Positions 1-53,422 of a stretch of 53,422 nucleotides of DNA are shown here, piece after piece; within the stretch, counting starts at the first letter, position 1; each line of letters starts with the position of its first letter. The stretch spans positions 1-53,422 of the forward strand of contig CACYPV010000018.1 of NCBI GenBank assembly GCA_902776375.1, written 5' to 3'. Below the pieces are notes generated by a model. The model made no database searches and was not told where the DNA came from. It saw only the letters and a list, made by a program, of their open reading frames with translations. The position numbers and the translations under genes were made by a program. This DNA is from an uncultured Ruminococcus sp. (GTDB lineage: Bacteria > Bacillota > Clostridia > Oscillospirales > Acutalibacteraceae).

Positions 1-34
1 CTATCCTCCTTGTTGGCAAAGCACCGGCATTATA
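1..34 (-). promoter_or_regulatory. Promoter -10 and ribosome binding site of a gene that starts left of the window
   Basis: Reading the minus strand, a perfect TATAAT (29-34) is followed by AAGGAGG (5-11), so a minus-strand gene starts just beyond position 1. No good -35 hexamer is visible at 16-18 bp spacing. The gene itself is outside the window. Confidence 0.5.
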
Positions 35-100
35 CCACACTTTTTTTAATTTATTTGACTAAACTTCAAAATTGTACTTGACAAAGGGTACACTTCAGGT

Positions 101-173
101 GTAGGGGCGGACCCGTGTGTCCGCCCGAAAACGTCGCATTATCCTGCGGGCGCACACATGGGTGCGCCCCTAC
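101..173. repeat. 73-bp MITE-like palindromic repeat, copy 1
   Basis: The ends are GTAGGGGCG and its complement CGCCCCTAC, with about 27-bp arms that are inverted repeats with four mismatches. A near-identical 73-bp copy lies at 646-718. There is no coding content of its own; the open frame running through it (66-251, minus) is a by-product of the repeat. It could be a non-autonomous transposable element or an extragenic palindrome. Confidence 0.8.
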
Positions 174-203
174 GTCGTTAATCAAACGTTCCTGCCTTAC
201 ATT

Positions 204-234
204 GGGGGATTCTTCGACTTCGCTCAGAATGACA
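204..234 (-). repeat. Dispersed TGTCATTCTGAGCG-type intergenic repeat
   Basis: On the minus strand this reads TGTCATTCTGAGCGAAGTCG and then AAGAATCCCCC. Related copies are seen around 9152-9194 and 31577-31621 on the plus strand. It is a short non-coding interspersed repeat found only in spacers here. Confidence 0.6.
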
Positions 235-328
235 GCTGGCGGCAACGTCACATATAACTTATAACTTATTACTTATTACTTATAACTCACTTTCAACTCT
301 CCACTCTCCACTCTCAACTAAAAAAATT

Positions 329-357
329 AGCCCCGGACGTATCCGAGGCTTTTTTTA
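329..357. terminator. Rho-independent terminator
   Basis: Stem AGCCCCGGA / TCCGAGGCT (one mismatch) with a four-base loop. It is followed by a T run on the plus strand and by AATTTTTTT on the minus strand, so it can act both ways. It lies directly after the small minus-strand gene at 375-485. Confidence 0.75.
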
Positions 358-374
358 TATCAAATATTAAGCGA

Positions 375-485
375 TCAACGTATGCGCGAAGTTTCGTCGT
401 CCTCGTAGGGAATACTGGTAGTGATAACGTCGCCGGTGCGGAATTTGATTATCTCCAGATCGACGCGTTCGTATATCTCTTTCAT
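375..485 (-). CDS. Small 36-aa peptide gene
   Basis: A short minus-strand frame starts at ATG 485 with AAAGGAGG about 6 nt upstream, and ends in TGA just before a terminator. It reads MKEIYERVDLEIIKF, then RTGDVITTSIPY and an acidic tail ending in SRIR. Strong ribosome binding site, tight terminator and well-behaved codons make translation likely. The centre (EIIKF..GDVITTS) resembles small uncharacterised peptides I associate with Clostridia, but I cannot assign a function. There is no signal peptide or membrane segment. It could be a precursor peptide or a small regulatory protein; no modifying enzyme lies next to it. Confidence 0.65.
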   Translation of the reverse strand: MKEIYERVDLEIIKFRTGDVITTSIPYEDDETSRIR

Positions 486-645
486 GGTACTTCCTCCTTT
501 GTAAACGAAAATTACAGCCATAATTTTATATTCAAATGTATTATACTATATTGCACGGGATTTTTCAATACAATTTTAAATATTTCTTACTGGCATTTTA
601 AGTACTAGGTATCAGGTACTAGCGTGATTAGGTATTAGGTTCGGT

Positions 646-718
646 GTAGGGGCGGACCCGTGTGTCCGCCCGAAAGCGTCGCATTATCCTGCGGGCGCAC
701 ACATGGGTGCGCCCCTAC
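646..718. repeat. 73-bp MITE-like palindromic repeat, copy 2
   Basis: Same length and nearly the same sequence as 101-173, in the same orientation. It is flanked by short arrays of CTAGGTA/TAATACC type (600-645 and 760-800). The rest of the 486-801 spacer holds only these arrays. Confidence 0.8.
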
Positions 719-801
719 GTATAATAGGCAATGTTTCCATATTCCACCGACGTTTCCTCTACGCCCCTAATACCTAATACCTAATACCTAGTACCTAACG
801 A

Positions 802-2424
802 TCACGAGAACAGCTTTTCCAAATCGATGAACTCGCACAATGCCGAGCCGTACTTGTTCTTCACGCCGGGCACCCACTCGCCGCGCCAGACTATTGTTTC
901 GAGCGCCCCCTCGGTCTCCCACGCGAAGTTGCCCTCGATGGTGTGCACCTTGGTGATCCTGCCCTTGGAGTCGGTTTCGACAGACTCGACGAAGCCGATG
1001 TGATCTCGCGCGTTGTTGTAGGGACGCGAGATCGCCGAGGTGGTGAACGCGTCGCCGGGCTTTGGCATGTAGTCGTTGTCGAGGCGGTTGTGCAGGGCTC
1101 CCTTTGCCCTGGCCTGAACCGCGATGTCGCTGACATGACAGCACGCCTTGACGGGGTTCTTTTTGCTCGCCTTAGTCGCGAACTGGTCGAGCGTGCACCA
1201 CGCGAACACCGCGCACCACGGGAAGGAGTAGGAGATGTTCAGGTTGGAGTGTGAGTTTATGTAGCTGACGTATGAGGTGTTGTTTTTGCCGATCTGAGCG
1301 CGCAGGTGGTTTATCATAATGGTGCGGAGCGCGGGCAGGACGGTGACCTTGGCGTAAGCGCGCACGCCGCTCATGGTCTCGCAGTAAATGCGGGTCGTGC
1401 CGGTCTTGACCGCAGTTGCCAAGCCGCCGGACTTGGTTATGCTAACGATGCCTTCGTTCTCGGAATAGTAAGCGCGGTGGAACGCCGCCGTGCCCGAGGG
1501 GACGCTGCTGTTGAAGTCAAAGGTCTCTCCCACCGAGAGCGCGACCTCGGTTTTGTTGAGCGTGAGCTTTTGCGAAGCCGGCAGAACGGTGACGACGCAG
1601 TCCGCCTTAACGCCGTTCAGCAGGGTGCAGCTGACGGTCGCCGTGCCCGCGGCTTTAGCGGTCACCAAGCCGCCGTCAGCCTCAACGGAAGCGACCTTTT
1701 CGTTATTGCTTGAATAGATGCGGTGATACGCCGCCGCACCGGAATTTATGGTGCTGTTGAGGTCGTATATCTCGCCCACGCCAAGGGTGAGCGCGGTCTT
1801 GTTGAGCGTCAGGGAAGTCGCAGCAGGGCAGACCGTGACGGTGCAAACGTCGGTAGTGCCGCCGCATTCGCAGCTTATCTCAGCCACGCCGGCAGCCTTG
1901 GCGACGATCTCGCCGTCCTCGCCGACCTCGGCAACTGTGCTGTCGCCGCTTGTAAAGTTGGCTTTTGGCTGCTCCTCAGCCTCGCTTATTAGCTTGAGTC
2001 CATAGTATTCGCCCACGCCGAGCGTGAGCTCGTGAGCGCTGAGCGTGAACTCAAACGGCTCAGCCTCATCGGGCGTAGCTTCGGGATAGACCTCGCCCAG
2101 GCGCTTGCCCACAAGGTCGCCCGCCGGCATCTCGGCTGCATAGCGCTGCAGCATGGTGGCGTCGAGTATGGAAACCCTGCCGTCGCCGTCAACGTCCATC
2201 ACCCTGAGCATTTCGAGCGACTCGGGCGCGCGCTCCGCCAAAAGGAAGCGCTGCAGCTCCGTGGCGTCGTTGATGTTGACCCGCCCGTTGAGGTCAAGGT
2301 CGCCGATGATAGTGTCCAAGCTCACCTCAGGCAAGCCCTGAACGTCCTCGGCATGAGCCGCAACAGGTATAGCAGTAACCAAAACGACCGCCAGTATAAG
2401 CGCAGTTATTTTTTTAAATATCAT
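802..2424 (-). CDS. Secreted dockerin / Ig-like / CHAP-type amidase
   Basis: A 540-aa exported protein. Residues 1-25 form a signal peptide (MIFKKITALILAVVLVTAIP, then AHAED). Residues about 40-97 carry a type I dockerin with two calcium loops (GDLDLNGRVNINDATELQRF and DVDGDGRVSILDATMLQRY). Three BIG2-like Ig repeats follow (about 128-198, 204-280, 286-363). The C-terminal 170 residues look like a CHAP/NlpC-type cysteine peptidase, with FPWCAVFAWC (Cys404), RDHIGFVE (His475) and IEGNF (497-499) as the likely catalytic set. CHAP domains cleave peptidoglycan peptides or amides, so the protein may remodel the cell wall while docked to a cohesin scaffold. A dockerin at the N-terminus rather than the C-terminus is unusual. 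It stands alone, with repeat-filled spacers on both sides. Confidence 0.88.
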   Translation of the reverse strand: MIFKKITALILAVVLVTAIPVAAHAEDVQGLPEVSLDTIIGDLDLNGRVNINDATELQRFLLAERAPESLEMLRVMDVDGDGRVSILDATMLQRYAAEMPAGDLVGKRLGEVYPEATPDEAEPFEFTLSAHELTLGVGEYYGLKLISEAEEQPKANFTSGDSTVAEVGEDGEIVAKAAGVAEISCECGGTTDVCTVTVCPAATSLTLNKTALTLGVGEIYDLNSTINSGAAAYHRIYSSNNEKVASVEADGGLVTAKAAGTATVSCTLLNGVKADCVVTVLPASQKLTLNKTEVALSVGETFDFNSSVPSGTAAFHRAYYSENEGIVSITKSGGLATAVKTGTTRIYCETMSGVRAYAKVTVLPALRTIMINHLRAQIGKNNTSYVSYINSHSNLNISYSFPWCAVFAWCTLDQFATKASKKNPVKACCHVSDIAVQARAKGALHNRLDNDYMPKPGDAFTTSAISRPYNNARDHIGFVESVETDSKGRITKVHTIEGNFAWETEGALETIVWRGEWVPGVKNKYGSALCEFIDLEKLFS

Positions 2425-2753
2425 ATATATTACTCCTTTTATTTAGAAGCTAGAAGCTAGAGGCTAGAAGCTAGATGAATTAGCAGAAACGTTGGCGTTT
2501 AATATAACACACTGTAGGGTTCGGTCTTGACCGAACCGCTGACTATGAAATTAACGTATTGCGCTCAACACGCGGTTTGGTCAAGACCAAACCCTACAAA
2601 ACGCTGGATTATCCATCAAACGTTTCTACTAAGCACGCACCAATACAAAATGGGTGTGGGCGGAGCCCACCCTTCACTGTTAATTGTAGATTGTAGATTG
2701 TAGATTTGAAACAACTCTCAAATATCTAGCATCTAGCATCTAGCCTCTAGCCT
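2425..2753. repeat. Repeat-filled spacer with an 84-bp palindrome
   Basis: No gene is seen. The spacer holds CTAGAAG-type arrays (2445-2476 and 2723-2755), an 84-bp element at 2514-2597 whose ends are GTAGGGTTCGGTC and a matching inverted GGTCAAGACCAAACCCTAC, and a TTGTAGATTGTAGATTG tract. A half copy of the palindrome and the neighbouring ACGCACCAATACAAA stretch recur at 18507-18680. Confidence 0.7.
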
Positions 2754-3524
2754 CTACTCTCCCCCTACGCTCCACTTGTATCCGCAGTAGGGTCTTTCCC
2801 TTTCCGCCGCCACCATTATGCGGCTGCAGACCTTTGACTTGGTTTTGTCGTTGACCTTGTCCGCAACGTTCAAAAACTCGGACATCACCCAGTCGGACGC
2901 CTTGCCGAAGGACGGGAAGTCCAGCTTCACGCCGTCCTTTTCGGCGGTTATCCTGCGCCTGATCCTGGGCAAGTCCGCGCCCTGCTTGTACTCGGGGAAC
3001 GGGCACTCCACCGGCTCCTCGGTGCGCGATCTGTCGTATATCTCTTTCAGGAAGATCGCGTCGGCAAGCGAGTTGTGAACCTGCTCAACTTCCCTGCCGC
3101 GGTAGTAGCTTACCACCTTTTTGAGCGCGATGCAATGCTTTAGCTGAAAATGCCGCCGCACGTCCACCGAAAAATCGTTTAGCGCGCTCTTCACGACGCT
3201 CAGTCCGAGCTGCCCCTCAAAGGTGCGCAGGTGCTGCAGGGTGCGCTCCAGAAAATGCGCGTCGCTGTCGCCGTAGCAGTAAAACCGCACGGGAGCGCTT
3301 TTGTCGAGCCATTCAAACAGCGAGACGAAAGCCTCGTCGGCGGTGGGGGCTTTTTTCAGCTCGCCCCTGCCGATTCCCGTCAAATCTGTGATAAAGCCCG
3401 TTATGTCCTCGGCTTTTTCGGGCTTGACAAGCGTGTAGAATTGCCTGTCGTTTTCATCGACGCAGCCTATGGATATTATCTCGCCCGTAAACTGTGTCGC
3501 CTCAAAATCAATAAAATAGTTCAT
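2754..3524 (-). CDS. DEDD-family 3'-5' exonuclease
   Basis: A 256-aa protein with the ribonuclease T / DNA polymerase III epsilon exonuclease fold. The first acidic motif is YFIDFEATQ (Asp and Glu near residues 5-7), the second Asp lies in CYGDSDAHFL, and the last motif is VHNSLADAIFL (His and Asp). These coordinate two metal ions for 3'-to-5' hydrolysis of DNA or RNA. A longer frame opens at TTG 3551, but I prefer ATG 3524 because the exonuclease fold begins right there and the upstream part overlaps another short frame (3539-3622). Its substrate is not evident; it could act in RNA processing or DNA repair. Confidence 0.8.
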   Translation of the reverse strand: MNYFIDFEATQFTGEIISIGCVDENDRQFYTLVKPEKAEDITGFITDLTGIGRGELKKAPTADEAFVSLFEWLDKSAPVRFYCYGDSDAHFLERTLQHLRTFEGQLGLSVVKSALNDFSVDVRRHFQLKHCIALKKVVSYYRGREVEQVHNSLADAIFLKEIYDRSRTEEPVECPFPEYKQGADLPRIRRRITAEKDGVKLDFPSFGKASDWVMSEFLNVADKVNDKTKSKVCSRIMVAAERERPYCGYKWSVGGE

Positions 3525-3538
3525 AATAAGGGTATCGC

Positions 3539-3622
3539 CTAGTCCTTCCAATGCTGCAATGTGGTTTCGTCAAGTCCGATATTTCGCGCGCGGAACACCG
3601 GATTCAGCTTCCACGGCTCCAT
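3539..3622 (-). CDS. Possible 27-aa leader peptide before the exonuclease
   Basis: A minus-strand frame starts at ATG 3622 behind GAGGGGAG (8 nt spacing) and ends in TAG 14 nt before the exonuclease ATG. It reads MEPWKLNPVFRARNIGLDE and then TTLQHWKD. The GGAAGGA inside its last codons could serve the exonuclease, so translation may be coupled. I do not recognise the peptide. It might instead be the remnant of a longer N-terminus. Confidence 0.4.
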   Translation of the reverse strand: MEPWKLNPVFRARNIGLDETTLQHWKD

Positions 3623-3754
3623 GATTTGTACTCCCCTCGTATCAGACATTTGTTGTCTACCGTTATAACCCTTTTATTATACCCTATTCCGCCCCCTAAA
3701 AGCAAGCCCATACCGCAAAATTTTATATTTACTGCCAAATTCTGTCAAAAACGC

Positions 3755-3783
3755 AGAAAAAGAGCCGGCTCAAACTCAGCCGA
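3755..3783 (-). terminator. Terminator of the DUF378 gene
   Basis: On the minus strand, a TCGGCT / AGCCGG stem with a 7-nt loop is followed by CTCTTTTTCTG. It lies 24 nt after the DUF378 stop codon. Confidence 0.6.
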
Positions 3784-3806
3784 CCCTTGATATACATTGA
3801 TATATT

Positions 3807-4040
3807 TTAATTTTCCATCGAGCGCGGGTGTCTGTCGTTTACGACGGTGTCGCGGGTGTCGCGGAACAAGAGCGAAATGCACCATATAGCCGCAAGCGCC
3901 ACAACGATATAGATTATCCGGCTGATAACGCCGTCCTGTCCGCCGCCGATAAAGCCGACGAGATCGAATTGGAAAATGCCTATGCTGCCCCAGTTCAGTC
4001 CGCCGATGATCAAAAGCGTCAACGCTATTTTATCTAACAT
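3807..4040 (-). CDS. DUF378 small membrane protein (YuzA-like)
   Basis: A 77-aa inner-membrane protein with two hydrophobic segments (about 4-32 and 40-60). The N-terminus MLDKIALTLLIIGGLNWGSI is the hallmark of DUF378, especially the GGLNWG stretch, and IIYIVVALAAIW forms the second span. The family is widespread in Firmicutes and has no known role. It has its own terminator at 3755-3783, and its RBS is GGAGGC before ATG 4040. Confidence 0.85.
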   Translation of the reverse strand: MLDKIALTLLIIGGLNWGSIGIFQFDLVGFIGGGQDGVISRIIYIVVALAAIWCISLLFRDTRDTVVNDRHPRSMEN

Positions 4041-4101
4041 TCCAAAGCCTCCTTACAGAATGATGATAATAGTATTGACGCGAAAATTCAAAATATTCGT
4101 T

Positions 4102-4479
4102 TTATTTCAAAATAAATTGCAGTCCGAAAACCAGCCCGCCCATGCCAATGACGACTATGCCGAATATGCGGCACATGAGCTTGGCTTTTTTGAGCTTGTG
4201 CTTCCTGACCATTCCCTCGGTCGGGAACGGAAGCGCGATGAGCATCGCCCCCAGCACGACGCAGGAAAGCGAGGCTAAGCCGATGCCGACCGCCGGATTG
4301 AACGCCGCAAAGAACAAGCCAACGGGAATGCCGAAAATGCAAATGGTATTTATTACCAAAAACAGCTTCGAAAAGCGTTCGTTCAAAGCGTAATGGCGCA
4401 GGCACTCCTGCTCGCACTCGTCGCTGCAATACTGATCAAAATAGCTTATTTCCTTGGCGCAATACTCGCATTTCTTCAT
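4102..4479 (-). CDS. Zinc-finger-headed membrane protein of unknown function
   Basis: A 125-aa protein. The N-terminus has two CxxC-like pairs (KKCEYCAKEI and YCSDECEQEC), a short zinc ribbon of the kind found in DUF2116-like proteins. Three hydrophobic segments follow (about 39-60, 63-85, 106-124), with a basic KHKLKKAK loop between the last two. It is most likely a membrane protein with a cytoplasmic zinc head. No catalytic motif is visible and no partner is implied by the neighbours. Confidence 0.7.
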   Translation of the reverse strand: MKKCEYCAKEISYFDQYCSDECEQECLRHYALNERFSKLFLVINTICIFGIPVGLFFAAFNPAVGIGLASLSCVVLGAMLIALPFPTEGMVRKHKLKKAKLMCRIFGIVVIGMGGLVFGLQFILK

Positions 4480-4540
4480 ATCGTAACCTCATTTCAAAAG
4501 TATTATAGCACAGCAATTCGGATTTTTCAAGGTGCCGGGG

Positions 4541-4893
4541 GCGGCTAGAAGCTAGAAGCTAGAAGCTAGAGGCTGGATTAATGCGGAATTCGGAATGCGG
4601 AATGCGGAATTAATTTAGCGGAAACGTTGGTTATAATACGTAGGGGCGGTGCTTGCCGCCGCCCATTCGCCAATGTAAGGCAGAAACGTTTAGCTATGCG
4701 AAAGGCTCCTTTTGTAAAGGAGCTGTCGCGCCGCTCTGCGGCGTGACTGAGGATTTACTCGCACCGATTTTTCTGATAACACCGCGGTAATAAAGGATAG
4801 CACGGCGCAGGAAATCCTCCGTCACGGCATAAATGCCGTGCCACCTCCTTTATGAAAGGAGGCTTTCCGTTAAGGATCTAGCCTCTAGCTTCT
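4541..4893. repeat. Repeat-filled spacer with a 169-bp imperfect palindrome
   Basis: CTAGAAG-type (4545-4574) and GGAATGC-type (4581-4612) arrays come first. From 4700 to 4868 lies a composite inverted repeat: left arm GAAAGGCTCCTTTTGTAAAGG, right arm ending TGAAAGGAGGCTTTCC, with smaller internal hairpins (GCCGCTCTGCGGC; CACGGCATAAATGCCGTG). No coding sequence is evident. This type of palindrome looks like a non-autonomous mobile repeat. Confidence 0.65.
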
Positions 4894-4897
4894 ACAT

Positions 4898-4957
4898 TTG
4901 ACATTCCCGTCCGAACGTGCTATAATGTCAACCAGATTGTAAAAAGAGGTTGACAAT
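4898..4957 (+). promoter_or_regulatory. bioY promoter with BirA-type operator
   Basis: A sigma-A promoter, TTGACA (4898-4903), 17 bp, TATAAT (4921-4926). Overlapping the -10 and running into the ribosome binding site is an inverted repeat: ATGTCAACC (4925-4933), a 14-bp spacer, GGTTGACAAT (4948-4957). This matches the architecture of BirA biotin-repressor operators (GTTAAC-like half sites separated by about 14-15 bp). BirA bound to biotinoyl-AMP would block both the promoter and translation start. The gene it controls is a biotin transporter, which supports the assignment. Confidence 0.85.
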
Positions 4958-5518
4958 ATGGCTGACAATAAAATCAACATCAAACAAACCACCGTAGCAT
5001 TGTGCCAAATCGCGGTGTGCGCGGCTCTGCTGTGCGTGCTGTCGCCGCTGACGGTGCCCACTCCGTTCGGCATAGGCTTCACTTTGCAGGTGTTCGTCGT
5101 GATCCTGACCGCCCTTGTGCTAAAGCCGGTGCACGCGCTGACGGCGCAGCTTATATACACCCTGCTCGGCGTCATCGGACTGCCGGTCTTTTCGGGGTAC
5201 CAAAGCGGCTTCGGGGTGATAACCAGCCCCACGGGCGGCTTCATCATAGGCTTTATCATCGCGAGTTTTGCGGTAAGCCTGCTCAAAGGCAAGTCAAACG
5301 CGAGATTCGCGCTTGCAAGGTACATCGCGGTCGCGGTAGTCGTAGGCATTCCCTGCATTTACCTGCCCGGTATCATCGGCTTTATGCTGGTGACGGGTCG
5401 CGGCTTTTGGACGGCATTCTCGCTCGTCGCCGCAACCTTCATCCCCATAGACCTGGCAAAATGCGCCCTCGCCTCGCTGATAGCCCTGCCGGTGCAAAAG
5501 GCGATAGCTAAGGTTTAG
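4958..5518 (+). CDS. bioY: Biotin ECF transporter substrate-binding component BioY
   Basis: A 186-aa integral membrane protein with about six hydrophobic spans. Family marks are TVPTPFGIGFTLQVFVV near residue 34, a GLPVFSGYQSGFGVI stretch, and TSPTGGFIIGFI. BioY is the S component that binds biotin and works with a shared energising module (EcfA, EcfA', EcfT), which is not in this window. Length and topology are normal. The start at ATG 4958 follows AAAGAGG, and the gene sits directly behind a BirA-type operator, so it should be switched on when biotin is scarce. It appears to be a single-gene unit. Confidence 0.95.
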   Translation: MADNKINIKQTTVALCQIAVCAALLCVLSPLTVPTPFGIGFTLQVFVVILTALVLKPVHALTAQLIYTLLGVIGLPVFSGYQSGFGVITSPTGGFIIGFIIASFAVSLLKGKSNARFALARYIAVAVVVGIPCIYLPGIIGFMLVTGRGFWTAFSLVAATFIPIDLAKCALASLIALPVQKAIAKV

Positions 5519-5712
5519 TTATAAGTTATAAGTAATAAGTTATAAGTAATAAGTTATAAGTAATAAGTTATAAGTAATAAGTTACAAGTTACAAATGACA
5601 AATGACAAGTTGATTGAAGCTCAACGTTTCCGCTAATACATCTAGCTTCTAGCATCTAGCATCTAGCATCTAGTAACTAATTCCGCATTCCGCATTCCGA
5701 ATTCCGCATTGA
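5519..5712. repeat. TTATAAGTAA, CTAGCAT and ATTCCGC arrays
   Basis: Non-coding spacer between convergent bioY and the permease gene. It holds about six units of TTATAAGTAA (5519-5590), four CATCTAG units (5640-5673) and four ATTCCG units (5679-5712). No gene or clear terminator is seen. Confidence 0.7.
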
Positions 5713-5714
5713 TT

Positions 5715-8700
5715 CTACTCCACGCTTTTCAGGCTTTCGACCATATTGACCTTGCGTATTTTGAAGCTCATAGCGAAATTCACGAGCAGTGAGAACGCGA
5801 ACGTCAGCCCTGCGGCAAACAGGAACGACCTGAGGTAAATATCCCTGCCGAACATCACGTTGTCCACCTCGACCGTGCGGATGATGAAGCCCGAAAGCCA
5901 GACGCCCAGCCACAGCCCCACGCCGATACCAAGCAGAGTGAGGACGATGTTCTCGATATAGATGAAGCGCGAGGTCTCGCGGTTGTAGAAGCCCAGCACC
6001 TTGAAGGTGGCTATCTCGCGGACGCGTTCGGCGATATTTATGTTCGTCAGATTGTACAGCACCACGAAGGCGAGAGCCGCCGCGCAGACTATCATAACCA
6101 CGACGACCATATCCAGGGAACTCAGCATATTGCGGAAGTCCTCGATATTCTCGTCCATAAACGCGACTGCCGTTATTCGCTCGTCCTTTAGCAGAGCCGA
6201 GCTGAATGCCTCGGCGGTCGCGTCGCTGTTGTCCGCGAGCCGCACCTGATACATGTTGTACCTGACGTCGCGCCCGAACAGCGATTTGTAGCAGTCGGGC
6301 GTCATAAAAATGTAGTTGTGTATGTACTGCTCGTAAATGCCGCCGACCTTGACCTCAGCCGAGCCCTTTTCGGTGCTCAGCTTCACCGTGTCGCCGACCG
6401 AAATGCCGAAATCCGAAGCGAGCTTTTCGTTTACCATCACGCTTTCATTGTCGAGCTTAAGCTCGGTTTTGCTGCCGCGCGTGCGCAGTGAAACGAGGCT
6501 GTCCAGATGTTCAACGTCGTTCGGCACGGAGAGATAGGTGGATTCATCGACCTTGTGCCCGTTAGCTTCAAGCGTAACGTCCTCCTGAAGCGACAGCATG
6601 CCCGCGCTCACCTTGCCGGTGCCGGCGCACATTTCCGCAAGGTAACTCAGCTCCCCTGCGGAGCCCGCACCGTTCGGGATAACGACGGCGTCGTATTTGA
6701 ATATCTCGTCAAACTGTGTTTTGGTAAGCGGCTCAAAGCTGTCCTTAAGCCCGAACGCCGCGACTATAAGCGCAGTGCAGCCCGCCACGCCGATGACCGT
6801 CATGCACAGGCGCACCTTGTAGCGGAACAAATTGCGCGCGGTAAGCTTTGCGGTAAAGCCCATGTGCTTCCAAACGGGCGTAATGCGTTCAAGCAATATG
6901 CGCTTGCCGGGCTTGGGAGCCTTGGGTCTCATGCCCTGAGCAGGCTTTGCCTTCAGCGACTTGGCGCACACGATGACCGACACCGCGGTGGTGCACAGCG
7001 CCGCCGCCAAAAGTCCCAGCGCGATGGACGGGACATGCGGTATAAGCGTGATATCACCGATATAGAACATTATTTTATAAGCGTCGTAAATAATGAACGG
7101 CAACGTCGCAAGCCCCAGCAGCACGCCGATAACTCCGCCCGCGACCGCGGCAATGCCCGAATAGATAACGTATTTAAGAATTATAGAGAGGTTTCCGTAG
7201 CCGAGCGCCTTTAGCGTGGCTATCTCGGTGCGCTTTTCCTCGATAAGGCGGGTCATGGTGGTAACGCAGACCAGCACCGCCACCAGCAGGAAAAACAGCG
7301 GGAACACAGACGCGACCGCGTCCAGCCTGTCGGCGTTCTGTGAGAAGGTGTAGTAGCCCGGGTTGTCGTTGCGCGTGAATATGTACCACTTAGCCGCGCC
7401 CAGCTCCGCCGCCTTTGCCTCGCCGTCTTCAAGCTGCTTTTGCGCCGAACTGAGCTTTTCGTCCGCCTCTGCCTTTGCGGAAGCGTACTCCTTGCGCGCG
7501 GCTTCAAGCTCCGCGCTGCCCTTTGCTTTTTCTTTCTCAAAAGCCCGCTTGCCCTCGTCGTACTGCTGCTTTGCGGTTTCAAGCTGCTTTTCGGCGGCTT
7601 CAAGCTTTTCCTCAGCACCAAACAGATTGCTGAGCAGCTCGCCCTGTCCGACGGCTAGCTGCGCCTGCCCCGAATATATCTTGGAGAGCGCTGCGCCGAG
7701 CTGTGCCTGACCTATAGCTTCCATAACGTCTATCTCAGTCTGCACGGCTCCGCTTGCCGCGCGCGCCGCGGCGATCTGAGCTTCAAACTCCGACTTTGCG
7801 CGGGCGTACTCCTCTTTGGCGGCGGAAAGCTGCTCGCTGCCCGTGGAAAGCATAGCCTGACCGGAAGTGACGCCGCTCTCGTACTGCGCCCTGCCTGCCG
7901 CAAGCTGCGCCTCGCCGCTGTCTATCTGCTCTTTTGCCGCCGCAAGCTTTGCCTCGGCTTCGCTTATCTTTGAGTTGAATTCCTTCTCGCCGTCGGTCAG
8001 CTTCTTAAGCCCCTCGGCGAGCTTTTTTTCGGCTTCCGCCTTTTCTTTATTATAAGTTTCACGCGCCGCTTTCAGATCGTCGGCAAGCGAGAACTTACGC
8101 TCACCGCCCAGCTTTTCAAGCGACTTTTTGAAGTCCTCGGTCTTGTCCTCGTACTCCTCTGAAAAAGCCGAGACCTCGTCGGAATAATCGCACTTCACAT
8201 ACACCTCGGTGTAACGCTCGGTCTTGAAGTCCTCGGCGGGAATGTACATGTACTCGTCTATCCTGCCGTCGCCGATAGTGGTGGTGCCCCGCTGATACGA
8301 GATGTAAAGCGGCGACTCAGCCATTCCCGACACGGTGAACGTATCGCGCTTGAGTATGTCGGAAAGCTTCTGCTTGCCCGCCATAGGCGCAAAGGTGATG
8401 GTTTTGCCCGTTCTGTGGCTGTCCTTGACAAAGGCGACCGACTCGGTCACCACCTCGCCGCTGTGCCTCGCGTTCTTGCCGTCCCTGATAACGATCGAGT
8501 TGAGCGCCTTGTTTCCGCCGTATGCCTTGGGCACCGCAATAAGGCGCACCACGTCGCCGCCGTCCTCGGGACTTGTGATAACGTCGCAGAAGTATGACGG
8601 CATGACCGACTTAACGCCGTCCAGCTCAGCAATGGCTTTGACGTCGCTTTCGGAAAAGCCCGTGGTGGAAACTATGCGAAAATCCATAAGGTCTTTATCG

Positions 8701-8858
8701 CGGTAATAATTCTCGGCAAGGTCGTACATAGAGGGGCTCGTCGCCTTTATGCCGGCAAAAAAGCCCACGCCGAGCGCGATGATAGCCATGATGGAAATAA
8801 AGCGCGCCTTGGTGTGTATGATCTCGCGGAATGTGTTTTTTATCAATGACCCTGTCAT
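5715..8858 (-). CDS. FtsX/MacB-type ABC transporter permease with coiled-coil insert
   Basis: A 1047-aa permease. The N-terminus is cytoplasmic and followed by one span (ISIMAIIALGVGFFAGI, 22-38). A large extracytoplasmic part comes next, dominated from about 255 to 480 by a long coiled coil rich in Ala, Glu and Lys (repeats such as LAAAKEQIDSGEAQLAAG). Two FtsX domains then follow: spans near 520-640 with EEKRTEIATLKALGYG, and a second set at the C-terminus with AERVREIATFKVLGFY. One fused chain supplies both membrane halves of the transporter. Its ATPase is encoded upstream at 9308-10009, separated by a repeat-filled gap. Such exporters handle peptides, lipids or wall-active enzymes; the substrate is not evident. 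Confidence 0.9.
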   Translation of the reverse strand: MTGSLIKNTFREIIHTKARFISIMAIIALGVGFFAGIKATSPSMYDLAENYYRDKDLMDFRIVSTTGFSESDVKAIAELDGVKSVMPSYFCDVITSPEDGGDVVRLIAVPKAYGGNKALNSIVIRDGKNARHSGEVVTESVAFVKDSHRTGKTITFAPMAGKQKLSDILKRDTFTVSGMAESPLYISYQRGTTTIGDGRIDEYMYIPAEDFKTERYTEVYVKCDYSDEVSAFSEEYEDKTEDFKKSLEKLGGERKFSLADDLKAARETYNKEKAEAEKKLAEGLKKLTDGEKEFNSKISEAEAKLAAAKEQIDSGEAQLAAGRAQYESGVTSGQAMLSTGSEQLSAAKEEYARAKSEFEAQIAAARAASGAVQTEIDVMEAIGQAQLGAALSKIYSGQAQLAVGQGELLSNLFGAEEKLEAAEKQLETAKQQYDEGKRAFEKEKAKGSAELEAARKEYASAKAEADEKLSSAQKQLEDGEAKAAELGAAKWYIFTRNDNPGYYTFSQNADRLDAVASVFPLFFLLVAVLVCVTTMTRLIEEKRTEIATLKALGYGNLSIILKYVIYSGIAAVAGGVIGVLLGLATLPFIIYDAYKIMFYIGDITLIPHVPSIALGLLAAALCTTAVSVIVCAKSLKAKPAQGMRPKAPKPGKRILLERITPVWKHMGFTAKLTARNLFRYKVRLCMTVIGVAGCTALIVAAFGLKDSFEPLTKTQFDEIFKYDAVVIPNGAGSAGELSYLAEMCAGTGKVSAGMLSLQEDVTLEANGHKVDESTYLSVPNDVEHLDSLVSLRTRGSKTELKLDNESVMVNEKLASDFGISVGDTVKLSTEKGSAEVKVGGIYEQYIHNYIFMTPDCYKSLFGRDVRYNMYQVRLADNSDATAEAFSSALLKDERITAVAFMDENIEDFRNMLSSLDMVVVVMIVCAAALAFVVLYNLTNINIAERVREIATFKVLGFYNRETSRFIYIENIVLTLLGIGVGLWLGVWLSGFIIRTVEVDNVMFGRDIYLRSFLFAAGLTFAFSLLVNFAMSFKIRKVNMVESLKSVE

Positions 8859-8874
8859 AAAAGCCCCCCTTTCG

Positions 8875-9300
<426 letters not shown>

Positions 9301-9307
9301 CAACCGG

Positions 9308-10009
9308 CTACCATTCTATCTCTTCGATCGACTTCGGTTTTTCGTTGTATATGTCGCGGACTATTTTGCCGCTTTTCATCTCGATAATGTGGTCTGCCAT
9401 CGGCGTTATCGCGCTGTTGTGGGTTATCAGCACCACGGTCATTTTTTCGCGGCGGCAGGTGTCCTGCAGCAAGCCCAAGATCTGCCTGCCCGTATTGTAA
9501 TCAAGCGCGCCCGTCGGCTCGTCGCATAGCAGCAAGGTCGGCCGCTTTGCCAGAGCGCGGGCTATTGAAACGCGCTGCTGCTCGCCGCCCGAAAGCTGAG
9601 CCGGAAAGTTGTCTTTTCGGTCAAGCAGACCCACGCTTTCAAGCGCCTTTTCGCTGTCGAGCGGGTCGCGGCAGATCTGCGCCGCAAGCTCCACATTTTC
9701 GGCGGCGGTCAGGTTGTGCACAAGGTTGTAAAACTGGAACACAAAACCTATGTCGTGACGGCGGTACTCGATGAGCCTGCGGTCGTTGTACCGGCTAATG
9801 TCGTTGCCGCCAACAAAAATACTGCCCTCGGTCACGCTGTCCATGCCGCCCAGAAGGTTGAGCACCGTGGTTTTTCCCGCGCCGGAAGCGCCCACGACCA
9901 CCGCGAACTCGCCCTCCTCCACGCTGAAGGAGATACCGTCTACGGCGTTTATCGTGACCTCGCCCATCTTATAGCGCTTGTATACGTCCCTGAATTCAAC
10001 TAAGCTCAT
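9308..10009 (-). CDS. ABC transporter ATP-binding protein (LolD/MacB type)
   Basis: A 233-aa nucleotide-binding subunit. Walker A is GASGAGKTT (about 39-47), the signature is LSGGEQQR, Walker B is [12 protein letters not shown], and the switch His is in LITHNS. The EPTGALD form and size place it with the MacB/LolD/BceA class that partners FtsX-type permeases, here the protein at 5715-8858. It starts 4 nt from the stop of the uracil-DNA glycosylase gene (10012), so the two are co-transcribed. It would hydrolyse ATP at the inner face of the membrane to power export or mechanotransmission. Confidence 0.93.
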
Positions 10010-10011
10010 TG

Positions 10012-10590
10012 TTATTCCTCATATGTGTGGTCGCAGATCTCTTTTATTTTCTCTCTGAGAATCAAAAAGTCATTGAAGGCGTCGGGCTTTCTGCGCGGGT
10101 CGCGCAGTATCGCGGCGGGGTGCAGCATTGCCATCATCAGCACGCCGTTTTTCTCGATGAACTGACCGTGCTCCTTTGTTATCTTAATGTCTGGCTTGAT
10201 TATGCGTGCGGCGGCTATCCTGCCCAGGCACACGATGATCTTCGGGCGGATAAGCTTTACCTGATTGCGCAACCAGTCGATGCACATCTCCTGCTCCTCG
10301 GGCTTTGGGTCGCGGTTCTGCGGCGGACGGCACTTGACGATATTTGCGATATATATGTTTTTGTTCCTGTCAAGATCGACAGCCGTCAGCATTTTGTCGA
10401 GCAGCTTGCCGGCTCTGCCCACGAACGGCTCGCCCTGCAAGTCCTCGTTTTCGCCGGGACCCTCGCCTATGAACATCACCTCGGCGGTCGGCGAGCCCAC
10501 GCCCACGACCACATTATGGCGGGTCTTGCACAGCTCGCATTTTTGGCAGTTTTCGCACGCGTTTTTTAATTCTTCCCAATTTGTAAACAT
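10012..10590 (-). CDS. Uracil-DNA glycosylase, family 4 (iron-sulfur)
   Basis: A 192-aa base-excision repair enzyme that removes uracil from DNA. The family 4 motif [20 protein letters not shown] (about 42-61) holds the catalytic loop, and MLHPAAIL is the C-terminal DNA-intercalation motif. Four cysteines fit the 4Fe-4S ligands of this family: Cys15, Cys18, Cys87 (KCRPP) and Cys103. The length matches the family. It is the first gene of a minus-strand unit with the ABC ATPase. No other repair gene is adjacent. Confidence 0.93.
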
Positions 10591-10615
10591 TTTTGACCTC
10601 TTTTTTAATTTATGG

Positions 10616-10644
10616 TTGAAAAATTCTGTTTTTCGCAGTATAAT
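10616..10644 (+). promoter_or_regulatory. Promoter for the pduL-like gene
   Basis: TTGAAA (10616-10621), 17 bp, TATAAT (10639-10644). It lies 58 bp before the chosen start codon and faces away from the divergent glycosylase gene. Confidence 0.75.
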
Positions 10645-10701
10645 TGATTCAATGAAATATTTTTGGATTTTTCAGAATAACTTATGAATGGTGGTAATTT
10701 T

Positions 10702-11271
10702 ATGAAAATCATGGTAGAAACATCCGCTCATCACGTACACGTTTGCAGAGCCACTCTCGACGTGCTTTACGGCGAGGGCTATCAGCTCACCAACAAAAAG
10801 GATCTGTCCCAGCCCGGTCAGTTCGCCTGCTTTGAAAAGGTCACCGTTGTGGGTCCCAAAGGCGAGATGACCATGTCCATCCTCGGCCCCGAAAGACCCG
10901 AGGATCAGGTTGAGGTATCGCTGACCGACGCCAGAAAGCTCGGCGTGACCGCTCCCGTAAGAGAGTCCGGCAACGTAGCCGGCACCCCCGGCTGCAAGCT
11001 CGTAGGCCCCAAGGGCGAGGTAGAGATAGCTCAGGGCATCATCGCGGCACAGCGCCACATCCACTTCGACACCAAGACCGCCGAGGAAAACGGCTTTAAG
11101 GACAAGCAGATCGTTTCGGTCAAGGTCGGCGAAGGCACCGGCAGAGAAGTGATCTTCGGCGACGTAGTGGTTCGCGTTAGCGACAAGTACGCTCCCGCAA
11201 TGCACATCGACACCGACGAAAGCAACGCGGCAGGACTGAGCGGCACAGTTGACGGAGAAATCCTCGTTTAA
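10702..11271 (+). CDS. pduL: PduL-type phosphate acyltransferase
   Basis: An about 189-aa phosphotransacylase that swaps CoA for phosphate on acetyl- or propanoyl-CoA. Family marks are the two zinc-binding histidine clusters VETSAHHVHV at the N-terminus and AAQRHIHF in the middle, and the GPKGEM / GPKGEVEIAQG repeats of its two beta barrels. An upstream in-frame ATG (10684) exists, but ATG 10702 follows GGTGG at good spacing and fits the family start. There is no encapsulation peptide or microcompartment gene nearby, so it probably serves acetate formation as the housekeeping phosphotransacetylase. A terminator follows. Confidence 0.9.
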   Translation: MKIMVETSAHHVHVCRATLDVLYGEGYQLTNKKDLSQPGQFACFEKVTVVGPKGEMTMSILGPERPEDQVEVSLTDARKLGVTAPVRESGNVAGTPGCKLVGPKGEVEIAQGIIAAQRHIHFDTKTAEENGFKDKQIVSVKVGEGTGREVIFGDVVVRVSDKYAPAMHIDTDESNAAGLSGTVDGEILV

Positions 11272-11301
11272 GTTGAAAATTGAAAGTTGACAATTGAAAG
11301 T

Positions 11302-11358
11302 TTCGGTCGGGCAGACAGATCAGCTTATGTTAAGCGTTCGGTACCCGACCGAATTTTT
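11302..11358 (+). terminator. Terminator after pduL
   Basis: Stem TTCGGTCGGG (11302-11311) pairs with CCCGACCGAA (11344-11353), followed by TTTTTATT. The loop is about 32 nt. Confidence 0.8.
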
Positions 11359-11398
11359 ATTGCCGCATTCCGAATTCCGCATTGATGCTGATTCCCAA

Positions 11399-12172
11399 TC
11401 AGCACAAAAAAGTGTGCAAAAAGTCCGGGAAAACCTCCGCCCACGCCGCTTCGTTGTGTTTATTCTCTAAAAGAATTATCTCCGTAAAAAGCTCCGGCGG
11501 ATATATTTCGGTCAGGATGTCGCAGGTCGCTTCGGTGCCGGCGAATATCCTCTGCTCCAGCTCGTCGCCCGCGCCCGTGTAAATGTACAGGTACGGCGGC
11601 TCGTCTGTCAGCACGTCGCTAATCCAGCGGCGGATATCGTCGGGCGAGTACAGCAAAAACGCCGGTGAAAACACACCCGATATCGTGAAAGCTTCGGGAT
11701 GACTTAGCGCGGTGAAAAACGCCTGCAAGCCGCCCGATGAGCTTCCGCAGAACGCGGTGCTCTCACGTCCGGGCTTTACGGGAAAGTGCGATTCTATGTA
11801 CGGCTTTACCGTATCCATAACAAAGCTGTCGAATATCTCGCCCTCCGAGGCGGTGTAGTTAGCCATATCCGCGGCTGTGACAAGTTTGCCTATCGACGCG
11901 GGCGTAAGCTCGTTGTCGCGCCAGATGTTGTCGTTGTGTATGCCCACGATTATCGCGGCTTTTCCGCTTGCCGCGCGCTCTGCCTCCACAGCCTCGCGCG
12001 TGTGCCAGCAGCCCCAGGTCGAGGTCTCCTCGTCAAAAAGGTTCTGCCCGTCGGTCATGTATATCACGGGAAGCTCCTCTCCCTCACCGTGCGCCGGAAC
12101 ATAAACGCGCACCCTGCGGTCGTCCTTGCCGGGGTACGGCAGATACAGTTCAAAAAGCTCTGCTTGCTTCAT
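11399..12172 (-). CDS. Esterase of the Fes/esterase D type
   Basis: A 257-aa alpha/beta-hydrolase. The nucleophile elbow is FCGSSSGG (Ser at about 144), preceded by the typical LPVIYMTDGQNLFDE and WWTRE-like region (CWHTREAVE). An Asp/Glu in YTGAGDELE and the C-terminal His in ENKHNEAAW complete the likely triad. The family cleaves ferric-enterobactin, feruloyl or S-formylglutathione esters. No signal peptide is seen, so it is cytoplasmic. It stands alone; in fibre degraders such esterases often act on feruloyl or acetyl groups, but that is inference. Confidence 0.82.
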   Translation of the reverse strand: MKQAELFELYLPYPGKDDRRVRVYVPAHGEGEELPVIYMTDGQNLFDEETSTWGCWHTREAVEAERAASGKAAIIVGIHNDNIWRDNELTPASIGKLVTAADMANYTASEGEIFDSFVMDTVKPYIESHFPVKPGRESTAFCGSSSGGLQAFFTALSHPEAFTISGVFSPAFLLYSPDDIRRWISDVLTDEPPYLYIYTGAGDELEQRIFAGTEATCDILTEIYPPELFTEIILLENKHNEAAWAEVFPDFLHTFLC

Positions 12173-12320
12173 GCTATCACCTCACGCTGCCACCGTCGGT
12201 TTTGCTTTTCAGCCGACCGGCGCGACAGTTATATTTATTTATATTATGACATAAAATATTTAAAGTTGCAACCGTATATTTAACGGTTTTTGGGCAATAA
12301 TTTTGTCAGAGGTGAAAAAC

Positions 12321-12749
12321 ATGATAAACGACGCGGAAATGCTGACATACATTTTACAAAATGCGGAGATGGGCTGCCAAAGCGTGAAGAACGTTCGCGA
12401 CGGCAAGCAGACGCCGGCGATGGACAGTGTGCTCAGCAACCATATGGCACGGTACAGCAAGATATATACCGCCGCAGGCAGCATGCTGCGCAGCCTGGGC
12501 GAGGACGTCCACCACGTAAGCCCCATAGCCAAAAAGATGGCGAAGCTTTCGACCAAGCGCGACCTGAAGCGCGACCCCACGAGCTCGCACGTTGCCGAAA
12601 TGATGATAAAGGGCAACACGATGGGCGTGAACAAAATGGCGCAGCACCTGCGCGACTACGACCGCACCGACCCGAACATCACCCTGCTGGCAAAGAAAAT
12701 GCTCGACGTCGAGCAGGCGCACATCAGCGAGCTGCGAAGCTTTCTGTAG
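12321..12749 (+). CDS. Ferritin-like / DUF2383-like helical protein
   Basis: A 142-aa all-helical protein. Start ATG 12321 follows AGAGGTG at 6 nt spacing; an upstream in-frame GTG/TTG start lacks a site. The sequence begins MINDAEMLTYILQNAEMGC and ends in EQAHISELRSFL, giving two helical hairpins typical of DUF2383/PA2169-like or ferritin-like bundles. The full set of Glu/His iron ligands is not clear. No signal peptide is present and the function is unknown. It converges with the dockerin gene across a shared terminator. Confidence 0.75.
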   Translation: MINDAEMLTYILQNAEMGCQSVKNVRDGKQTPAMDSVLSNHMARYSKIYTAAGSMLRSLGEDVHHVSPIAKKMAKLSTKRDLKRDPTSSHVAEMMIKGNTMGVNKMAQHLRDYDRTDPNITLLAKKMLDVEQAHISELRSFL

Positions 12750-12758
12750 AATAAAAGC

Positions 12759-12796
12759 TCCCTTGCGTGCCAAAACTGACGCAAGGGAACTTTTTG
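12759..12796. terminator. Bidirectional terminator between convergent genes
   Basis: CCCTTGCGT (12760-12768) pairs with ACGCAAGGG (12779-12787), followed by AACTTTTT on the plus strand and AGCTTTTATT on the minus strand. Confidence 0.85.
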
Positions 12797-12820
12797 GAGA
12801 AACATCTGCGCTTTAGCCTG

Positions 12821-13729
12821 TTATTTAGGGTTACGCTGCATGAGCAAAACTTGGATAGCCGTCACGTCCTCGATGCCTATTTTGCCGTTGTTGTCCATGT
12901 CGGCGGCGGGCGTCTGCTCGTCGGTAAAGGTGATGAACTCGGCAAGGAAACGCTGGATAATAGTGGCGTCCAAAATAGTGACCGTTCCGTCGCCGTCAAC
13001 GTCGCCTTTGATGATCTGTTCAGGGGCGTTTCTTACTACATTGACCTCGGTGTGCAGGTTGGCGCCGTTTGAATCGTATTCAATATATTTTTTTCCGACT
13101 ATCTCGCTGCTTATCGATTCGACAACACCTGAATTGATGTAACACTCGCCCGCCTTGGCAACACGAACGGTAAAGCGGAACATCTCGGTGGGCTCGCCGA
13201 AATCTACCAAATAGATATCGCTGAAATTGTAGTTTATCATGTTTTGGCGTTTTTCATACCACCTGACCCATGAGGGATCGTCCATTTCAAGCTTAAAGGG
13301 ATTTATAATTCCGCCGAGCTTCGCCTTTGTGATGATATGCTTTTGGGGATCGTAATAATCGTCGCAGAATTCAAGCACACCGTTGCCGTTGCCGCGCATG
13401 TTTTCGTCTACGCAGGAATCGGTGCTGAAAAATACGGATGCCTGCGCGCAGCTGAATTTGGGATGCTGAGGGTCTTTTGTCTGAGCGTATACTACTACCT
13501 CCAGAACATCGCCGACATTAGCGGTGATAACGTCGTTCTGAGTTATCGTGCCGGTCATAAAACCGTAGTAGTGTTCGTGATAATCATCTATATTCTGTGA
13601 GGTGATGTGGATTATTGCCTTGTTGTTTTCCGCCGCGCCCGCGGACTGCGTTACCGCGCATACGCCCGAGGTCGCCGCGATGATACCTGTAAGTAAAAAT
13701 GCCGCCGTTTTGTTGATCGTCTTTTTCAT
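12821..13729 (-). CDS. Secreted dockerin protein with an Ig-like/cohesin-like domain
   Basis: A 302-aa exported protein. Signal peptide 1-32 (KKTINKTAAFLLTGIIAA, then AGAAEN). The middle (about 35-230) is a beta-rich region with NVGDVLEVVVYAQ and MFRFTVRVAKAGE segments, similar in style to cohesin or other Ig-like modules but not clearly one. Residues about 243-297 form a C-terminal type I dockerin with GDVDGDGTVTILDATIIQRF and ADMDNNGKIGIEDVTAIQVL loops. It should bind a cohesin on a surface scaffold. No catalytic site is visible, so it may be a structural or binding component. Confidence 0.85.
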   Translation of the reverse strand: MKKTINKTAAFLLTGIIAATSGVCAVTQSAGAAENNKAIIHITSQNIDDYHEHYYGFMTGTITQNDVITANVGDVLEVVVYAQTKDPQHPKFSCAQASVFFSTDSCVDENMRGNGNGVLEFCDDYYDPQKHIITKAKLGGIINPFKLEMDDPSWVRWYEKRQNMINYNFSDIYLVDFGEPTEMFRFTVRVAKAGECYINSGVVESISSEIVGKKYIEYDSNGANLHTEVNVVRNAPEQIIKGDVDGDGTVTILDATIIQRFLAEFITFTDEQTPAADMDNNGKIGIEDVTAIQVLLMQRNPK

Positions 13730-13840
13730 AATAAATTCTCCTTAAAATATACTAAGGTTTTCCCTTGTACTTATATAACGGAGAAAGTCAGAAAAAAGTT
13801 TTAGGTTTTTTGAAAAAAATTTAATTTTTATAAAAAGCAA

Positions 13841-13866
13841 GGACGCGCCGCAAAGCACGTCCTTTT
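13841..13866 (-). terminator. Terminator of pckA
   Basis: On the minus strand, AAGGACG (13860-13866) pairs with CGTCCTT (13841-13847), followed by GCTTTTTAT. It is separated from pckA by a short ATTCCGA repeat tract (13897-13924). Confidence 0.75.
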
Positions 13867-13930
13867 ATTCATGTATTCAGCATTTCGGGAAGCGTAATTC
13901 CGAATTCCGAATTCCGAATTCCGCATTAGA

Positions 13931-15544
13931 TCAAAGCTGCGGGCCCGCCTCAACAAGCGCCTTGCCTGCCTCGTTGGAGGTGTACTTGTCGAAGTTCTTG
14001 ATGAATCTCGCGGCAAGATCCTTTGCCTTCTCGTCCCAAACAGCGGGATCGGCGTAGGTATCTCTGGGGTCGAGGATTCCGGTGTCAACGCCGGGCAGCT
14101 CGGTGGGTACCTCAAAGTTGAAGTAAGGAATAGTCTTGGTGGGCGCGTTCTTGATGTCGCCGCCGAGGATCGCGTCGATGATTCCGCGGGTGTCCTTGAT
14201 GGTGATGCGCTTGCCGGTGCCGTTCCAGCCGGTGTTCACGAGGTACGCCTTAGCGCCGCTCTTTTCCATTCTCTTAACAAGCTCCTCGGCGTACTTTGTG
14301 GGGTGCAGTTCAAGGAAAGCCTGACCGAAGCAAGCGGAGAAGGTGGGAGTGGGCTCGGTGATGCCGCGCTCGGTGCCTGCAAGCTTAGCGGTAAAGCCCG
14401 AGAGGAAGTAGTACTGGGTCTGCTCGGGAGTCAGAATAGAAACGGGAGGCAGCACGCCGAACGCGTCTGCGGACAGGAAGATAACGTTTTCAGCGGCAGG
14501 ACCTGAGGAAATGCCGTTAACGTTCTTGGCGATCTTCTCGATGTGCTCGATGGGATAAGAAACGCGGGTGTTCTCGGTAACGCTCTTGTCGTCAAAGTCG
14601 ATCTTGCCGTCCTCGTCAACGGTGACGTTCTCAAGCAGCGCGTCTCTCTTGATAGCGTTGTAGATGTCGGGCTCGCTCTCCTTGTCAAGACCGATGACCT
14701 TTGCGTAGCAGCCGCCCTCAAAGTTGAAGATACCGTTGTCGTCCCAGCCGTGCTCGTCGTCGCCGATGAGAAGACGCTTGGGGTCGGTGGAGAGGGTGGT
14801 TTTGCCGGTGCCGGACAGACCGAAGAAGATAGCGGTGTTCTTGCCCTCCATGTCGGTGTTGGCGGAGCAGTGCATTGAAGCGATGCCCTGAAGCGGCAGG
14901 TAGTAGTTCATCATTGAGAACAGACCCTTCTTCATCTCGCCGCCGTACCAGGTGTTGAGGATGACCTGCTCGCGCGATTTTACGTTGAACATCGCGGCAG
15001 TCTCGGAGTGAAGGCCGAGCTCCTTGAAGTTTTCTACCTTAGCCTTTGAAGCGTTGTAGCAAACGAAGTCGGGCTCGAATACCTCAAGCTCCTCAGCGGT
15101 GGGCTTGATGAACATGTTCTTGATGAAGTGAGCCTGCCAGGCGACCTCCATGATGAAGCGCACGGACATGCGGGTGTCCTTGTTGGCGCCGCAGAAGCAG
15201 TCTACAACATAAAGCTTTTTGCCGCTGAGCTCTTTGATAGCGAGCTTTTTGCACTCAGCCCAAGTTTCTTCAGAGGCGGGATGGTTGTCGTTGGGGTACT
15301 CGGGAGTCGTCCACCAAACGGTGTCCTTGCTTACGTCGTCCATAACGATGAACTTGTCTTTGGGGGAACGGCCGGTGTAGATGCCGGTCATTACGTTGAC
15401 CGCGCCGAGCTCGGTGACCTGACCTTTGTCAAAGCCCTCGAGAGCGGGATCGGTCTCGTCCTCAAAAAGCTGCTCGTAAGAGGGATTGTAAACGATCTCC
15501 TTAACGTCGGTGATTCCGTATTTGGTTAAATCAAGATTTGCCAT
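13931..15544 (-). CDS. pckA: Phosphoenolpyruvate carboxykinase (ATP)
   Basis: A 537-aa enzyme that interconverts oxaloacetate plus ATP with phosphoenolpyruvate, CO2 and ADP. The P-loop is [11 protein letters not shown], the metal and substrate motifs are GDDEHGWDD and FEGGCYAK, and [13 protein letters not shown] is the N-terminal signature. In anaerobes of this kind it usually runs toward oxaloacetate, fixing CO2 for succinate or propionate formation. An upstream extension is open, but ATG 15544 follows AAAGAGGAAT at correct spacing and gives the standard length. It is a single-gene unit with promoter and terminator. Confidence 0.97.
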
Positions 15545-15576
15545 AATGATTCCTCTTTCCATATTTTTATATGCAT

Positions 15577-15606
15577 ATAATACCATAGATAAAGCCTTGT
15601 TGTCAA
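15577..15606 (-). promoter_or_regulatory. pckA promoter
   Basis: On the minus strand TTGACA (15601-15606), 18 bp, TATTAT (15577-15582). It lies 33 bp before the pckA start codon. Confidence 0.7.
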
Positions 15607-15761
15607 TATTGCCCGGTTCACAAATAAAACGGACAAAATGCAGTTTTTTCAGCAAATTATTGCAAAAACTAATCCTCAGCCGCCATGAGCGCGCTTATTT
15701 CAGTGTATTTTTTGAAAGAAGAATTATATTTACAGTCAAAACAAAGCCTTGAATTTTGCAA

Positions 15762-15790
15762 TTGACTAAAACGGATTTTTGTGTTAGAAT
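15762..15790 (+). promoter_or_regulatory. Promoter for the lipoprotein gene
   Basis: TTGACT (15762-15767), 17 bp, TAGAAT (15785-15790), 31 bp before the start codon at 15822. An AAAGGAGGA ribosome binding site follows. Confidence 0.75.
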
Positions 15791-15821
15791 AACTGAGCAT
15801 CTTTTTTAAAGGAGGACTGCT

Positions 15822-16199
15822 ATGCTTAAGCAAGCTTCGGCAATGCTGCTGATATGCGTGTTAGTGTTCGCGCTTGCGGGTTGCTCATCCGAGAACAACT
15901 CGGCGATAGTGGGCGAATGGAAGCCCAGCACGGTATCCATAGGCGGCACGACGATCTCTTACAGTGAACTTGACACCAACGGAAGGGACTTCTCCTTCGT
16001 TTTTAAAGCAAGCGGAAGCTGCGACATCACGATAGGCGGCATAGAGAACGAGGGCACGTACACCTTCAACGAGACCTCAGTCGATATAAACTACGGCGGA
16101 AAGACCCAAAAGCTGAGCTACGACCGTGGCATACTCACCCTGAAATTCGACTACAACGGACAAACAACCGCATATATGTTTACAAAAGTAAGCCAATGA
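15822..16199 (+). CDS. Small lipoprotein with lipocalin-like fold
   Basis: A 125-aa lipoprotein. The lipobox is LAGCSS with Cys at about 21, after a hydrophobic stretch (MLLICVLVFALAG). The mature part is short and beta-rich: IVGEWKPSTVSIGG, FVFKASGSCDI, GTYTFNETSVDI. This resembles lipocalin-like domains (the VGEW and GTYT patterns) found in many Firmicute surface lipoproteins. Function unknown. It has its own promoter and a strong terminator, so it is monocistronic. Confidence 0.8.
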   Translation: MLKQASAMLLICVLVFALAGCSSENNSAIVGEWKPSTVSIGGTTISYSELDTNGRDFSFVFKASGSCDITIGGIENEGTYTFNETSVDINYGGKTQKLSYDRGILTLKFDYNGQTTAYMFTKVSQ

Positions 16200-16237
16200 C
16201 CGAACGGTTCCGCAAATGCCGTTCGGCTTATTTTTTA
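16200..16237 (+). terminator. Terminator after the lipoprotein gene
   Basis: CCGAACGG (16200-16207) pairs with CCGTTCGG (16219-16226), followed by CTTATTTTTT. Confidence 0.85.
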
Positions 16238-16252
16238 TGCAATTAAAAAAGC

Positions 16253-16281
16253 TTGCAGAACTCGAACGCTTGTGTTATAAT
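16253..16281 (+). promoter_or_regulatory. proBA promoter
   Basis: TTGCAG (16253-16258), 17 bp, TATAAT (16276-16281), ahead of proB at 16317. Confidence 0.75.
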
Positions 16282-16316
16282 ATAGTTTGGATTTTTATAC
16301 TAAGACAGGTGCAGAT

Positions 16317-17102
16317 ATGGATAATAAAAAGACCGTCATCAAGGTGGGCACCTCGACGCTCACCTACGAAAACGGAAAAATCAACTACAGACGGATCGAA
16401 GCGCTGTGCAAGGTGCTCGCCGATCTGCAAAACAGCGGCGAGGATATCATGCTGGTATCCTCCGGCGCTATCGGAGTAGGCATGGGCAAAACGGGACTTG
16501 AAAAGCGCCCCGAAGAAACCAAAAAGAAACAGGCGCTGGCGGCTATAGGTCAGTGCGAGCTCATGTTTATGTACGACAAAATATTCGGCGAATACAACCA
16601 TTCGGTGGCGCAGATACTGCTGACCGCCGACGCTGTCGAGACCGAAAAGAAGCGCAGCAACATCAACAACACCATCGACGAGCTGCTCGAAATGGGTATA
16701 ATCCCCATAATCAACGAGAACGACACGGTGTCTACCGACGAGCTGGACGGCAACAACTTCGGCGATAACGACATGCTTTCGGCTATCGTATCGCATATAA
16801 TCAAAGCCGACCGCCTTGTGATACTCACCGATATCGACGGGCTGTACGACTCTAACCCCCGCGTGAACGAGAACGCCAAAAAGCTTGACGTCGTGACCAA
16901 GATCAACAGATCGGTGCTTGACATGGCGGCAGGCACGGGCTCCAACCGAGGCACCGGCGGCATGATAACCAAGCTGCAGGCGGCTGACTACGCCACCAAG
17001 CGCGGCATCGAGGTGCACGTTATGAACGGCAACGACCCCAAGCTCATTTACGACGTATTCGAGGGCAAAACCCCGGGAACCAAGTTTCTCGCGCAAAGAT
17101 AA
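16317..17102 (+). CDS. proB: Glutamate 5-kinase
   Basis: A 261-aa amino-acid kinase that phosphorylates glutamate with ATP, the first step of proline synthesis. Motifs: KVGTSTLTYE at the N-terminus, VSSGAIGVGMGK, NENDTVSTDEL, FGDND (substrate and Mg binding), LTDIDGLYDSNP, and GTGGMITKLQAA. It lacks the C-terminal PUA domain of the longer E. coli-type enzyme, as is common in Clostridia. I chose ATG 16317 (after ACAGGTGC) over the earlier in-frame start 16287. It is followed by proA; the two make one pathway unit. Confidence 0.95.
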   Translation: MDNKKTVIKVGTSTLTYENGKINYRRIEALCKVLADLQNSGEDIMLVSSGAIGVGMGKTGLEKRPEETKKKQALAAIGQCELMFMYDKIFGEYNHSVAQILLTADAVETEKKRSNINNTIDELLEMGIIPIINENDTVSTDELDGNNFGDNDMLSAIVSHIIKADRLVILTDIDGLYDSNPRVNENAKKLDVVTKINRSVLDMAAGTGSNRGTGGMITKLQAADYATKRGIEVHVMNGNDPKLIYDVFEGKTPGTKFLAQR

Positions 17103-17186
17103 GCTTAGAAGCTAGATGCTGGAAGCTAGAAGCTAGATGTTGTATGCCGAACAATTGGAATAAACTAATATAAAAGAGGAAATGCT

Positions 17187-18431
17187 ATGACTACACTTGA
17201 AAAAATGGGCGCTTCCGCCAAGCAGGCGGCGCGCGTGCTTATGAACGCGGGTTCAAAAAAGGACGAGGCATTGCTGGCTATCGCTAAGGCGCTTAAGAAC
17301 AACGCACAGGCGATAATCGCGGCAAACGACGCCGACATCGAAAACGGCAAGGCGGCGGGGCTCACCGCCTCTCTGCTCGACAGATTAAAGCTCGACGAGA
17401 GCCGCATCCTCGGCATGGCTGAGGGCGTTGAGCAGGTTGCCGCACAGGCAGACCCCATCGGCAAGGTGCTTGAGGGCAGGGCCCTGAAAAACGGCTTGCA
17501 GATCGAAAAAATCACCGTCCCAATGGGCGTTATCGGAATAATCTACGAGGCTCGTCCCAACGTGACGAGCGACGCGGCGGCGCTCTGCCTCAAAGCCGGC
17601 AGCGCCGTGATACTGCGCGGCGGCAAGGAAGCCATCAACTCTAACAAGGCTATCGCTTCCGTTATGCGCGACGCCATCGAGAGCGTCGGACTTCCCCGCG
17701 ACTGCGTGGCGCTTGTTGAGGACACCAGCCGCGCCAGCGCAACCGAGCTGATGCAGCTCAGCGAGTACCTCGACGTGCTCATCCCCCGCGGCGGAGCCGG
17801 ACTTATCAAGAGCGTCGTTGAAAACGCGAAGGTTCCCGTTATCGAAACGGGCGTGGGCAACTGCCACGTTTACGTCGACGCCAGCGCGGATATCGACATG
17901 GCGGCGAACATCATTTTCAACGCCAAGACCCAGCGCCCCTCGGTATGCAACGCGATCGAGACCATCCTCGTGCACAAGGATATCGCCGAAAAAGCCCTGC
18001 CCGCGATCAAGGCGGAGCTTGACAAGAAGAACGTGGAGCTCCGCGGCTGCGAGAGAACGCGCGCTATTCTGGGCGACTGCGTAGTGCCCGCCACCGAGAA
18101 CGACTACGCCATAGAATTCCTTGACTACATCCTCGCGGTCAAGGTCGTCGACAGCCTTGACGAGGCGCTCGACCACCTCTCGAAATACAGCACCGGTCAC
18201 AGCGAAAGCATAATCACAAGCGACTACGCGTCGGCGAACAAGTTCACCGCGGGCGTTGATTCCGCGGCGGTCTACGTTAACGCCTCCACCCGCTTCACCG
18301 ACGGCGGCGAGTTCGGTCTGGGCGCCGAGATAGGCATCTCCACCCAAAAGCTCCACGCCAGAGGCCCCATGGGACTCAACGAGCTCACCAGCATGAAGTT
18401 CATCATCAGAGGCAACGGACAAGTCAGGTAA
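17187..18431 (+). CDS. proA: Gamma-glutamyl phosphate reductase
   Basis: A 414-aa NADPH-dependent enzyme that reduces glutamyl-5-phosphate to the semialdehyde, the second step of proline synthesis. The aldehyde-dehydrogenase-type active-site cysteine is in RPSVCNAIET. IYEARPNVTSDAAALCLK and GGKEAINSNKA are family signatures, and FGLGAEIGISTQKLHARGPM is the C-terminal mark. Full length. It sits 84 bp after proB, with a short CTAGAAG array in between (17105-17138) and its own RBS (AGAGGAA). Confidence 0.96.
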   Translation: MTTLEKMGASAKQAARVLMNAGSKKDEALLAIAKALKNNAQAIIAANDADIENGKAAGLTASLLDRLKLDESRILGMAEGVEQVAAQADPIGKVLEGRALKNGLQIEKITVPMGVIGIIYEARPNVTSDAAALCLKAGSAVILRGGKEAINSNKAIASVMRDAIESVGLPRDCVALVEDTSRASATELMQLSEYLDVLIPRGGAGLIKSVVENAKVPVIETGVGNCHVYVDASADIDMAANIIFNAKTQRPSVCNAIETILVHKDIAEKALPAIKAELDKKNVELRGCERTRAILGDCVVPATENDYAIEFLDYILAVKVVDSLDEALDHLSKYSTGHSESIITSDYASANKFTAGVDSAAVYVNASTRFTDGGEFGLGAEIGISTQKLHARGPMGLNELTSMKFIIRGNGQVR

Positions 18432-18718
18432 GAGGCTAGAGGCTAGATGCTAGATGCTAGTTAGTTATAAGTTATTAAGTTATAAGTTATAAGTAGCTGT
18501 CATCTGTAGGGTTCGGTCTTGACCGAACCGCGAACTATAAACGAAACGTTTAGTGATCACTCCTCAGTCCCCATATTAGGGAGCAGATACAAGACCTCCC
18601 CCTACAGTGTGTTATATTAAACATCAAACGTTTCCGCCATGCACGCACCAATACAAATCGGAGCGAAGCAACCCTTCACTGTTGATTGTTAATTGTTGAT
18701 TGTAGATTGTTATTTGTT
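18432..18718. repeat. Repeat-filled spacer after proA
   Basis: Holds GCTAGA and TTATAAGT arrays (18432-18495), a half copy of the GTAGGGTTCGGTCTTGACCG palindrome (18507-18530), and an ACGCACCAATACAAATCGGA stretch (18643-18662) that also appears near 2635 and 31660. No gene is seen. Confidence 0.65.
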
Positions 18719-18720
18719 CA

Positions 18721-19029
18721 TCACATCAAAAGATACATCAGCGTGAAAAGGAGCGTCGGGTCGTTCTTCTCGTCGGCAAGGAGCAAAAGCAGCATCAGTA
18801 TCAGGCTGGTCTCCTTGTCGCGGAACAGCGTTTCGATCATGTTCGGCGCGGGTTTTTCAAATTTCGGTGCGACGGGTTTTTCCGGTTTTTCCGGTTTAGG
18901 CGCGACGGTTTTTTCCGTCCTTTCGGTATTCTCGGGTCTCGGCGGCTCCTTCGGCGGCTTCGGCGCTGACGGGCGGCTGTGCGACATCCTTCGGGCGCGC
19001 TCAAACGCCTCTTCTTCAAAACTCGGCAT
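18721..19029 (-). CDS. Conserved small protein with Pro/Lys-rich linker
   Basis: A 102-aa protein, last of a three-gene minus-strand set. The N-terminus is charged (MPSFEEEAFERARRM), the middle (about 20-60) is low-complexity and rich in Pro, Lys and Glu (PKPEKPEKPVAPK), and the C-terminus has one hydrophobic segment (SLILMLLLLLADEK... LLFTLMYLLM). This looks like a tail-anchored protein. No known family is recognised. Spacing to the upstream gene is 17 nt, implying an operon. Confidence 0.65.
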   Translation of the reverse strand: MPSFEEEAFERARRMSHSRPSAPKPPKEPPRPENTERTEKTVAPKPEKPEKPVAPKFEKPAPNMIETLFRDKETSLILMLLLLLADEKNDPTLLFTLMYLLM

Positions 19030-19046
19030 ACTTCACTCACCTCCGC

Positions 19047-19385
19047 CTACAAAAACAAGCCGCTGTCCTTTATCAGCGGTATCATTCGAATAAGGCTCAC
19101 GAGCTTTTGCGCGCTTTGCAGCCGCTCCAGCTTTTCACCGCTGAGGAACGGGCGCAGGGCGTTCAGCAGCGCCGCGGTTTCTTCGTTCGGCTTTGCCGCG
19201 CTCATAAGCGGCATCAGCTTGGAAAGCGCCGACGACAACCCGTTTTCCGCGCTCGGCTGCGGGACAGGCGGCGGCTGAGCAGGCGCGGAGTTCGTGATAC
19301 CGAGCTTTTCACCGAGGCTCTGCACCTGACGCATCGCCTCGGGATCGCTCATTATTTTATTGATAGTATCCTGCAATTCAGACAT
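19047..19385 (-). CDS. Conserved small helical protein
   Basis: A 112-aa protein, middle gene of the set. The sequence is helical with a Pro/Gln-rich linker (APAQPPPVPQPSAE, about 34-47) between two parts: MSELQDTINKIMSDPEAM and a C-terminal LLNALRPFLSGEKLERLQ region. The SDPEAM and LRPFLS patterns echo the neighbouring 76-aa protein (SDPEKT, SSPEAQ), suggesting related domains. Function unknown; no signal peptide. Confidence 0.65.
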   Translation of the reverse strand: MSELQDTINKIMSDPEAMRQVQSLGEKLGITNSAPAQPPPVPQPSAENGLSSALSKLMPLMSAAKPNEETAALLNALRPFLSGEKLERLQSAQKLVSLIRMIPLIKDSGLFL

Positions 19386-19397
19386 ATAGACCCACCG

Positions 19398-19628
19398 TTA
19401 TTTATTGTTCAGCAGCTTCATCAGCGCCTGCGCCTCGGGGCTTGAAAGTATCTCCCTGGTTTTTTCGGGGTCGCTCAAAATCGACTCCACCTTCTTTGCT
19501 TTATCGCTGTCAATGCTTTTCAGCAAACCGTCCGCGTTGCCGGTTTGGCATGTGCTCTCGATTTGCCCGCGCGGCACGTTCAGCTCGCGCGAAAGACTTT
19601 CAAACAGCTCGTTAGCGTTATCAGCCAT
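19398..19628 (-). CDS. Conserved 76-aa protein
   Basis: First gene of the three-gene set, start ATG 19628 after GGCGAGGTGG. It is a short acidic helical protein (MADNANELFESLSRELN, then a DPEKTREILSSPEAQAL C-terminus). It ends 12 nt before the next gene. I cannot assign a function; the conserved three-gene arrangement in one transcription unit suggests the products act together, perhaps at the membrane through the tail-anchored third protein. Confidence 0.65.
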   Translation of the reverse strand: MADNANELFESLSRELNVPRGQIESTCQTGNADGLLKSIDSDKAKKVESILSDPEKTREILSSPEAQALMKLLNNK

Positions 19629-19684
19629 AAAACCACCTCGCCCTATTTTATGCGCGGCAAAAGATTTTAGAACGGAGTATTACT

Positions 19685-20155
19685 ATGCGTATTTTGGTTT
19701 TGTCCGATACCCACGGCGATTTTCACTCGCTCAAACGCGCTCTTGACGCGCGGACTGACGCCGACGCTATCATCCACTGCGGCGACGGTTTCGAGCAGTT
19801 CAAATACATTCAGCAAACTCAGGCTGACAAGATAATAGTAGGCGTGCGCGGCAACTGCGACTGGTCAAGCGACCTTCCTAACACCGAGCTGGTCGAGCTG
19901 GGCGGCAAGCGCATCTTCGTAACGCACGGACACCTTTATCAGGCTAAATTCACGGTGATGAATCTGATATACGCCGCGCGCGAACAAAAGGCGGACATCC
20001 TGCTTTTCGGCCACACCCATCAGGCGATGACCGACTATTACGAGGGGCTTCACATAATGAACCCCGGCACCTGCTGCGGGTACTACGCCTCCTACGGCGT
20101 CATCGACATCACCGACAAGGGCGATATCGTCACCAACATCGTCAGAATAAAGTAG
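19685..20155 (+). CDS. MJ0936/YfcE-family metallophosphoesterase
   Basis: A 156-aa phosphodiesterase. All metal-binding motifs are present: LSDTHGD near residue 7, HCGDG, VRGNCDW, THGHLY, and the C-terminal GHTHQA. These bind two divalent metals and hydrolyse phosphodiesters, with substrates in the family still debated. It begins a plus-strand run with holB and yaaT, with no gap before holB. Confidence 0.9.
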   Translation: MRILVLSDTHGDFHSLKRALDARTDADAIIHCGDGFEQFKYIQQTQADKIIVGVRGNCDWSSDLPNTELVELGGKRIFVTHGHLYQAKFTVMNLIYAAREQKADILLFGHTHQAMTDYYEGLHIMNPGTCCGYYASYGVIDITDKGDIVTNIVRIK

Positions 20156-20164
20156 GTGCAAGGC

Positions 20165-21031
20165 TTGAATTTCAACGGATTTGATTTTGACGACAACACA
20201 AAAATGCTGTTGTCTGAGCTTGATGGCGGCGGCAGACTGCCCCACGCGCTCATAATAGAAAGCCCCGACCCGCAGAAAGCGGCGAAGCTTGCGGAGTATA
20301 TTTCGATGTACGCGGTATGCTCCGGCGACGACCGCCCCTGCGGCACATGCAAAAACTGCATCAACGCCCAAAAACGGGCTCATCCCGACATCACTTATCT
20401 TGAGCTTCTGCCAAAGAAAACCGTATACACCATAGAACAGATGCGCGAGATCACCAAGGACGCTTACATCAAGCCGAACGAGGCGCGCGCAAAGGTATAT
20501 ATATTTGAACGGGCGGACGAGCTGTTTCAGACGGTAACGCAAAACAGCTTTTTAAAGCTCTCCGAGGAGCCGCCGCAGGACGTGTTTTTCATCCTGCTGT
20601 GCAAGAACGCGCAGCGCATGCTCAACACCATTCTATCGCGCTTCACGGTGATAAGCCTTCGCGGCGAGGAGCAGTTTGACGAAACAGAGCTCGAAGCCGC
20701 GCGCAAGATAGCGCAGGGCATTTTGGAAAACAGGGAATACCCGCTTTTGCTCGCGCTCAACGCGCTGACCGACGAGGAAGCGGCGCCCCGGCAAATAATA
20801 TCGGCATTAAAGCTCAGCCTTCGCGACGCGCTGGCGCTGCTTTCGGGCGGCGACGTTATAGGCGACGGCGAAACGGCAAAGCAGCTTGCTTCGCGCCTGA
20901 CGCGCAAAAAAATAATGGCTATGATCGAGCTGTGCGGCAGCTCTTTAAATAAACTGAAACAAAATGTAAACATCAACCTCCTCACAACATGGATGTGCGG
21001 AGAGTTCAGGAGGATAACATGGCAGAGGTAA
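20165..21031 (+). CDS. holB: DNA polymerase III delta' subunit
   Basis: An about 288-aa clamp-loader subunit. It opens with the usual LPHALIIESPDPQKAAKL region where the P-loop of active relatives is degenerate, has a zinc module (C.GDDRPCGTCKNC), then YTIEQMREI, VYIFERAD, QNSFLKLSEEPP (the sensor/SRC-like region) and TILSRF. It helps load the beta clamp at replication forks. I prefer TTG 20165 because AGGTG lies 6 nt upstream; GTG 20156 is the alternative. It overlaps the yaaT start by 13 nt, so translation is probably coupled. Confidence 0.88.
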   Translation: MNFNGFDFDDNTKMLLSELDGGGRLPHALIIESPDPQKAAKLAEYISMYAVCSGDDRPCGTCKNCINAQKRAHPDITYLELLPKKTVYTIEQMREITKDAYIKPNEARAKVYIFERADELFQTVTQNSFLKLSEEPPQDVFFILLCKNAQRMLNTILSRFTVISLRGEEQFDETELEAARKIAQGILENREYPLLLALNALTDEEAAPRQIISALKLSLRDALALLSGGDVIGDGETAKQLASRLTRKKIMAMIELCGSSLNKLKQNVNINLLTTWMCGEFRRITWQR

Positions 21032-21885
21032 TCGGCGTAAGATTCAAAGAGGTGGGCAAGGTTTACTACTTTGACCCGCTTGGAAATAAGCTTCGCATCG
21101 GCGATATGGTCATAGTCGAGACCGCGCGCGGCATTGAATGCGGAGAGGTCGCTATGGCTAACAAAAACGTCAACGAGGAAAACCTTGTGCATCCGCTCAA
21201 GCCGCTTGTGCGCGTGGCTACCGAAAAGGATCTTAACCACCTTGCGGAAAACCACATCAAGGAAAAGAACGCGCGCAAGATCTGCGAGCAGAAAATAGCG
21301 GCGCACGGGCTGCAAATGAAGCTGGTCAACGTGGAATACACCTTTGACAACAGCAAGATAATCTTTTACTTCACCGCCGACGGCAGGGTCGACTTCCGCG
21401 CGCTGGTAAAAGACCTCGCGGGCGTTTTCCGCACCCGTATCGAGCTTCGCCAGATCGGCGTGCGCGACGAGGCAAAGATGCTCGGCGGCTTGGGCGTATG
21501 CGGCAGACCGTTCTGCTGCAACGGCTTCATGGGCGAATTTCAGCCCGTGTCCATCAAAATGGCTAAGGAGCAGGGGCTTTCCCTCTCCCCCGTCAAGATC
21601 TCAGGCACCTGCGGCAGACTGATGTGCTGCCTTAAATACGAGCAGGAGGCGTACACCGACCTGCTGCGCCACACCCCAAAGGTCGGCGCTATAGTGAACA
21701 CCCCCGAGGGCAGGGGCTTGGTGGTCGAAAACAACCTTATCGCCAGGACACTAAAGGTCAAGCTTGACAACGCGCCCGAGGACGTCGCGCCCAAAACCTT
21801 TACCGTAAAGCAGTGCAGGTTAGTCAAGGACGGCTACATCAAGGTAAACAAGAAGGAGCTTGAACAGCTTTCGGATCTGGAGTGA
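21019..21885 (+). CDS. yaaT: PSP1/YaaT (RicT) family protein
   Basis: A 288-aa PSP1-domain protein. Start ATG 21019 follows an ideal AGGAGG. Characteristic parts: VYYFDP, a long basic domain, and a cysteine-rich patch (GVCGRPFCC, then GTCGRLMCCLKYE) that binds iron-sulfur in the related RicT complex. In B. subtilis YaaT/RicT acts with RicA and RicF in sporulation phosphorelay and in RNase Y-dependent mRNA processing. The order holB-yaaT is a widely conserved Firmicute arrangement. Confidence 0.93.
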   Translation: MAEVIGVRFKEVGKVYYFDPLGNKLRIGDMVIVETARGIECGEVAMANKNVNEENLVHPLKPLVRVATEKDLNHLAENHIKEKNARKICEQKIAAHGLQMKLVNVEYTFDNSKIIFYFTADGRVDFRALVKDLAGVFRTRIELRQIGVRDEAKMLGGLGVCGRPFCCNGFMGEFQPVSIKMAKEQGLSLSPVKISGTCGRLMCCLKYEQEAYTDLLRHTPKVGAIVNTPEGRGLVVENNLIARTLKVKLDNAPEDVAPKTFTVKQCRLVKDGYIKVNKKELEQLSDLE

Positions 21886-21933
21886 CCGGTTGCCGCCAAA
21901 CACAGATTATTGCGACAAAATCATGTAAAAGTC

Positions 21934-21961
21934 TTGCAAATTTTTAAATTTGTGATATACT
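21934..21961 (+). promoter_or_regulatory. Ferredoxin promoter
   Basis: TTGCAA (21934-21939), 16 bp, TATACT (21956-21961), then AAGGAGGTG before ATG 21993. Confidence 0.7.
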
Positions 21962-21992
21962 TAAACTAACTTAATAAGGAGGTGCTCAATTC

Positions 21993-22163
21993 ATGGCATA
22001 TGTAATCAACGATGAATGCATCATGTGTGGTGCTTGTGCAGATGAATGTCCTTGTTCAGCAATTTCCGAGGGCGACGGTAAGTACGTTATCGACGCTGAC
22101 GCTTGTGTAGACTGCGGCTCTTGTGCCGATGTTTGCCCCGTAGGCGCTCCCCAGGAAGGCTAA
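21993..22163 (+). CDS. 2[4Fe-4S] ferredoxin
   Basis: A 56-aa clostridial-type ferredoxin. Two CxxCxxCxxxCP motifs, starting at Cys9 (CIMCGACADECP) and at Cys38 (CVDCGSCADVCP), would bind two 4Fe-4S clusters. It is a low-potential electron carrier for pyruvate:ferredoxin oxidoreductase and hydrogenase. The RBS AAGGAGGTG is very strong, a promoter lies just upstream and a terminator just downstream, so it is a highly expressed single-gene unit. Codon use is biased to the preferred set, fitting high expression. Confidence 0.96.
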   Translation: MAYVINDECIMCGACADECPCSAISEGDGKYVIDADACVDCGSCADVCPVGAPQEG

Positions 22164-22189
22164 TAACAGGATAAACTGTAAACGACCCG

Positions 22190-22224
22190 GACGGCAAGGA
22201 ACATTCCTTGCCGTCTAATTTTTT
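22190..22224 (+). terminator. Ferredoxin terminator
   Basis: ACGGCAAGGA (22191-22200) pairs with TCCTTGCCGT (22205-22214), followed by CTAATTTTTTC. Confidence 0.85.
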
Positions 22225-22225
22225 C

Positions 22226-22254
22226 TTGCGTATACGCGTTTCGTATTGTATAAT
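22226..22254 (+). promoter_or_regulatory. Promoter of the trmN6-rsmI-folC unit
   Basis: TTGCGT (22226-22231), 17 bp, TATAAT (22249-22254), 29 bp before the start at 22284. Confidence 0.75.
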
Positions 22255-22283
22255 GAAGCTATATCAAATCACGAGGAAACAAA

Positions 22284-23024
22284 ATGAAAAACCTTCACCT
22301 TGAGCCGCTTGGCGGCGGCATTGAAATATACGTGTCCGACAGCTATCATTTTTCCACCGACACCATTCTGCTGGCGGATTTTTCAAAGCAGACCGGCGCA
22401 AAGCGCTGCGCCGACTTGGGCACGGGCTGCGGCACAATTCCCCTGCTGTGGCTTAAAAACGAGCCGCGCCTGACCGTGGACGCGGTTGAGATACAGGAGC
22501 AAGCCTGCGCCCTGCTTCAAAAAAGCGTAGAGCACAACAAGCTTGAAAACCGCCTGACCGTTCACTGCGCCGACCTTAAGGAGCTAAAGGGGCGGCTGCC
22601 CTTCGGCGCCTATGATGTGGTCGCCTGCAACCCGCCGTACAAGCCCGAGGGCACGGGGATCCTGAATCCCGAGGAAAAAAAGCTGATAGCGCGGCATGAA
22701 TCGGAATGTACGCTCGACGATATCTGCCAAGCCGCGTCAAAGCTTTTGCAGTTCGGCGGCAGGCTGTGCATGTGCCAGCGCCCCGAACGGCTCGCCGATG
22801 TGATGGAGAGCATGCGGCGATTTGACATTGAGCCAAAGCGCCTCAGAATGGTGCAGCAGCGCAAAAGCAAGGCGCCAAAGCTGTTCCTGCTCGAAGGCAG
22901 ACGAGGCGGCAAGCGCGGCTTTTTGGATGTAATGCCGACACTTTTCATAGAGGACGAAAACGGAGATTTTTCGCAGGAAATGCTCGACATCTACGGCGAC
23001 TACAAAGACGGATACACCTCATAA
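22284..23024 (+). CDS. TrmN6-like tRNA adenine N6-methyltransferase
   Basis: A 246-aa class I SAM methyltransferase. Motif I is DLGTGCGTIPLLW, and CNPPYKPEG is the NPPY motif of N6-adenine methylases. Order and size match the YabB/TrmN6 (tRNA1-Val A37) family. Firmicutes often pair this gene with rsmI, as here: it lies 14 nt before it. It would modify A37 of a tRNA using S-adenosylmethionine. Confidence 0.88.
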   Translation: MKNLHLEPLGGGIEIYVSDSYHFSTDTILLADFSKQTGAKRCADLGTGCGTIPLLWLKNEPRLTVDAVEIQEQACALLQKSVEHNKLENRLTVHCADLKELKGRLPFGAYDVVACNPPYKPEGTGILNPEEKKLIARHESECTLDDICQAASKLLQFGGRLCMCQRPERLADVMESMRRFDIEPKRLRMVQQRKSKAPKLFLLEGRRGGKRGFLDVMPTLFIEDENGDFSQEMLDIYGDYKDGYTS

Positions 23025-23038
23025 ACAAGGAGTTCGAT

Positions 23039-23863
23039 ATGGCAGGTATTTTATATGTAACGGGAACGCCGATAGGCAACCTTTCCGATCTGTCGCCCCG
23101 CGCGGCGCAGGTGCTCGGCGAGGTCGACTTTATCGCCGCGGAGGACACGCGCGTGACGCTAAAGCTGCTGAACCATCTCGGCATAAAAAAGCCGATGGTC
23201 AGCTACTACGAGCACAACAAGCGCGAGCGCGGCGAGATCATCTGCGCTCGCCTAGAACAGGGCGAAAGCTGCGCCATAGTGACCGACGCGGGCATGCCCT
23301 GCATCTCCGACCCGGGCGAGGACTTGGTAAAGCTGTGCGCCGAGCGCGGCGTCAAAACCGTCGTCGTGCCGGGGCCGAGCGCGGTCGTTTCGGCACTTGC
23401 GGTATCGGGGCTGTCCACGGGCAGATTCACCTTTGAGGGCTTTTTGAGCGTGAACAAAAAGAGCCGCGCCGAGCATTTGCAGAGCCTTCTTCACGAAAAG
23501 CGCACCATGATATTTTACGAGGCGCCGCACAAGCTGCCCGCCACCCTGCGCGATTTTTACGAGACCTTCGGCGAGCGCAGGCTGAGCATAGTGCGCGAGC
23601 TGACTAAGATACACGAGGAAGTCATCCGCACCACCACCTCGCACGCTGCGCAAAGCCTTGCGGACGGCAGCGTAAAGGGCGAAATAGTGTTGGTGCTTGA
23701 GGGCGCGCCCGAGGAAGAAAAAGAGGAATACACTCTTGAAACCGCCGTTAAAATGGCGCGCCGGCTTATCGCGGACGGCGAAAAAGCCACCGAAGCCGCC
23801 AAGCAGGCAGCCGCCGCGACGGGCTTTAAGAAAAACGAGATATACAGGGAGCTGACGACATGA
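23039..23863 (+). CDS. rsmI: 16S rRNA (cytidine1402-2'-O)-methyltransferase
   Basis: A 274-aa tetrapyrrole-methylase-fold enzyme. Signatures: LYVTGTPIGNLSDLSPRA, AAEDTRVTLKLL, VTDAGMPCISDPG, VPGPSAVVSALA, and MIFYEAPHKL. It methylates the 2'-OH of C1402 in the ribosomal decoding centre. Normal length. It overlaps folC by 4 nt (ATGA). Confidence 0.96.
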   Translation: MAGILYVTGTPIGNLSDLSPRAAQVLGEVDFIAAEDTRVTLKLLNHLGIKKPMVSYYEHNKRERGEIICARLEQGESCAIVTDAGMPCISDPGEDLVKLCAERGVKTVVVPGPSAVVSALAVSGLSTGRFTFEGFLSVNKKSRAEHLQSLLHEKRTMIFYEAPHKLPATLRDFYETFGERRLSIVRELTKIHEEVIRTTTSHAAQSLADGSVKGEIVLVLEGAPEEEKEEYTLETAVKMARRLIADGEKATEAAKQAAAATGFKKNEIYRELTT

Positions 23864-25146
23864 CCTACGAAACCGCGCTTGAAAAGATACACTCGCTGCT
23901 GACCTTCGGGTCGCGCCCCGGGCTTGACCGCATGCGCGAGCTAATGCGCCGTCTGGGCGACCCGCAGGACAAGCTGCGCTATATCCACGTAGCCGGAACC
24001 AACGGCAAGGGCTCGGTGTGCGCGGTGCTGTCGTCCGTGCTGGTCGCGGCGGGCTACAAAACGGGGCTGTTCATCTCGCCCTACATCACCGACTTCCGCG
24101 AGAGGATACAGATAAACAACCAACCGATCTCTAAGGAGAGCCTTGCCAAAGCCGTTGAAGAAACCTTCCCGGTTTTGGAACAGCTCCGCTCGGAGGGCAC
24201 GATCATAACCGAGTTCGAGTACGTCAACGCCCTGCAGTTCTACATTCACGCGCAGGAGGGCTGCGACATCGTAGTGCTCGAGACCGGCATGGGCGGCCTG
24301 CTCGACTGCACCAACATCATCAAGCCGCCGCTCGGCGCGGTCATCACCACCATCGGGCTCGACCACACCGCCGTGCTGGGCGATACCATTGAAAAGATCG
24401 CCGCGCAGAAATGCGGTATAATCAAAAACGGTTCGGCGGCGTTCACCTCGCGCCAGACCGGCGAGACAATGGCGGTGATCGAGGAAACCGCCGCACGCAT
24501 GAACGTCCCCCTGCGAAAAAGCAGCGAGCTGTCCGTCAACATCGAGGAAATGTCGCTTTGGGGCAGCCGCTTTGAGGTCGAGGGTATCGAGTGCGAGCTT
24601 AAGCTTGCGGGCGAACATCAAATAGAAAACGCGCTCACCGCGCTGTCAGCTTTATTCTATTTTAGAAATAAAAAGCTGCTTTCAATAAGTGAGGACGCGA
24701 TAGTCGAGGGCTTGGCGTCAGCCAAAAATCCCGCGCGGCTCGAGCTGATGTGCGAGGAGCCGCCCGTCCTGCTGGACGGTGCGCACAATCCCAACGGCAT
24801 AGGCGCGCTGAAAAAGGCGCTCGACGAATTCCTGACCGACGTTCCCGTGACCTGCGTCATGGGTATGCTCGCCGACAAGGACGTCGACTCATCCGTCGCC
24901 CTGCTCGACGGGATGTTCGAGCGCGTGTACACCGTGCCGGTCAACAATCCCCGCGCGCTCAGCGCCGAGGCTTTAGCCGAAAAATTCCGCGCGGCAGGCA
25001 TGTCTGCCGCTCCGTTCAAGAGCGCGGAGGCCGCCTTTGATACGGCTTTTGAGATGGCGTGCGCCGAAAACGGCGCGGTGCTGATATGCGGCTCGCTGTA
25101 CCTTGCGGGTGAGATAAGACCGTACATTTTGGAAAAATTCGCCTGA
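23860..25146 (+). CDS. folC: Folylpolyglutamate synthase / dihydrofolate synthase
   Basis: A 428-aa Mur-ligase-type enzyme that adds glutamate to folates. The P-loop is HVAGTNGKGSVCAVL, followed by TGLFISPYITDFRERIQINN and ETGMGGLLDCTN. DGAHNPNGI and the C-terminal domain are intact. It is translationally coupled to rsmI through an ATGA overlap and ends before a terminator at 25173. Confidence 0.95.
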   Translation: MTYETALEKIHSLLTFGSRPGLDRMRELMRRLGDPQDKLRYIHVAGTNGKGSVCAVLSSVLVAAGYKTGLFISPYITDFRERIQINNQPISKESLAKAVEETFPVLEQLRSEGTIITEFEYVNALQFYIHAQEGCDIVVLETGMGGLLDCTNIIKPPLGAVITTIGLDHTAVLGDTIEKIAAQKCGIIKNGSAAFTSRQTGETMAVIEETAARMNVPLRKSSELSVNIEEMSLWGSRFEVEGIECELKLAGEHQIENALTALSALFYFRNKKLLSISEDAIVEGLASAKNPARLELMCEEPPVLLDGAHNPNGIGALKKALDEFLTDVPVTCVMGMLADKDVDSSVALLDGMFERVYTVPVNNPRALSAEALAEKFRAAGMSAAPFKSAEAAFDTAFEMACAENGAVLICGSLYLAGEIRPYILEKFA

Positions 25147-25172
25147 CCGACATAATTAAACAAATTATTAAC

Positions 25173-25213
25173 GCTATGCTGATTATGATTATGATTAGCA
25201 TAGCTCTTTTTTA
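25173..25213 (+). terminator. Terminator between folC and spoIIAA
   Basis: GCTATGCT (25173-25180) pairs with AGCATAGC (25197-25204), 16-nt loop, followed by TCTTTTTTATT. It ends only about 5 nt before the spoIIAA ribosome binding site. Confidence 0.75.
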
Positions 25214-25231
25214 TTGAAAGGATTTAATGAC

Positions 25232-25534
25232 ATGATAAAAACCGAATTCAAAAACAGCGTGCTGACCGCCTACATACAGGGCGAGATCGATCACGACAGC
25301 GCGGCAGAGATACGCGCGCACGTAGACGCGGCGGCTCAGTCGCGCAAGCCAAAGGTGCTCTGCCTCGATTTCAGCGGCGTCAGCTTTATGGACAGCTCCG
25401 GCGTCGGGCTGGTAATGGGCAGGTACCGCCAAATGAAGCTGCTGGGCGGCGCGCTGCGCGTCAAAAACTACTCTGACAACATCTACCGCATTTTCGCGAT
25501 GTCGGGACTTGAAAGCTTGGGGGTGCTCAGATGA
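25232..25534 (+). CDS. spoIIAA: Anti-sigma F factor antagonist SpoIIAA
   Basis: A 100-aa STAS-domain protein. The phosphorylatable serine sits in FSGVSFMDSSGVGLVMGRY. Unphosphorylated SpoIIAA binds SpoIIAB and frees sigma F in the forespore. Start ATG 25232 follows GAAAGGA; an earlier TTG (25214) lacks a site. First gene of a three-gene operon with ATGA-type overlaps. Confidence 0.95.
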   Translation: MIKTEFKNSVLTAYIQGEIDHDSAAEIRAHVDAAAQSRKPKVLCLDFSGVSFMDSSGVGLVMGRYRQMKLLGGALRVKNYSDNIYRIFAMSGLESLGVLR

Positions 25535-25965
25535 AATCGGTGAATGAAATGAAGCTCAGCTTCCCGTCAAAAAGCTGCAACGAAGCGTTCGCGCGCAGCG
25601 CGGTGGCGGCGTTCATTATGAACCTCGACCCCACCGTGAACGAGCTGAGCGACCTGAAAACCGCCGTGTCCGAGGCCGTAACTAACAGCATTGTGCACGG
25701 CTACCGCAGACAAAGCGGCGTTATATACATAAGCGGAAGGATACTTGAAAACGGCAGGGTGACGGTAAAGATCCGCGACAAGGGCTGCGGCATTGCGGAC
25801 GTTGAGCAAGCCATGCAGCCGCTTTTTACCACCGCAGCGGACGAGGAACGCGCGGGGCTTGGCTTCGCTGTCATGCAAAGCTTTTGCGACAAAGTGCGCG
25901 TTACCTCGACTGTGGGCAAGGGCACCACGGTCACGCTTGAAAAGCTGATCGGCGCCGATGACTGA
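25531..25965 (+). CDS. spoIIAB: Anti-sigma F factor SpoIIAB
   Basis: A 144-aa GHKL-fold serine kinase. ATP-binding boxes are visible: N box EAVTNSIVHGY, G1 DKGCGI, G2 GLGFAVMQSF. It holds sigma F inactive in the mother cell and before septation and phosphorylates SpoIIAA. It overlaps spoIIAA by 4 nt and the sigF gene by 8 nt, keeping the three products in step. Confidence 0.95.
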   Translation: MKSVNEMKLSFPSKSCNEAFARSAVAAFIMNLDPTVNELSDLKTAVSEAVTNSIVHGYRRQSGVIYISGRILENGRVTVKIRDKGCGIADVEQAMQPLFTTAADEERAGLGFAVMQSFCDKVRVTSTVGKGTTVTLEKLIGADD

Positions 25966-26617
25966 GCGCGACGAGCTGGCGCGGCGGCACCTGGGGCTTG
26001 TGCACGCGCTGTGCAAGCGCTTTTCAGGCAGGGGCATCGAATACGATGAGCTGTTCGCCGCAGGCTGTCTGGGGCTTAGCAAGGCGCTCAACAACTTTGA
26101 CGAAAGCCGAAACCTGCAATTCTCCACCTACGCCTTCCCCGTGATAGCCGGCGAGATAAAGCGGCTGTTCCGCGACGGCGGGGCGGTAAAGGTCAGCCGT
26201 TCGGTAAAAGAGCTGTCGCTCAAGATCGCGAAGCTCAACAGCGAATATATCGCTAAAAACGGGGTCGAGCCCGGCGTCAGCGAGCTTGCGAAGCTGCTCG
26301 ACGTCAGCCCCGAAAGGATAATCGAGGCTATCGGCAGCGCACGCGCGCCGCTGTCGCTGACCGCTGACTGCGACGAGGACGGCAGCCCTCAGCTCGACGT
26401 GCCGACCCCAGACATACAGGAGGAAATAACCGAGCGCCTCAGCCTGAACCAAGCGCTCGGCACACTTGACGAAAACGACAAAAAGCTGATACGCCTGCGC
26501 TATTACCAATGCAAAACCCAGACCGAGACCGCGCGGCTGCTCGGCATGACGCAGGTTCAGGTCAGCCGGCGGGAAAAGAAAATACTAGCGGTCATCAGAG
26601 AAAAAATGTCGGCGTAA
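25958..26617 (+). CDS. sigF: Sporulation sigma factor F
   Basis: A 219-aa sigma-70 factor that directs early forespore transcription. Region 2 is YDELFAAGCLGLSKALNNFD and FSTYAFPVIAGEIKRLFRD; region 3 contains KVSRSVKELSLKIAKLN; region 4 has LIRLRYYQCKTQTETARLLG and VQVSRREKKIL. The operon order spoIIAA-spoIIAB-sigF is that of B. subtilis. Its presence shows the host is an endospore former or descends from one. Confidence 0.95.
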   Translation: MTERDELARRHLGLVHALCKRFSGRGIEYDELFAAGCLGLSKALNNFDESRNLQFSTYAFPVIAGEIKRLFRDGGAVKVSRSVKELSLKIAKLNSEYIAKNGVEPGVSELAKLLDVSPERIIEAIGSARAPLSLTADCDEDGSPQLDVPTPDIQEEITERLSLNQALGTLDENDKKLIRLRYYQCKTQTETARLLGMTQVQVSRREKKILAVIREKMSA

Positions 26618-26629
26618 ATATCATCAGTT

Positions 26630-27973
26630 TCACAGATTATTTCCCCTGATGACCAGCTCCGCCCATTCGGCAGGACCTACCGCGCCGTTCTGCTCTATGC
26701 CGAGCGAACGCTGGAAGGCGATGACCGCCGCCTTTGTGCGCGGGCCGAAAATGCCGTCCACCGCTACAGCCGGAACAGCCGGGTTCCCCTGCGCCACGAC
26801 GTTGAGGTAGCGCTGGATTATCCGCACGCTCTCTCCCCTGTCGCCCTCAATGATGAACCGCCCCGGGTAGGGCTCGCCTATCGCTGTGCGGTAGCTCGGC
26901 GGCAGATCCTTGACCGCGTCTCGGTACGCCTGCTCGATCTCAAAAAACACGTTCGCGTCCACAACTCCGGTGACGGGCAGCCCGTAGTTGTTCTGGAAGG
27001 TGTAGACCGCGTCGCGCGTCAGCTCGCCGAAAAAGCCCGTTATCGGTATCGGCGGCAGCTCAGGGTAAAAGTAGCCGAGGAACGCCAGATAGTACTGCAG
27101 CGCCTCAACGTCGGCTCCCCAGCTGCCAATGCTCATCTCGCGGGTGTAGCGCTTCTCGACCTCCGACAGAGTCAGCCCCTCGCTGGTGATCTCGCTCAGC
27201 CGCTTGACCCCCGCGAAGATCTGCTTTATCTTGTACCACGTCGCCTTGCCGACAACGCCGTCGGGGTCGAGGCTGAAAATCTGCTGAAACGTCCTGACGG
27301 CGTTCTCCGTTTCCAAATCGTACACGCCGGTGTTGCCGTTCACAGTCGGTATGGCGGGATAATTCTTCGCGATGCGGTTCAGCTCGCGCTTTATCGTCAG
27401 CACGTCGTCGCCGAAGGAGCCGCGGCGAAGCGCCACCCCGGGGTAGGACTCGGTGTTGCCGCCTACCTCGGCGTTGTAAACTATTGCGATATCGTCGCCG
27501 TAATAGTAGCGCAGTATCTGTATAGGCGTGTAGCCCTGATTCGCGAGCGTTACCGTGCCCCACTGCGACAGCCCGTTGCAAAACGTAGTGTATCCGTCGC
27601 AAAACTGCGCGTAGATCGGCTCTACGCTGCCAGGGCGCACGATATAGTTGTTGAATATCTCGTCGACTATGCGGCTGATATTGTCGTATATCTCGCCGCC
27701 GTAAACGAATTTCTGGTCTATAGACGTGTTGTCGGTGATGTCGAAATCATAACCTCGGCTGCGGTAATACTCGGTGTAAACGCGGTTGAGCGCAAAGGTT
27801 ATCTGCGCCAAAATGTTCGCGCGTATGGCGCTTTCCGGCCATGTGGGATAGATCTCGTTAGAGGCGACGTTCTTGATGTATTCCGTAAACGGCACGGTGA
27901 CATTCGGCGCGGGGGTGTTTGGTCTGCCCAAATGGACGGTTATCGTCTGCGGTATAACGGGTGTTGCTGCCAT
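26630..27973 (-). CDS. SpoIID-like domain protein with three peptidoglycan-binding repeats
   Basis: A 447-aa protein. The N-terminal 180 residues resemble SpoIID/LytB amidase-enhancer domains (YIKNVASNEIYPTWPESAI, then CNGLSQWGTVTLANQGYTPI, then ILRYYYGDD). Three PG_binding_1 repeats follow (about 190-255, 280-350, 372-445) with motifs such as LNRIAKNYPAIPTVNGNTGV and VDGIFGPRTKAAVIAFQRSL. No signal peptide is visible, so it may be a spore-layer protein made in the mother cell. It overlaps with the operon head at 27976 and converges on sigF with only 12 nt between, in keeping with a sporulation role. Confidence 0.85.
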   Translation of the reverse strand: MAATPVIPQTITVHLGRPNTPAPNVTVPFTEYIKNVASNEIYPTWPESAIRANILAQITFALNRVYTEYYRSRGYDFDITDNTSIDQKFVYGGEIYDNISRIVDEIFNNYIVRPGSVEPIYAQFCDGYTTFCNGLSQWGTVTLANQGYTPIQILRYYYGDDIAIVYNAEVGGNTESYPGVALRRGSFGDDVLTIKRELNRIAKNYPAIPTVNGNTGVYDLETENAVRTFQQIFSLDPDGVVGKATWYKIKQIFAGVKRLSEITSEGLTLSEVEKRYTREMSIGSWGADVEALQYYLAFLGYFYPELPPIPITGFFGELTRDAVYTFQNNYGLPVTGVVDANVFFEIEQAYRDAVKDLPPSYRTAIGEPYPGRFIIEGDRGESVRIIQRYLNVVAQGNPAVPAVAVDGIFGPRTKAAVIAFQRSLGIEQNGAVGPAEWAELVIRGNNL

Positions 27974-27975
27974 GC

Positions 27976-28398
27976 TCAGCCCTCCCTGACTCCGCTCAGC
28001 GGCTCGAGCGCCACGGGGAGGATCGTTTCTATCCTGTCCTGCACAGTGACCGGGTAGTCGACTATCTCGCGAAAATCGGGATGATAGACAGAAATAAGAT
28101 AGGTAACGTTGTTCTTCCCCGCGGTCTCGGGGCTGTTGTTATCGCTGCCGACGCAGGACGGCAGGACTATTTCGTTGACTATTCCCGACTCGTCGGTCAC
28201 GTCGTGATACAGGCTGTAGCGCATGCCGCCGTCGATCACCGCAACGTCGACAAACACGTTCTTTACGGGAAAGCTGCGGTTTGCCGCGCTTACCTGCACC
28301 TTCAGCGAGCCGCGCCCCTTATGCTCATTGATATACCTTTCAAACTCAGGCTTGAAGGGCGAATCGCCCGAAATGCGGTTTTCGTAGTTGCTAATCAT
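27976..28398 (-). CDS. Small beta-sandwich protein of the spore-peptidoglycan operon
   Basis: An about 140-aa protein starting at ATG 28398 (MISNYENRI), whose ribosome binding site AAAGGGG lies in the 3' arm of a hairpin. The sequence GSLKVQVSAANRSFPVKNVF, then DVTDESGIVNEIVLP, has the pattern of carboxypeptidase-regulatory-like or transthyretin-like domains. A longer frame opens upstream but would overlap the preceding gene without an RBS. Its stop nearly touches the SpoIID-like gene, and the pair is likely co-translated. Function unknown. Confidence 0.7.
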   Translation of the reverse strand: MISNYENRISGDSPFKPEFERYINEHKGRGSLKVQVSAANRSFPVKNVFVDVAVIDGGMRYSLYHDVTDESGIVNEIVLPSCVGSDNNSPETAGKNNVTYLISVYHPDFREIVDYPVTVQDRIETILPVALEPLSGVREG

Positions 28399-28406
28399 AA
28401 AAAAGA

Positions 28407-28442
28407 CCCCTTTCATCAGACATTCTATGCCGATGAAAGGGG
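28407..28442 (-). promoter_or_regulatory. Hairpin overlapping a ribosome binding site (terminator or RNA switch)
   Basis: On the minus strand, CCCCTTTCATC (28432-28442) pairs perfectly with GATGAAAGGGG (28407-28417), 14-nt loop, followed by TCTTTTTTATG. The T run makes it a terminator, yet the AAAGGGG of the 3' arm is the RBS of the next gene and the T run ends at its ATG. It could limit or regulate translation and read-through. Confidence 0.7.
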
Positions 28443-28459
28443 TTTGTTGAATAAAGAAA

Positions 28460-29590
28460 TCAATTTGTTTCAAAAGCGTAGGCAAGCCACGCGTAGGACA
28501 GCTCGGTGTACAGCGCTTCGGCGTTATCCACAAGGTCGGATTCCCTGTTGAGATATTTCAGCCCGTCGCCTACCACTGCGTCATACCGCCTGACTATACT
28601 TTGGAACCAAAGCGAATCGTCGCGTTTTTTGGTCTTTTGATACTCTTGCAAATCGAACTTGTCTTGGCTGACCTGCGTAGAAACTGTGGTGAACAGCGTG
28701 TTCATGTCCTTGACCGCGAGCGCGTCGGAACTGCCTGAGAACTTTTTGTACGCGTCGGTGTTGATCAAGTTATTCTCAAGCGACTTGACCGCGGGCTCGG
28801 ACGCCGCGATAATCGCCTCAAGCTCGGGTATGGTAAAATGCTTGCCCTCCTTGCGCAGCTTGTACTCGAGCACGCAGTTTTGGGCGTTTTTCAGGTCGTC
28901 CCTGCTCAGCGCGTCGAGCGCCGACTTTCTGCCCGCCATCTTTCCGCTGATAGAATCGTACATCCCCCTCAGCCCCGAGGGCAGGTCGTCGTATGACTTG
29001 AAATCGTCATAGGCTTTGATAAGCTCTTTGGCGGCAGCGTCAACGGTATCGTCGCCGTTTTGATACACATTGGGATCATAAACCTCTTTGAAGTTATCCC
29101 TGCACCGAATGACGTTAGCAAAATCGCGCATGGCGTTTGCCTGCGGAGCCGAAACATCCTCTATTATTTTATAGCCCTCGTCGTAGTTGCCCGCAAGGAT
29201 CTCGCTTTCAGCCTTGTCGATCTTATAATCGTCGGAGTTGTTCCGGATAATCAGCGTTATCAAAATCCCGACCGCCGCTGCCAAAGCGACGCCGACCGCT
29301 ATCAGCGTTATAATCAGAGCCTTATTAACCTTTTTCTTGGGTTTCGCCTTTTGCGCTGCAGGCTGAACAGGCATTGCCGCGGGCATGGGCTGCCTGAACT
29401 CCTTTGGAACAGGCGGAAAATACTCGTCCACGCCAAAGCTCTGGCGCGACGGCTCGTCGTAATCGAAGTTATCCGGCGCAGATGATACAGACCTCACGGG
29501 CGTCTTAACGCCGTGCGGAAGCTGCCAACCGCAGCGCGGGCAAACAGTTAAATTGTCATCCATTTTCGATCCGCATTTACCGCAAAACAT
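28460..29590 (-). CDS. Zinc-ribbon membrane protein of unknown function
   Basis: A 376-aa protein. The N-terminal zinc ribbon is MFCGKCGSKMDDN and CPRCGWQLPHG. A Pro-rich linker is followed by one membrane span (ALIITLIAVGVALAAAVGIL, about 92-115), then an extracellular helical domain of about 260 residues without known motifs. This architecture is common in Firmicutes for surface proteins of unknown function. I chose ATG 29590 after AAGGGAG. It heads a three-gene minus-strand unit, with a hairpin before the second gene. Confidence 0.75.
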   Translation of the reverse strand: MFCGKCGSKMDDNLTVCPRCGWQLPHGVKTPVRSVSSAPDNFDYDEPSRQSFGVDEYFPPVPKEFRQPMPAAMPVQPAAQKAKPKKKVNKALIITLIAVGVALAAAVGILITLIIRNNSDDYKIDKAESEILAGNYDEGYKIIEDVSAPQANAMRDFANVIRCRDNFKEVYDPNVYQNGDDTVDAAAKELIKAYDDFKSYDDLPSGLRGMYDSISGKMAGRKSALDALSRDDLKNAQNCVLEYKLRKEGKHFTIPELEAIIAASEPAVKSLENNLINTDAYKKFSGSSDALAVKDMNTLFTTVSTQVSQDKFDLQEYQKTKKRDDSLWFQSIVRRYDAVVGDGLKYLNRESDLVDNAEALYTELSYAWLAYAFETN

Positions 29591-29783
29591 ACGCACAGCT
29601 CCCTTCGGGTTTATGCAATGATTATAGCATTAACACGGTTTTTTGTAAATACCAAAACGGCGCGCCCTCAATTCGCTTTAACGGTTTAAAGCATAGGCGC
29701 TTTAAAGCGTAGCAATTTAAACCAAAAAAGCGTCCTCTCTTTGTAAGGGTTTCACAAATTTTCGTGCGCAACTATGGTTATAC

Positions 29784-29812
29784 TTGACAAATCTCTGCTT
29801 TCGTGCGATAGT
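29784..29812 (+). promoter_or_regulatory. Promoter of the acyl-CoA synthetase gene
   Basis: TTGACA (29784-29789), 17 bp, GATAGT (29807-29812), with TATATAAG just downstream. It is followed by a leader hairpin. Confidence 0.65.
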
Positions 29813-29829
29813 ATATAAGAAACGAATCT

Positions 29830-29861
29830 GCCCCGACAATATCTTCTCGGGGCGAATTTTT
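29830..29861 (+). terminator. Leader hairpin with T run (possible attenuator)
   Basis: GCCCCGA (29830-29836) pairs with TCGGGGC (29847-29853), followed by GAATTTTTG. It lies between the promoter and the coding start at 29908, so it would terminate most transcripts unless relieved. Conversely, it might end transcripts from an unseen upstream source. Confidence 0.55.
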
Positions 29862-29907
29862 GTCATGATCATATGTTATTTGTTATCGGAAAAAGGAGAA
29901 TGAAAAA

Positions 29908-31563
29908 ATGCCAATCACCGAGCTTCTCACCAGAAACGCGACGTATTTTAAAGACGAGGTCGCGCTGGTCGAGATCAACCCCGAGGTCAAGAATGTTCCG
30001 CACGTTACGTGGCGCGAGTTTTCGCTCATCGAGAGCAACCGCGACGGAGCCTTCCGCAAACAGCTCACTTGGGGTGAATTTGAAGTAAAAGCCAACCGCT
30101 TTGCAAACCTGCTGCTGACCCGCGGCGTTAAAAAGGGCGACAAGGTAGCTATCCTGCTGATGAACTGCCTTGACTGGCTGCCGATCTACTTCGGCATTTT
30201 AAAGACAGGCGCGCTTGCCGTGCCGCTGAACTTCCGCTACACCGCCGAGGAGATCGCCTACTGCGTAGACAAAGCCGACGCCAGCGTGCTGGTGTTCGGT
30301 CCCGAATTCATCGGCAGGGTCGAGGAAGTGCTGCCGCAGATGACGAAAATCAAAAACTGCTTCTATGTCGGCCGCGAATGTCCCGCCTTTGCCGACAGCT
30401 ACGAACAGCTTATCGGATACTGCTCGTCTCAGGCGCCAAGCATCTACATCACCGACGACGACGACGGCGCGATTTACTTTTCATCCGGCACAACGGGCTT
30501 CCCCAAGGCTATACTGCACGCGCACCGCGCGCTGATGCACTCCGCAAGAGTCGAGCAGGCGCACCATGGACAGACCCGCGACGACGTTTTCCTCTGCATT
30601 CCCCCGCTGTACCACACGGGCGCTAAAATGCACTGGTTCGGCAGTCTGTTCTCAGGCAGCAAGGCTGTACTGCTGCGCGGCGTGAGCCCCGAAGGCATCA
30701 TCCGCACCGTCAGCGAGGAGCACTGCTCCATCGTTTGGCTGCTGGTTCCGTGGGCTCAGGATATACTCGACGCCATCGACAGCGGCGAGATCGACCTAAG
30801 CGAATACGACCTCAGCCATTGGCGACTTATGCACATAGGCGCGCAGCCTGTTCCGCCGACGCTTATCAAGCGCTGGAAAGCGATCTTCCCGAACCACGAG
30901 TACGACACCAACTACGGTCTGAGCGAATCCATAGGCCCCGGCTGCGTGCATTTGGGAGTAGGCAACATCAACAAGGTCGGCGCTATCGGCATCCCCGGCT
31001 ACGGCTGGCAGGTTAAGATCGTCGACGAAAACCGCAACGAGGTCAAGGACGGCGTAGGCGAGCTCGCCGTAAAAGGCCCCGGCGTAATGAAGTGCTACTA
31101 CCGCGACGCCAAGGCTACCGAAGAGGTGCTCGACAGCGAGGGCTGGCTGTACACAGGCGATATGGCTGAACGCGACAGCGACGGCTTTATATATCTTGTA
31201 GACCGCAAAAAAGACGTTATCATCTCGGGCGGCGAGAACATTTACCCCGTACAGATCGAGGACTTCCTGCGCTCGAACATCGCGATAAAGGACGTTGCGG
31301 TCATCGGACTTCCCGACAAGCGTCTGGGCGAGATAACCGCTGCTGTTATCGAGGTAAAACCCGAATACAGCCTGAGCGAAGAGGAAGTCAACAACTTCTG
31401 CATGGCGCTCCCTCGCTATAAGCGCCCCCGCAAGATAATCTTTGCCGACGTACCGCGCAACCCGACGGGCAAGATCGAAAAACCCGTCCTCCGCAAAAAA
31501 TACTGCGGCGAAAGCGTAGTCGCGCAGCAAAATGAAATCTCGCAAATTAAAATGGACAATTGA
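29908..31563 (+). CDS. AMP-forming acyl-CoA synthetase
   Basis: A 551-aa adenylate-forming ligase that activates a carboxylic acid with ATP and CoA. Core motifs: YFSSGTTGFPKAILHAH (P-loop), the A5-like TNYGLSESIG, YTGDMAERDSDGF, the hinge RKKDVIISGGENIYP, and the catalytic lysine in NPTGKIEKPVL. There is no signal peptide. The gene is followed by a sodium:solute symporter, suggesting uptake and activation of the same acid. Its substrate (short, medium or aromatic acid) cannot be read from the sequence. Confidence 0.92.
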   Translation: MPITELLTRNATYFKDEVALVEINPEVKNVPHVTWREFSLIESNRDGAFRKQLTWGEFEVKANRFANLLLTRGVKKGDKVAILLMNCLDWLPIYFGILKTGALAVPLNFRYTAEEIAYCVDKADASVLVFGPEFIGRVEEVLPQMTKIKNCFYVGRECPAFADSYEQLIGYCSSQAPSIYITDDDDGAIYFSSGTTGFPKAILHAHRALMHSARVEQAHHGQTRDDVFLCIPPLYHTGAKMHWFGSLFSGSKAVLLRGVSPEGIIRTVSEEHCSIVWLLVPWAQDILDAIDSGEIDLSEYDLSHWRLMHIGAQPVPPTLIKRWKAIFPNHEYDTNYGLSESIGPGCVHLGVGNINKVGAIGIPGYGWQVKIVDENRNEVKDGVGELAVKGPGVMKCYYRDAKATEEVLDSEGWLYTGDMAERDSDGFIYLVDRKKDVIISGGENIYPVQIEDFLRSNIAIKDVAVIGLPDKRLGEITAAVIEVKPEYSLSEEEVNNFCMALPRYKRPRKIIFADVPRNPTGKIEKPVLRKKYCGESVVAQQNEISQIKMDN

Positions 31564-31725
31564 AAGTTGGTCAGCATGTCATCCTGAGCGATTCGAAAAG
31601 CAAAATAGTCGAAGAATCCCCCGATGAAAGGCAGATACGTTGCTCCGCAACCAAAAGCAATACAAATCGGAGCGAAGCGACCCTTAACTTTCAACTTTCA
31701 ACTTTCAACTGTCAATTATAAAAAA
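31564..31725. repeat. Dispersed repeats between the synthetase and the symporter
   Basis: Holds a GTCATCCTGAGCGATTCG copy ending AGTCGAAGAATCCCCC (31577-31621), the CAATACAAATCGGAGCGAAG stretch (31660-31679) and three AACTTTC units (31685-31710). No gene is seen. Confidence 0.6.
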
Positions 31726-31740
31726 CCGGAGGTTTTTAAA

Positions 31741-33309
31741 ATGGATTTTGACTTAGTAATTAAAATCGTCATGCTGGTGCTGTTCTTCGGCGTCATGGTC
31801 GGCGTAGGCGTATACTGCCGCAAAAACGCCACCAACGTCAGCGGCTTCGTGCTCGGCGGCAGAAGCGTAGGCCCGTGGCTTACGGCGTTCGCCTACGGCA
31901 CATCCTACTTTTCCGCGGTAATCTTTATAGGCTACGCGGGACAGTTCGGCTGGAAGTTCGGCATTGCGTCAACTTGGATAGGTATAGGCAACGCCCTTAT
32001 CGGCTCGCTGCTGGCATGGGTGATCCTAGGCAGGCGCACGCGCATTATGACCCAGCACCTGAACTCATCCACCATGCCCGAGTTCTTCGGCAAACGCTTC
32101 AACAGCAATGGTCTTAAGATCGGCGCGTCCATCATCACCTTTATTTTCCTTATCCCCTACACCGCGTCGCTGTACAACGGACTTTCGCGTCTGTTCAGCA
32201 TGGCGTTCAACATCGATTATGTATGGTGCATCATCGCCATGAGCGTGCTGACCGGCATTTACGTTATAGCCGGCGGCTACATGGCAACGGCTATCAACGA
32301 CTTTATCCAGGGTCTTATCATGATCGTCGGCATCGTTGCGGTAATCGCGGCTGTGCTGATGAATCAGGGCGGCTTTGAGTCCGCGCTCAACAAGCTTGCA
32401 GAGGTACCCGCCGAAACTCCCGGAGCGTTCAACTCCTTCTTCGGCCCCGACCCGCTGAGCCTGCTGTTCGTCGTTATACTCACCTCGCTCGGCACCTGGG
32501 GTCTGCCCCAGATGGTGCAGAAGTTCTACGCCATCAAGCATGAGCGCGACATCAAGAAGGGCACAATCATCTCAACCGCGTTCGCTATCATCGTTGCGGG
32601 CGGCTGCTACTTCCTCGGCGGCTTCGGCAGACTTTTCGGCGCTCAGATCGAATACAACCCCGCGACGGGTCAGCCGATCTTCGACTCGATCATCCCCAAT
32701 ATGCTGTCGGGTCTTCCCTCTCTGCTTATCGCGGTAGTCGTGATCCTGGTGCTTTCCGCCTCAATGTCTACCCTCTCCTCGCTTGTTATCGCTTCATCCT
32801 CTACCCTCACTATCGACCTGCTCAAGGGCAACATAGTTAAGAAGATGAACGAGAAGAAGCAGGTGCTTTTGATACGTATCTTCATCGTAGTATTCATCGC
32901 CATTTCGGCGTGTATCGCTATCTATCAGGTTTACAGCAAGAACGCCAGCGTTCAGTTCATCGCTCAGCTCATGGGCGTTTCGTGGGGAGCTCTCGCGGGC
33001 GCGTTCCTCGCTCCCTTCCTCTACGGTCTTTACTGGAAAAAGACAACCAAGCTCGCTTGCTGGGTTAGCTTTATTTTCGGCGTAGGACTTATGCTGTTCA
33101 ACCTCATCATGGGTATCTTCTTCAAGGGCGTTTTGCCCGCGTTCTGGCAGTCGCCCATCAACTGCGGCGCCATCGCGATGCTGGCAGGACTTGTCATCGT
33201 TCCCGTAGTGAGCCTTATTTCTCCCAAGCCCGACAAAAAGCTTGTGGAGGACGCCTTCGCGTGCTATGAAAAGCAGGTTCCCGCAAAGCAGAAAAATTCT
33301 TTGGATTGA
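31741..33309 (+). CDS. Sodium:solute symporter (SSS family)
   Basis: A 522-aa membrane transporter with about 13 spans. The family signature near the N-terminus is FVLGGRSVGPWLTAFAYGTSYFSA, with GWKFGIASTWIGIGNALIGS and later a GGYMATAINDFIQG segment. A cytoplasmic C-terminal tail ends the protein. SSS carriers use the sodium gradient to import organic acids, amino acids or sugars. I chose ATG 31741 after CCGGAGG; the longer open frame runs through repeats. It is paired with the acyl-CoA synthetase. Confidence 0.92.
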   Translation: MDFDLVIKIVMLVLFFGVMVGVGVYCRKNATNVSGFVLGGRSVGPWLTAFAYGTSYFSAVIFIGYAGQFGWKFGIASTWIGIGNALIGSLLAWVILGRRTRIMTQHLNSSTMPEFFGKRFNSNGLKIGASIITFIFLIPYTASLYNGLSRLFSMAFNIDYVWCIIAMSVLTGIYVIAGGYMATAINDFIQGLIMIVGIVAVIAAVLMNQGGFESALNKLAEVPAETPGAFNSFFGPDPLSLLFVVILTSLGTWGLPQMVQKFYAIKHERDIKKGTIISTAFAIIVAGGCYFLGGFGRLFGAQIEYNPATGQPIFDSIIPNMLSGLPSLLIAVVVILVLSASMSTLSSLVIASSSTLTIDLLKGNIVKKMNEKKQVLLIRIFIVVFIAISACIAIYQVYSKNASVQFIAQLMGVSWGALAGAFLAPFLYGLYWKKTTKLACWVSFIFGVGLMLFNLIMGIFFKGVLPAFWQSPINCGAIAMLAGLVIVPVVSLISPKPDKKLVEDAFACYEKQVPAKQKNSLD

Positions 33310-33324
33310 TAAAAACGCATATCA

Positions 33325-33358
33325 AAAAGGAGCAGACGCTTGTCCGCTCCTTTTTTTG
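33325..33358 (+). terminator. Terminator after the symporter
   Basis: AAAAGGAGC (33326-33333) pairs with GCTCCTTTT (33345-33353), followed by a T run. Confidence 0.85.
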
Positions 33359-33376
33359 ATTAAGTAAGTTTTTGAT

Positions 33377-33901
33377 TTAGTAAGTTTTTTCACCCAGCAC
33401 GGTGCCGTCGTTTGTTTTGTAAACTAACCTGATGCTCACATCGCGTCCGCTCGCCTTGGCGATCTTTTCTTTGCTGTCAGCCATAGTTTTGGCGATACTT
33501 TTATTCTCTAACTGAGAAGCAAGCGCCGTCTTATAAAGCGATATCTGCTCTGAGGGTATTTCATTCTTATAGATATACTCATAAACCAGAGTATCGCCCT
33601 CTGCATATACATTGACGTTCATATCGTCAGTGCCGGCTTGTTTCGCCGAGCCCTTCATAAGCTCAACAATTTGATCCATTGTCAGGGTCGCGCCGCTGTT
33701 GCTGCTATCGTTTGCGCTGCTTTCAACCAAGCTGCTCTCGTCCTTGCCGCTCTCAACCTTGCTGCTTTCTGTGCTGCCGCCCTCGGTCTTGCTGCTTTCA
33801 ACCTTGCTGCTTTCGGCTTCGCTGCTGCTGTCAGATGATCCGCAGCCCGCAAACGACAGGCAAAAAACAGAAAGCATAGCTATAGCTATCAGTTTTTTCA
33901 A
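33377..33901 (-). CDS. Ser-rich lipoprotein
   Basis: A 174-aa lipoprotein. Lipobox LSFAGCGSS with Cys at about 20. A long Ser/Glu/Lys spacer follows (repeats of SSKVESSKT type, about 23-70), then a folded C-terminal domain (MDQIVELMKGSAKQAG ... DVSIRLVYKTNDG) resembling DUF4854-like domains. The start is TTG 33901 with AAGGAG 6 nt upstream; the longer frame above lacks a site. It is likely membrane-anchored on the outer face. Function unknown. Last clear backbone gene before the tRNA-Leu locus. Confidence 0.8.
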   Translation of the reverse strand: MKKLIAIAMLSVFCLSFAGCGSSDSSSEAESSKVESSKTEGGSTESSKVESGKDESSLVESSANDSSNSGATLTMDQIVELMKGSAKQAGTDDMNVNVYAEGDTLVYEYIYKNEIPSEQISLYKTALASQLENKSIAKTMADSKEKIAKASGRDVSIRLVYKTNDGTVLGEKTY

Positions 33902-34022
33902 TGTAACTCCTTCTTTCTTGTAAGATAATGAAATCATATCACAAATCATGCGGTTTTGCAAGTGCAAACAATCTTTTTGTTATCAGCTGTAAGGCACTTT
34001 ATGCATTTGCCGCAGCATTTTA

Positions 34023-34051
34023 TTGACTTTTGATAAAAAAGAATGTATAAT
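34023..34051 (+). promoter_or_regulatory. Consensus promoter of the original tRNA-Leu gene
   Basis: TTGACT (34023-34028), 17 bp, TATAAT (34046-34051). The first tRNA-Leu 5' remnant begins 18 bp later at 34070, the normal distance for a tRNA gene. No comparable promoter stands before the later remnants or the intact tRNA at 36418. Confidence 0.75.
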
Positions 34052-34069
34052 AGTTTAGTCAAGAAAAAC

Positions 34070-34202
34070 GCGCCTGTGGCGGATGAAGCGAGCAAAAGCG
34101 AGGTTTGAAATAAGGAGTACAAGGCAGCACAGTGCGCGACGCGGTACGACTATATTTCAAGCGGGACACACCACGCCGGATTTAGGTAACGCCACCTCGG
34201 TG
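34070..34202 (+). pseudogene. tRNA-Leu 5' remnant A with D-loop insertion and element-end signature
   Basis: Begins with the tRNA-Leu acceptor strand GCGCCTGTGGCGGA. About 95 nt of foreign DNA interrupt the D-loop region. It resumes with CCGGATTTAG (anticodon) and runs into GGTAACGCCACCTCGGTG (34185-34202), the same end signature as the 16.9-kb element. The insert contains an inverted repeat (TTGAAATA.. / ..TATATTTCAA). Remnant B shares about 113 bp of it. The 3' half of this tRNA copy is not nearby. Confidence 0.7.
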
Positions 34203-34276
34203 GAAGAATCATAATGGAAAATTGAAAATGGAAAGTTGAAAATTTAGGGTCACTTCGCTCCGATTTATATTGTATT

Positions 34277-34618
34277 ATGGAAAATATTATCGAAAAGAAA
34301 AGTTTTGATTTCGCAATCAGAATTGTAAGGCTGTATAAGTATCTTTCTGATAAGAAAAAGGAGTTTGTGCTTTCCAAGCAGCTTTTGCGTTCCGGAACAA
34401 GTATCGGCGCGAATGTTGCTGAAGCGCAACAAGCACAAAGTAAAGCTGATTTCATTTCTAAGATTTCTATCGCATTAAAAGAAACAACTGAAACCAAGTA
34501 TTGGCTGAGATTACTTAACGCAACTGCTTATTTATCTGACATTGAGATAAAAACTGTTTTAGCAGATTGTGTTGAAATTGAGAAAATCTTGACTACAATC
34601 TTAAAGTCAAGCAAATAA
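34277..34618 (+). CDS. Four-helix-bundle protein (S23 / rRNA intervening-sequence family)
   Basis: A 113-aa protein of the S23/avd-like four-helix-bundle family. Marks: KSFDFAIRIVRLYKYLS, LRSGTSIGANVAEA, and TKYWLRLLNATAY. Members are known from intervening sequences inside 23S rRNA genes and as accessory proteins of diversity-generating retroelements. Here it is the sole gene between two broken tRNA-Leu copies, behind element-end signature A. No reverse transcriptase is near. Its presence in a structural-RNA insertion site is notable. It lacks a convincing RBS of its own. Confidence 0.88.
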   Translation: MENIIEKKSFDFAIRIVRLYKYLSDKKKEFVLSKQLLRSGTSIGANVAEAQQAQSKADFISKISIALKETTETKYWLRLLNATAYLSDIEIKTVLADCVEIEKILTTILKSSK

Positions 34619-34658
34619 TAATTTTCCATTTTACATTTTCAACTTTCAATTCATATAA

Positions 34659-34824
34659 GCGCCTGTGGTGGAATTGGTCGCGTTGCGAGCGCCGCCTGCG
34701 GCGGATGAAGCGAGCAAAAGCGAGGTTTGAAATAAGGAGTACAAGGCAGCGCAGCGCGCGACGCGGTACAATTATATTTCAAGCGAGACACACCACGCCG
34801 GATTTAGGTAACGCTACCTCGGTG
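34659..34824 (+). pseudogene. tRNA-Leu 5' remnant B with D-loop insertion and element-end signature
   Basis: Begins GCGCCTGTGGTGGAATTGG (acceptor and D arm), is interrupted by about 120 nt (its last 113 bp matching remnant A), resumes with CGCCGGATTTAG, and ends in GGTAACGCTACCTCGGTG (34807-34824). A longer open frame (from 34705) runs through it into the next gene, but this is not a real N-terminus. Confidence 0.7.
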
Positions 34825-34851
34825 AAAAAACAAATAAAGGACAATAAGCTG

Positions 34852-35547
34852 ATGATGGTTTCTATTCTCGGTGATTCCATAAGTACGTTTGAGGGTTATA
34901 ATCCCGACGGATATGCTGTGTATTATGACAAGCGTGTTCAGTTTTTGAACGGGATCCATTCGGTATATGATACTTGGTGGGCAAAAGTGAACCAGTCGCT
35001 TCATGCCTACCTTTGCGTCAATAATTCTTATTCCGGCAGTACTGTTACAGGCGTTGCGTTTCCGAGTGGCGGCTCTGATCAGCGCTGTTCCGGCTTGCAC
35101 ACACAATTATATCAGCCGGATATGATACTTGTTTATTTGGGAATCAATGATTTTGGAAAAGGGATACCGCCGTTTCGTAAAAGAATATCAATAAAAAAAG
35201 ATCGATTGGTATTCTATGACGCATACGCCTATATGCTCGATAAATTGCAAACAAATTATCCTCACGCTAACATTGTTTGCGGAACACTTGTAAAAACCAA
35301 AATAAGAGATTCCGACTGGCTTTTTCCTCAATGCTTTTCCGGAGTTCCCTTTGATGATTATAATAACGCAATTCGAAAAGCGTGCAAAAAAGCCGACTGC
35401 CATCTTGCAGATATGGATAAGCTCAATATGCGTTTAGAAACCTTGGACGGTTCTCACCCTACGGCGCAAGGACATGCTTTGTTTGCCAAAGCGTGGATTT
35501 GCAGTTTTGAGCATTTGGGGATAATTCAGGTAACGTCACTTCGGTGA
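34852..35547 (+). CDS. SGNH/GDSL-family hydrolase
   Basis: A 231-aa hydrolase. The catalytic Ser is in LGDSISTFEGY, the oxyanion Gly/Asn lie in VNNSYSGST and LGINDFGKG, and the Asp-His pair is in DGSHPTAQGH. These enzymes deacylate sugars or lipids. I chose ATG 34852 after AAAGGA. Its last residues (QVTSLR) are encoded by end signature C (35529-35546), so the gene's 3' end is formed by the repeat. It lies between remnant B and that signature and has lower GC than the backbone. Confidence 0.85.
   Translation: MMVSILGDSISTFEGYNPDGYAVYYDKRVQFLNGIHSVYDTWWAKVNQSLHAYLCVNNSYSGSTVTGVAFPSGGSDQRCSGLHTQLYQPDMILVYLGINDFGKGIPPFRKRISIKKDRLVFYDAYAYMLDKLQTNYPHANIVCGTLVKTKIRDSDWLFPQCFSGVPFDDYNNAIRKACKKADCHLADMDKLNMRLETLDGSHPTAQGHALFAKAWICSFEHLGIIQVTSLR
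35529..35546 (+). repeat. Solo element-end signature C
   Basis: GGTAACGTCACTTCGGTG differs from the element's left end (36346-36363) at one position. It is preceded by TTCA instead of the tRNA anticodon TTTA, and no tRNA 5' part lies upstream. It forms a GTCAC-TTCG-GTGAC hairpin and overlaps the SGNH stop codon. A chance match is possible but unlikely given its place in the array. Confidence 0.6.
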
Positions 35548-35563
35548 CAGTTGGAGGATAGAT

Positions 35564-36235
35564 ATGGCACAAACAACTTCAAAAGCGCATTGCTATTTTT
35601 GCGGTAAGCTTCTGACAAAAACAGGTGCCAAGCGCCACCTTCTTACCCATGCGTATGAAGGCGATAAAGCGCAGAAGTGCTGTTTGGTAAAAGTGGACTC
35701 TCCGTACTTGAAGGATTATTGGATTTATGTTGAAATCCCGCTCACCTCAAATTTAGAGAAGCTTGATGAATTCTTGCGGTGTATTTGGCTGGAGTGCTGC
35801 GGACATATGAGCGCCTTCTACGCTGCCCGCTATGAGGACATCAGCATGAACTGCAAAATCGCCAACATTCCCATCGGCTCAGTCCTAGGTTATGAATACG
35901 ATTTTGGTTCAACAACTGAACTGACAGTTTCTTTCGTAGGATATACCGCCAGAAAACGGCAGCAAAAAGCTGTGAGATTATTGGCGCGAAACGAAGCAAA
36001 ACAGTTTCAATGCTGCATTTGCGGCAAACCGGCAAAAGAGTTATGCTGTGATTGTATGTATGAGCTTGACAATCCGTTCTTTTGCGAGTCATGTGCGCAG
36101 TCGCATTACGAAAAGGAGGAGCATTTTATGCTTCCTGTCGTCAATTCTCCCCGAATGGGAGAATGCGGCTATGAAGGTAAGTTAGATAGATACGAATTTG
36201 AGCCGAACAAGCTGTATAACAAGCAACAGCAATGA
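35564..36235 (+). CDS. pRiA4b ORF-3-like zinc protein
   Basis: A 223-aa protein. The middle carries a plasmid pRiA4b ORF-3-like domain (YLKDYWIYVEIPLTSNLEKL, then GYEYDFGSTTELTV), which is frequent on mobile DNA. Zinc-type cysteine pairs flank it: CYFCGKLL.. near the N-terminus and CCICGKPAKELCCDC plus FFCESCAQSH near the C-terminus. Function unknown, perhaps nucleic-acid binding. Start ATG 35564 follows GGAGGATA. It lies between signature C and tRNA half D and ends before a small terminator. Confidence 0.75.
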   Translation: MAQTTSKAHCYFCGKLLTKTGAKRHLLTHAYEGDKAQKCCLVKVDSPYLKDYWIYVEIPLTSNLEKLDEFLRCIWLECCGHMSAFYAARYEDISMNCKIANIPIGSVLGYEYDFGSTTELTVSFVGYTARKRQQKAVRLLARNEAKQFQCCICGKPAKELCCDCMYELDNPFFCESCAQSHYEKEEHFMLPVVNSPRMGECGYEGKLDRYEFEPNKLYNKQQQ

Positions 36236-36278
36236 GGGAGTTATTTCTTTTTTCGACACAATTAAATAACAGATAAAT

Positions 36279-36306
36279 ATCGGGTTTTGCGACCTGATTT
36301 TTATAA
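36279..36306 (+). terminator. Small terminator before tRNA half D
   Basis: ATCGGGT (36279-36285) pairs with ACCTGAT (36292-36298) including one G-T pair, followed by TTTTTATAA. It would stop transcripts of the zinc-protein gene just before the tRNA half. Confidence 0.55.
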
Positions 36307-36309
36307 AAC

Positions 36310-36346
36310 GCGCCTGTGGTGGAACTGGCAGACACGCTAGATTTAG
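36310..36346 (+). pseudogene. 5' half of a split tRNA-Leu(UAG) (D)
   Basis: GCGCCTG acceptor strand, D arm, and anticodon stem CTAGA followed by TTTAG, where it breaks into the element end. Joined to 53232-53277 it gives an 83-nt tRNA-Leu with perfect acceptor (GCGCCTG/CAGGCGC) and anticodon (CTAGA/TCTAG) stems. No insertion is present in its D loop, unlike remnants A and B. Confidence 0.9.
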
Positions 36347-36363
36347 GTAACGTCACCTCGGTG
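36346..36363. repeat. Left end of the 16.9-kb element (18-bp inverted repeat)
   Basis: GGTAACGTCACCTCGGTG. The right end at 53209-53226, CACCAAGGTGACGTTACC, is its reverse complement with one mismatch. A TTAGGT direct repeat (36343-36348 and 53228-53233) sits at the tRNA junctions and marks the crossover or duplication. Confidence 0.85.
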
Positions 36364-36417
36364 TAACAATTAAATAATTTGATTTTCACAGCGAAATGCT
36401 GTTGAAAAAATAGATGT

Positions 36418-36500
36418 GCGCCCGTGGCGGAACTGGCAGACGCGCTGGATTTAGGTTCCAGTCCGAGAGGGTGCAGGTTCAATTCCTGTCGGGCGCACCA
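36418..36500 (+). tRNA. tRNA-Leu (anticodon UAG), carried by the element
   Basis: An intact 83-nt cloverleaf: acceptor GCGCCCG/CGGGCGC, D arm with GGCAGAC, anticodon stem CTGGA/TCCAG with loop TTTAGGT (anticodon TAG), long variable arm TCCGAGAGGGT typical of leucine tRNAs, T arm GTTCAATTC, and encoded CCA. It begins 54 bp inside the left end. No convincing promoter precedes it, so transcription probably enters from the host tRNA side. It differs from the split copy by paired substitutions in two stems. Confidence 0.95.
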
Positions 36501-36751
36501 AACGGTACAAATCCGAACCTCGTCCCGATTGGAGAGAGTTTTGGGTTTGTTCTTTTTTGTTGACTTAACTGATACATATTCTTCATATTTGCAAAATTAT
36601 CTACTATTCTAAATAATGCCAAAATATCGTCGTTGGGAGTATTAGAATAGTTTTTTGTTAACATTATATTCAAACATACTGTCGAAAGCTACATGTCGAA
36701 GATGTAAAAGTATCCCGTATTTAGTGGTTTGTATGAAAATCGTTCTACATC

Positions 36752-36780
36752 TTGCGTTTAGGAAAAGATGGTACTATAAT
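36752..36780 (+). promoter_or_regulatory. Promoter of the TIR operon
   Basis: TTGCGT (36752-36757), 17 bp, TATAAT (36775-36780), 41 bp before the first start. An inverted repeat AAGATGTA (36699-36706) / TACATCTT (36746-36753) ends in the -35 and could be an operator. Confidence 0.65.
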
Positions 36781-36821
36781 AGTAAATAGACATAATTGAG
36801 ACTGTAAAAGGTGGAAGAAAG

Positions 36822-37364
36822 ATGGGTATTAATCTTGCGATTGCAAGCGATCTTGACAGATCGTTGTTTAATTATGGGTTCCGAGATTCTCGCCGAAAAT
36901 GCATATTTATTTCTCATAAAAAAGAAGATGAAGAAGCAGCTATTGCAATCGGTGATTATCTTACGAAGATAGCTAATGTAAATATTTATTTAGACGTAAA
37001 AGACTGCATCTTACAAGAAGCAGTCAGTGAGGAAAACGACAGAAAAATAGTTACTTCCATTCAAACAGGTTTGAATCTTAGTACGCACTTGTTATGCGTT
37101 ATTTCAGACCAAACGCGATTATCATGGTGGGTTCCATATGAGATTGGTTTTGCAGATCGGCAAAACGTTGAAATCACCTCGTTAATGCTTAAGAAAGCAG
37201 ATGATATTCCTTCGTTTCTCAAGATAAATAAGTCACTTAAAAACACAGATGACTTTTTACATTACATTAGCGATTTTGGGAAATATGGAAGTCTAACTCG
37301 AGATTTCAAGTATGAAGAGTTGTCAAATAGCGATCTATCGTTAATACAGAAGTATATAAGATAA
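36822..37364 (+). CDS. TIR-domain protein
   Basis: A 180-aa protein that is essentially one TIR domain. Beta A is CIFISHKKEDEEAAIAI (27-43), NVNIYLDVKDC follows, and the likely catalytic glutamate is Glu107 in WWVPYEIGFA. Bacterial TIR proteins cleave NAD+ or make cyclic ADP-ribose-type signals during antiphage defence. It opens a tight three-gene operon (11 nt to the next gene). It is AT-rich, unlike the backbone. It could act as a sensor or as a second nucleotide-processing enzyme. Confidence 0.8.
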   Translation: MGINLAIASDLDRSLFNYGFRDSRRKCIFISHKKEDEEAAIAIGDYLTKIANVNIYLDVKDCILQEAVSEENDRKIVTSIQTGLNLSTHLLCVISDQTRLSWWVPYEIGFADRQNVEITSLMLKKADDIPSFLKINKSLKNTDDFLHYISDFGKYGSLTRDFKYEELSNSDLSLIQKYIR

Positions 37365-37375
37365 GGAGGATTACT

Positions 37376-37918
37376 ATGTACGGATACGATAATTTCTATT
37401 ATAATCAGAAGCATAAAGTGTTTATCAGTTTTTACCACCACGATGATCAAAAGTACAAAGACACTTTAGAATATCTATTTGGAAACACTGTTATAAACAA
37501 ATCAGTCAGCAATGGAGAGTACAATACAGATATAAGCGATGAGTATGTTAAGCGTCTTATTCGTGAAGATAAAATCAGCGATGCATCCGTCGTTGTTGTT
37601 TTAGTTGGTCCCAACACCAAAAACCGCAAGCATGTAGATTGGGAAATTTATGCTGGTTTATCTCGATACATCAATGGCAATGCAGGACTAATTGGCGTAT
37701 TACTGCCTACATTCCCGCTGTATAGTGGAAAATACTATTATCAGGACATTCCTGCAAGACTTGCAGATAACATAAAAACCGGTTATGCAGACATTTATAC
37801 ATGGGATGATTTCACTTCGAACTATTCATCATATATTCAAGAAGCCTTTGATAACAGAAGCAAAAGACGTTCGATGATTGATAATTCCAGGCTACAGATG
37901 AAGCAAAATAAATGGTGA
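37376..37918 (+). CDS. Second TIR-like protein (ThsB-like, DUF1863 type)
   Basis: A 180-aa protein. KVFISFYHHDDQKYKD at the N-terminus and VVLVGPNTKNRKHVDWEIYAGL (Glu90 as likely catalytic residue) match the TIR-like DUF1863 family that includes Thoeris ThsB. The family makes an ADP-ribose-derived messenger on phage infection. AAGGAGG precedes its ATG. The usual ThsA effector (SIR2/SLOG or macro-domain protein) is absent; a membrane protein follows instead. Confidence 0.8.
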   Translation: MYGYDNFYYNQKHKVFISFYHHDDQKYKDTLEYLFGNTVINKSVSNGEYNTDISDEYVKRLIREDKISDASVVVVLVGPNTKNRKHVDWEIYAGLSRYINGNAGLIGVLLPTFPLYSGKYYYQDIPARLADNIKTGYADIYTWDDFTSNYSSYIQEAFDNRSKRRSMIDNSRLQMKQNKW

Positions 37919-37926
37919 GGTACCTA

Positions 37927-38553
37927 ATGGACATTATTAATATCGAGCTCGAAAACTGGTATAGTTTATCTATCAAGTTAAATTATTTCGCTATTATACT
38001 TCTATTTGTAATACTGTTTGGAGTATCTATTATAGTAAAAAAGATATTACCGCTTTTACACAAAAATTCCATGTACATAGATGAAGTTGAACTTGGGATA
38101 GGAACAAACAGCAAAGTGAAGATTAAGTTCTCACGTGAAGATAGAGAGATAGCATATAAACTATGGGTTGAAATGTCAACAAGAAAAATTATACTTCCTT
38201 TTGACGAAGAAAATGATGTGATTGTTGAAGTGTATGACTCTTGGTATAGTTTTTTTGGAATAGCCAGAGGATTACTGAAGGATATTCCAGTTGAAAAACT
38301 GAATAGCAGTCTACAATTAATCTCTGTTACAGACAGAGTTTTGAATAAATGCTTGCGTCCTCATTTAACAAAATGGCAAGCAAGATTTCGTAAATGGTAT
38401 AATTTACAGCTTGATTCTAATTCGGATTTAACTCCGCAAGAAATCCAATACACATATCCACATTATAATGAGCTGATAAAGGAATTAAAAGCAATAAATA
38501 AAAACATAGACTATTATGGGGAAATCTTAAAAAAGTTGGCGTTTAAAGAATAG
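37927..38553 (+). CDS. Membrane protein, candidate effector of the TIR operon
   Basis: A 208-aa protein starting at ATG 37927, 8 nt after the TIR-like gene. One membrane span (about 20-40, YFAIILLFVILFGVSIIV) is followed by a cytoplasmic domain with IDEVELGIGTNSKVKIKFS, then IAYKLWVEMSTRKIILPFD, and a C-terminal helical part (HLTKWQARFRKWY). I do not recognise a named family. Its position after two TIR genes suggests it is the membrane-acting output of the system. A strong terminator closes the operon. Confidence 0.75.
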   Translation: MDIINIELENWYSLSIKLNYFAIILLFVILFGVSIIVKKILPLLHKNSMYIDEVELGIGTNSKVKIKFSREDREIAYKLWVEMSTRKIILPFDEENDVIVEVYDSWYSFFGIARGLLKDIPVEKLNSSLQLISVTDRVLNKCLRPHLTKWQARFRKWYNLQLDSNSDLTPQEIQYTYPHYNELIKELKAINKNIDYYGEILKKLAFKE

Positions 38554-38588
38554 TCATTTTCGTACAGAAAGAAGCATTAGATGATTTA

Positions 38589-38622
38589 GGCAGGGAATTT
38601 TGACGCTCCCTGCCTGTTTTGT
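38589..38622 (+). terminator. Terminator of the TIR operon
   Basis: GGCAGGGA (38589-38596) pairs with TCCCTGCC (38607-38614), followed by TGTTTTGTTTT. Confidence 0.85.
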
Positions 38623-39105
38623 TTTATCGGATTGATTACCGGCTCACAAACGCTCTATTCTTCGCTCTGTTGCTTCAAGCATTCCTGCTTTTGTTTTCCC
38701 ATTCTTTGTACTCCCTTCGCTCTTCATCGCTTTGAAATAAGGCGATTATATCGGGGAGGAAAGTCCTTGCTATCGCATCCGCTATATGCTTTGGGACTCT
38801 GCTTTTTTGATCGCTTGATAATCCGATTCCTTAAATCTCATAGCAATCAGTTTTGTTTTCTTTACGTGTTTAGTATTACCTCACTTTTAGCGGTTGCCTG
38901 CTATCATTATTTCTCGAATTGTTTGGTGGTTCGGGGTCTCCCCGACGAGCTGTTTGTATCGCCGGCCGTCGGTCGGCGATACAAACATTATGCTCGACTG
39001 TCCTGTAGGAAAGCCCTTGAGAATCCGACATATATTATAGGGCTTTTTCTCCTCTGAAAGAAAACATTTTGGCAGACACACCACGTTGGTACGCCTGCCG
39101 TTTTC
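38623..39105. other. Non-coding spacer with a 13-bp perfect inverted repeat
   Basis: No gene with an RBS is seen over 480 bp. GTTTGTATCGCCG (38952-38964) and CGGCGATACAAAC (38974-38986) form a perfect hairpin. An AGGGCTTTTTCTCC tract (39039-39052) follows. The spacer lies at the 3' end of the recombinase gene, where elements of this recombinase class often have an attachment site, so it may be an internal boundary. Confidence 0.45.
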
Positions 39106-40716
39106 TTATGCTATAAACATTCTCTCCGTCAGATTACCCTCCTCATCATAACAATCCTTATGCCGTTCGAATTTGGCGTTGAGGTTGATTTTGATGTGGA
39201 GCTTTTTATCTTTCTCCGAGATAACAATGCTGTCCACCAGCAGCCGCAGGTTAGCGTCGCTGATAGCCCCCTCCTGAATAATCTGCTCGATTAAATCGAC
39301 GCTCTCTTTCATTTCCGCTTTTCGTTTTTTGATGGTCGTGCTGTAGTCTGTAATTGCCGCGATTTCCTTTTTCAGCCGTTCGATATCGTCCTCGCAGAGC
39401 TTCAGCATCCGCGTGTATATCGCGGAGTGCTCCTTGTCACGGATGCGCTCGAGCAGGATTTCTTCTTGGTCGGTCATACGCTGACGGAGCGTCCTGTTCA
39501 GCTCCGCGAGCTTATTACTGACGTTGCTTTTCTGTTTCATCCACCGTTTGATGTCGCTTTCGATAGACTGATAGTTTGAAAGTGCCCTATCCTTGATACT
39601 GAGTAATTCGTTGTAAATCAGCTCATCAAGTATGGATTCGTCAATTCTATGCGCTGTACAATATTCCTTGCCGTAGCGATGATAGCCGTTGCAGTTGTAT
39701 TCAAATCTGTCAGGCAGCCCTGCCCAACGACGGATTTTGCATACAAAGGTGCAGCCGCATTCCTCGCACCTCAGTAATCCGGTGTATCTGTGACAGGGTT
39801 TACCTGAGCTTGCCCGGACGTCTTTCTTCTTTTTCTGCCCGAAAATAGATTGTACCTGCTCCCATTTCTCCTTGGAAATGATAGCAGGTACAAAGTTTTC
39901 ATGCACGAAGTTTTCCTCAACCGGAAGCACCTCGCGGATTTGATAGATTTTATTGGTATGCGTTTTGTGGCAAACCAGCGTGCCTTTGTAGAATTCATTT
40001 TTCAGAATCCGTTTGACAGTAGTGCCTGTCCACAGAAACCGGTTCGTAATCTTCGGCGCGTTGCTCATGGTTTTCTTTTTCATCTTTTTGTTTTGATAGT
40101 AAAGCGGTGATTTCACTCCTTCGGCATTGAGCTGATGCGCGATATTTTTCAGCCCATAGCCTTGCAGATAGAGGTCGTAAATCCTTCTCACAATCTCCGC
40201 TTCTTCCTCTATGATGACAACCTCGTCGGTATTTCTGTCCTTGAAATATCCAAGCGGAGGGACAATAATAATTCCCTCGCGCTGCTTTTGCAGATAGCCT
40301 GCCGAGATTCTCCGCGAGGTATCCTTACAGTACATATCGTTGATGATACCCTTGAAGCCGATCGTCAGGTCATCCGCTTCGTTGAAGGAGTCGATATTTT
40401 CCGTGACTGAAAGCACGCGGATATTGTGTTTGCGAAGCTCGTCCATGAAAACCATCGTCTGTGTGCGGTGTCTGCCGAGCCGCGACAGGTCTTTGACAAC
40501 CACCGCGTCGATGGATTTCTTATCGAACTGCTCATAGATTTTTTCAATACCTTCGCGCTCAAAGGTCATTCCGCTAACGTTATCATCAAATGATTCTCCG
40601 ATGATTTCGTGATTATGCGCCTTTGCGTATTCGACTAAAATGTTTTTCTGGTTGGTCAGCGAGTTCTGTTCTACATCATCATCGCGTGACAACCGATAGT
40701 ATAGCCATACTCTCAT
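39106..40716 (-). CDS. Large serine recombinase (DUF4368 class)
   Basis: A 536-aa site-specific recombinase. The catalytic serine is Ser10 in WLYYRLSRDDD, and VVVKDLSRLGRHR is the second catalytic block. A recombinase domain (about 165-270), a zinc ribbon (CEECGCTFVC and CNGYHRYGKEYC, about 330-375), a coiled coil (about 395-470) and a DUF4368-like C-terminus follow. This class moves Tn4451/Tn5397-like and mobilizable elements through 2-bp crossovers. ATG 40716 follows AAAGGAGA. It is the only integrase found, so it is the candidate for insertion into tRNA-Leu; alternatively it belongs to a nested element. Confidence 0.92.
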   Translation of the reverse strand: MRVWLYYRLSRDDDVEQNSLTNQKNILVEYAKAHNHEIIGESFDDNVSGMTFEREGIEKIYEQFDKKSIDAVVVKDLSRLGRHRTQTMVFMDELRKHNIRVLSVTENIDSFNEADDLTIGFKGIINDMYCKDTSRRISAGYLQKQREGIIIVPPLGYFKDRNTDEVVIIEEEAEIVRRIYDLYLQGYGLKNIAHQLNAEGVKSPLYYQNKKMKKKTMSNAPKITNRFLWTGTTVKRILKNEFYKGTLVCHKTHTNKIYQIREVLPVEENFVHENFVPAIISKEKWEQVQSIFGQKKKKDVRASSGKPCHRYTGLLRCEECGCTFVCKIRRWAGLPDRFEYNCNGYHRYGKEYCTAHRIDESILDELIYNELLSIKDRALSNYQSIESDIKRWMKQKSNVSNKLAELNRTLRQRMTDQEEILLERIRDKEHSAIYTRMLKLCEDDIERLKKEIAAITDYSTTIKKRKAEMKESVDLIEQIIQEGAISDANLRLLVDSIVISEKDKKLHIKINLNAKFERHKDCYDEEGNLTERMFIA

Positions 40717-40812
40717 GTGTATTCTCCTTTCGATTCTGTGTGGGAATGTCGTGGCCGCGCTACCTCTGTGCAACCACAACATACCACAGTTTTTATTGAA
40801 TATCCAGACTAT

Positions 40813-40974
40813 TTACGCAGATTTTTCAAGATAAAAATCCTCGTCCGGCAGTAAATTATTTTCTGAAATGTAGTCTTTGACTACGGATTTTAAGAATGTG
40901 TTGAACTGCTCGTCGGTTCCGACGTAGTCAAATTCAACGGTAGAAATGATAATCGGCTCAGCCTTTCTCGCCAT
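40813..40974 (-). CDS. Small 53-aa element protein
   Basis: Starts at ATG 40974 (MARKAEPIIIST) after GGAAAGGAGTT, ends in LPDEDFYLEKSA. A longer in-frame version from about 41076 has a weaker site. Short acidic protein commonly seen next to such recombinases and relaxases; function unknown, possibly a recombination directionality or regulatory protein. No DNA-binding motif is obvious. Confidence 0.65.
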   Translation of the reverse strand: MARKAEPIIISTVEFDYVGTDEQFNTFLKSVVKDYISENNLLPDEDFYLEKSA

Positions 40975-41097
40975 AGAACTCCTTTCCTCGCCGTAGTAAA
41001 TGCGGCGAATTGTTTTAATTATTCTGATAATGTGGTGTTTAGTTTTGAACCAAAACCGATTCATATTTGACATCAATCCTTTCTAAAAATGTTTTGT

Positions 41098-42084
41098 TTA
41101 GTAACTTTGTGAGATACCCTGCTCTCGTTCGTAGTCCTCGCGGGTGCAGTAGGTGTGGAAGGCTTCATTTGAAATCTTTCTGCCGAGGATCTTTTCGAGA
41201 CGAAGTTTTTCCATCGTGTTCATTTCGTTGACGTAATGCGGCTGATAATAGTAGTCCGCCGGCACGGATGAAAGTATATCTCCGAGGAGATTGAACAGTC
41301 CGTCGGTGCTTGTCATGGTGAAACTGTCGTCGTGGTATGGCGTGATATAGTCGCAGTAGGTGTCAAGCATTGCGCCGTCACAGCCGCCCATGGCGAAGTA
41401 CAATTCCAAATTGTTTTTCAGAAATCGCTCATCAAACAACTTGTTGTCGCGGACTTTGTAGCCCTCGGGCGTGGTGAAGGTGATATATTTATACTTGTCT
41501 TCCCACTGCACCTTGTAGCCGTGTTCGCGCATATACTCGATGAATTCTTCCTTCGTTGACGACCAACCAATGGCGCAGGATGCTATTTCAATCAGGTCAC
41601 GCTTCCATCTTGAGTGGCGCGGATTCTTGGTTTTGGTCTCCGTCACGCTCAGCCCATACTCGCGGCACAGCTGATTGGAATACTCCTTGACCTGCAACAT
41701 CTCATCGCGGCTTTGGTGGAATTTCTTTCCGTCTTCGCAGTTGACGCTGTTCATAATAAGATGATTGTGGATGGCATGGGTGTTTGTGTGCGTAGCAACA
41801 AGCACTTGAAATCCGGGAAAGTATTCCGCAAACTTCAATCCGATTTCGTGCGCTGTCTCCGGCGTGAGATCGTCATCGGGCGAGAATGACTGCACGATAT
41901 GATAGTAGCTCCTGCCATCCTCCTTGTGAAACCGCTTCTTAACGAACCGGAATTCATCGAGGGCGCTCTCGGGTGAACAGTTCACTCCGCTGATCAATTT
42001 GCTCTCCGTCGCTTCACGGCGCGTAACATAATCAAAAATATTGTTCATCGGACTTCCTGAGTTAACAAATTTAACGACTGCCAT
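41098..42084 (-). CDS. Relaxase / mobilization nuclease
   Basis: A 328-aa relaxase of the PF03432 type. The N-terminal tyrosine is in NNIFDYVTRR (Tyr19) and the metal-binding histidines are in THTNTHAIHNHLIMNSV. It would nick oriT and lead the strand into a recipient. It overlaps the end of mobC by 40 nt and has GAGGAGGTGG upstream of its ATG. The usual primase or helicase extension is absent, so it is a short mobilization-type relaxase. Confidence 0.92.
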   Translation of the reverse strand: MAVVKFVNSGSPMNNIFDYVTRREATESKLISGVNCSPESALDEFRFVKKRFHKEDGRSYYHIVQSFSPDDDLTPETAHEIGLKFAEYFPGFQVLVATHTNTHAIHNHLIMNSVNCEDGKKFHQSRDEMLQVKEYSNQLCREYGLSVTETKTKNPRHSRWKRDLIEIASCAIGWSSTKEEFIEYMREHGYKVQWEDKYKYITFTTPEGYKVRDNKLFDERFLKNNLELYFAMGGCDGAMLDTYCDYITPYHDDSFTMTSTDGLFNLLGDILSSVPADYYYQPHYVNEMNTMEKLRLEKILGRKISNEAFHTYCTREDYEREQGISQSY

Positions 42085-42362
42085 AGCCGTGCCACCTCCT
42101 CTCTCGTCTCGCGCAAATCTACCTCGTAAATGTAGCCGGAGTTGACTGCTCTCGTCAGCTGGTTGAGGTTGTTTCCGATTTTTCTCAGCTCATTTGCTAC
42201 TTCATCTACGCCTTTGACGACGATAATCTTTTTGCCAAGCGCACAGTCACGCAGATACATGCTCGGCGTTCGGTAAGATGAGTACGCCTTTTCCTCGATG
42301 ATTTTTCTCTGCTCGGGCGTAACTCTCGTTGAAATGATTTCGGTTTTTGTTTGTGTTTTCAT
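42045..42362 (-). CDS. mobC: MobC-type relaxosome protein
   Basis: A 105-aa accessory protein. ISTRVTPEQRKIIEEKAYSS is the ribbon-helix-helix-like N-terminus, and NELRKIGNNLNQLTRAVNSG is the MobC C-terminal signature. It opens the DNA strands at oriT for the relaxase. ATG 42362 follows TTTGGAGGTG. Confidence 0.92.
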   Translation of the reverse strand: MKTQTKTEIISTRVTPEQRKIIEEKAYSSYRTPSMYLRDCALGKKIIVVKGVDEVANELRKIGNNLNQLTRAVNSGYIYEVDLRETREEVARLWQSLNLLTQEVR

Positions 42363-42377
42363 AAAAATCACCTCCAA

Positions 42378-42472
42378 AGATTTTAATAAAGGGGTGCGGG
42401 CCTTGCCCGCATCTGCCTTTGCGGCAGCCCGAAAGAGGGCGGTCGTAATACAAAGGCGAAACTGGCAATAAA
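42378..42472 (-). other. Candidate oriT region
   Basis: Immediately upstream of mobC lie clustered hairpins: GCGGGC-CTT-GCCCGC (42397-42411), CTGCC-TTTG-CGGCAG, and CCGCCCT-CTTT-CGGGCTG on the minus strand, the last followed by features like TATTACGACCGCCCT. Origins of transfer for this relaxase class lie beside mobC and have such repeats near a CGCCCT-type nick site. This is position and structure evidence only. No gene is seen between 42378 and 42681. Confidence 0.4.
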
Positions 42473-42681
42473 GCAGGAATTATTTTCTGTTTTGTAGAGT
42501 GGGTATGCTGTGTTTTGGGGCAACAGGAGCAACATTTAACCTCAGCGCACTGTTCATCAGCTTTTCCAAAACAAATCGGAGCGACAAAGAAGCAACATGC
42601 TGCACATTTGTCACCCCAACAGAAAAAGGAAAAATCCCGTGCTGACTGCGATTTTGAAACTTTGTCACCCGCGTCACCCGT

Positions 42682-44445
42682 TTATTCACACAACTCTGCG
42701 ACCGCGTCAGCCTTATCTTTGATCAGGCAGATAAAGCGGAGCGTTTTATCACCTAAGCGGATAGACTTTGTGTTCTTGCCCTTGTCGCAAATTGTCAAGC
42801 CTTCTTCGGCGAGCGCTTTAATCAATCCGTTTTTGGAAATCGAAAACGCTTCTTCTTGCTCGCCGCATAACCGTTTGACTTGCTTGTGAGCGATATCTGC
42901 ATTGAGATAGAAAAATTCATCATCTTGATAGCCGATATAGTTTACAGGCTTGAATTCAACCGGATTATGTTTATCCAGCAACACAGCCTGTCCGCTTTCG
43001 ATCAAGGAGTATAATTTCTGAATGAATTTGTGCGTCGGCTTGTCCTGATCGATATTCATGCTCTGCTTTTTTGCAAGTTCATACAAACAATTTCTGCAAC
43101 GCTCGAATGTCGAATGGTAATCTTCTTTGGAAATGATTTCATAGTCCAACAGAAAGAATAAAAAGTATTCTATACCAATCATCAGCCATGCGTAGATCTC
43201 AGGCACTCTGCCGTGACAGTGTATACCTGAATTGATAAACTCCTGACGGTAATTCTGAAAGCTTTTCTTCAGCTGATTGACGAATGACCGCTCAGTATCC
43301 TTGTCTTTCAAAAGCCGCGCCTTTATCCATTCCGTGTACGCCAGCATACAACCGCGGAGTGTGCCTTTTTCTGCTTCGCGCTGAAATTTGGAAAGGTTAT
43401 TCAGATCGATCATGCCATCGCGCAGCTCCAAGCAAAAATATCTTGCTGTTCCGCTCTCGCCAATATCGGGAGCCTGCTCGGCGGTGATGATGGCGTTACC
43501 CTGCGGCGGTCTTGACTGCATCGGAGTAGAATCTGATTTTAATCTTCCTCTGCCGATACGGTCGCCGTAGCCGCGCATGATCTGCTGTGCTGTTTCAGTC
43601 AGCTTGTTGGCTTCTTTTCTGCCGCTTGGGTGAAAGTCATCAATGCACGTCAGCACGTCCTTCAATGAAAAGGCGTTGTACATAATACTGTTTGCGGTAT
43701 CCCGAAATGACAATGGCAAATCCGAACTGTTGAACCTTCCGAAAAACGAAAGGAACAATGCCGCCAACGTACTCTTGCGCGTTCCTGTTCTGCCGAGCAA
43801 ACAGAGGACAAATTTCGGTTCGCAATTTGCCTTATGAAGAAACTCATTCAGCGGAGTCAGAAAAGTAAATGCCAACAACGGCAAAGTGATTTCATCAGGC
43901 GCAAAAGGGAAATAGCTCGTCATAAAATATGCGCTTGACAAATCTGAAACTATCCAACCATCGGCTTTTTCATATCGGCTGAGTTTTCCTCTCAGAGTGA
44001 CATCATGCTTGCCGTCGTTTGGCAGCAGATATTCCCAATGATTGTCTATCAGCTTCCAGCCGGTAACATGATAGATTTGGATTCTCTCTGCGTTCTCTGC
44101 CGTTTGCTGAATGGCGTGACGGACGTATTCTTTGACGCTTCTTTCCGGTTCAAGAACGCAATCCGCACCCCAGCGCTCAATCAGCCAGTTGAAGGATCCA
44201 AGCTCCGCACCTGTCACATCGATTTTCGGAAGCACTCTGCCGCTTGAATGAACGCCGCCTAAACGAAGCACAGTTTTTACTTCTGCGCCGTCGTCAACGC
44301 TGACCTCGCTGACAATGTACGGCAGAAAGTTGCAAAGTTTTTTAGATGTGATTCCGCTTTTGTTGGTTACCTCTTTGTAAAGGCAACCGTCCACCACCTT
44401 GTACGGAAGCGGGTACTGTACAAGGTTGTCCGTTGGATTACACAT
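42682..44445 (-). CDS. DUF927-like AAA/helicase-type ATPase
   Basis: A 587-aa protein. Walker A is LLGRTGTRKSTLAALF (about 225-240), Walker B-like is LTCIDDFHPSG, and a sensor-like ARYFCLEL follows. The N-terminal part and the P-loop pattern match DUF927-type domains found on Firmicute mobile elements, thought to act as DNA-unwinding replication proteins. It is transcribed in the same direction as mobC. It may support element replication after excision or transfer. Confidence 0.75.
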   Translation of the reverse strand: MCNPTDNLVQYPLPYKVVDGCLYKEVTNKSGITSKKLCNFLPYIVSEVSVDDGAEVKTVLRLGGVHSSGRVLPKIDVTGAELGSFNWLIERWGADCVLEPERSVKEYVRHAIQQTAENAERIQIYHVTGWKLIDNHWEYLLPNDGKHDVTLRGKLSRYEKADGWIVSDLSSAYFMTSYFPFAPDEITLPLLAFTFLTPLNEFLHKANCEPKFVLCLLGRTGTRKSTLAALFLSFFGRFNSSDLPLSFRDTANSIMYNAFSLKDVLTCIDDFHPSGRKEANKLTETAQQIMRGYGDRIGRGRLKSDSTPMQSRPPQGNAIITAEQAPDIGESGTARYFCLELRDGMIDLNNLSKFQREAEKGTLRGCMLAYTEWIKARLLKDKDTERSFVNQLKKSFQNYRQEFINSGIHCHGRVPEIYAWLMIGIEYFLFFLLDYEIISKEDYHSTFERCRNCLYELAKKQSMNIDQDKPTHKFIQKLYSLIESGQAVLLDKHNPVEFKPVNYIGYQDDEFFYLNADIAHKQVKRLCGEQEEAFSISKNGLIKALAEEGLTICDKGKNTKSIRLGDKTLRFICLIKDKADAVAELCE

Positions 44446-44485
44446 AGGTAATTCCTCCTTTCAAAAATATTTTTACAAATACAAA

Positions 44486-44510
44486 ACTCCCACTCATTAA
44501 AAGTGGGAGT
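44486..44510. promoter_or_regulatory. 9-bp hairpin between divergent genes
   Basis: ACTCCCACT (44486-44494) pairs perfectly with AGTGGGAGT (44502-44510), 7-nt loop. On the minus strand it is followed by TTTGTATTT and lies in the leader of the ATPase gene. It may be an attenuator or protein-binding hairpin. Confidence 0.5.
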
Positions 44511-44580
44511 AGTATTCATATTTGCAAATAGGTTGATTTTCAAAATGAATTATGATAATATTGATGGCAGGTGATGTAAT

Positions 44581-45120
44581 TTGAATACACGATATAATAT
44601 CCACATGCTCTCAGCGCGTTCACTTATCAGTTACGCGAAAGAGGAAAACAATCAATATACATTTCATCTCAGCAAACCGGACACGCGCAAGTGTATCATG
44701 CGTGAAGCGGCTGATGAGCAGGACGATAACGCACTGTTTTATCAGACGATGTGTGTTCTCCACGGCAGCAATATTGAACCTCCGCAAAGCGAAACTGCGC
44801 TTTGCGATTTGCAGGATGTGATTTTATATGTTGACTTCAATGGTATATTTGACCGTGGCAACTCTCCGAAAATGATGGAACGGCAGAAGAAAGCCGAAGC
44901 GATGTTTCGCCCTGAGGGTGTAACACTTGACTTTGGGAACGGCGCTCAGCGTTACCTTGCCTTTGAGCGTTCGGGCAGTATGAGCCGTCAGGCAAAGCTG
45001 TCGTTTATCCGCGCAGATGTTCACGATGAAGTGCGCAGACGAATCATGATGGATATGGTTGTCGGTGACTGTCAGCTTTCAAAGCTCTATGCCTATAAGG
45101 GTAATTGTAGTGAAAAATGA
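44581..45120 (+). CDS. N-terminal part of an RNA polymerase-like protein (split gene)
   Basis: A 179-aa protein from TTG 44581 (after AGGTGA). The end of the sequence, LDFGNGAQRYLAFERSGSMS then SFIRADVHDEVRRRIMMDM and LSKLYAYKG, reads like the region that, in full-length relatives I remember from Firmicute conjugative elements, continues without a break into the polypeptide encoded next (45110-47524). Here the frame stops right after SKLYAYKG and the next segment continues in another frame. So it is probably the front part of one broken gene, though separate translation with coupling at the GTG 45110 start is possible. Confidence 0.6.
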   Translation: MNTRYNIHMLSARSLISYAKEENNQYTFHLSKPDTRKCIMREAADEQDDNALFYQTMCVLHGSNIEPPQSETALCDLQDVILYVDFNGIFDRGNSPKMMERQKKAEAMFRPEGVTLDFGNGAQRYLAFERSGSMSRQAKLSFIRADVHDEVRRRIMMDMVVGDCQLSKLYAYKGNCSEK

Positions 45121-47524
45121 AACCTACCGCGCTCAGTCAAAAGTGGTTTCTGTTGAAGGAACTGCTGTCAGCGAAGCGGTCAAAAAGTATAACCGCAAGG
45201 AAGAATTAAGAGATATTACGGTTCTTCGCCATGACGGTGAAGGATTGATTTCCAAGGAGCTTGCAAAAACAGTTGACGTTATTTATTGTGGTAAACACAT
45301 GCACCATTCCTTCCAAATCCGTATGCCGTATGTCAAGGGTATGGTTCATGAAATTAATTTCAAGGATTTCCTGAAAAGTGCGGGCAGTGAATATATAACA
45401 GACATTTGGGGCGTTCGGCATCCTGTTGATAAGGTGGAAATGATACTCACACAGAGTATGTTTAAGGGCTATGGCTGGCTGACCGAAAACGGTATGGATT
45501 GGAATGACTATTTAAACATTTTCAAAAAGTATAATCATGCGCTGTATATAACCAATGTCAGCAAGGTGAAGCCCGACGACCACACGGAGCTGAACTATCA
45601 ATTTCTCAACACCCTATCTATGACTGCAGAAGAATTTCGTCCGCTTGATTTGCCTGACGGCTGGGAGAACAGCCCTGCCGAGGATAAAAGAGAATGGATT
45701 ACGAAAGCAACCGAACAAAGATATTTTGATTTTTGCCGTAATGAGGATTTTCGCAGGCAGTATTTTATTGATAAAAACAATACACTTGGAAAGTGTATTA
45801 AAAAGAATCCTTTGTTTGTCAATGAAAAAGCGTGTGTCAAGGAACTGAACGATAACGCCGACAAGCTGATTCGGCAGTACAGTTTAGGCAGGCTGCTCGT
45901 AAAGGGCGACAACCGCTTTCTCTCTGATGATTTGCTGGATTTGTTGATATTTATGATCGATTCCGGTGTCAAAAGGGATCATCGGCAAAGCGTGTTTTGG
46001 TCGGTGGCAATGACAGAGCGGTTTAAGAAAAATAGCTTTTACTCGCCGGGCGCGTCATATGATGCCGACGCGGTTTGTACGCTTCTGCGCAATCCGCATA
46101 TCGCACGCAACGAGGAAATTCAGCTCGGTCTTTATGGCAAATCAAGTAATATGAGAAAACACTATCTTTCTCAGCTGACAGATGTAGTGATGGTAGACCC
46201 TGAGAGCCTTGCGGCGCAGCGTTTGGGCGGCGCTGATTTTGACGGCGATATGATAAAAACGATTGCGGATGATCTGCTTAACGAATGTGTAAAGCGGAAT
46301 TACGAATATGATGATTTGAATGACCGCAGTAATCTTCCTCTGCTGTATATTCCGTCAGAAGAACCTGTTACACGAAACGCCAACGACTGGCACGACAGGT
46401 TTGTGACGGTTCGCGATACGTTTTCCTCACGTGTTGGGCAAATCTGCAATGCCGCATTTGACAGAAGCATTATAGCTTATGATGAAAACTCAAACGACGA
46501 GGAACGCCAGCACTGCCGTGAACAGACGGAGGTTCTGTCCATTCTGACAGGCTTGGAGATAGATTCCGTTAAAAGCGGCGTGAAGCCTGATTTGTCTGAA
46601 TACCTTGTCAGAGAACGAAGGGCACACAATCTCTTCCTCAAATACAAATCCTTGCTGGAGCTTGACCGGAACCACGCTTGGTACGAGGATTCACCGCAGA
46701 AGAAAATCAAGCAATTCTTTGAAGCAACCGATTGGAGTAAGGTGACCTCGAATGTAGAGCGGTTGCCGTATTTAGCCAAGCAATTAAAGGAAAACACAAA
46801 ACGTCTAAACCCGAAACCGGCAAAGGACAGCGAGCTGTTCACTTTTGCGACAAAGCCTGATTGGAAGAATCGCTTGGATTTAAATATTTTATCTTCCGTC
46901 GGATTTTTGTTGCAGCAATATGAAGCGGTTTTATTCAGAATCCGCGCCTGCCGCGCACCGATTAAGAACAAAGCAAGTCAAAACGATATTGACCGTATTC
47001 TCTATTCAAGAGGGCAGGAGGAGTTTATTGACAGTGACGCACTCTACGCAGCATTTTCAATGCTATCGCCGGAACGGATTTCAGTGGTTCGAGAAGAACT
47101 TAAAAATCAGTTGTGGCATTTGATGGATAAGGATTCACGGATTGATTTTCTGAGTGAGCTTCTCCCTGAATATGAAGATTATTATATCTTACTGGCAGAT
47201 TTCCGTTTCGGAGGTTACCGGGTACTCGGCGACTTAATTTGTGACATTGGCGATGAGAACAATGCGACAGAACGCAAAAAACTCCTCCGGTCAAACGACT
47301 CGAAGGAGTTCAATGAAATGATGCAGGCGTATTTGAATAAATCTCACGCACAGAGTTACCGTCAGGCGGTTGCTGCTGCGTGCAGGGCTTTGATGGATAA
47401 AATTATCAAGCCGAAGAAGGCAGTGCCGTATTTGGTGGCTCTCGGAAAGCGTGATTTTCTGTGGGAGATGCTGCCCGACGCGGTTTATTCGTATGTGCTG
47501 GGGGTGAAGAAAAATGCTGAATGA
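45110..47524 (+). CDS. Double-psi beta-barrel RNA polymerase-like protein
   Basis: An about 804-aa protein. The key motif is RLGGADFDGDMIKTI at residues about 371-385, the DFDGD metal-binding loop of the catalytic double-psi barrel of RNA polymerase beta' and of the single-chain YonO/eukaryotic RdRP group. Much of the rest is helical (for example SSRVGQICNAAFDRSIIAY). I chose GTG 45110 (after AAGGG); TTG 45059 and ATG 45089 are alternatives. If active, it would let the element transcribe its own genes or prime DNA. Its front part is encoded separately upstream and overlaps by 11 nt. No beta-like partner is seen. Confidence 0.75.
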   Translation: MKNETYRAQSKVVSVEGTAVSEAVKKYNRKEELRDITVLRHDGEGLISKELAKTVDVIYCGKHMHHSFQIRMPYVKGMVHEINFKDFLKSAGSEYITDIWGVRHPVDKVEMILTQSMFKGYGWLTENGMDWNDYLNIFKKYNHALYITNVSKVKPDDHTELNYQFLNTLSMTAEEFRPLDLPDGWENSPAEDKREWITKATEQRYFDFCRNEDFRRQYFIDKNNTLGKCIKKNPLFVNEKACVKELNDNADKLIRQYSLGRLLVKGDNRFLSDDLLDLLIFMIDSGVKRDHRQSVFWSVAMTERFKKNSFYSPGASYDADAVCTLLRNPHIARNEEIQLGLYGKSSNMRKHYLSQLTDVVMVDPESLAAQRLGGADFDGDMIKTIADDLLNECVKRNYEYDDLNDRSNLPLLYIPSEEPVTRNANDWHDRFVTVRDTFSSRVGQICNAAFDRSIIAYDENSNDEERQHCREQTEVLSILTGLEIDSVKSGVKPDLSEYLVRERRAHNLFLKYKSLLELDRNHAWYEDSPQKKIKQFFEATDWSKVTSNVERLPYLAKQLKENTKRLNPKPAKDSELFTFATKPDWKNRLDLNILSSVGFLLQQYEAVLFRIRACRAPIKNKASQNDIDRILYSRGQEEFIDSDALYAAFSMLSPERISVVREELKNQLWHLMDKDSRIDFLSELLPEYEDYYILLADFRFGGYRVLGDLICDIGDENNATERKKLLRSNDSKEFNEMMQAYLNKSHAQSYRQAVAAACRALMDKIIKPKKAVPYLVALGKRDFLWEMLPDAVYSYVLGVKKNAE

Positions 47525-48350
47525 ACCGAAAGAATTCAAGGCATATACGCGATTTCCGAAGTACGACGCCAACGGCAAACGTGATATGTCGTTCTTAGGG
47601 CGGTTTACCTTTGACATGCTGATAAAACAAATCGGGCTGCACAGGGTTTTGACAACTATCGCACGCGGATATATGTTTGAATCGGAAACTCCTGATATTG
47701 ACCGTGCAAAAGGGGCATTGCAGGCATGGTGCAGTTTACCGACAGAAAAGAAAGAAGATTGGAAAGCAAACACCAATTTCAATCATCTTCATACAGACTT
47801 TCCCGATTTGGTGGACAAAGAAGGACGCGGCTGGTTTTACCGGCACGTACATAACATCTGTGATTTTGTCAAAAACAATCCCAGCTCTGTCAGCAAGACG
47901 ACAGTTTCAAAGTGCGAATTGCTGAAAAAGGGTTTTGACAAGGAATGGGAGAAAAAAGTGATTCAATTTCAGGTGCCGATTTTTTCAACCACAACCATAG
48001 GCTCGTGGATATTACGTTTTGACGATATTCTCGCTGATGCGCTGGAATTAGGAAAACTTCAAAATAAAGAATTTTCTCTTTCTGACAGTATCTGCGAATA
48101 CATTGTAGCGCATGTCGCTTCACCTGCCCAGCCTGCCGCTGAATTACTGGTAAAGTATTATATCGCTAACAAGCCCGATGATACCGATAAGGTGGTGTTG
48201 CCGATCACGAACTTCGACGCTTATTTCGGCAACGGTACTTTCAGTAAAAAGTGGCTGCCGAAGGAATTTGACTCTATCATCACCCGAGACCCGCAGAGCA
48301 ACGGTGTGTCGCGCTATTCGCTCCATGAAAATATATTAAAAATGATATGA
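47514..48350 (+). CDS. Unknown protein following the polymerase-like gene
   Basis: A 278-aa protein that overlaps the polymerase-like gene by 11 nt, with GGGGGTGAAG before its ATG, so it is translated in step. The sequence (MLNEPKEFKAYTRFPKYDAN, GKRDMSFLGRFTFDML, KSFDKEW-like KKGFDKEWEKKVI) shows no domain I recognise. The tight coupling suggests it works with the polymerase-like protein, perhaps as an accessory or template-recognition factor. Confidence 0.7.
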   Translation: MLNEPKEFKAYTRFPKYDANGKRDMSFLGRFTFDMLIKQIGLHRVLTTIARGYMFESETPDIDRAKGALQAWCSLPTEKKEDWKANTNFNHLHTDFPDLVDKEGRGWFYRHVHNICDFVKNNPSSVSKTTVSKCELLKKGFDKEWEKKVIQFQVPIFSTTTIGSWILRFDDILADALELGKLQNKEFSLSDSICEYIVAHVASPAQPAAELLVKYYIANKPDDTDKVVLPITNFDAYFGNGTFSKKWLPKEFDSIITRDPQSNGVSRYSLHENILKMI

Positions 48351-48519
48351 CCGAAAGTGCAGCCGAGCGAATCTACTGCATTTTTCTTATCGCCTGAAAT
48401 GTCGCCGATAAACCGCGACAAATCGCCTGTGTGGGCTTTATTCTGTTTTATCGGGTACGACTGCGCGTTTTTTATTCGCGCGACACGGGGCGAAATTTTG
48501 TTTTTTCTGCAAATTAAAA

Positions 48520-48552
48520 GAACCGTCGTATCGTTTACCAACACGACGGTTC
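48520..48552. terminator. Terminator between convergent genes
   Basis: GAACCGTCGT (48520-48529) pairs with ACGACGGTTC (48543-48552). On the minus strand it is followed by TTTTAATTTG, 4 nt after the restriction gene. The preceding 48351-48519 stretch holds no convincing gene. Confidence 0.75.
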
Positions 48553-48555
48553 AAT

Positions 48556-49614
48556 TCATGTATTTCCTCTCATCGTGAAATACAATGTTTGGTCAAATCT
48601 GCGTTCCGGCATTAAGCGATCAATATATCCTGGTTCAATAATCTCATTCACTACATTCTTGTTTATCGCCAAGTTTTGAACTCTGTCCGTTGTAACATAC
48701 TTTCTCCATAAAGAGCCGCCCACAGCAAATTCTTTGTCCGTTTGATTGCCAAAAGCCATTTGACGATAAATATCAGTGATTCTTATTCTGCCGGATTTAC
48801 TTAACTCCCATAGACATCTTGCCAATCTTGCAGAGGCTCTCATTCCACGTCTCATAGTATCAGCAGGCAACGCTGAATTATCTAAAAACAATCTTGAAAA
48901 AGCATAATCGCTCCAAACCACAATGTCAAACGCTTGATCAGCTAAAATCGGAGACTGTCCCTGTGTTTTCCAAAGCGTTTGCATTAGCAATGGCTTTTGG
49001 TTAGTGTAGTATTGCAGTTGAAACTGATTGATAGCATCACATAGATAAGGGATTTTATGAGTCATTTCATAATCGTTATCCCACATTTGAATCGAGGAAC
49101 AGGCTTCTTCAAATATTTCTCTAACGTTACGAGCGTGATCTTTTATCGTGTCAAACATACCAAGAGCACAATACGAAGTAGTAGCAGCTCTAACTACTAG
49201 CTCAGAACCCCATTTATCCTCTGTCTGCGTACTTGTTTGTGAAGTTGGAATAACAGTCAATTTTACTTCAAGTGGAGATAAGTAGTTTCCGTCCGTGTCC
49301 TTAACTACCAAATCAATTCCATCAATTGAGTCAAAAGAGTATTGTTGATAAGGAGCAAAGACAGATTCAAAGCTGAAATATAAGTCATGCGGTGTTTTAT
49401 CCCCACAATTAAACACCTGCCTAATTGGAATTTCCCGCGGCACTACTTTTAAATGACCGTTAATGATATCTAATGTTATATATATGGCGTTGATGTTCCT
49501 ATCAAGCATATAACAGGCTAAGGAAGTAGGAAAGCTCGAATTAAAACAATTCTTTCCCCAATGATTGTTTTCTGAACGATTAGAATGATAAATTCCGTAC
49601 AGACCTGTGGACAT
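48556..49614 (-). CDS. HindVP-family type II restriction endonuclease
   Basis: A 352-aa nuclease. The N-terminus LYGIYHSNRSENNHWGKNCF, then NSSFPTSLACYML, is the hallmark of the HindVP family. A PD-(D/E)xK-type site is visible as GIDLVVKDTDG, followed by SPLEVKLTVIP. HindV cuts GRCGYC. ATG 49614 follows AAAGGAGG. It is divergent from its methyltransferase across a tandem operator that contains two GACGTC sites, which match GRCGYC. Confidence 0.85.
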   Translation of the reverse strand: MSTGLYGIYHSNRSENNHWGKNCFNSSFPTSLACYMLDRNINAIYITLDIINGHLKVVPREIPIRQVFNCGDKTPHDLYFSFESVFAPYQQYSFDSIDGIDLVVKDTDGNYLSPLEVKLTVIPTSQTSTQTEDKWGSELVVRAATTSYCALGMFDTIKDHARNVREIFEEACSSIQMWDNDYEMTHKIPYLCDAINQFQLQYYTNQKPLLMQTLWKTQGQSPILADQAFDIVVWSDYAFSRLFLDNSALPADTMRRGMRASARLARCLWELSKSGRIRITDIYRQMAFGNQTDKEFAVGGSLWRKYVTTDRVQNLAINKNVVNEIIEPGYIDRLMPERRFDQTLYFTMRGNT

Positions 49615-49631
49615 AGCGTTGCCTCCTTTGA

Positions 49632-49702
49632 TTGATACCAAATAATTGATACCAAATAATTGACGTCAAATAGTTGACGTCAAAGACTTTTCATGTTATT
49701 AT
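49632..49702. promoter_or_regulatory. Tandem operator and promoter of the restriction-modification genes
   Basis: Four palindromic boxes recur every 14 bp: TTGATACCAA (49632-49641, 49646-49655) and TTGACGTCAA (49660-49669, 49674-49683). The methyltransferase promoter TTGACG (49674-49679), 17 bp, TATTAT (49697-49702) uses the last box as its -35. The two latter boxes contain GACGTC (49662-49667, 49676-49681), a GRCGYC site. Methylation or protein binding here could control both genes. Confidence 0.75.
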
Positions 49703-49760
49703 TTTATAGAATTTATTTTATTATATCATGGATTTGTATTATTATCAAGTGGAGGTTACT

Positions 49761-50921
49761 ATGAAAACAGTTGATTTGTTTGCTGGGTGTGGCGGTATGT
49801 CGTTAGGATTTGAAAACGCTGGATTTAATTTGGTCGCAGCGTTTGAGTTTTGGCCAATAGCCGCAGAATGTTATAGTAAGAACTTCAGTCACCCTGTGTT
49901 TCGCACCGATTTATCAGATACGGAAACTGCAATCAATCAAATAAAAGATTTTTCTCCTGAATTAATTATTGGCGGTCCTCCTTGTCAGGATTTTTCTCAT
50001 GCTGGAAAGCGAATTGAGGCTGAACGAGCAAGCTTGACGGAGTCGTTTGCACAAATTATTGCTTCTATTAAGCCTAAATACTTTGTAATGGAAAACGTCG
50101 ACAGAGCGGTAAAAAGTAAAGCCTTTTCCAGAGCCGAAAACATTTTCAAAGAGGCCAATTATGGTCTGACAAAGATTATTCTTGACGCAAGTAAATGTGG
50201 AGTTCCACAAAAGCGAAAAAGATTCTTCTGTATTGGCGCATTAAATAAAGAAGATAATTTCATGTTAGATATTATTGAAAAAGGAATATCTGAACATGAA
50301 ACTACATTAAGAGATTATTTTGGAGATACGTTAGATTTTGAGTACTACTATCGTCATCCAAGAAATTATAATCGTAGAGCTGTCTTTTCTATAGATGAAC
50401 CCGCTCCAACTATGAGAGGAATGAATCGTCCTGTTCCTAAGGGCTATCCCGGCCATCCTAACGACGCTTGTCCAATTAACGAAAACATCAGAGCATTAAC
50501 TACGTTAGAAAGATCGCTGATTCAAACATTTCCGGCAACATATAAGTGGTGCGGTAACAAAACGGATATGGAGCAAATGATTGGCAACGCTGTTCCGGTT
50601 AAACTGGCGGAATATGTTGCAAATTGCTTGAAACAATATATCGATTCGGAAATAAGCATTTGTAATAACTGCGAGATGTTTGTTGATTGGTTGGTAACAT
50701 TCCGAAACTTGACGCAACGTACAGCCAGCGATACTCTATCTCGAGTCCGTAGAGCCGATAGATTATACCCTATTAACTCTGTTCCGGATGGGCTTTACTT
50801 TTTGTCTTTATCGGAAACATATGACTTTAGTCAATTGTCTCCATCAGTCAAGTCTCAAATCAAACGATCCTTAATGCTTTACAGAGAATTCATACAACAG
50901 ATCTCTTCAACTACAGTTTAA
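49761..50921 (+). CDS. DNA (cytosine-5) methyltransferase
   Basis: A 386-aa C5-methyltransferase. Motif I DLFAGCGGMSLGFE, motif IV GGPPCQDFSHAGKR with the catalytic Cys, motif VI MENVD, motif VIII QKRKRFF, and the closing GNAVPVKLAEY are all present. It would protect the sequence cut by the neighbouring HindVP-like enzyme. ATG 49761 follows GTGGAGG. An extra C-terminal helical part (about 310-386, QRTASDTLSRVRRADRLYPI) is not part of the catalytic core. Confidence 0.95.
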   Translation: MKTVDLFAGCGGMSLGFENAGFNLVAAFEFWPIAAECYSKNFSHPVFRTDLSDTETAINQIKDFSPELIIGGPPCQDFSHAGKRIEAERASLTESFAQIIASIKPKYFVMENVDRAVKSKAFSRAENIFKEANYGLTKIILDASKCGVPQKRKRFFCIGALNKEDNFMLDIIEKGISEHETTLRDYFGDTLDFEYYYRHPRNYNRRAVFSIDEPAPTMRGMNRPVPKGYPGHPNDACPINENIRALTTLERSLIQTFPATYKWCGNKTDMEQMIGNAVPVKLAEYVANCLKQYIDSEISICNNCEMFVDWLVTFRNLTQRTASDTLSRVRRADRLYPINSVPDGLYFLSLSETYDFSQLSPSVKSQIKRSLMLYREFIQQISSTTV

Positions 50922-50931
50922 GAGGCTCGTT

Positions 50932-51339
50932 ATGTCCGACGTTTTTGATACATCAAAACGTTCCCAGATTATGAAACGAGTAAAATCTATAAACAACAAA
51001 TCCACGGAATTAAAACTAATACAGATATTCAAAGATAACCATATTACGGGTTGGAAAAGGAATTATCCGGTTAAAGGTCATCCCGACTTTGTGTTTTTAG
51101 ATAAGAGGATCGCAGTATTTGTCGACGGTTGCTTTTGGCATGGTCACGATTGTCGTAACACACGACCGTCTGATAACGCAGAGTATTGGAACAAGAAAAG
51201 GGAACGTAACATACGACACGATAAGGAAATAACCGAATTGTTTGAACAACGAGGATGGAAAGTGTTGAGAATTTGGGAATGTGAATTGAAGATAAAGAAC
51301 AGAGATAGTTTATTAGATAAAATCGAAAGACTATTATAA
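50932..51339 (+). CDS. vsr: Very short patch repair endonuclease (Vsr)
   Basis: A 135-aa nuclease that nicks at T:G mismatches left by deamination of 5-methylcytosine. Motifs: RSQIMKRVKSINNKSTE, HPDFVFLDKRIAVFVDGCFWH (catalytic Asp and zinc ligands), and WKVLRIWECEL. It sits 10 nt after the methyltransferase gene, the classic pairing. Confidence 0.95.
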   Translation: MSDVFDTSKRSQIMKRVKSINNKSTELKLIQIFKDNHITGWKRNYPVKGHPDFVFLDKRIAVFVDGCFWHGHDCRNTRPSDNAEYWNKKRERNIRHDKEITELFEQRGWKVLRIWECELKIKNRDSLLDKIERLL

Positions 51340-51359
51340 CATTGCTGAGGTTAATTTTT

Positions 51360-52268
51360 ATGAAACAGTTTTTATACTTAGATACAGATATTATCAATTC
51401 AATAATTGCTCAATCTGAGCAAGGCTTGACAACAGAAATATCAAATGAAAATGAAACAGGTACAAACAAAGAAAAAAGACATTCCGGAGAAGCGCAGGGT
51501 CAAGCTAATGCAAGCGCATCGTTTTGGAAGTTTGCTAACGCTGAAGCAACAGGATCTTTAGGAATTAGTTACGAATCAAACAAAGGTAATCATGAAACGT
51601 ATCGTGAAATAATCAGCAAAACATTACATGATGCAGCGTTTGACTTTGCCTATAATTACATTAACCCAACTAAGTATCCTTTCGGAAATAATAACGATGA
51701 TCAATATGGTAACTATATCGAATTGAATCGGGTTTTTGATTTTGTTGATCTCTCTTATCTTGAAAAACTTTTTTCAAAAGAAGGAATACTTGATTTACTA
51801 AAGAAAGATACAAAGAAAAAAGCGGACAGTCAATTGCAGGAAACCGAGTCTTCCTTAACTCGAGAACAGTTAAGAGCAGCAAGAAAGACTATAAAAGAAA
51901 AAGCACAGAAGCTGATCAAAGCACAAAACCAAGAATATGACGATATTCATGATTTGCTTTCTATGTATAGTAAAATACTACCGTATTCAAGGATGATGCT
52001 TTCTTCTGATGGTTACTTGATTCCATTAGAAGATAAATACTTTAGGATAAACCCTGAAAACTTAGGTTTCAAATATGGAGGAGATATTACCTGTGTAGGC
52101 ATAATCACCAATATTATTGGGGAAGATACAAATCCTGAGGACAGCAAAAATATATTTGCTACGCTTCAATTCACTGTTAATGAGATGCTGAGAGCTATTC
52201 TTCCAACAGAAGAAAAGAATATTTGTGTTATCCATCCAATAGCAGTTTATTATGAGAAGCAAAATTAG
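51360..52268 (+). CDS. DUF6414-family protein
   Basis: A 302-aa protein. KQFLYLDTDIINSIIAQSEQ at the N-terminus is the DUF6414 mark. A Glu/Ser-rich segment (NETGTNKEKRHSGEAQGQ) and a coiled stretch (LREQLRAARKTIKEKAQKL-like, about 165-205) follow, then VGIITNII near the C-terminus. Such genes often accompany defence islands; the role is unknown. ATG 51360 follows TGAGG. It is likely co-transcribed with the methyltransferase and vsr. Confidence 0.7.
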   Translation: MKQFLYLDTDIINSIIAQSEQGLTTEISNENETGTNKEKRHSGEAQGQANASASFWKFANAEATGSLGISYESNKGNHETYREIISKTLHDAAFDFAYNYINPTKYPFGNNNDDQYGNYIELNRVFDFVDLSYLEKLFSKEGILDLLKKDTKKKADSQLQETESSLTREQLRAARKTIKEKAQKLIKAQNQEYDDIHDLLSMYSKILPYSRMMLSSDGYLIPLEDKYFRINPENLGFKYGGDITCVGIITNIIGEDTNPEDSKNIFATLQFTVNEMLRAILPTEEKNICVIHPIAVYYEKQN

Positions 52269-52324
52269 GCTTGTCCTTTTAAAAACCTTTATGTCGACAA
52301 AACACAGCTTAGGAGAACGATAAA

Positions 52325-52897
52325 TTGAGTTTCTTTGAAAGATATAACAAACATATTATCGAACCGTTTGCTATCAAAACAATCGCTGCGTCATACGATA
52401 AAGAATATGGTACGTACTATTCACCCACCGATACAAACAACTTTGATTATATTTCTCCAACGCACGAACAGGCTATAGAAATAACTTCGGTAATACCCAA
52501 AAATGAAATCAATGTCTATAAATATGAAAAGCTAAAATCTAAAAGAAAGACTCATCTCAGAACCTCCCATATTAAATCGCTTAAGTTAAAACCAAACGGA
52601 GATATTTATTCATATTACGGAAGCTCTATCAATGAGATAAATCATGCAATTCGCAAAAGCTTAGAGCTAAAACACGCCAAAGCGGTAGAAAGAATAAAAA
52701 ATAAACCTTACAAACAAGTGGATTTGTGTATTTGCATTCAAGATGGAAGTCTTATGGACTTGTTCAGCTTCGAATTAGCATTCACAGATTTAGAGAAATA
52801 CATATTTGATAATATCTTTTTTATTACCCCATCTTATTTTATACACTATAAAAAAGGAAACGGTTTTTTTGAGTATCCGAGAGTTATAGAGTTATAA
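52325..52897 (+). CDS. Unknown cytoplasmic protein
   Basis: A 190-aa protein from TTG 52325 after TAGGAGA. It has no membrane span or signal peptide. The sequence (SFFERYNKHIIEPFAIKT, then FDYISPTHEQAIEI and DLCICIQDGSLMDLFSFEL) is not recognised. The VDLCICIQDGS part might be an acidic active-site strand. It is the last gene before the element's right end and may be part of the DUF6414 unit. Confidence 0.6.
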   Translation: MSFFERYNKHIIEPFAIKTIAASYDKEYGTYYSPTDTNNFDYISPTHEQAIEITSVIPKNEINVYKYEKLKSKRKTHLRTSHIKSLKLKPNGDIYSYYGSSINEINHAIRKSLELKHAKAVERIKNKPYKQVDLCICIQDGSLMDLFSFELAFTDLEKYIFDNIFFITPSYFIHYKKGNGFFEYPRVIEL

Positions 52898-52955
52898 ATA
52901 AAAATCCACATATTTATAAAACACTTTAACGAAGGCGAATATTCATATCGATATA

Positions 52956-53090
52956 ATGTTTTCCCTTGTTTTTTTGACAATTATAACAGTGCTGTTTATG
53001 TGCTTTGTGGCTGCTTACGCGGAAATACCAGTATGGTTGCGAATTACACTGAGTACGGTTGTTTTTGTGATGATTTTTGTTGTCGCTTAG
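52956..53090 (+). CDS. Possible 44-aa two-span membrane peptide
   Basis: Starts at ATG 52956 (MFSLVFLTIITVLFMCFVAA) and ends at TAG 53090 with ITLSTVVFVMIFVVA, giving two hydrophobic spans joined by EIPVWLR. No good ribosome binding site lies at normal distance (GAAGGCG is about 20 nt away). It may be a small membrane protein or holin/toxin-like peptide, or a chance frame in AT-rich DNA. Confidence 0.35.
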   Translation: MFSLVFLTIITVLFMCFVAAYAEIPVWLRITLSTVVFVMIFVVA

Positions 53091-53208
53091 ATTTTCTTTG
53101 ATTTTGGTTCGACACTGATATAAGAAAGTGTAGTAAAACAATATATATAATTTTATCAAACTGATGAGTTGAGAAATTTACGGCAAGTGCAGCAACAGGC
53201 TTTTCCTC

Positions 53209-53226
53209 CACCAAGGTGACGTTACC
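53209..53226. repeat. Right end of the 16.9-kb element (18-bp inverted repeat)
   Basis: CACCAAGGTGACGTTACC, the reverse complement of the left end GGTAACGTCACCTCGGTG with one mismatch. It abuts the tRNA-Leu 3' half at ATTAGGTTCTAG. If the ends were joined in a circle, they would form a palindromic attachment site. Confidence 0.85.
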
Positions 53227-53227
53227 A

Positions 53228-53277
53228 TTAGGTTCTAGTCCGCGAGGGTGCAGGTTCAAGTCCTGTCAGGCGCACCA
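53228..53277 (+). pseudogene. 3' half of the split tRNA-Leu(UAG)
   Basis: Begins TTAGGTTCTAG (anticodon and stem), then variable arm TCCGCGAGGGT, T arm GTTCAAGTC, acceptor CAGGCGC, A and CCA. Its acceptor and anticodon strands pair perfectly with half D (36310-36346), not with the intact tRNA at 36418, so it is the other half of D. Confidence 0.92.
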
Positions 53278-53279
53278 TA

Positions 53280-53318
53280 GAAATAAGGTACCCAGTTAGG
53301 GTGCCTTATTTCTATTAT
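53280..53318 (+). terminator. Terminator of the original tRNA-Leu gene
   Basis: GAAATAAGGTACCC (53280-53293) pairs with GGGTGCCTTATTTC (53299-53312), one G-T pair, loop AGTTA, then TATTAT. It starts 3 nt after the tRNA CCA end. Confidence 0.85.
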
Positions 53319-53342
53319 ACAAACTGTATATTCCGCCGCGTG

Positions 53343-53422
53343 AGCACCACTTGCACGGAGTTTTAGCACCACGGTCACGCGGCTTTAGCACCACCCTTTA
53401 CGAAGCTGAGCACCACCCTCTA
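53343..53422. repeat. 22-bp-period AGCACCAC tandem array, cut by the window edge
   Basis: AGCACCAC recurs at 53343, 53365, 53387 and 53409, exactly every 22 bp; the sequence between copies is different. Such spaced boxes resemble the multiple terminal binding sites of some insertion sequences (for example the IS21 type) or an iteron array. The array continues past the window. Confidence 0.7.

Follow-up and report, generated by a model that had tools for sequence, protein, structure and literature searches.

A large serine recombinase element predicted to cut tRNA-Leu genes at the wobble base and to replace them with a carried tRNA of the same anticodon

The window, a stretch of 53,422 nucleotides, is an entire contig (C18) of a 2.64-Mb assembly in 76 contigs that is 98.9% complete. 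It contains an element which most likely cuts a tRNA-Leu gene at the wobble base by means of a large serine recombinase (LSR) and replaces it with a spare tRNA of the same anticodon, read from the promoter of the broken gene. A probability of about 0.87 is assigned to this explanation as a whole. The anatomy of the locus, its recurrence, the anticodon match, the position of the core, the sole copy in one complete genome and the empty site of a relative are all apparent from the sequences. On this basis, replacement of the broken tRNA by the spare appears well supported. Transcription and function of the spare, mobility of the element and the route by which spares are swapped are predicted.

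The following course of events is proposed. The attP, which is almost a palindrome, would be recombined by the LSR with the anticodon arm of a tRNA-Leu gene. With a core of U33-N34 (TT for UAG, TC for CAG) the insertion would cut the tRNA at the wobble base and destroy the gene. A full tRNA-Leu with the same anticodon would then lie just inside the left end, mostly at a distance of tens to a few hundred bases and in the direction of the broken gene. Transcription from the promoter of the latter would continue across the dead 5′ half and the leader as far as the spare, and RNase P would free the spare from the precursor. The cell would thus keep its tRNA, now supplied by a travelling gene. Since the spare contains the same target site, further elements may insert there and leave stacks of dead 5′ halves. 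Recombination among the stacked ends is a likely route of spare swapping.

Anatomy of the locus and genes of the element

ARAGORN calls a single tRNA in the whole window, the carried tRNA-Leu(UAG), and Rfam RF00005 concurs with 55 bits (Table 1). The motif AGGT at 36345–36348 is common to the broken tRNA and the element end. The acceptor strands of the two broken halves pair mutually (GCGCCTG/CAGGCGC) and the intact copy has a separate acceptor pair (GCGCCCG/CGGGCGC). Joining the halves in silico yields an intact tRNA-Leu(UAG), from which the carried tRNA, a separate full-length gene, differs in 8 of 83 bases. An earlier note on this DNA had described an intact tRNA of the same anticodon 54 bp inside the left end of an element that breaks the host tRNA. 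This arrangement was confirmed by both programs and by locating the halves and the inverted arms. The distance of 54 bp holds if counted from the end of the 18-bp arm and is 73 bp from the inferred crossover after position 36344.

Table 1. Coordinates of the features (positions in the window unless a locus is named)
Feature	Position	Strand	Remarks
Promoter-like TTGACT-17-TATAAT	34023–34051	+	11/12 matches, before the outermost half
Outermost broken tRNA-Leu 5′ half	~34070–34187	+	insert, then the same element end (34185–34202)
Older broken tRNA-Leu 5′ half	~34659–34809	+	~100-bp insert, then the same element end (34807–34824)
Broken tRNA-Leu(UAG) 5′ half	36310–36344	+	runs through base 34; to 36348 counting AGGT
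Integrated element	36345–53229		16,885 bp (16.9 kb) between inferred cores, one copy of the TT core counted
Left attachment arm (attL side)	36346–36363	+	18 bp, GGTAACGTCACCTCGGTG
Leader, left arm to spare	36364–36417	+	hairpin; no convincing promoter
Carried (spare) tRNA-Leu(UAG)	36418–36500	+	intact, with CCA; anticodon 36451–36453; ARAGORN, Rfam RF00005
Two adjacent TIR/ThsB-like proteins	36822–37918	+	cargo
Large serine recombinase (LSR)	39106–40782	-	Resolvase, Recombinase and Zn-ribbon domains; likely start codon ~40716
Relaxase, MobA/VirD2-type	41098–42084	-	near the LSR
Protein with RNA-dependent RNA polymerase domain PF05183	45059–47524	+	cargo; E 1.4e-11
HindVP-type restriction enzyme (-), C5 cytosine methylase (+), Vsr endonuclease (+)	48556–51339		cargo
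Right attachment arm (attR side)	53209–53226	-	inverted copy of the left arm, one mismatch
Broken tRNA-Leu 3′ half	53228–53277	+	acceptor strand pairs with the half at 36310
Hairpin-pseudoknot leader RNA	L089:12195–12262	+	also at loci L261–L290

Other structures were considered for the interruption. A group I intron in the anticodon loop was set aside, the break being 16.9 kb long with inverted ends and a recombinase. A search of Rfam over 33900–53422 returned only the tRNA and two sub-threshold matches. A transposon with target duplication was rejected because the halves in eight relatives share sequence only through base 34; a common core in combination with likeness accounts better for the shared TTAGGT. 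Conventional rebuilding of the target by an attP fragment does not apply either, as the element keeps both halves apart.

The LSR has the domain set of a serine integrase (PF00239, PF07508 and PF13408, all exceeding the Pfam cut-off), and its attachment sites are of the corresponding type, with inverted 18-bp arms and a TT/TC core. Recombination activity is predicted from these domains and sites. Among the 14 ORFs of the element, several of which are without any family, Pfam recognised no mating gene, which makes a mobilizable element the likelier reading. By the Pfam scan it has its own integrase and a relaxase without a complete mating apparatus, as defines an IME, and is probably integrative and mobilizable. 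Additionally, the cargo includes a DUF6414 protein. A ThsA partner of the TIR/ThsB-like proteins was not recognised in the next ORF (37912–38553; no Pfam or PADLOC family match). The ORF with the RNA-dependent RNA polymerase domain of the PF05183 kind is thus on a bacterial mobile element and is flanked by two ORFs without a Pfam match.

In the following, G numbers denote genomes and L numbers loci. A hairpin shortly before the start of the LSR gene contains a sequence like the attachment arm (window ~40745–40785, L080 near 13634, L089 near 16210, L091 near 16742). This sequence is recognisable in four elements (window, G030, G192 and G236), was not seen in G105 or G185 and is perhaps a means of recombinase self-regulation. 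Searches for a circular form found no confirmed relative in IMG/VR (59 pattern matches, none confirmed) and none in phage records at E 1e-80. One plasmid record, from S. variabile, has an attR on the 3′ side of the LSR and no spare within the 41.6 kb read.

Recurrence with the recombinase and position of the core

A pattern search for the left junction in 398 family genomes gave a match in nine. The matches in G000, G151, G236, G030 and, more ambiguously, G011 are tRNA-Leu halves; the other four are not in a tRNA. A close relative of the LSR is present in six of the 398 genomes. The main scan of named genomes was made by LSR alignment and was therefore blind to tRNAs. It gave 145 relatives, of which the best 80 were taken. 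In 58 of these 80, a tRNA-Leu(UAG) or tRNA-Leu(CAG) lies within 10 kb downstream of the LSR gene on the opposite strand. Three further loci (L122, L138 and L152) have such a tRNA, together with halves, beyond 10 kb on the same contig. Any other tRNA-Leu was found in one of the 80 (L132, other strand). There is no spare at 19 of the 80 loci. In eleven of these the contig extends for less than 1.5 kb in that direction, in L106 the tRNA is interrupted by an N gap, and in L145 an attR is found on that side; six are unexplained (L129, L135, L139, L148, L153 and L165), two of which (L135 and L148) show a tRNA-Leu 3′ half at an attR despite the lack of a spare. Absence of the tRNA from related elements, named in the earlier note as an observation against its idea, is thus not what the best 80 of the 145 relatives display.

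Truncated 5′ halves were detected by a relaxed search, at most 6.5 kb upstream of the spare, in 53 of 60 loci (the 58 together with the window and G192). There are 70 halves in total and none is on the opposite strand. All 46 distinct spares ending in CCA have 7/7 acceptor pairs, with about a dozen different stems; three of 49 distinct spares do not end in CCA and were left out of this count. The arrangement, as far as the compared sequences tell, follows the LSR across genera.

Base 34 of the half agrees with that of the spare in 68 of 70 cases as scored. The miss at L164 is an off-by-one split, hence 69 of 70; the outermost half of L174 (C34 versus U34 in the spare) is a genuine mismatch. 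A narrower search for halves found the anticodon of the spare in 56 of 58, and both misses belong to L174. In eight loci (L099, L104, L130, L137, L156, L163, L169 and L174) at least one half ceases to match directly after base 34. Many halves continue as AGGT owing to the likeness of element end and tRNA. On the attR side, tRNA sequence starts again with base 33, and base 32 differs from that of the tRNA in 16 of the 17 attR sites read (window, G192, L099, L122, L130, L132, L135, L137, L145, L148, L151, L161, L164, L173, L174 and L249). The exception is L152, and L137 has a short repeat at the join. Halves that end at base 34 and a foreign base 32 at attR place the crossover core at U33-N34, so that it includes the wobble base.

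Thirteen of the elements with a read attR also have a visible spare. The core is TT in the eight with tRNA-Leu(UAG) and TC in the five with tRNA-Leu(CAG). Serine integrases act only on attP and attB sites whose core dinucleotides are the same. The wobble base is therefore part of what the element must match. In a tree of 81 LSRs, 60 have a known spare (33 UAG, 27 CAG) and the type changes at least six times; five of these changes are forced by starred branches (quick method). L146 and L168 were left out of the tree due to stop codons, and one stop in L109 was set to X. As halves and spares agree, target and spare were switched together at least five times.

Supply, proposed expression and possible exchange of the spare

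The assembly of the window has 43 tRNA matches and one tRNA-Leu(UAG), the carried copy. The remaining tRNA-Leu calls are UAA, CAA, CAG and a short CAG-like one. The last, at G000:C57:10178–10251, is a tRNA of 77 nt that was called as Leu(CAG), lacks the long arm of tRNA-Leu and is clustered with Met, Asp, Glu, Glu and Tyr tRNAs. The many other copies of tRNA-Leu(UAG) that would weaken the rescue idea are not seen in the 76 contigs. The expected tRNA-Asn and tRNA-Ile were likewise not found there, so a second copy is possible and the sole-copy status is not proven. No tRNA-Leu(GAG) was found in the 76 contigs either; CUU and CUC may hence depend on tRNA-Leu(UAG) too. CUA, CUU or CUC make up 249 of the 478 Leu codons in 12 host-side ORFs. 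Rescue of CUA and CUG decoding, as put forward in the earlier note, is supported as a rescue, and the decoding need may be wider than these two codons.

The genome of R. bicirculans 80/3, deposited as complete, has 57 tRNA matches (150 of 168 candidates scored). All ten matches of at least 80 nt are accounted for by tRNA-Leu with UAG, UAA, CAA, GAG and CAG (one each), four tRNA-Ser and one tRNA-Tyr. The single tRNA-Leu(CAG) found is the carried copy, which lies behind three broken halves. This sole copy, together with the tRNA-Leu at the same end of related elements whose matching isoacceptor is broken, supports the cargo tRNA as a rescue. In Ruminococcus sp. zg-924 (G405, also G236) both tRNA-Leu(CAG) and tRNA-Leu(UAG) appear broken (C34:8106–8606 and C37:74962–75477), with an intact copy following each; stacked leaders are present on C34.

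Promoters were counted at 10 or more of 12 matches in 52 loci, one of 53 being left out because of N letters or a short flank. Such a promoter stands ahead of the outermost visible half in 19 of the 52 loci and ahead of the spare in none. The mean score is 8.7 at the outer position versus 7.4 in shuffles, and 7.2 versus 7.2 in the leader. With promoters before outer halves and none before spares, expression from the promoter of the broken gene is the best reading. The lack of a convincing promoter before the carried tRNA, as had been claimed, was borne out in the leader. The use of the promoter of the disrupted tRNA is supported in the relatives and is less certain in the window, where 2.4 kb and three genes on the same strand separate the promoter-like site from the spare downstream of it. 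No good promoter was found for the inner half at 36310. A terminator-like site is located at 36279–36298; such sites are about as many as in shuffles.

The leaders of tRNA-Leu(CAG) contain a conserved hairpin and an H-type pseudoknot, both in CAG elements and at apparently ordinary host genes. For 39 leaders the loop of the pseudoknot pairs with its own partner over 6.05 bp on average versus 4.60 bp with exchanged partners, and none of 1000 shuffles is as high. Furthermore, the hairpin displays paired changes. Ten of 40 leaders, mostly with unclear or repeated starts, were left out of the alignment. The resulting RNA model matches in 53 of the 398 family genomes and has no match in the genome of the window. 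Of 30 leader loci read, 28 precede an intact tRNA-Leu within 350 nt (26 CAG, 2 UAG; 20 of them within 1–9 nt) and two precede a broken half. An Rfam search with the G192 leader at E up to 5 returned nothing other than tRNA and low-scoring matches. From its presence in CAG elements and at host genes, CAG spares often travel with a leader of the host kind.

The tRNA rebuilt from the flanks of the window is identical in 83 of 83 bases to the spare of the element in G151, which belongs to a different genus and has a broken half of another type. Gemmiger An50 and Flavonifractor An92 have LSRs that are 98% identical and identical spares. Near-identical LSRs with unlike spares are also found (window and L095, 95% and 21 edits; L131 and L133, 99% and 10 edits). 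Over 53 loci the outer half is more closely tied to LSR distance (rho 0.34) than the spare is (rho 0.24); for CAG loci only, LSR and spare correlate with rho 0.12, and 26 of 300 permutations are as high. Judged by these distances, the spare is not strictly inherited with the LSR. The proposed route of spare exchange between stacked elements is excision in which attL and attR come from different elements, and homologous recombination would be equally able to bring it about.

Taken jointly, these data make it rather probable that needed tRNA-Leu genes have become mobile. They would be cut at the wobble base via the core, spares would be driven by the promoter of the broken gene and exchanged at stacked sites, and in some gut Clostridia the only tRNA-Leu(UAG) or tRNA-Leu(CAG) of the cell would be borne by an element. 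A change of the target isoacceptor would then need a joint change of the attP core and the spare.

Alternatives, known systems and older layers

The intact tRNA might be an ordinary host gene, one of a tandem of tRNA-Leu genes of which the other decayed, with the element merely adjacent. The spare and the adjacent half do correlate (rho 0.52). In 12 of 53 loci their first 34 bases are the same, so that some spares may have come from the host; the R. bicirculans spare has the same sequence as its outermost half joined to the 3′ half at attR. However, the 3′ half lies at the far end of the element, the two halves of the window and of G192 pair and can be joined into an intact tRNA, and halves are fused to ends of the recombinase type. 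Moreover, the arrangement tracks the LSR across genera, and in G411, of the same genus, a single intact tRNA-Leu(UAG), preceded by the promoter TTGACA-17-TATAAT, lies after the sodium:solute symporter gene (87% identical). By this comparison, the G411 locus is the empty site, corresponding in position to the outermost half at 34070. At 12 other same-genus loci with this symporter, no tRNA was present within the 1.5 kb fetched on each side. Mere adjacency to a host gene is thus very improbable. Equally improbable is an extra tRNA of the phage kind, which would aid translation of the element itself or resist tRNA-cutting defences without any replacement role. Phages carry tRNAs, and defence-like genes are present on the element. 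Against this, the spare at the scanned loci is always tRNA-Leu(UAG) or tRNA-Leu(CAG) and of the same isoacceptor type as the broken gene, target and spare have changed in concert, and the scan found no promoter of its own.

Replacement of the broken tRNA by the spare probably does not amount to an addiction system, in which loss of the element is punished because the losing cell lacks the tRNA. This part of the earlier note is weak. The sole-copy status of the carried tRNA would suit it, as would the damaged outer halves of the window, since loss of the entire stack would deprive the cell of a good tRNA. If the newest element in the window were excised precisely, however, an intact tRNA would be restored, and the same holds for the element in G192; only imprecise loss or loss after decay of the outer halves would be penalised. 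Addiction is therefore regarded as highly unlikely. Once the outer halves have decayed, as those at 34070 and 34659 appear to have done, the spare would be the only usable copy, which is a ratchet and not a punishment.

Islands with tyrosine integrases of the Islander kind resemble the present element in that a tRNA gene is the target, crossover in the anticodon loop is a known subsite, tRNA function is kept and tRNA fragments lie at the ends (PMC4383910, as far as its accessible text goes). There, an attP fragment rebuilds the broken gene, whereas here a serine recombinase acts, the gene stays broken and a separate full-length tRNA of distinct sequence would replace it. The same portion of that article describes restoration by a fragment and states that no serine recombinase is known to use a tRNA gene as its target. 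According to the available part of PMC3218068, such cases are rare and comprise eight Mycobacterium AICE recombinases in one tRNA-Leu gene and phage phiRSM1 in tRNA-Ser. They share the serine recombinase and the tRNA-gene target with the present element, eight of them in tRNA-Leu. Compared by description only, they differ in that this part mentions no replacement tRNA. In view of these precedents, a serine recombinase in a tRNA gene is a rare target class and not a new one.

IMEs with serine recombinases (IME review PMC5704250; IME_Rho_tet, PMC12904643; both in the sections at hand) are similar with respect to the serine recombinase and relaxase, a size of 10–20 kb, gut Bacillota as hosts and inverted ends. 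They disrupt genes that the review calls dispensable, or other protein genes, whereas here a tRNA gene is hit and apparently replaced. Successive elements share a site also in the tandem or nested accretion of ICEs and IMEs, for which composite excision forms are known (PMC5704250 and PMC7168690, same limitation). In contrast, the new site here is the spare tRNA of the resident element, which leaves stacked 5′ halves. No report of a full-length replacement tRNA was found in the accessible text of open-licence PMC literature, and the available parts of PMC12884075, PMC12424338, PMC9897764, PMC7168690, PMC11536984 and PMC9144972 do not mention one.

The general description of elements in tRNA genes is that they rebuild the gene, and outright replacement would be a second solution. 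It would move tRNA genes, possibly the only copy of a cell, between genera, tie target choice to the wobble base through the recombination core and account for stacks of tRNA fragments that annotation would call pseudogenes. It would also provide many natural cases of an isoacceptor exchanged for a foreign one. Several carriers are isolates (R. bicirculans 80/3, Ruminococcus sp. zg-924 and Flavonifractor sp. An92).

The two older halves of the window, which do not figure in the earlier note, are interrupted in the region of the D-arm by mutually related inserts of about 100 bp (34080–34172 and 34677–34794), probably a repeat. In G185, a stretch of similar appearance precedes the half. The older halves are 93% alike over 138 nt, and one may thus duplicate the other. 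Between the element end and the next tRNA-Leu, a gene for a 23S rRNA-intervening-sequence protein is present in the window (34200–34651) and in G236 (L069). The two proteins are 60% identical, and the copy in the window has flanking inverted repeats. Finally, a sequence resembling the element end with one mismatch is found at 35529–35546 (within 35516–35553), at the 3′ end of a GDSL-lipase ORF and not beside a tRNA half; it is perhaps the remnant of an insertion elsewhere.
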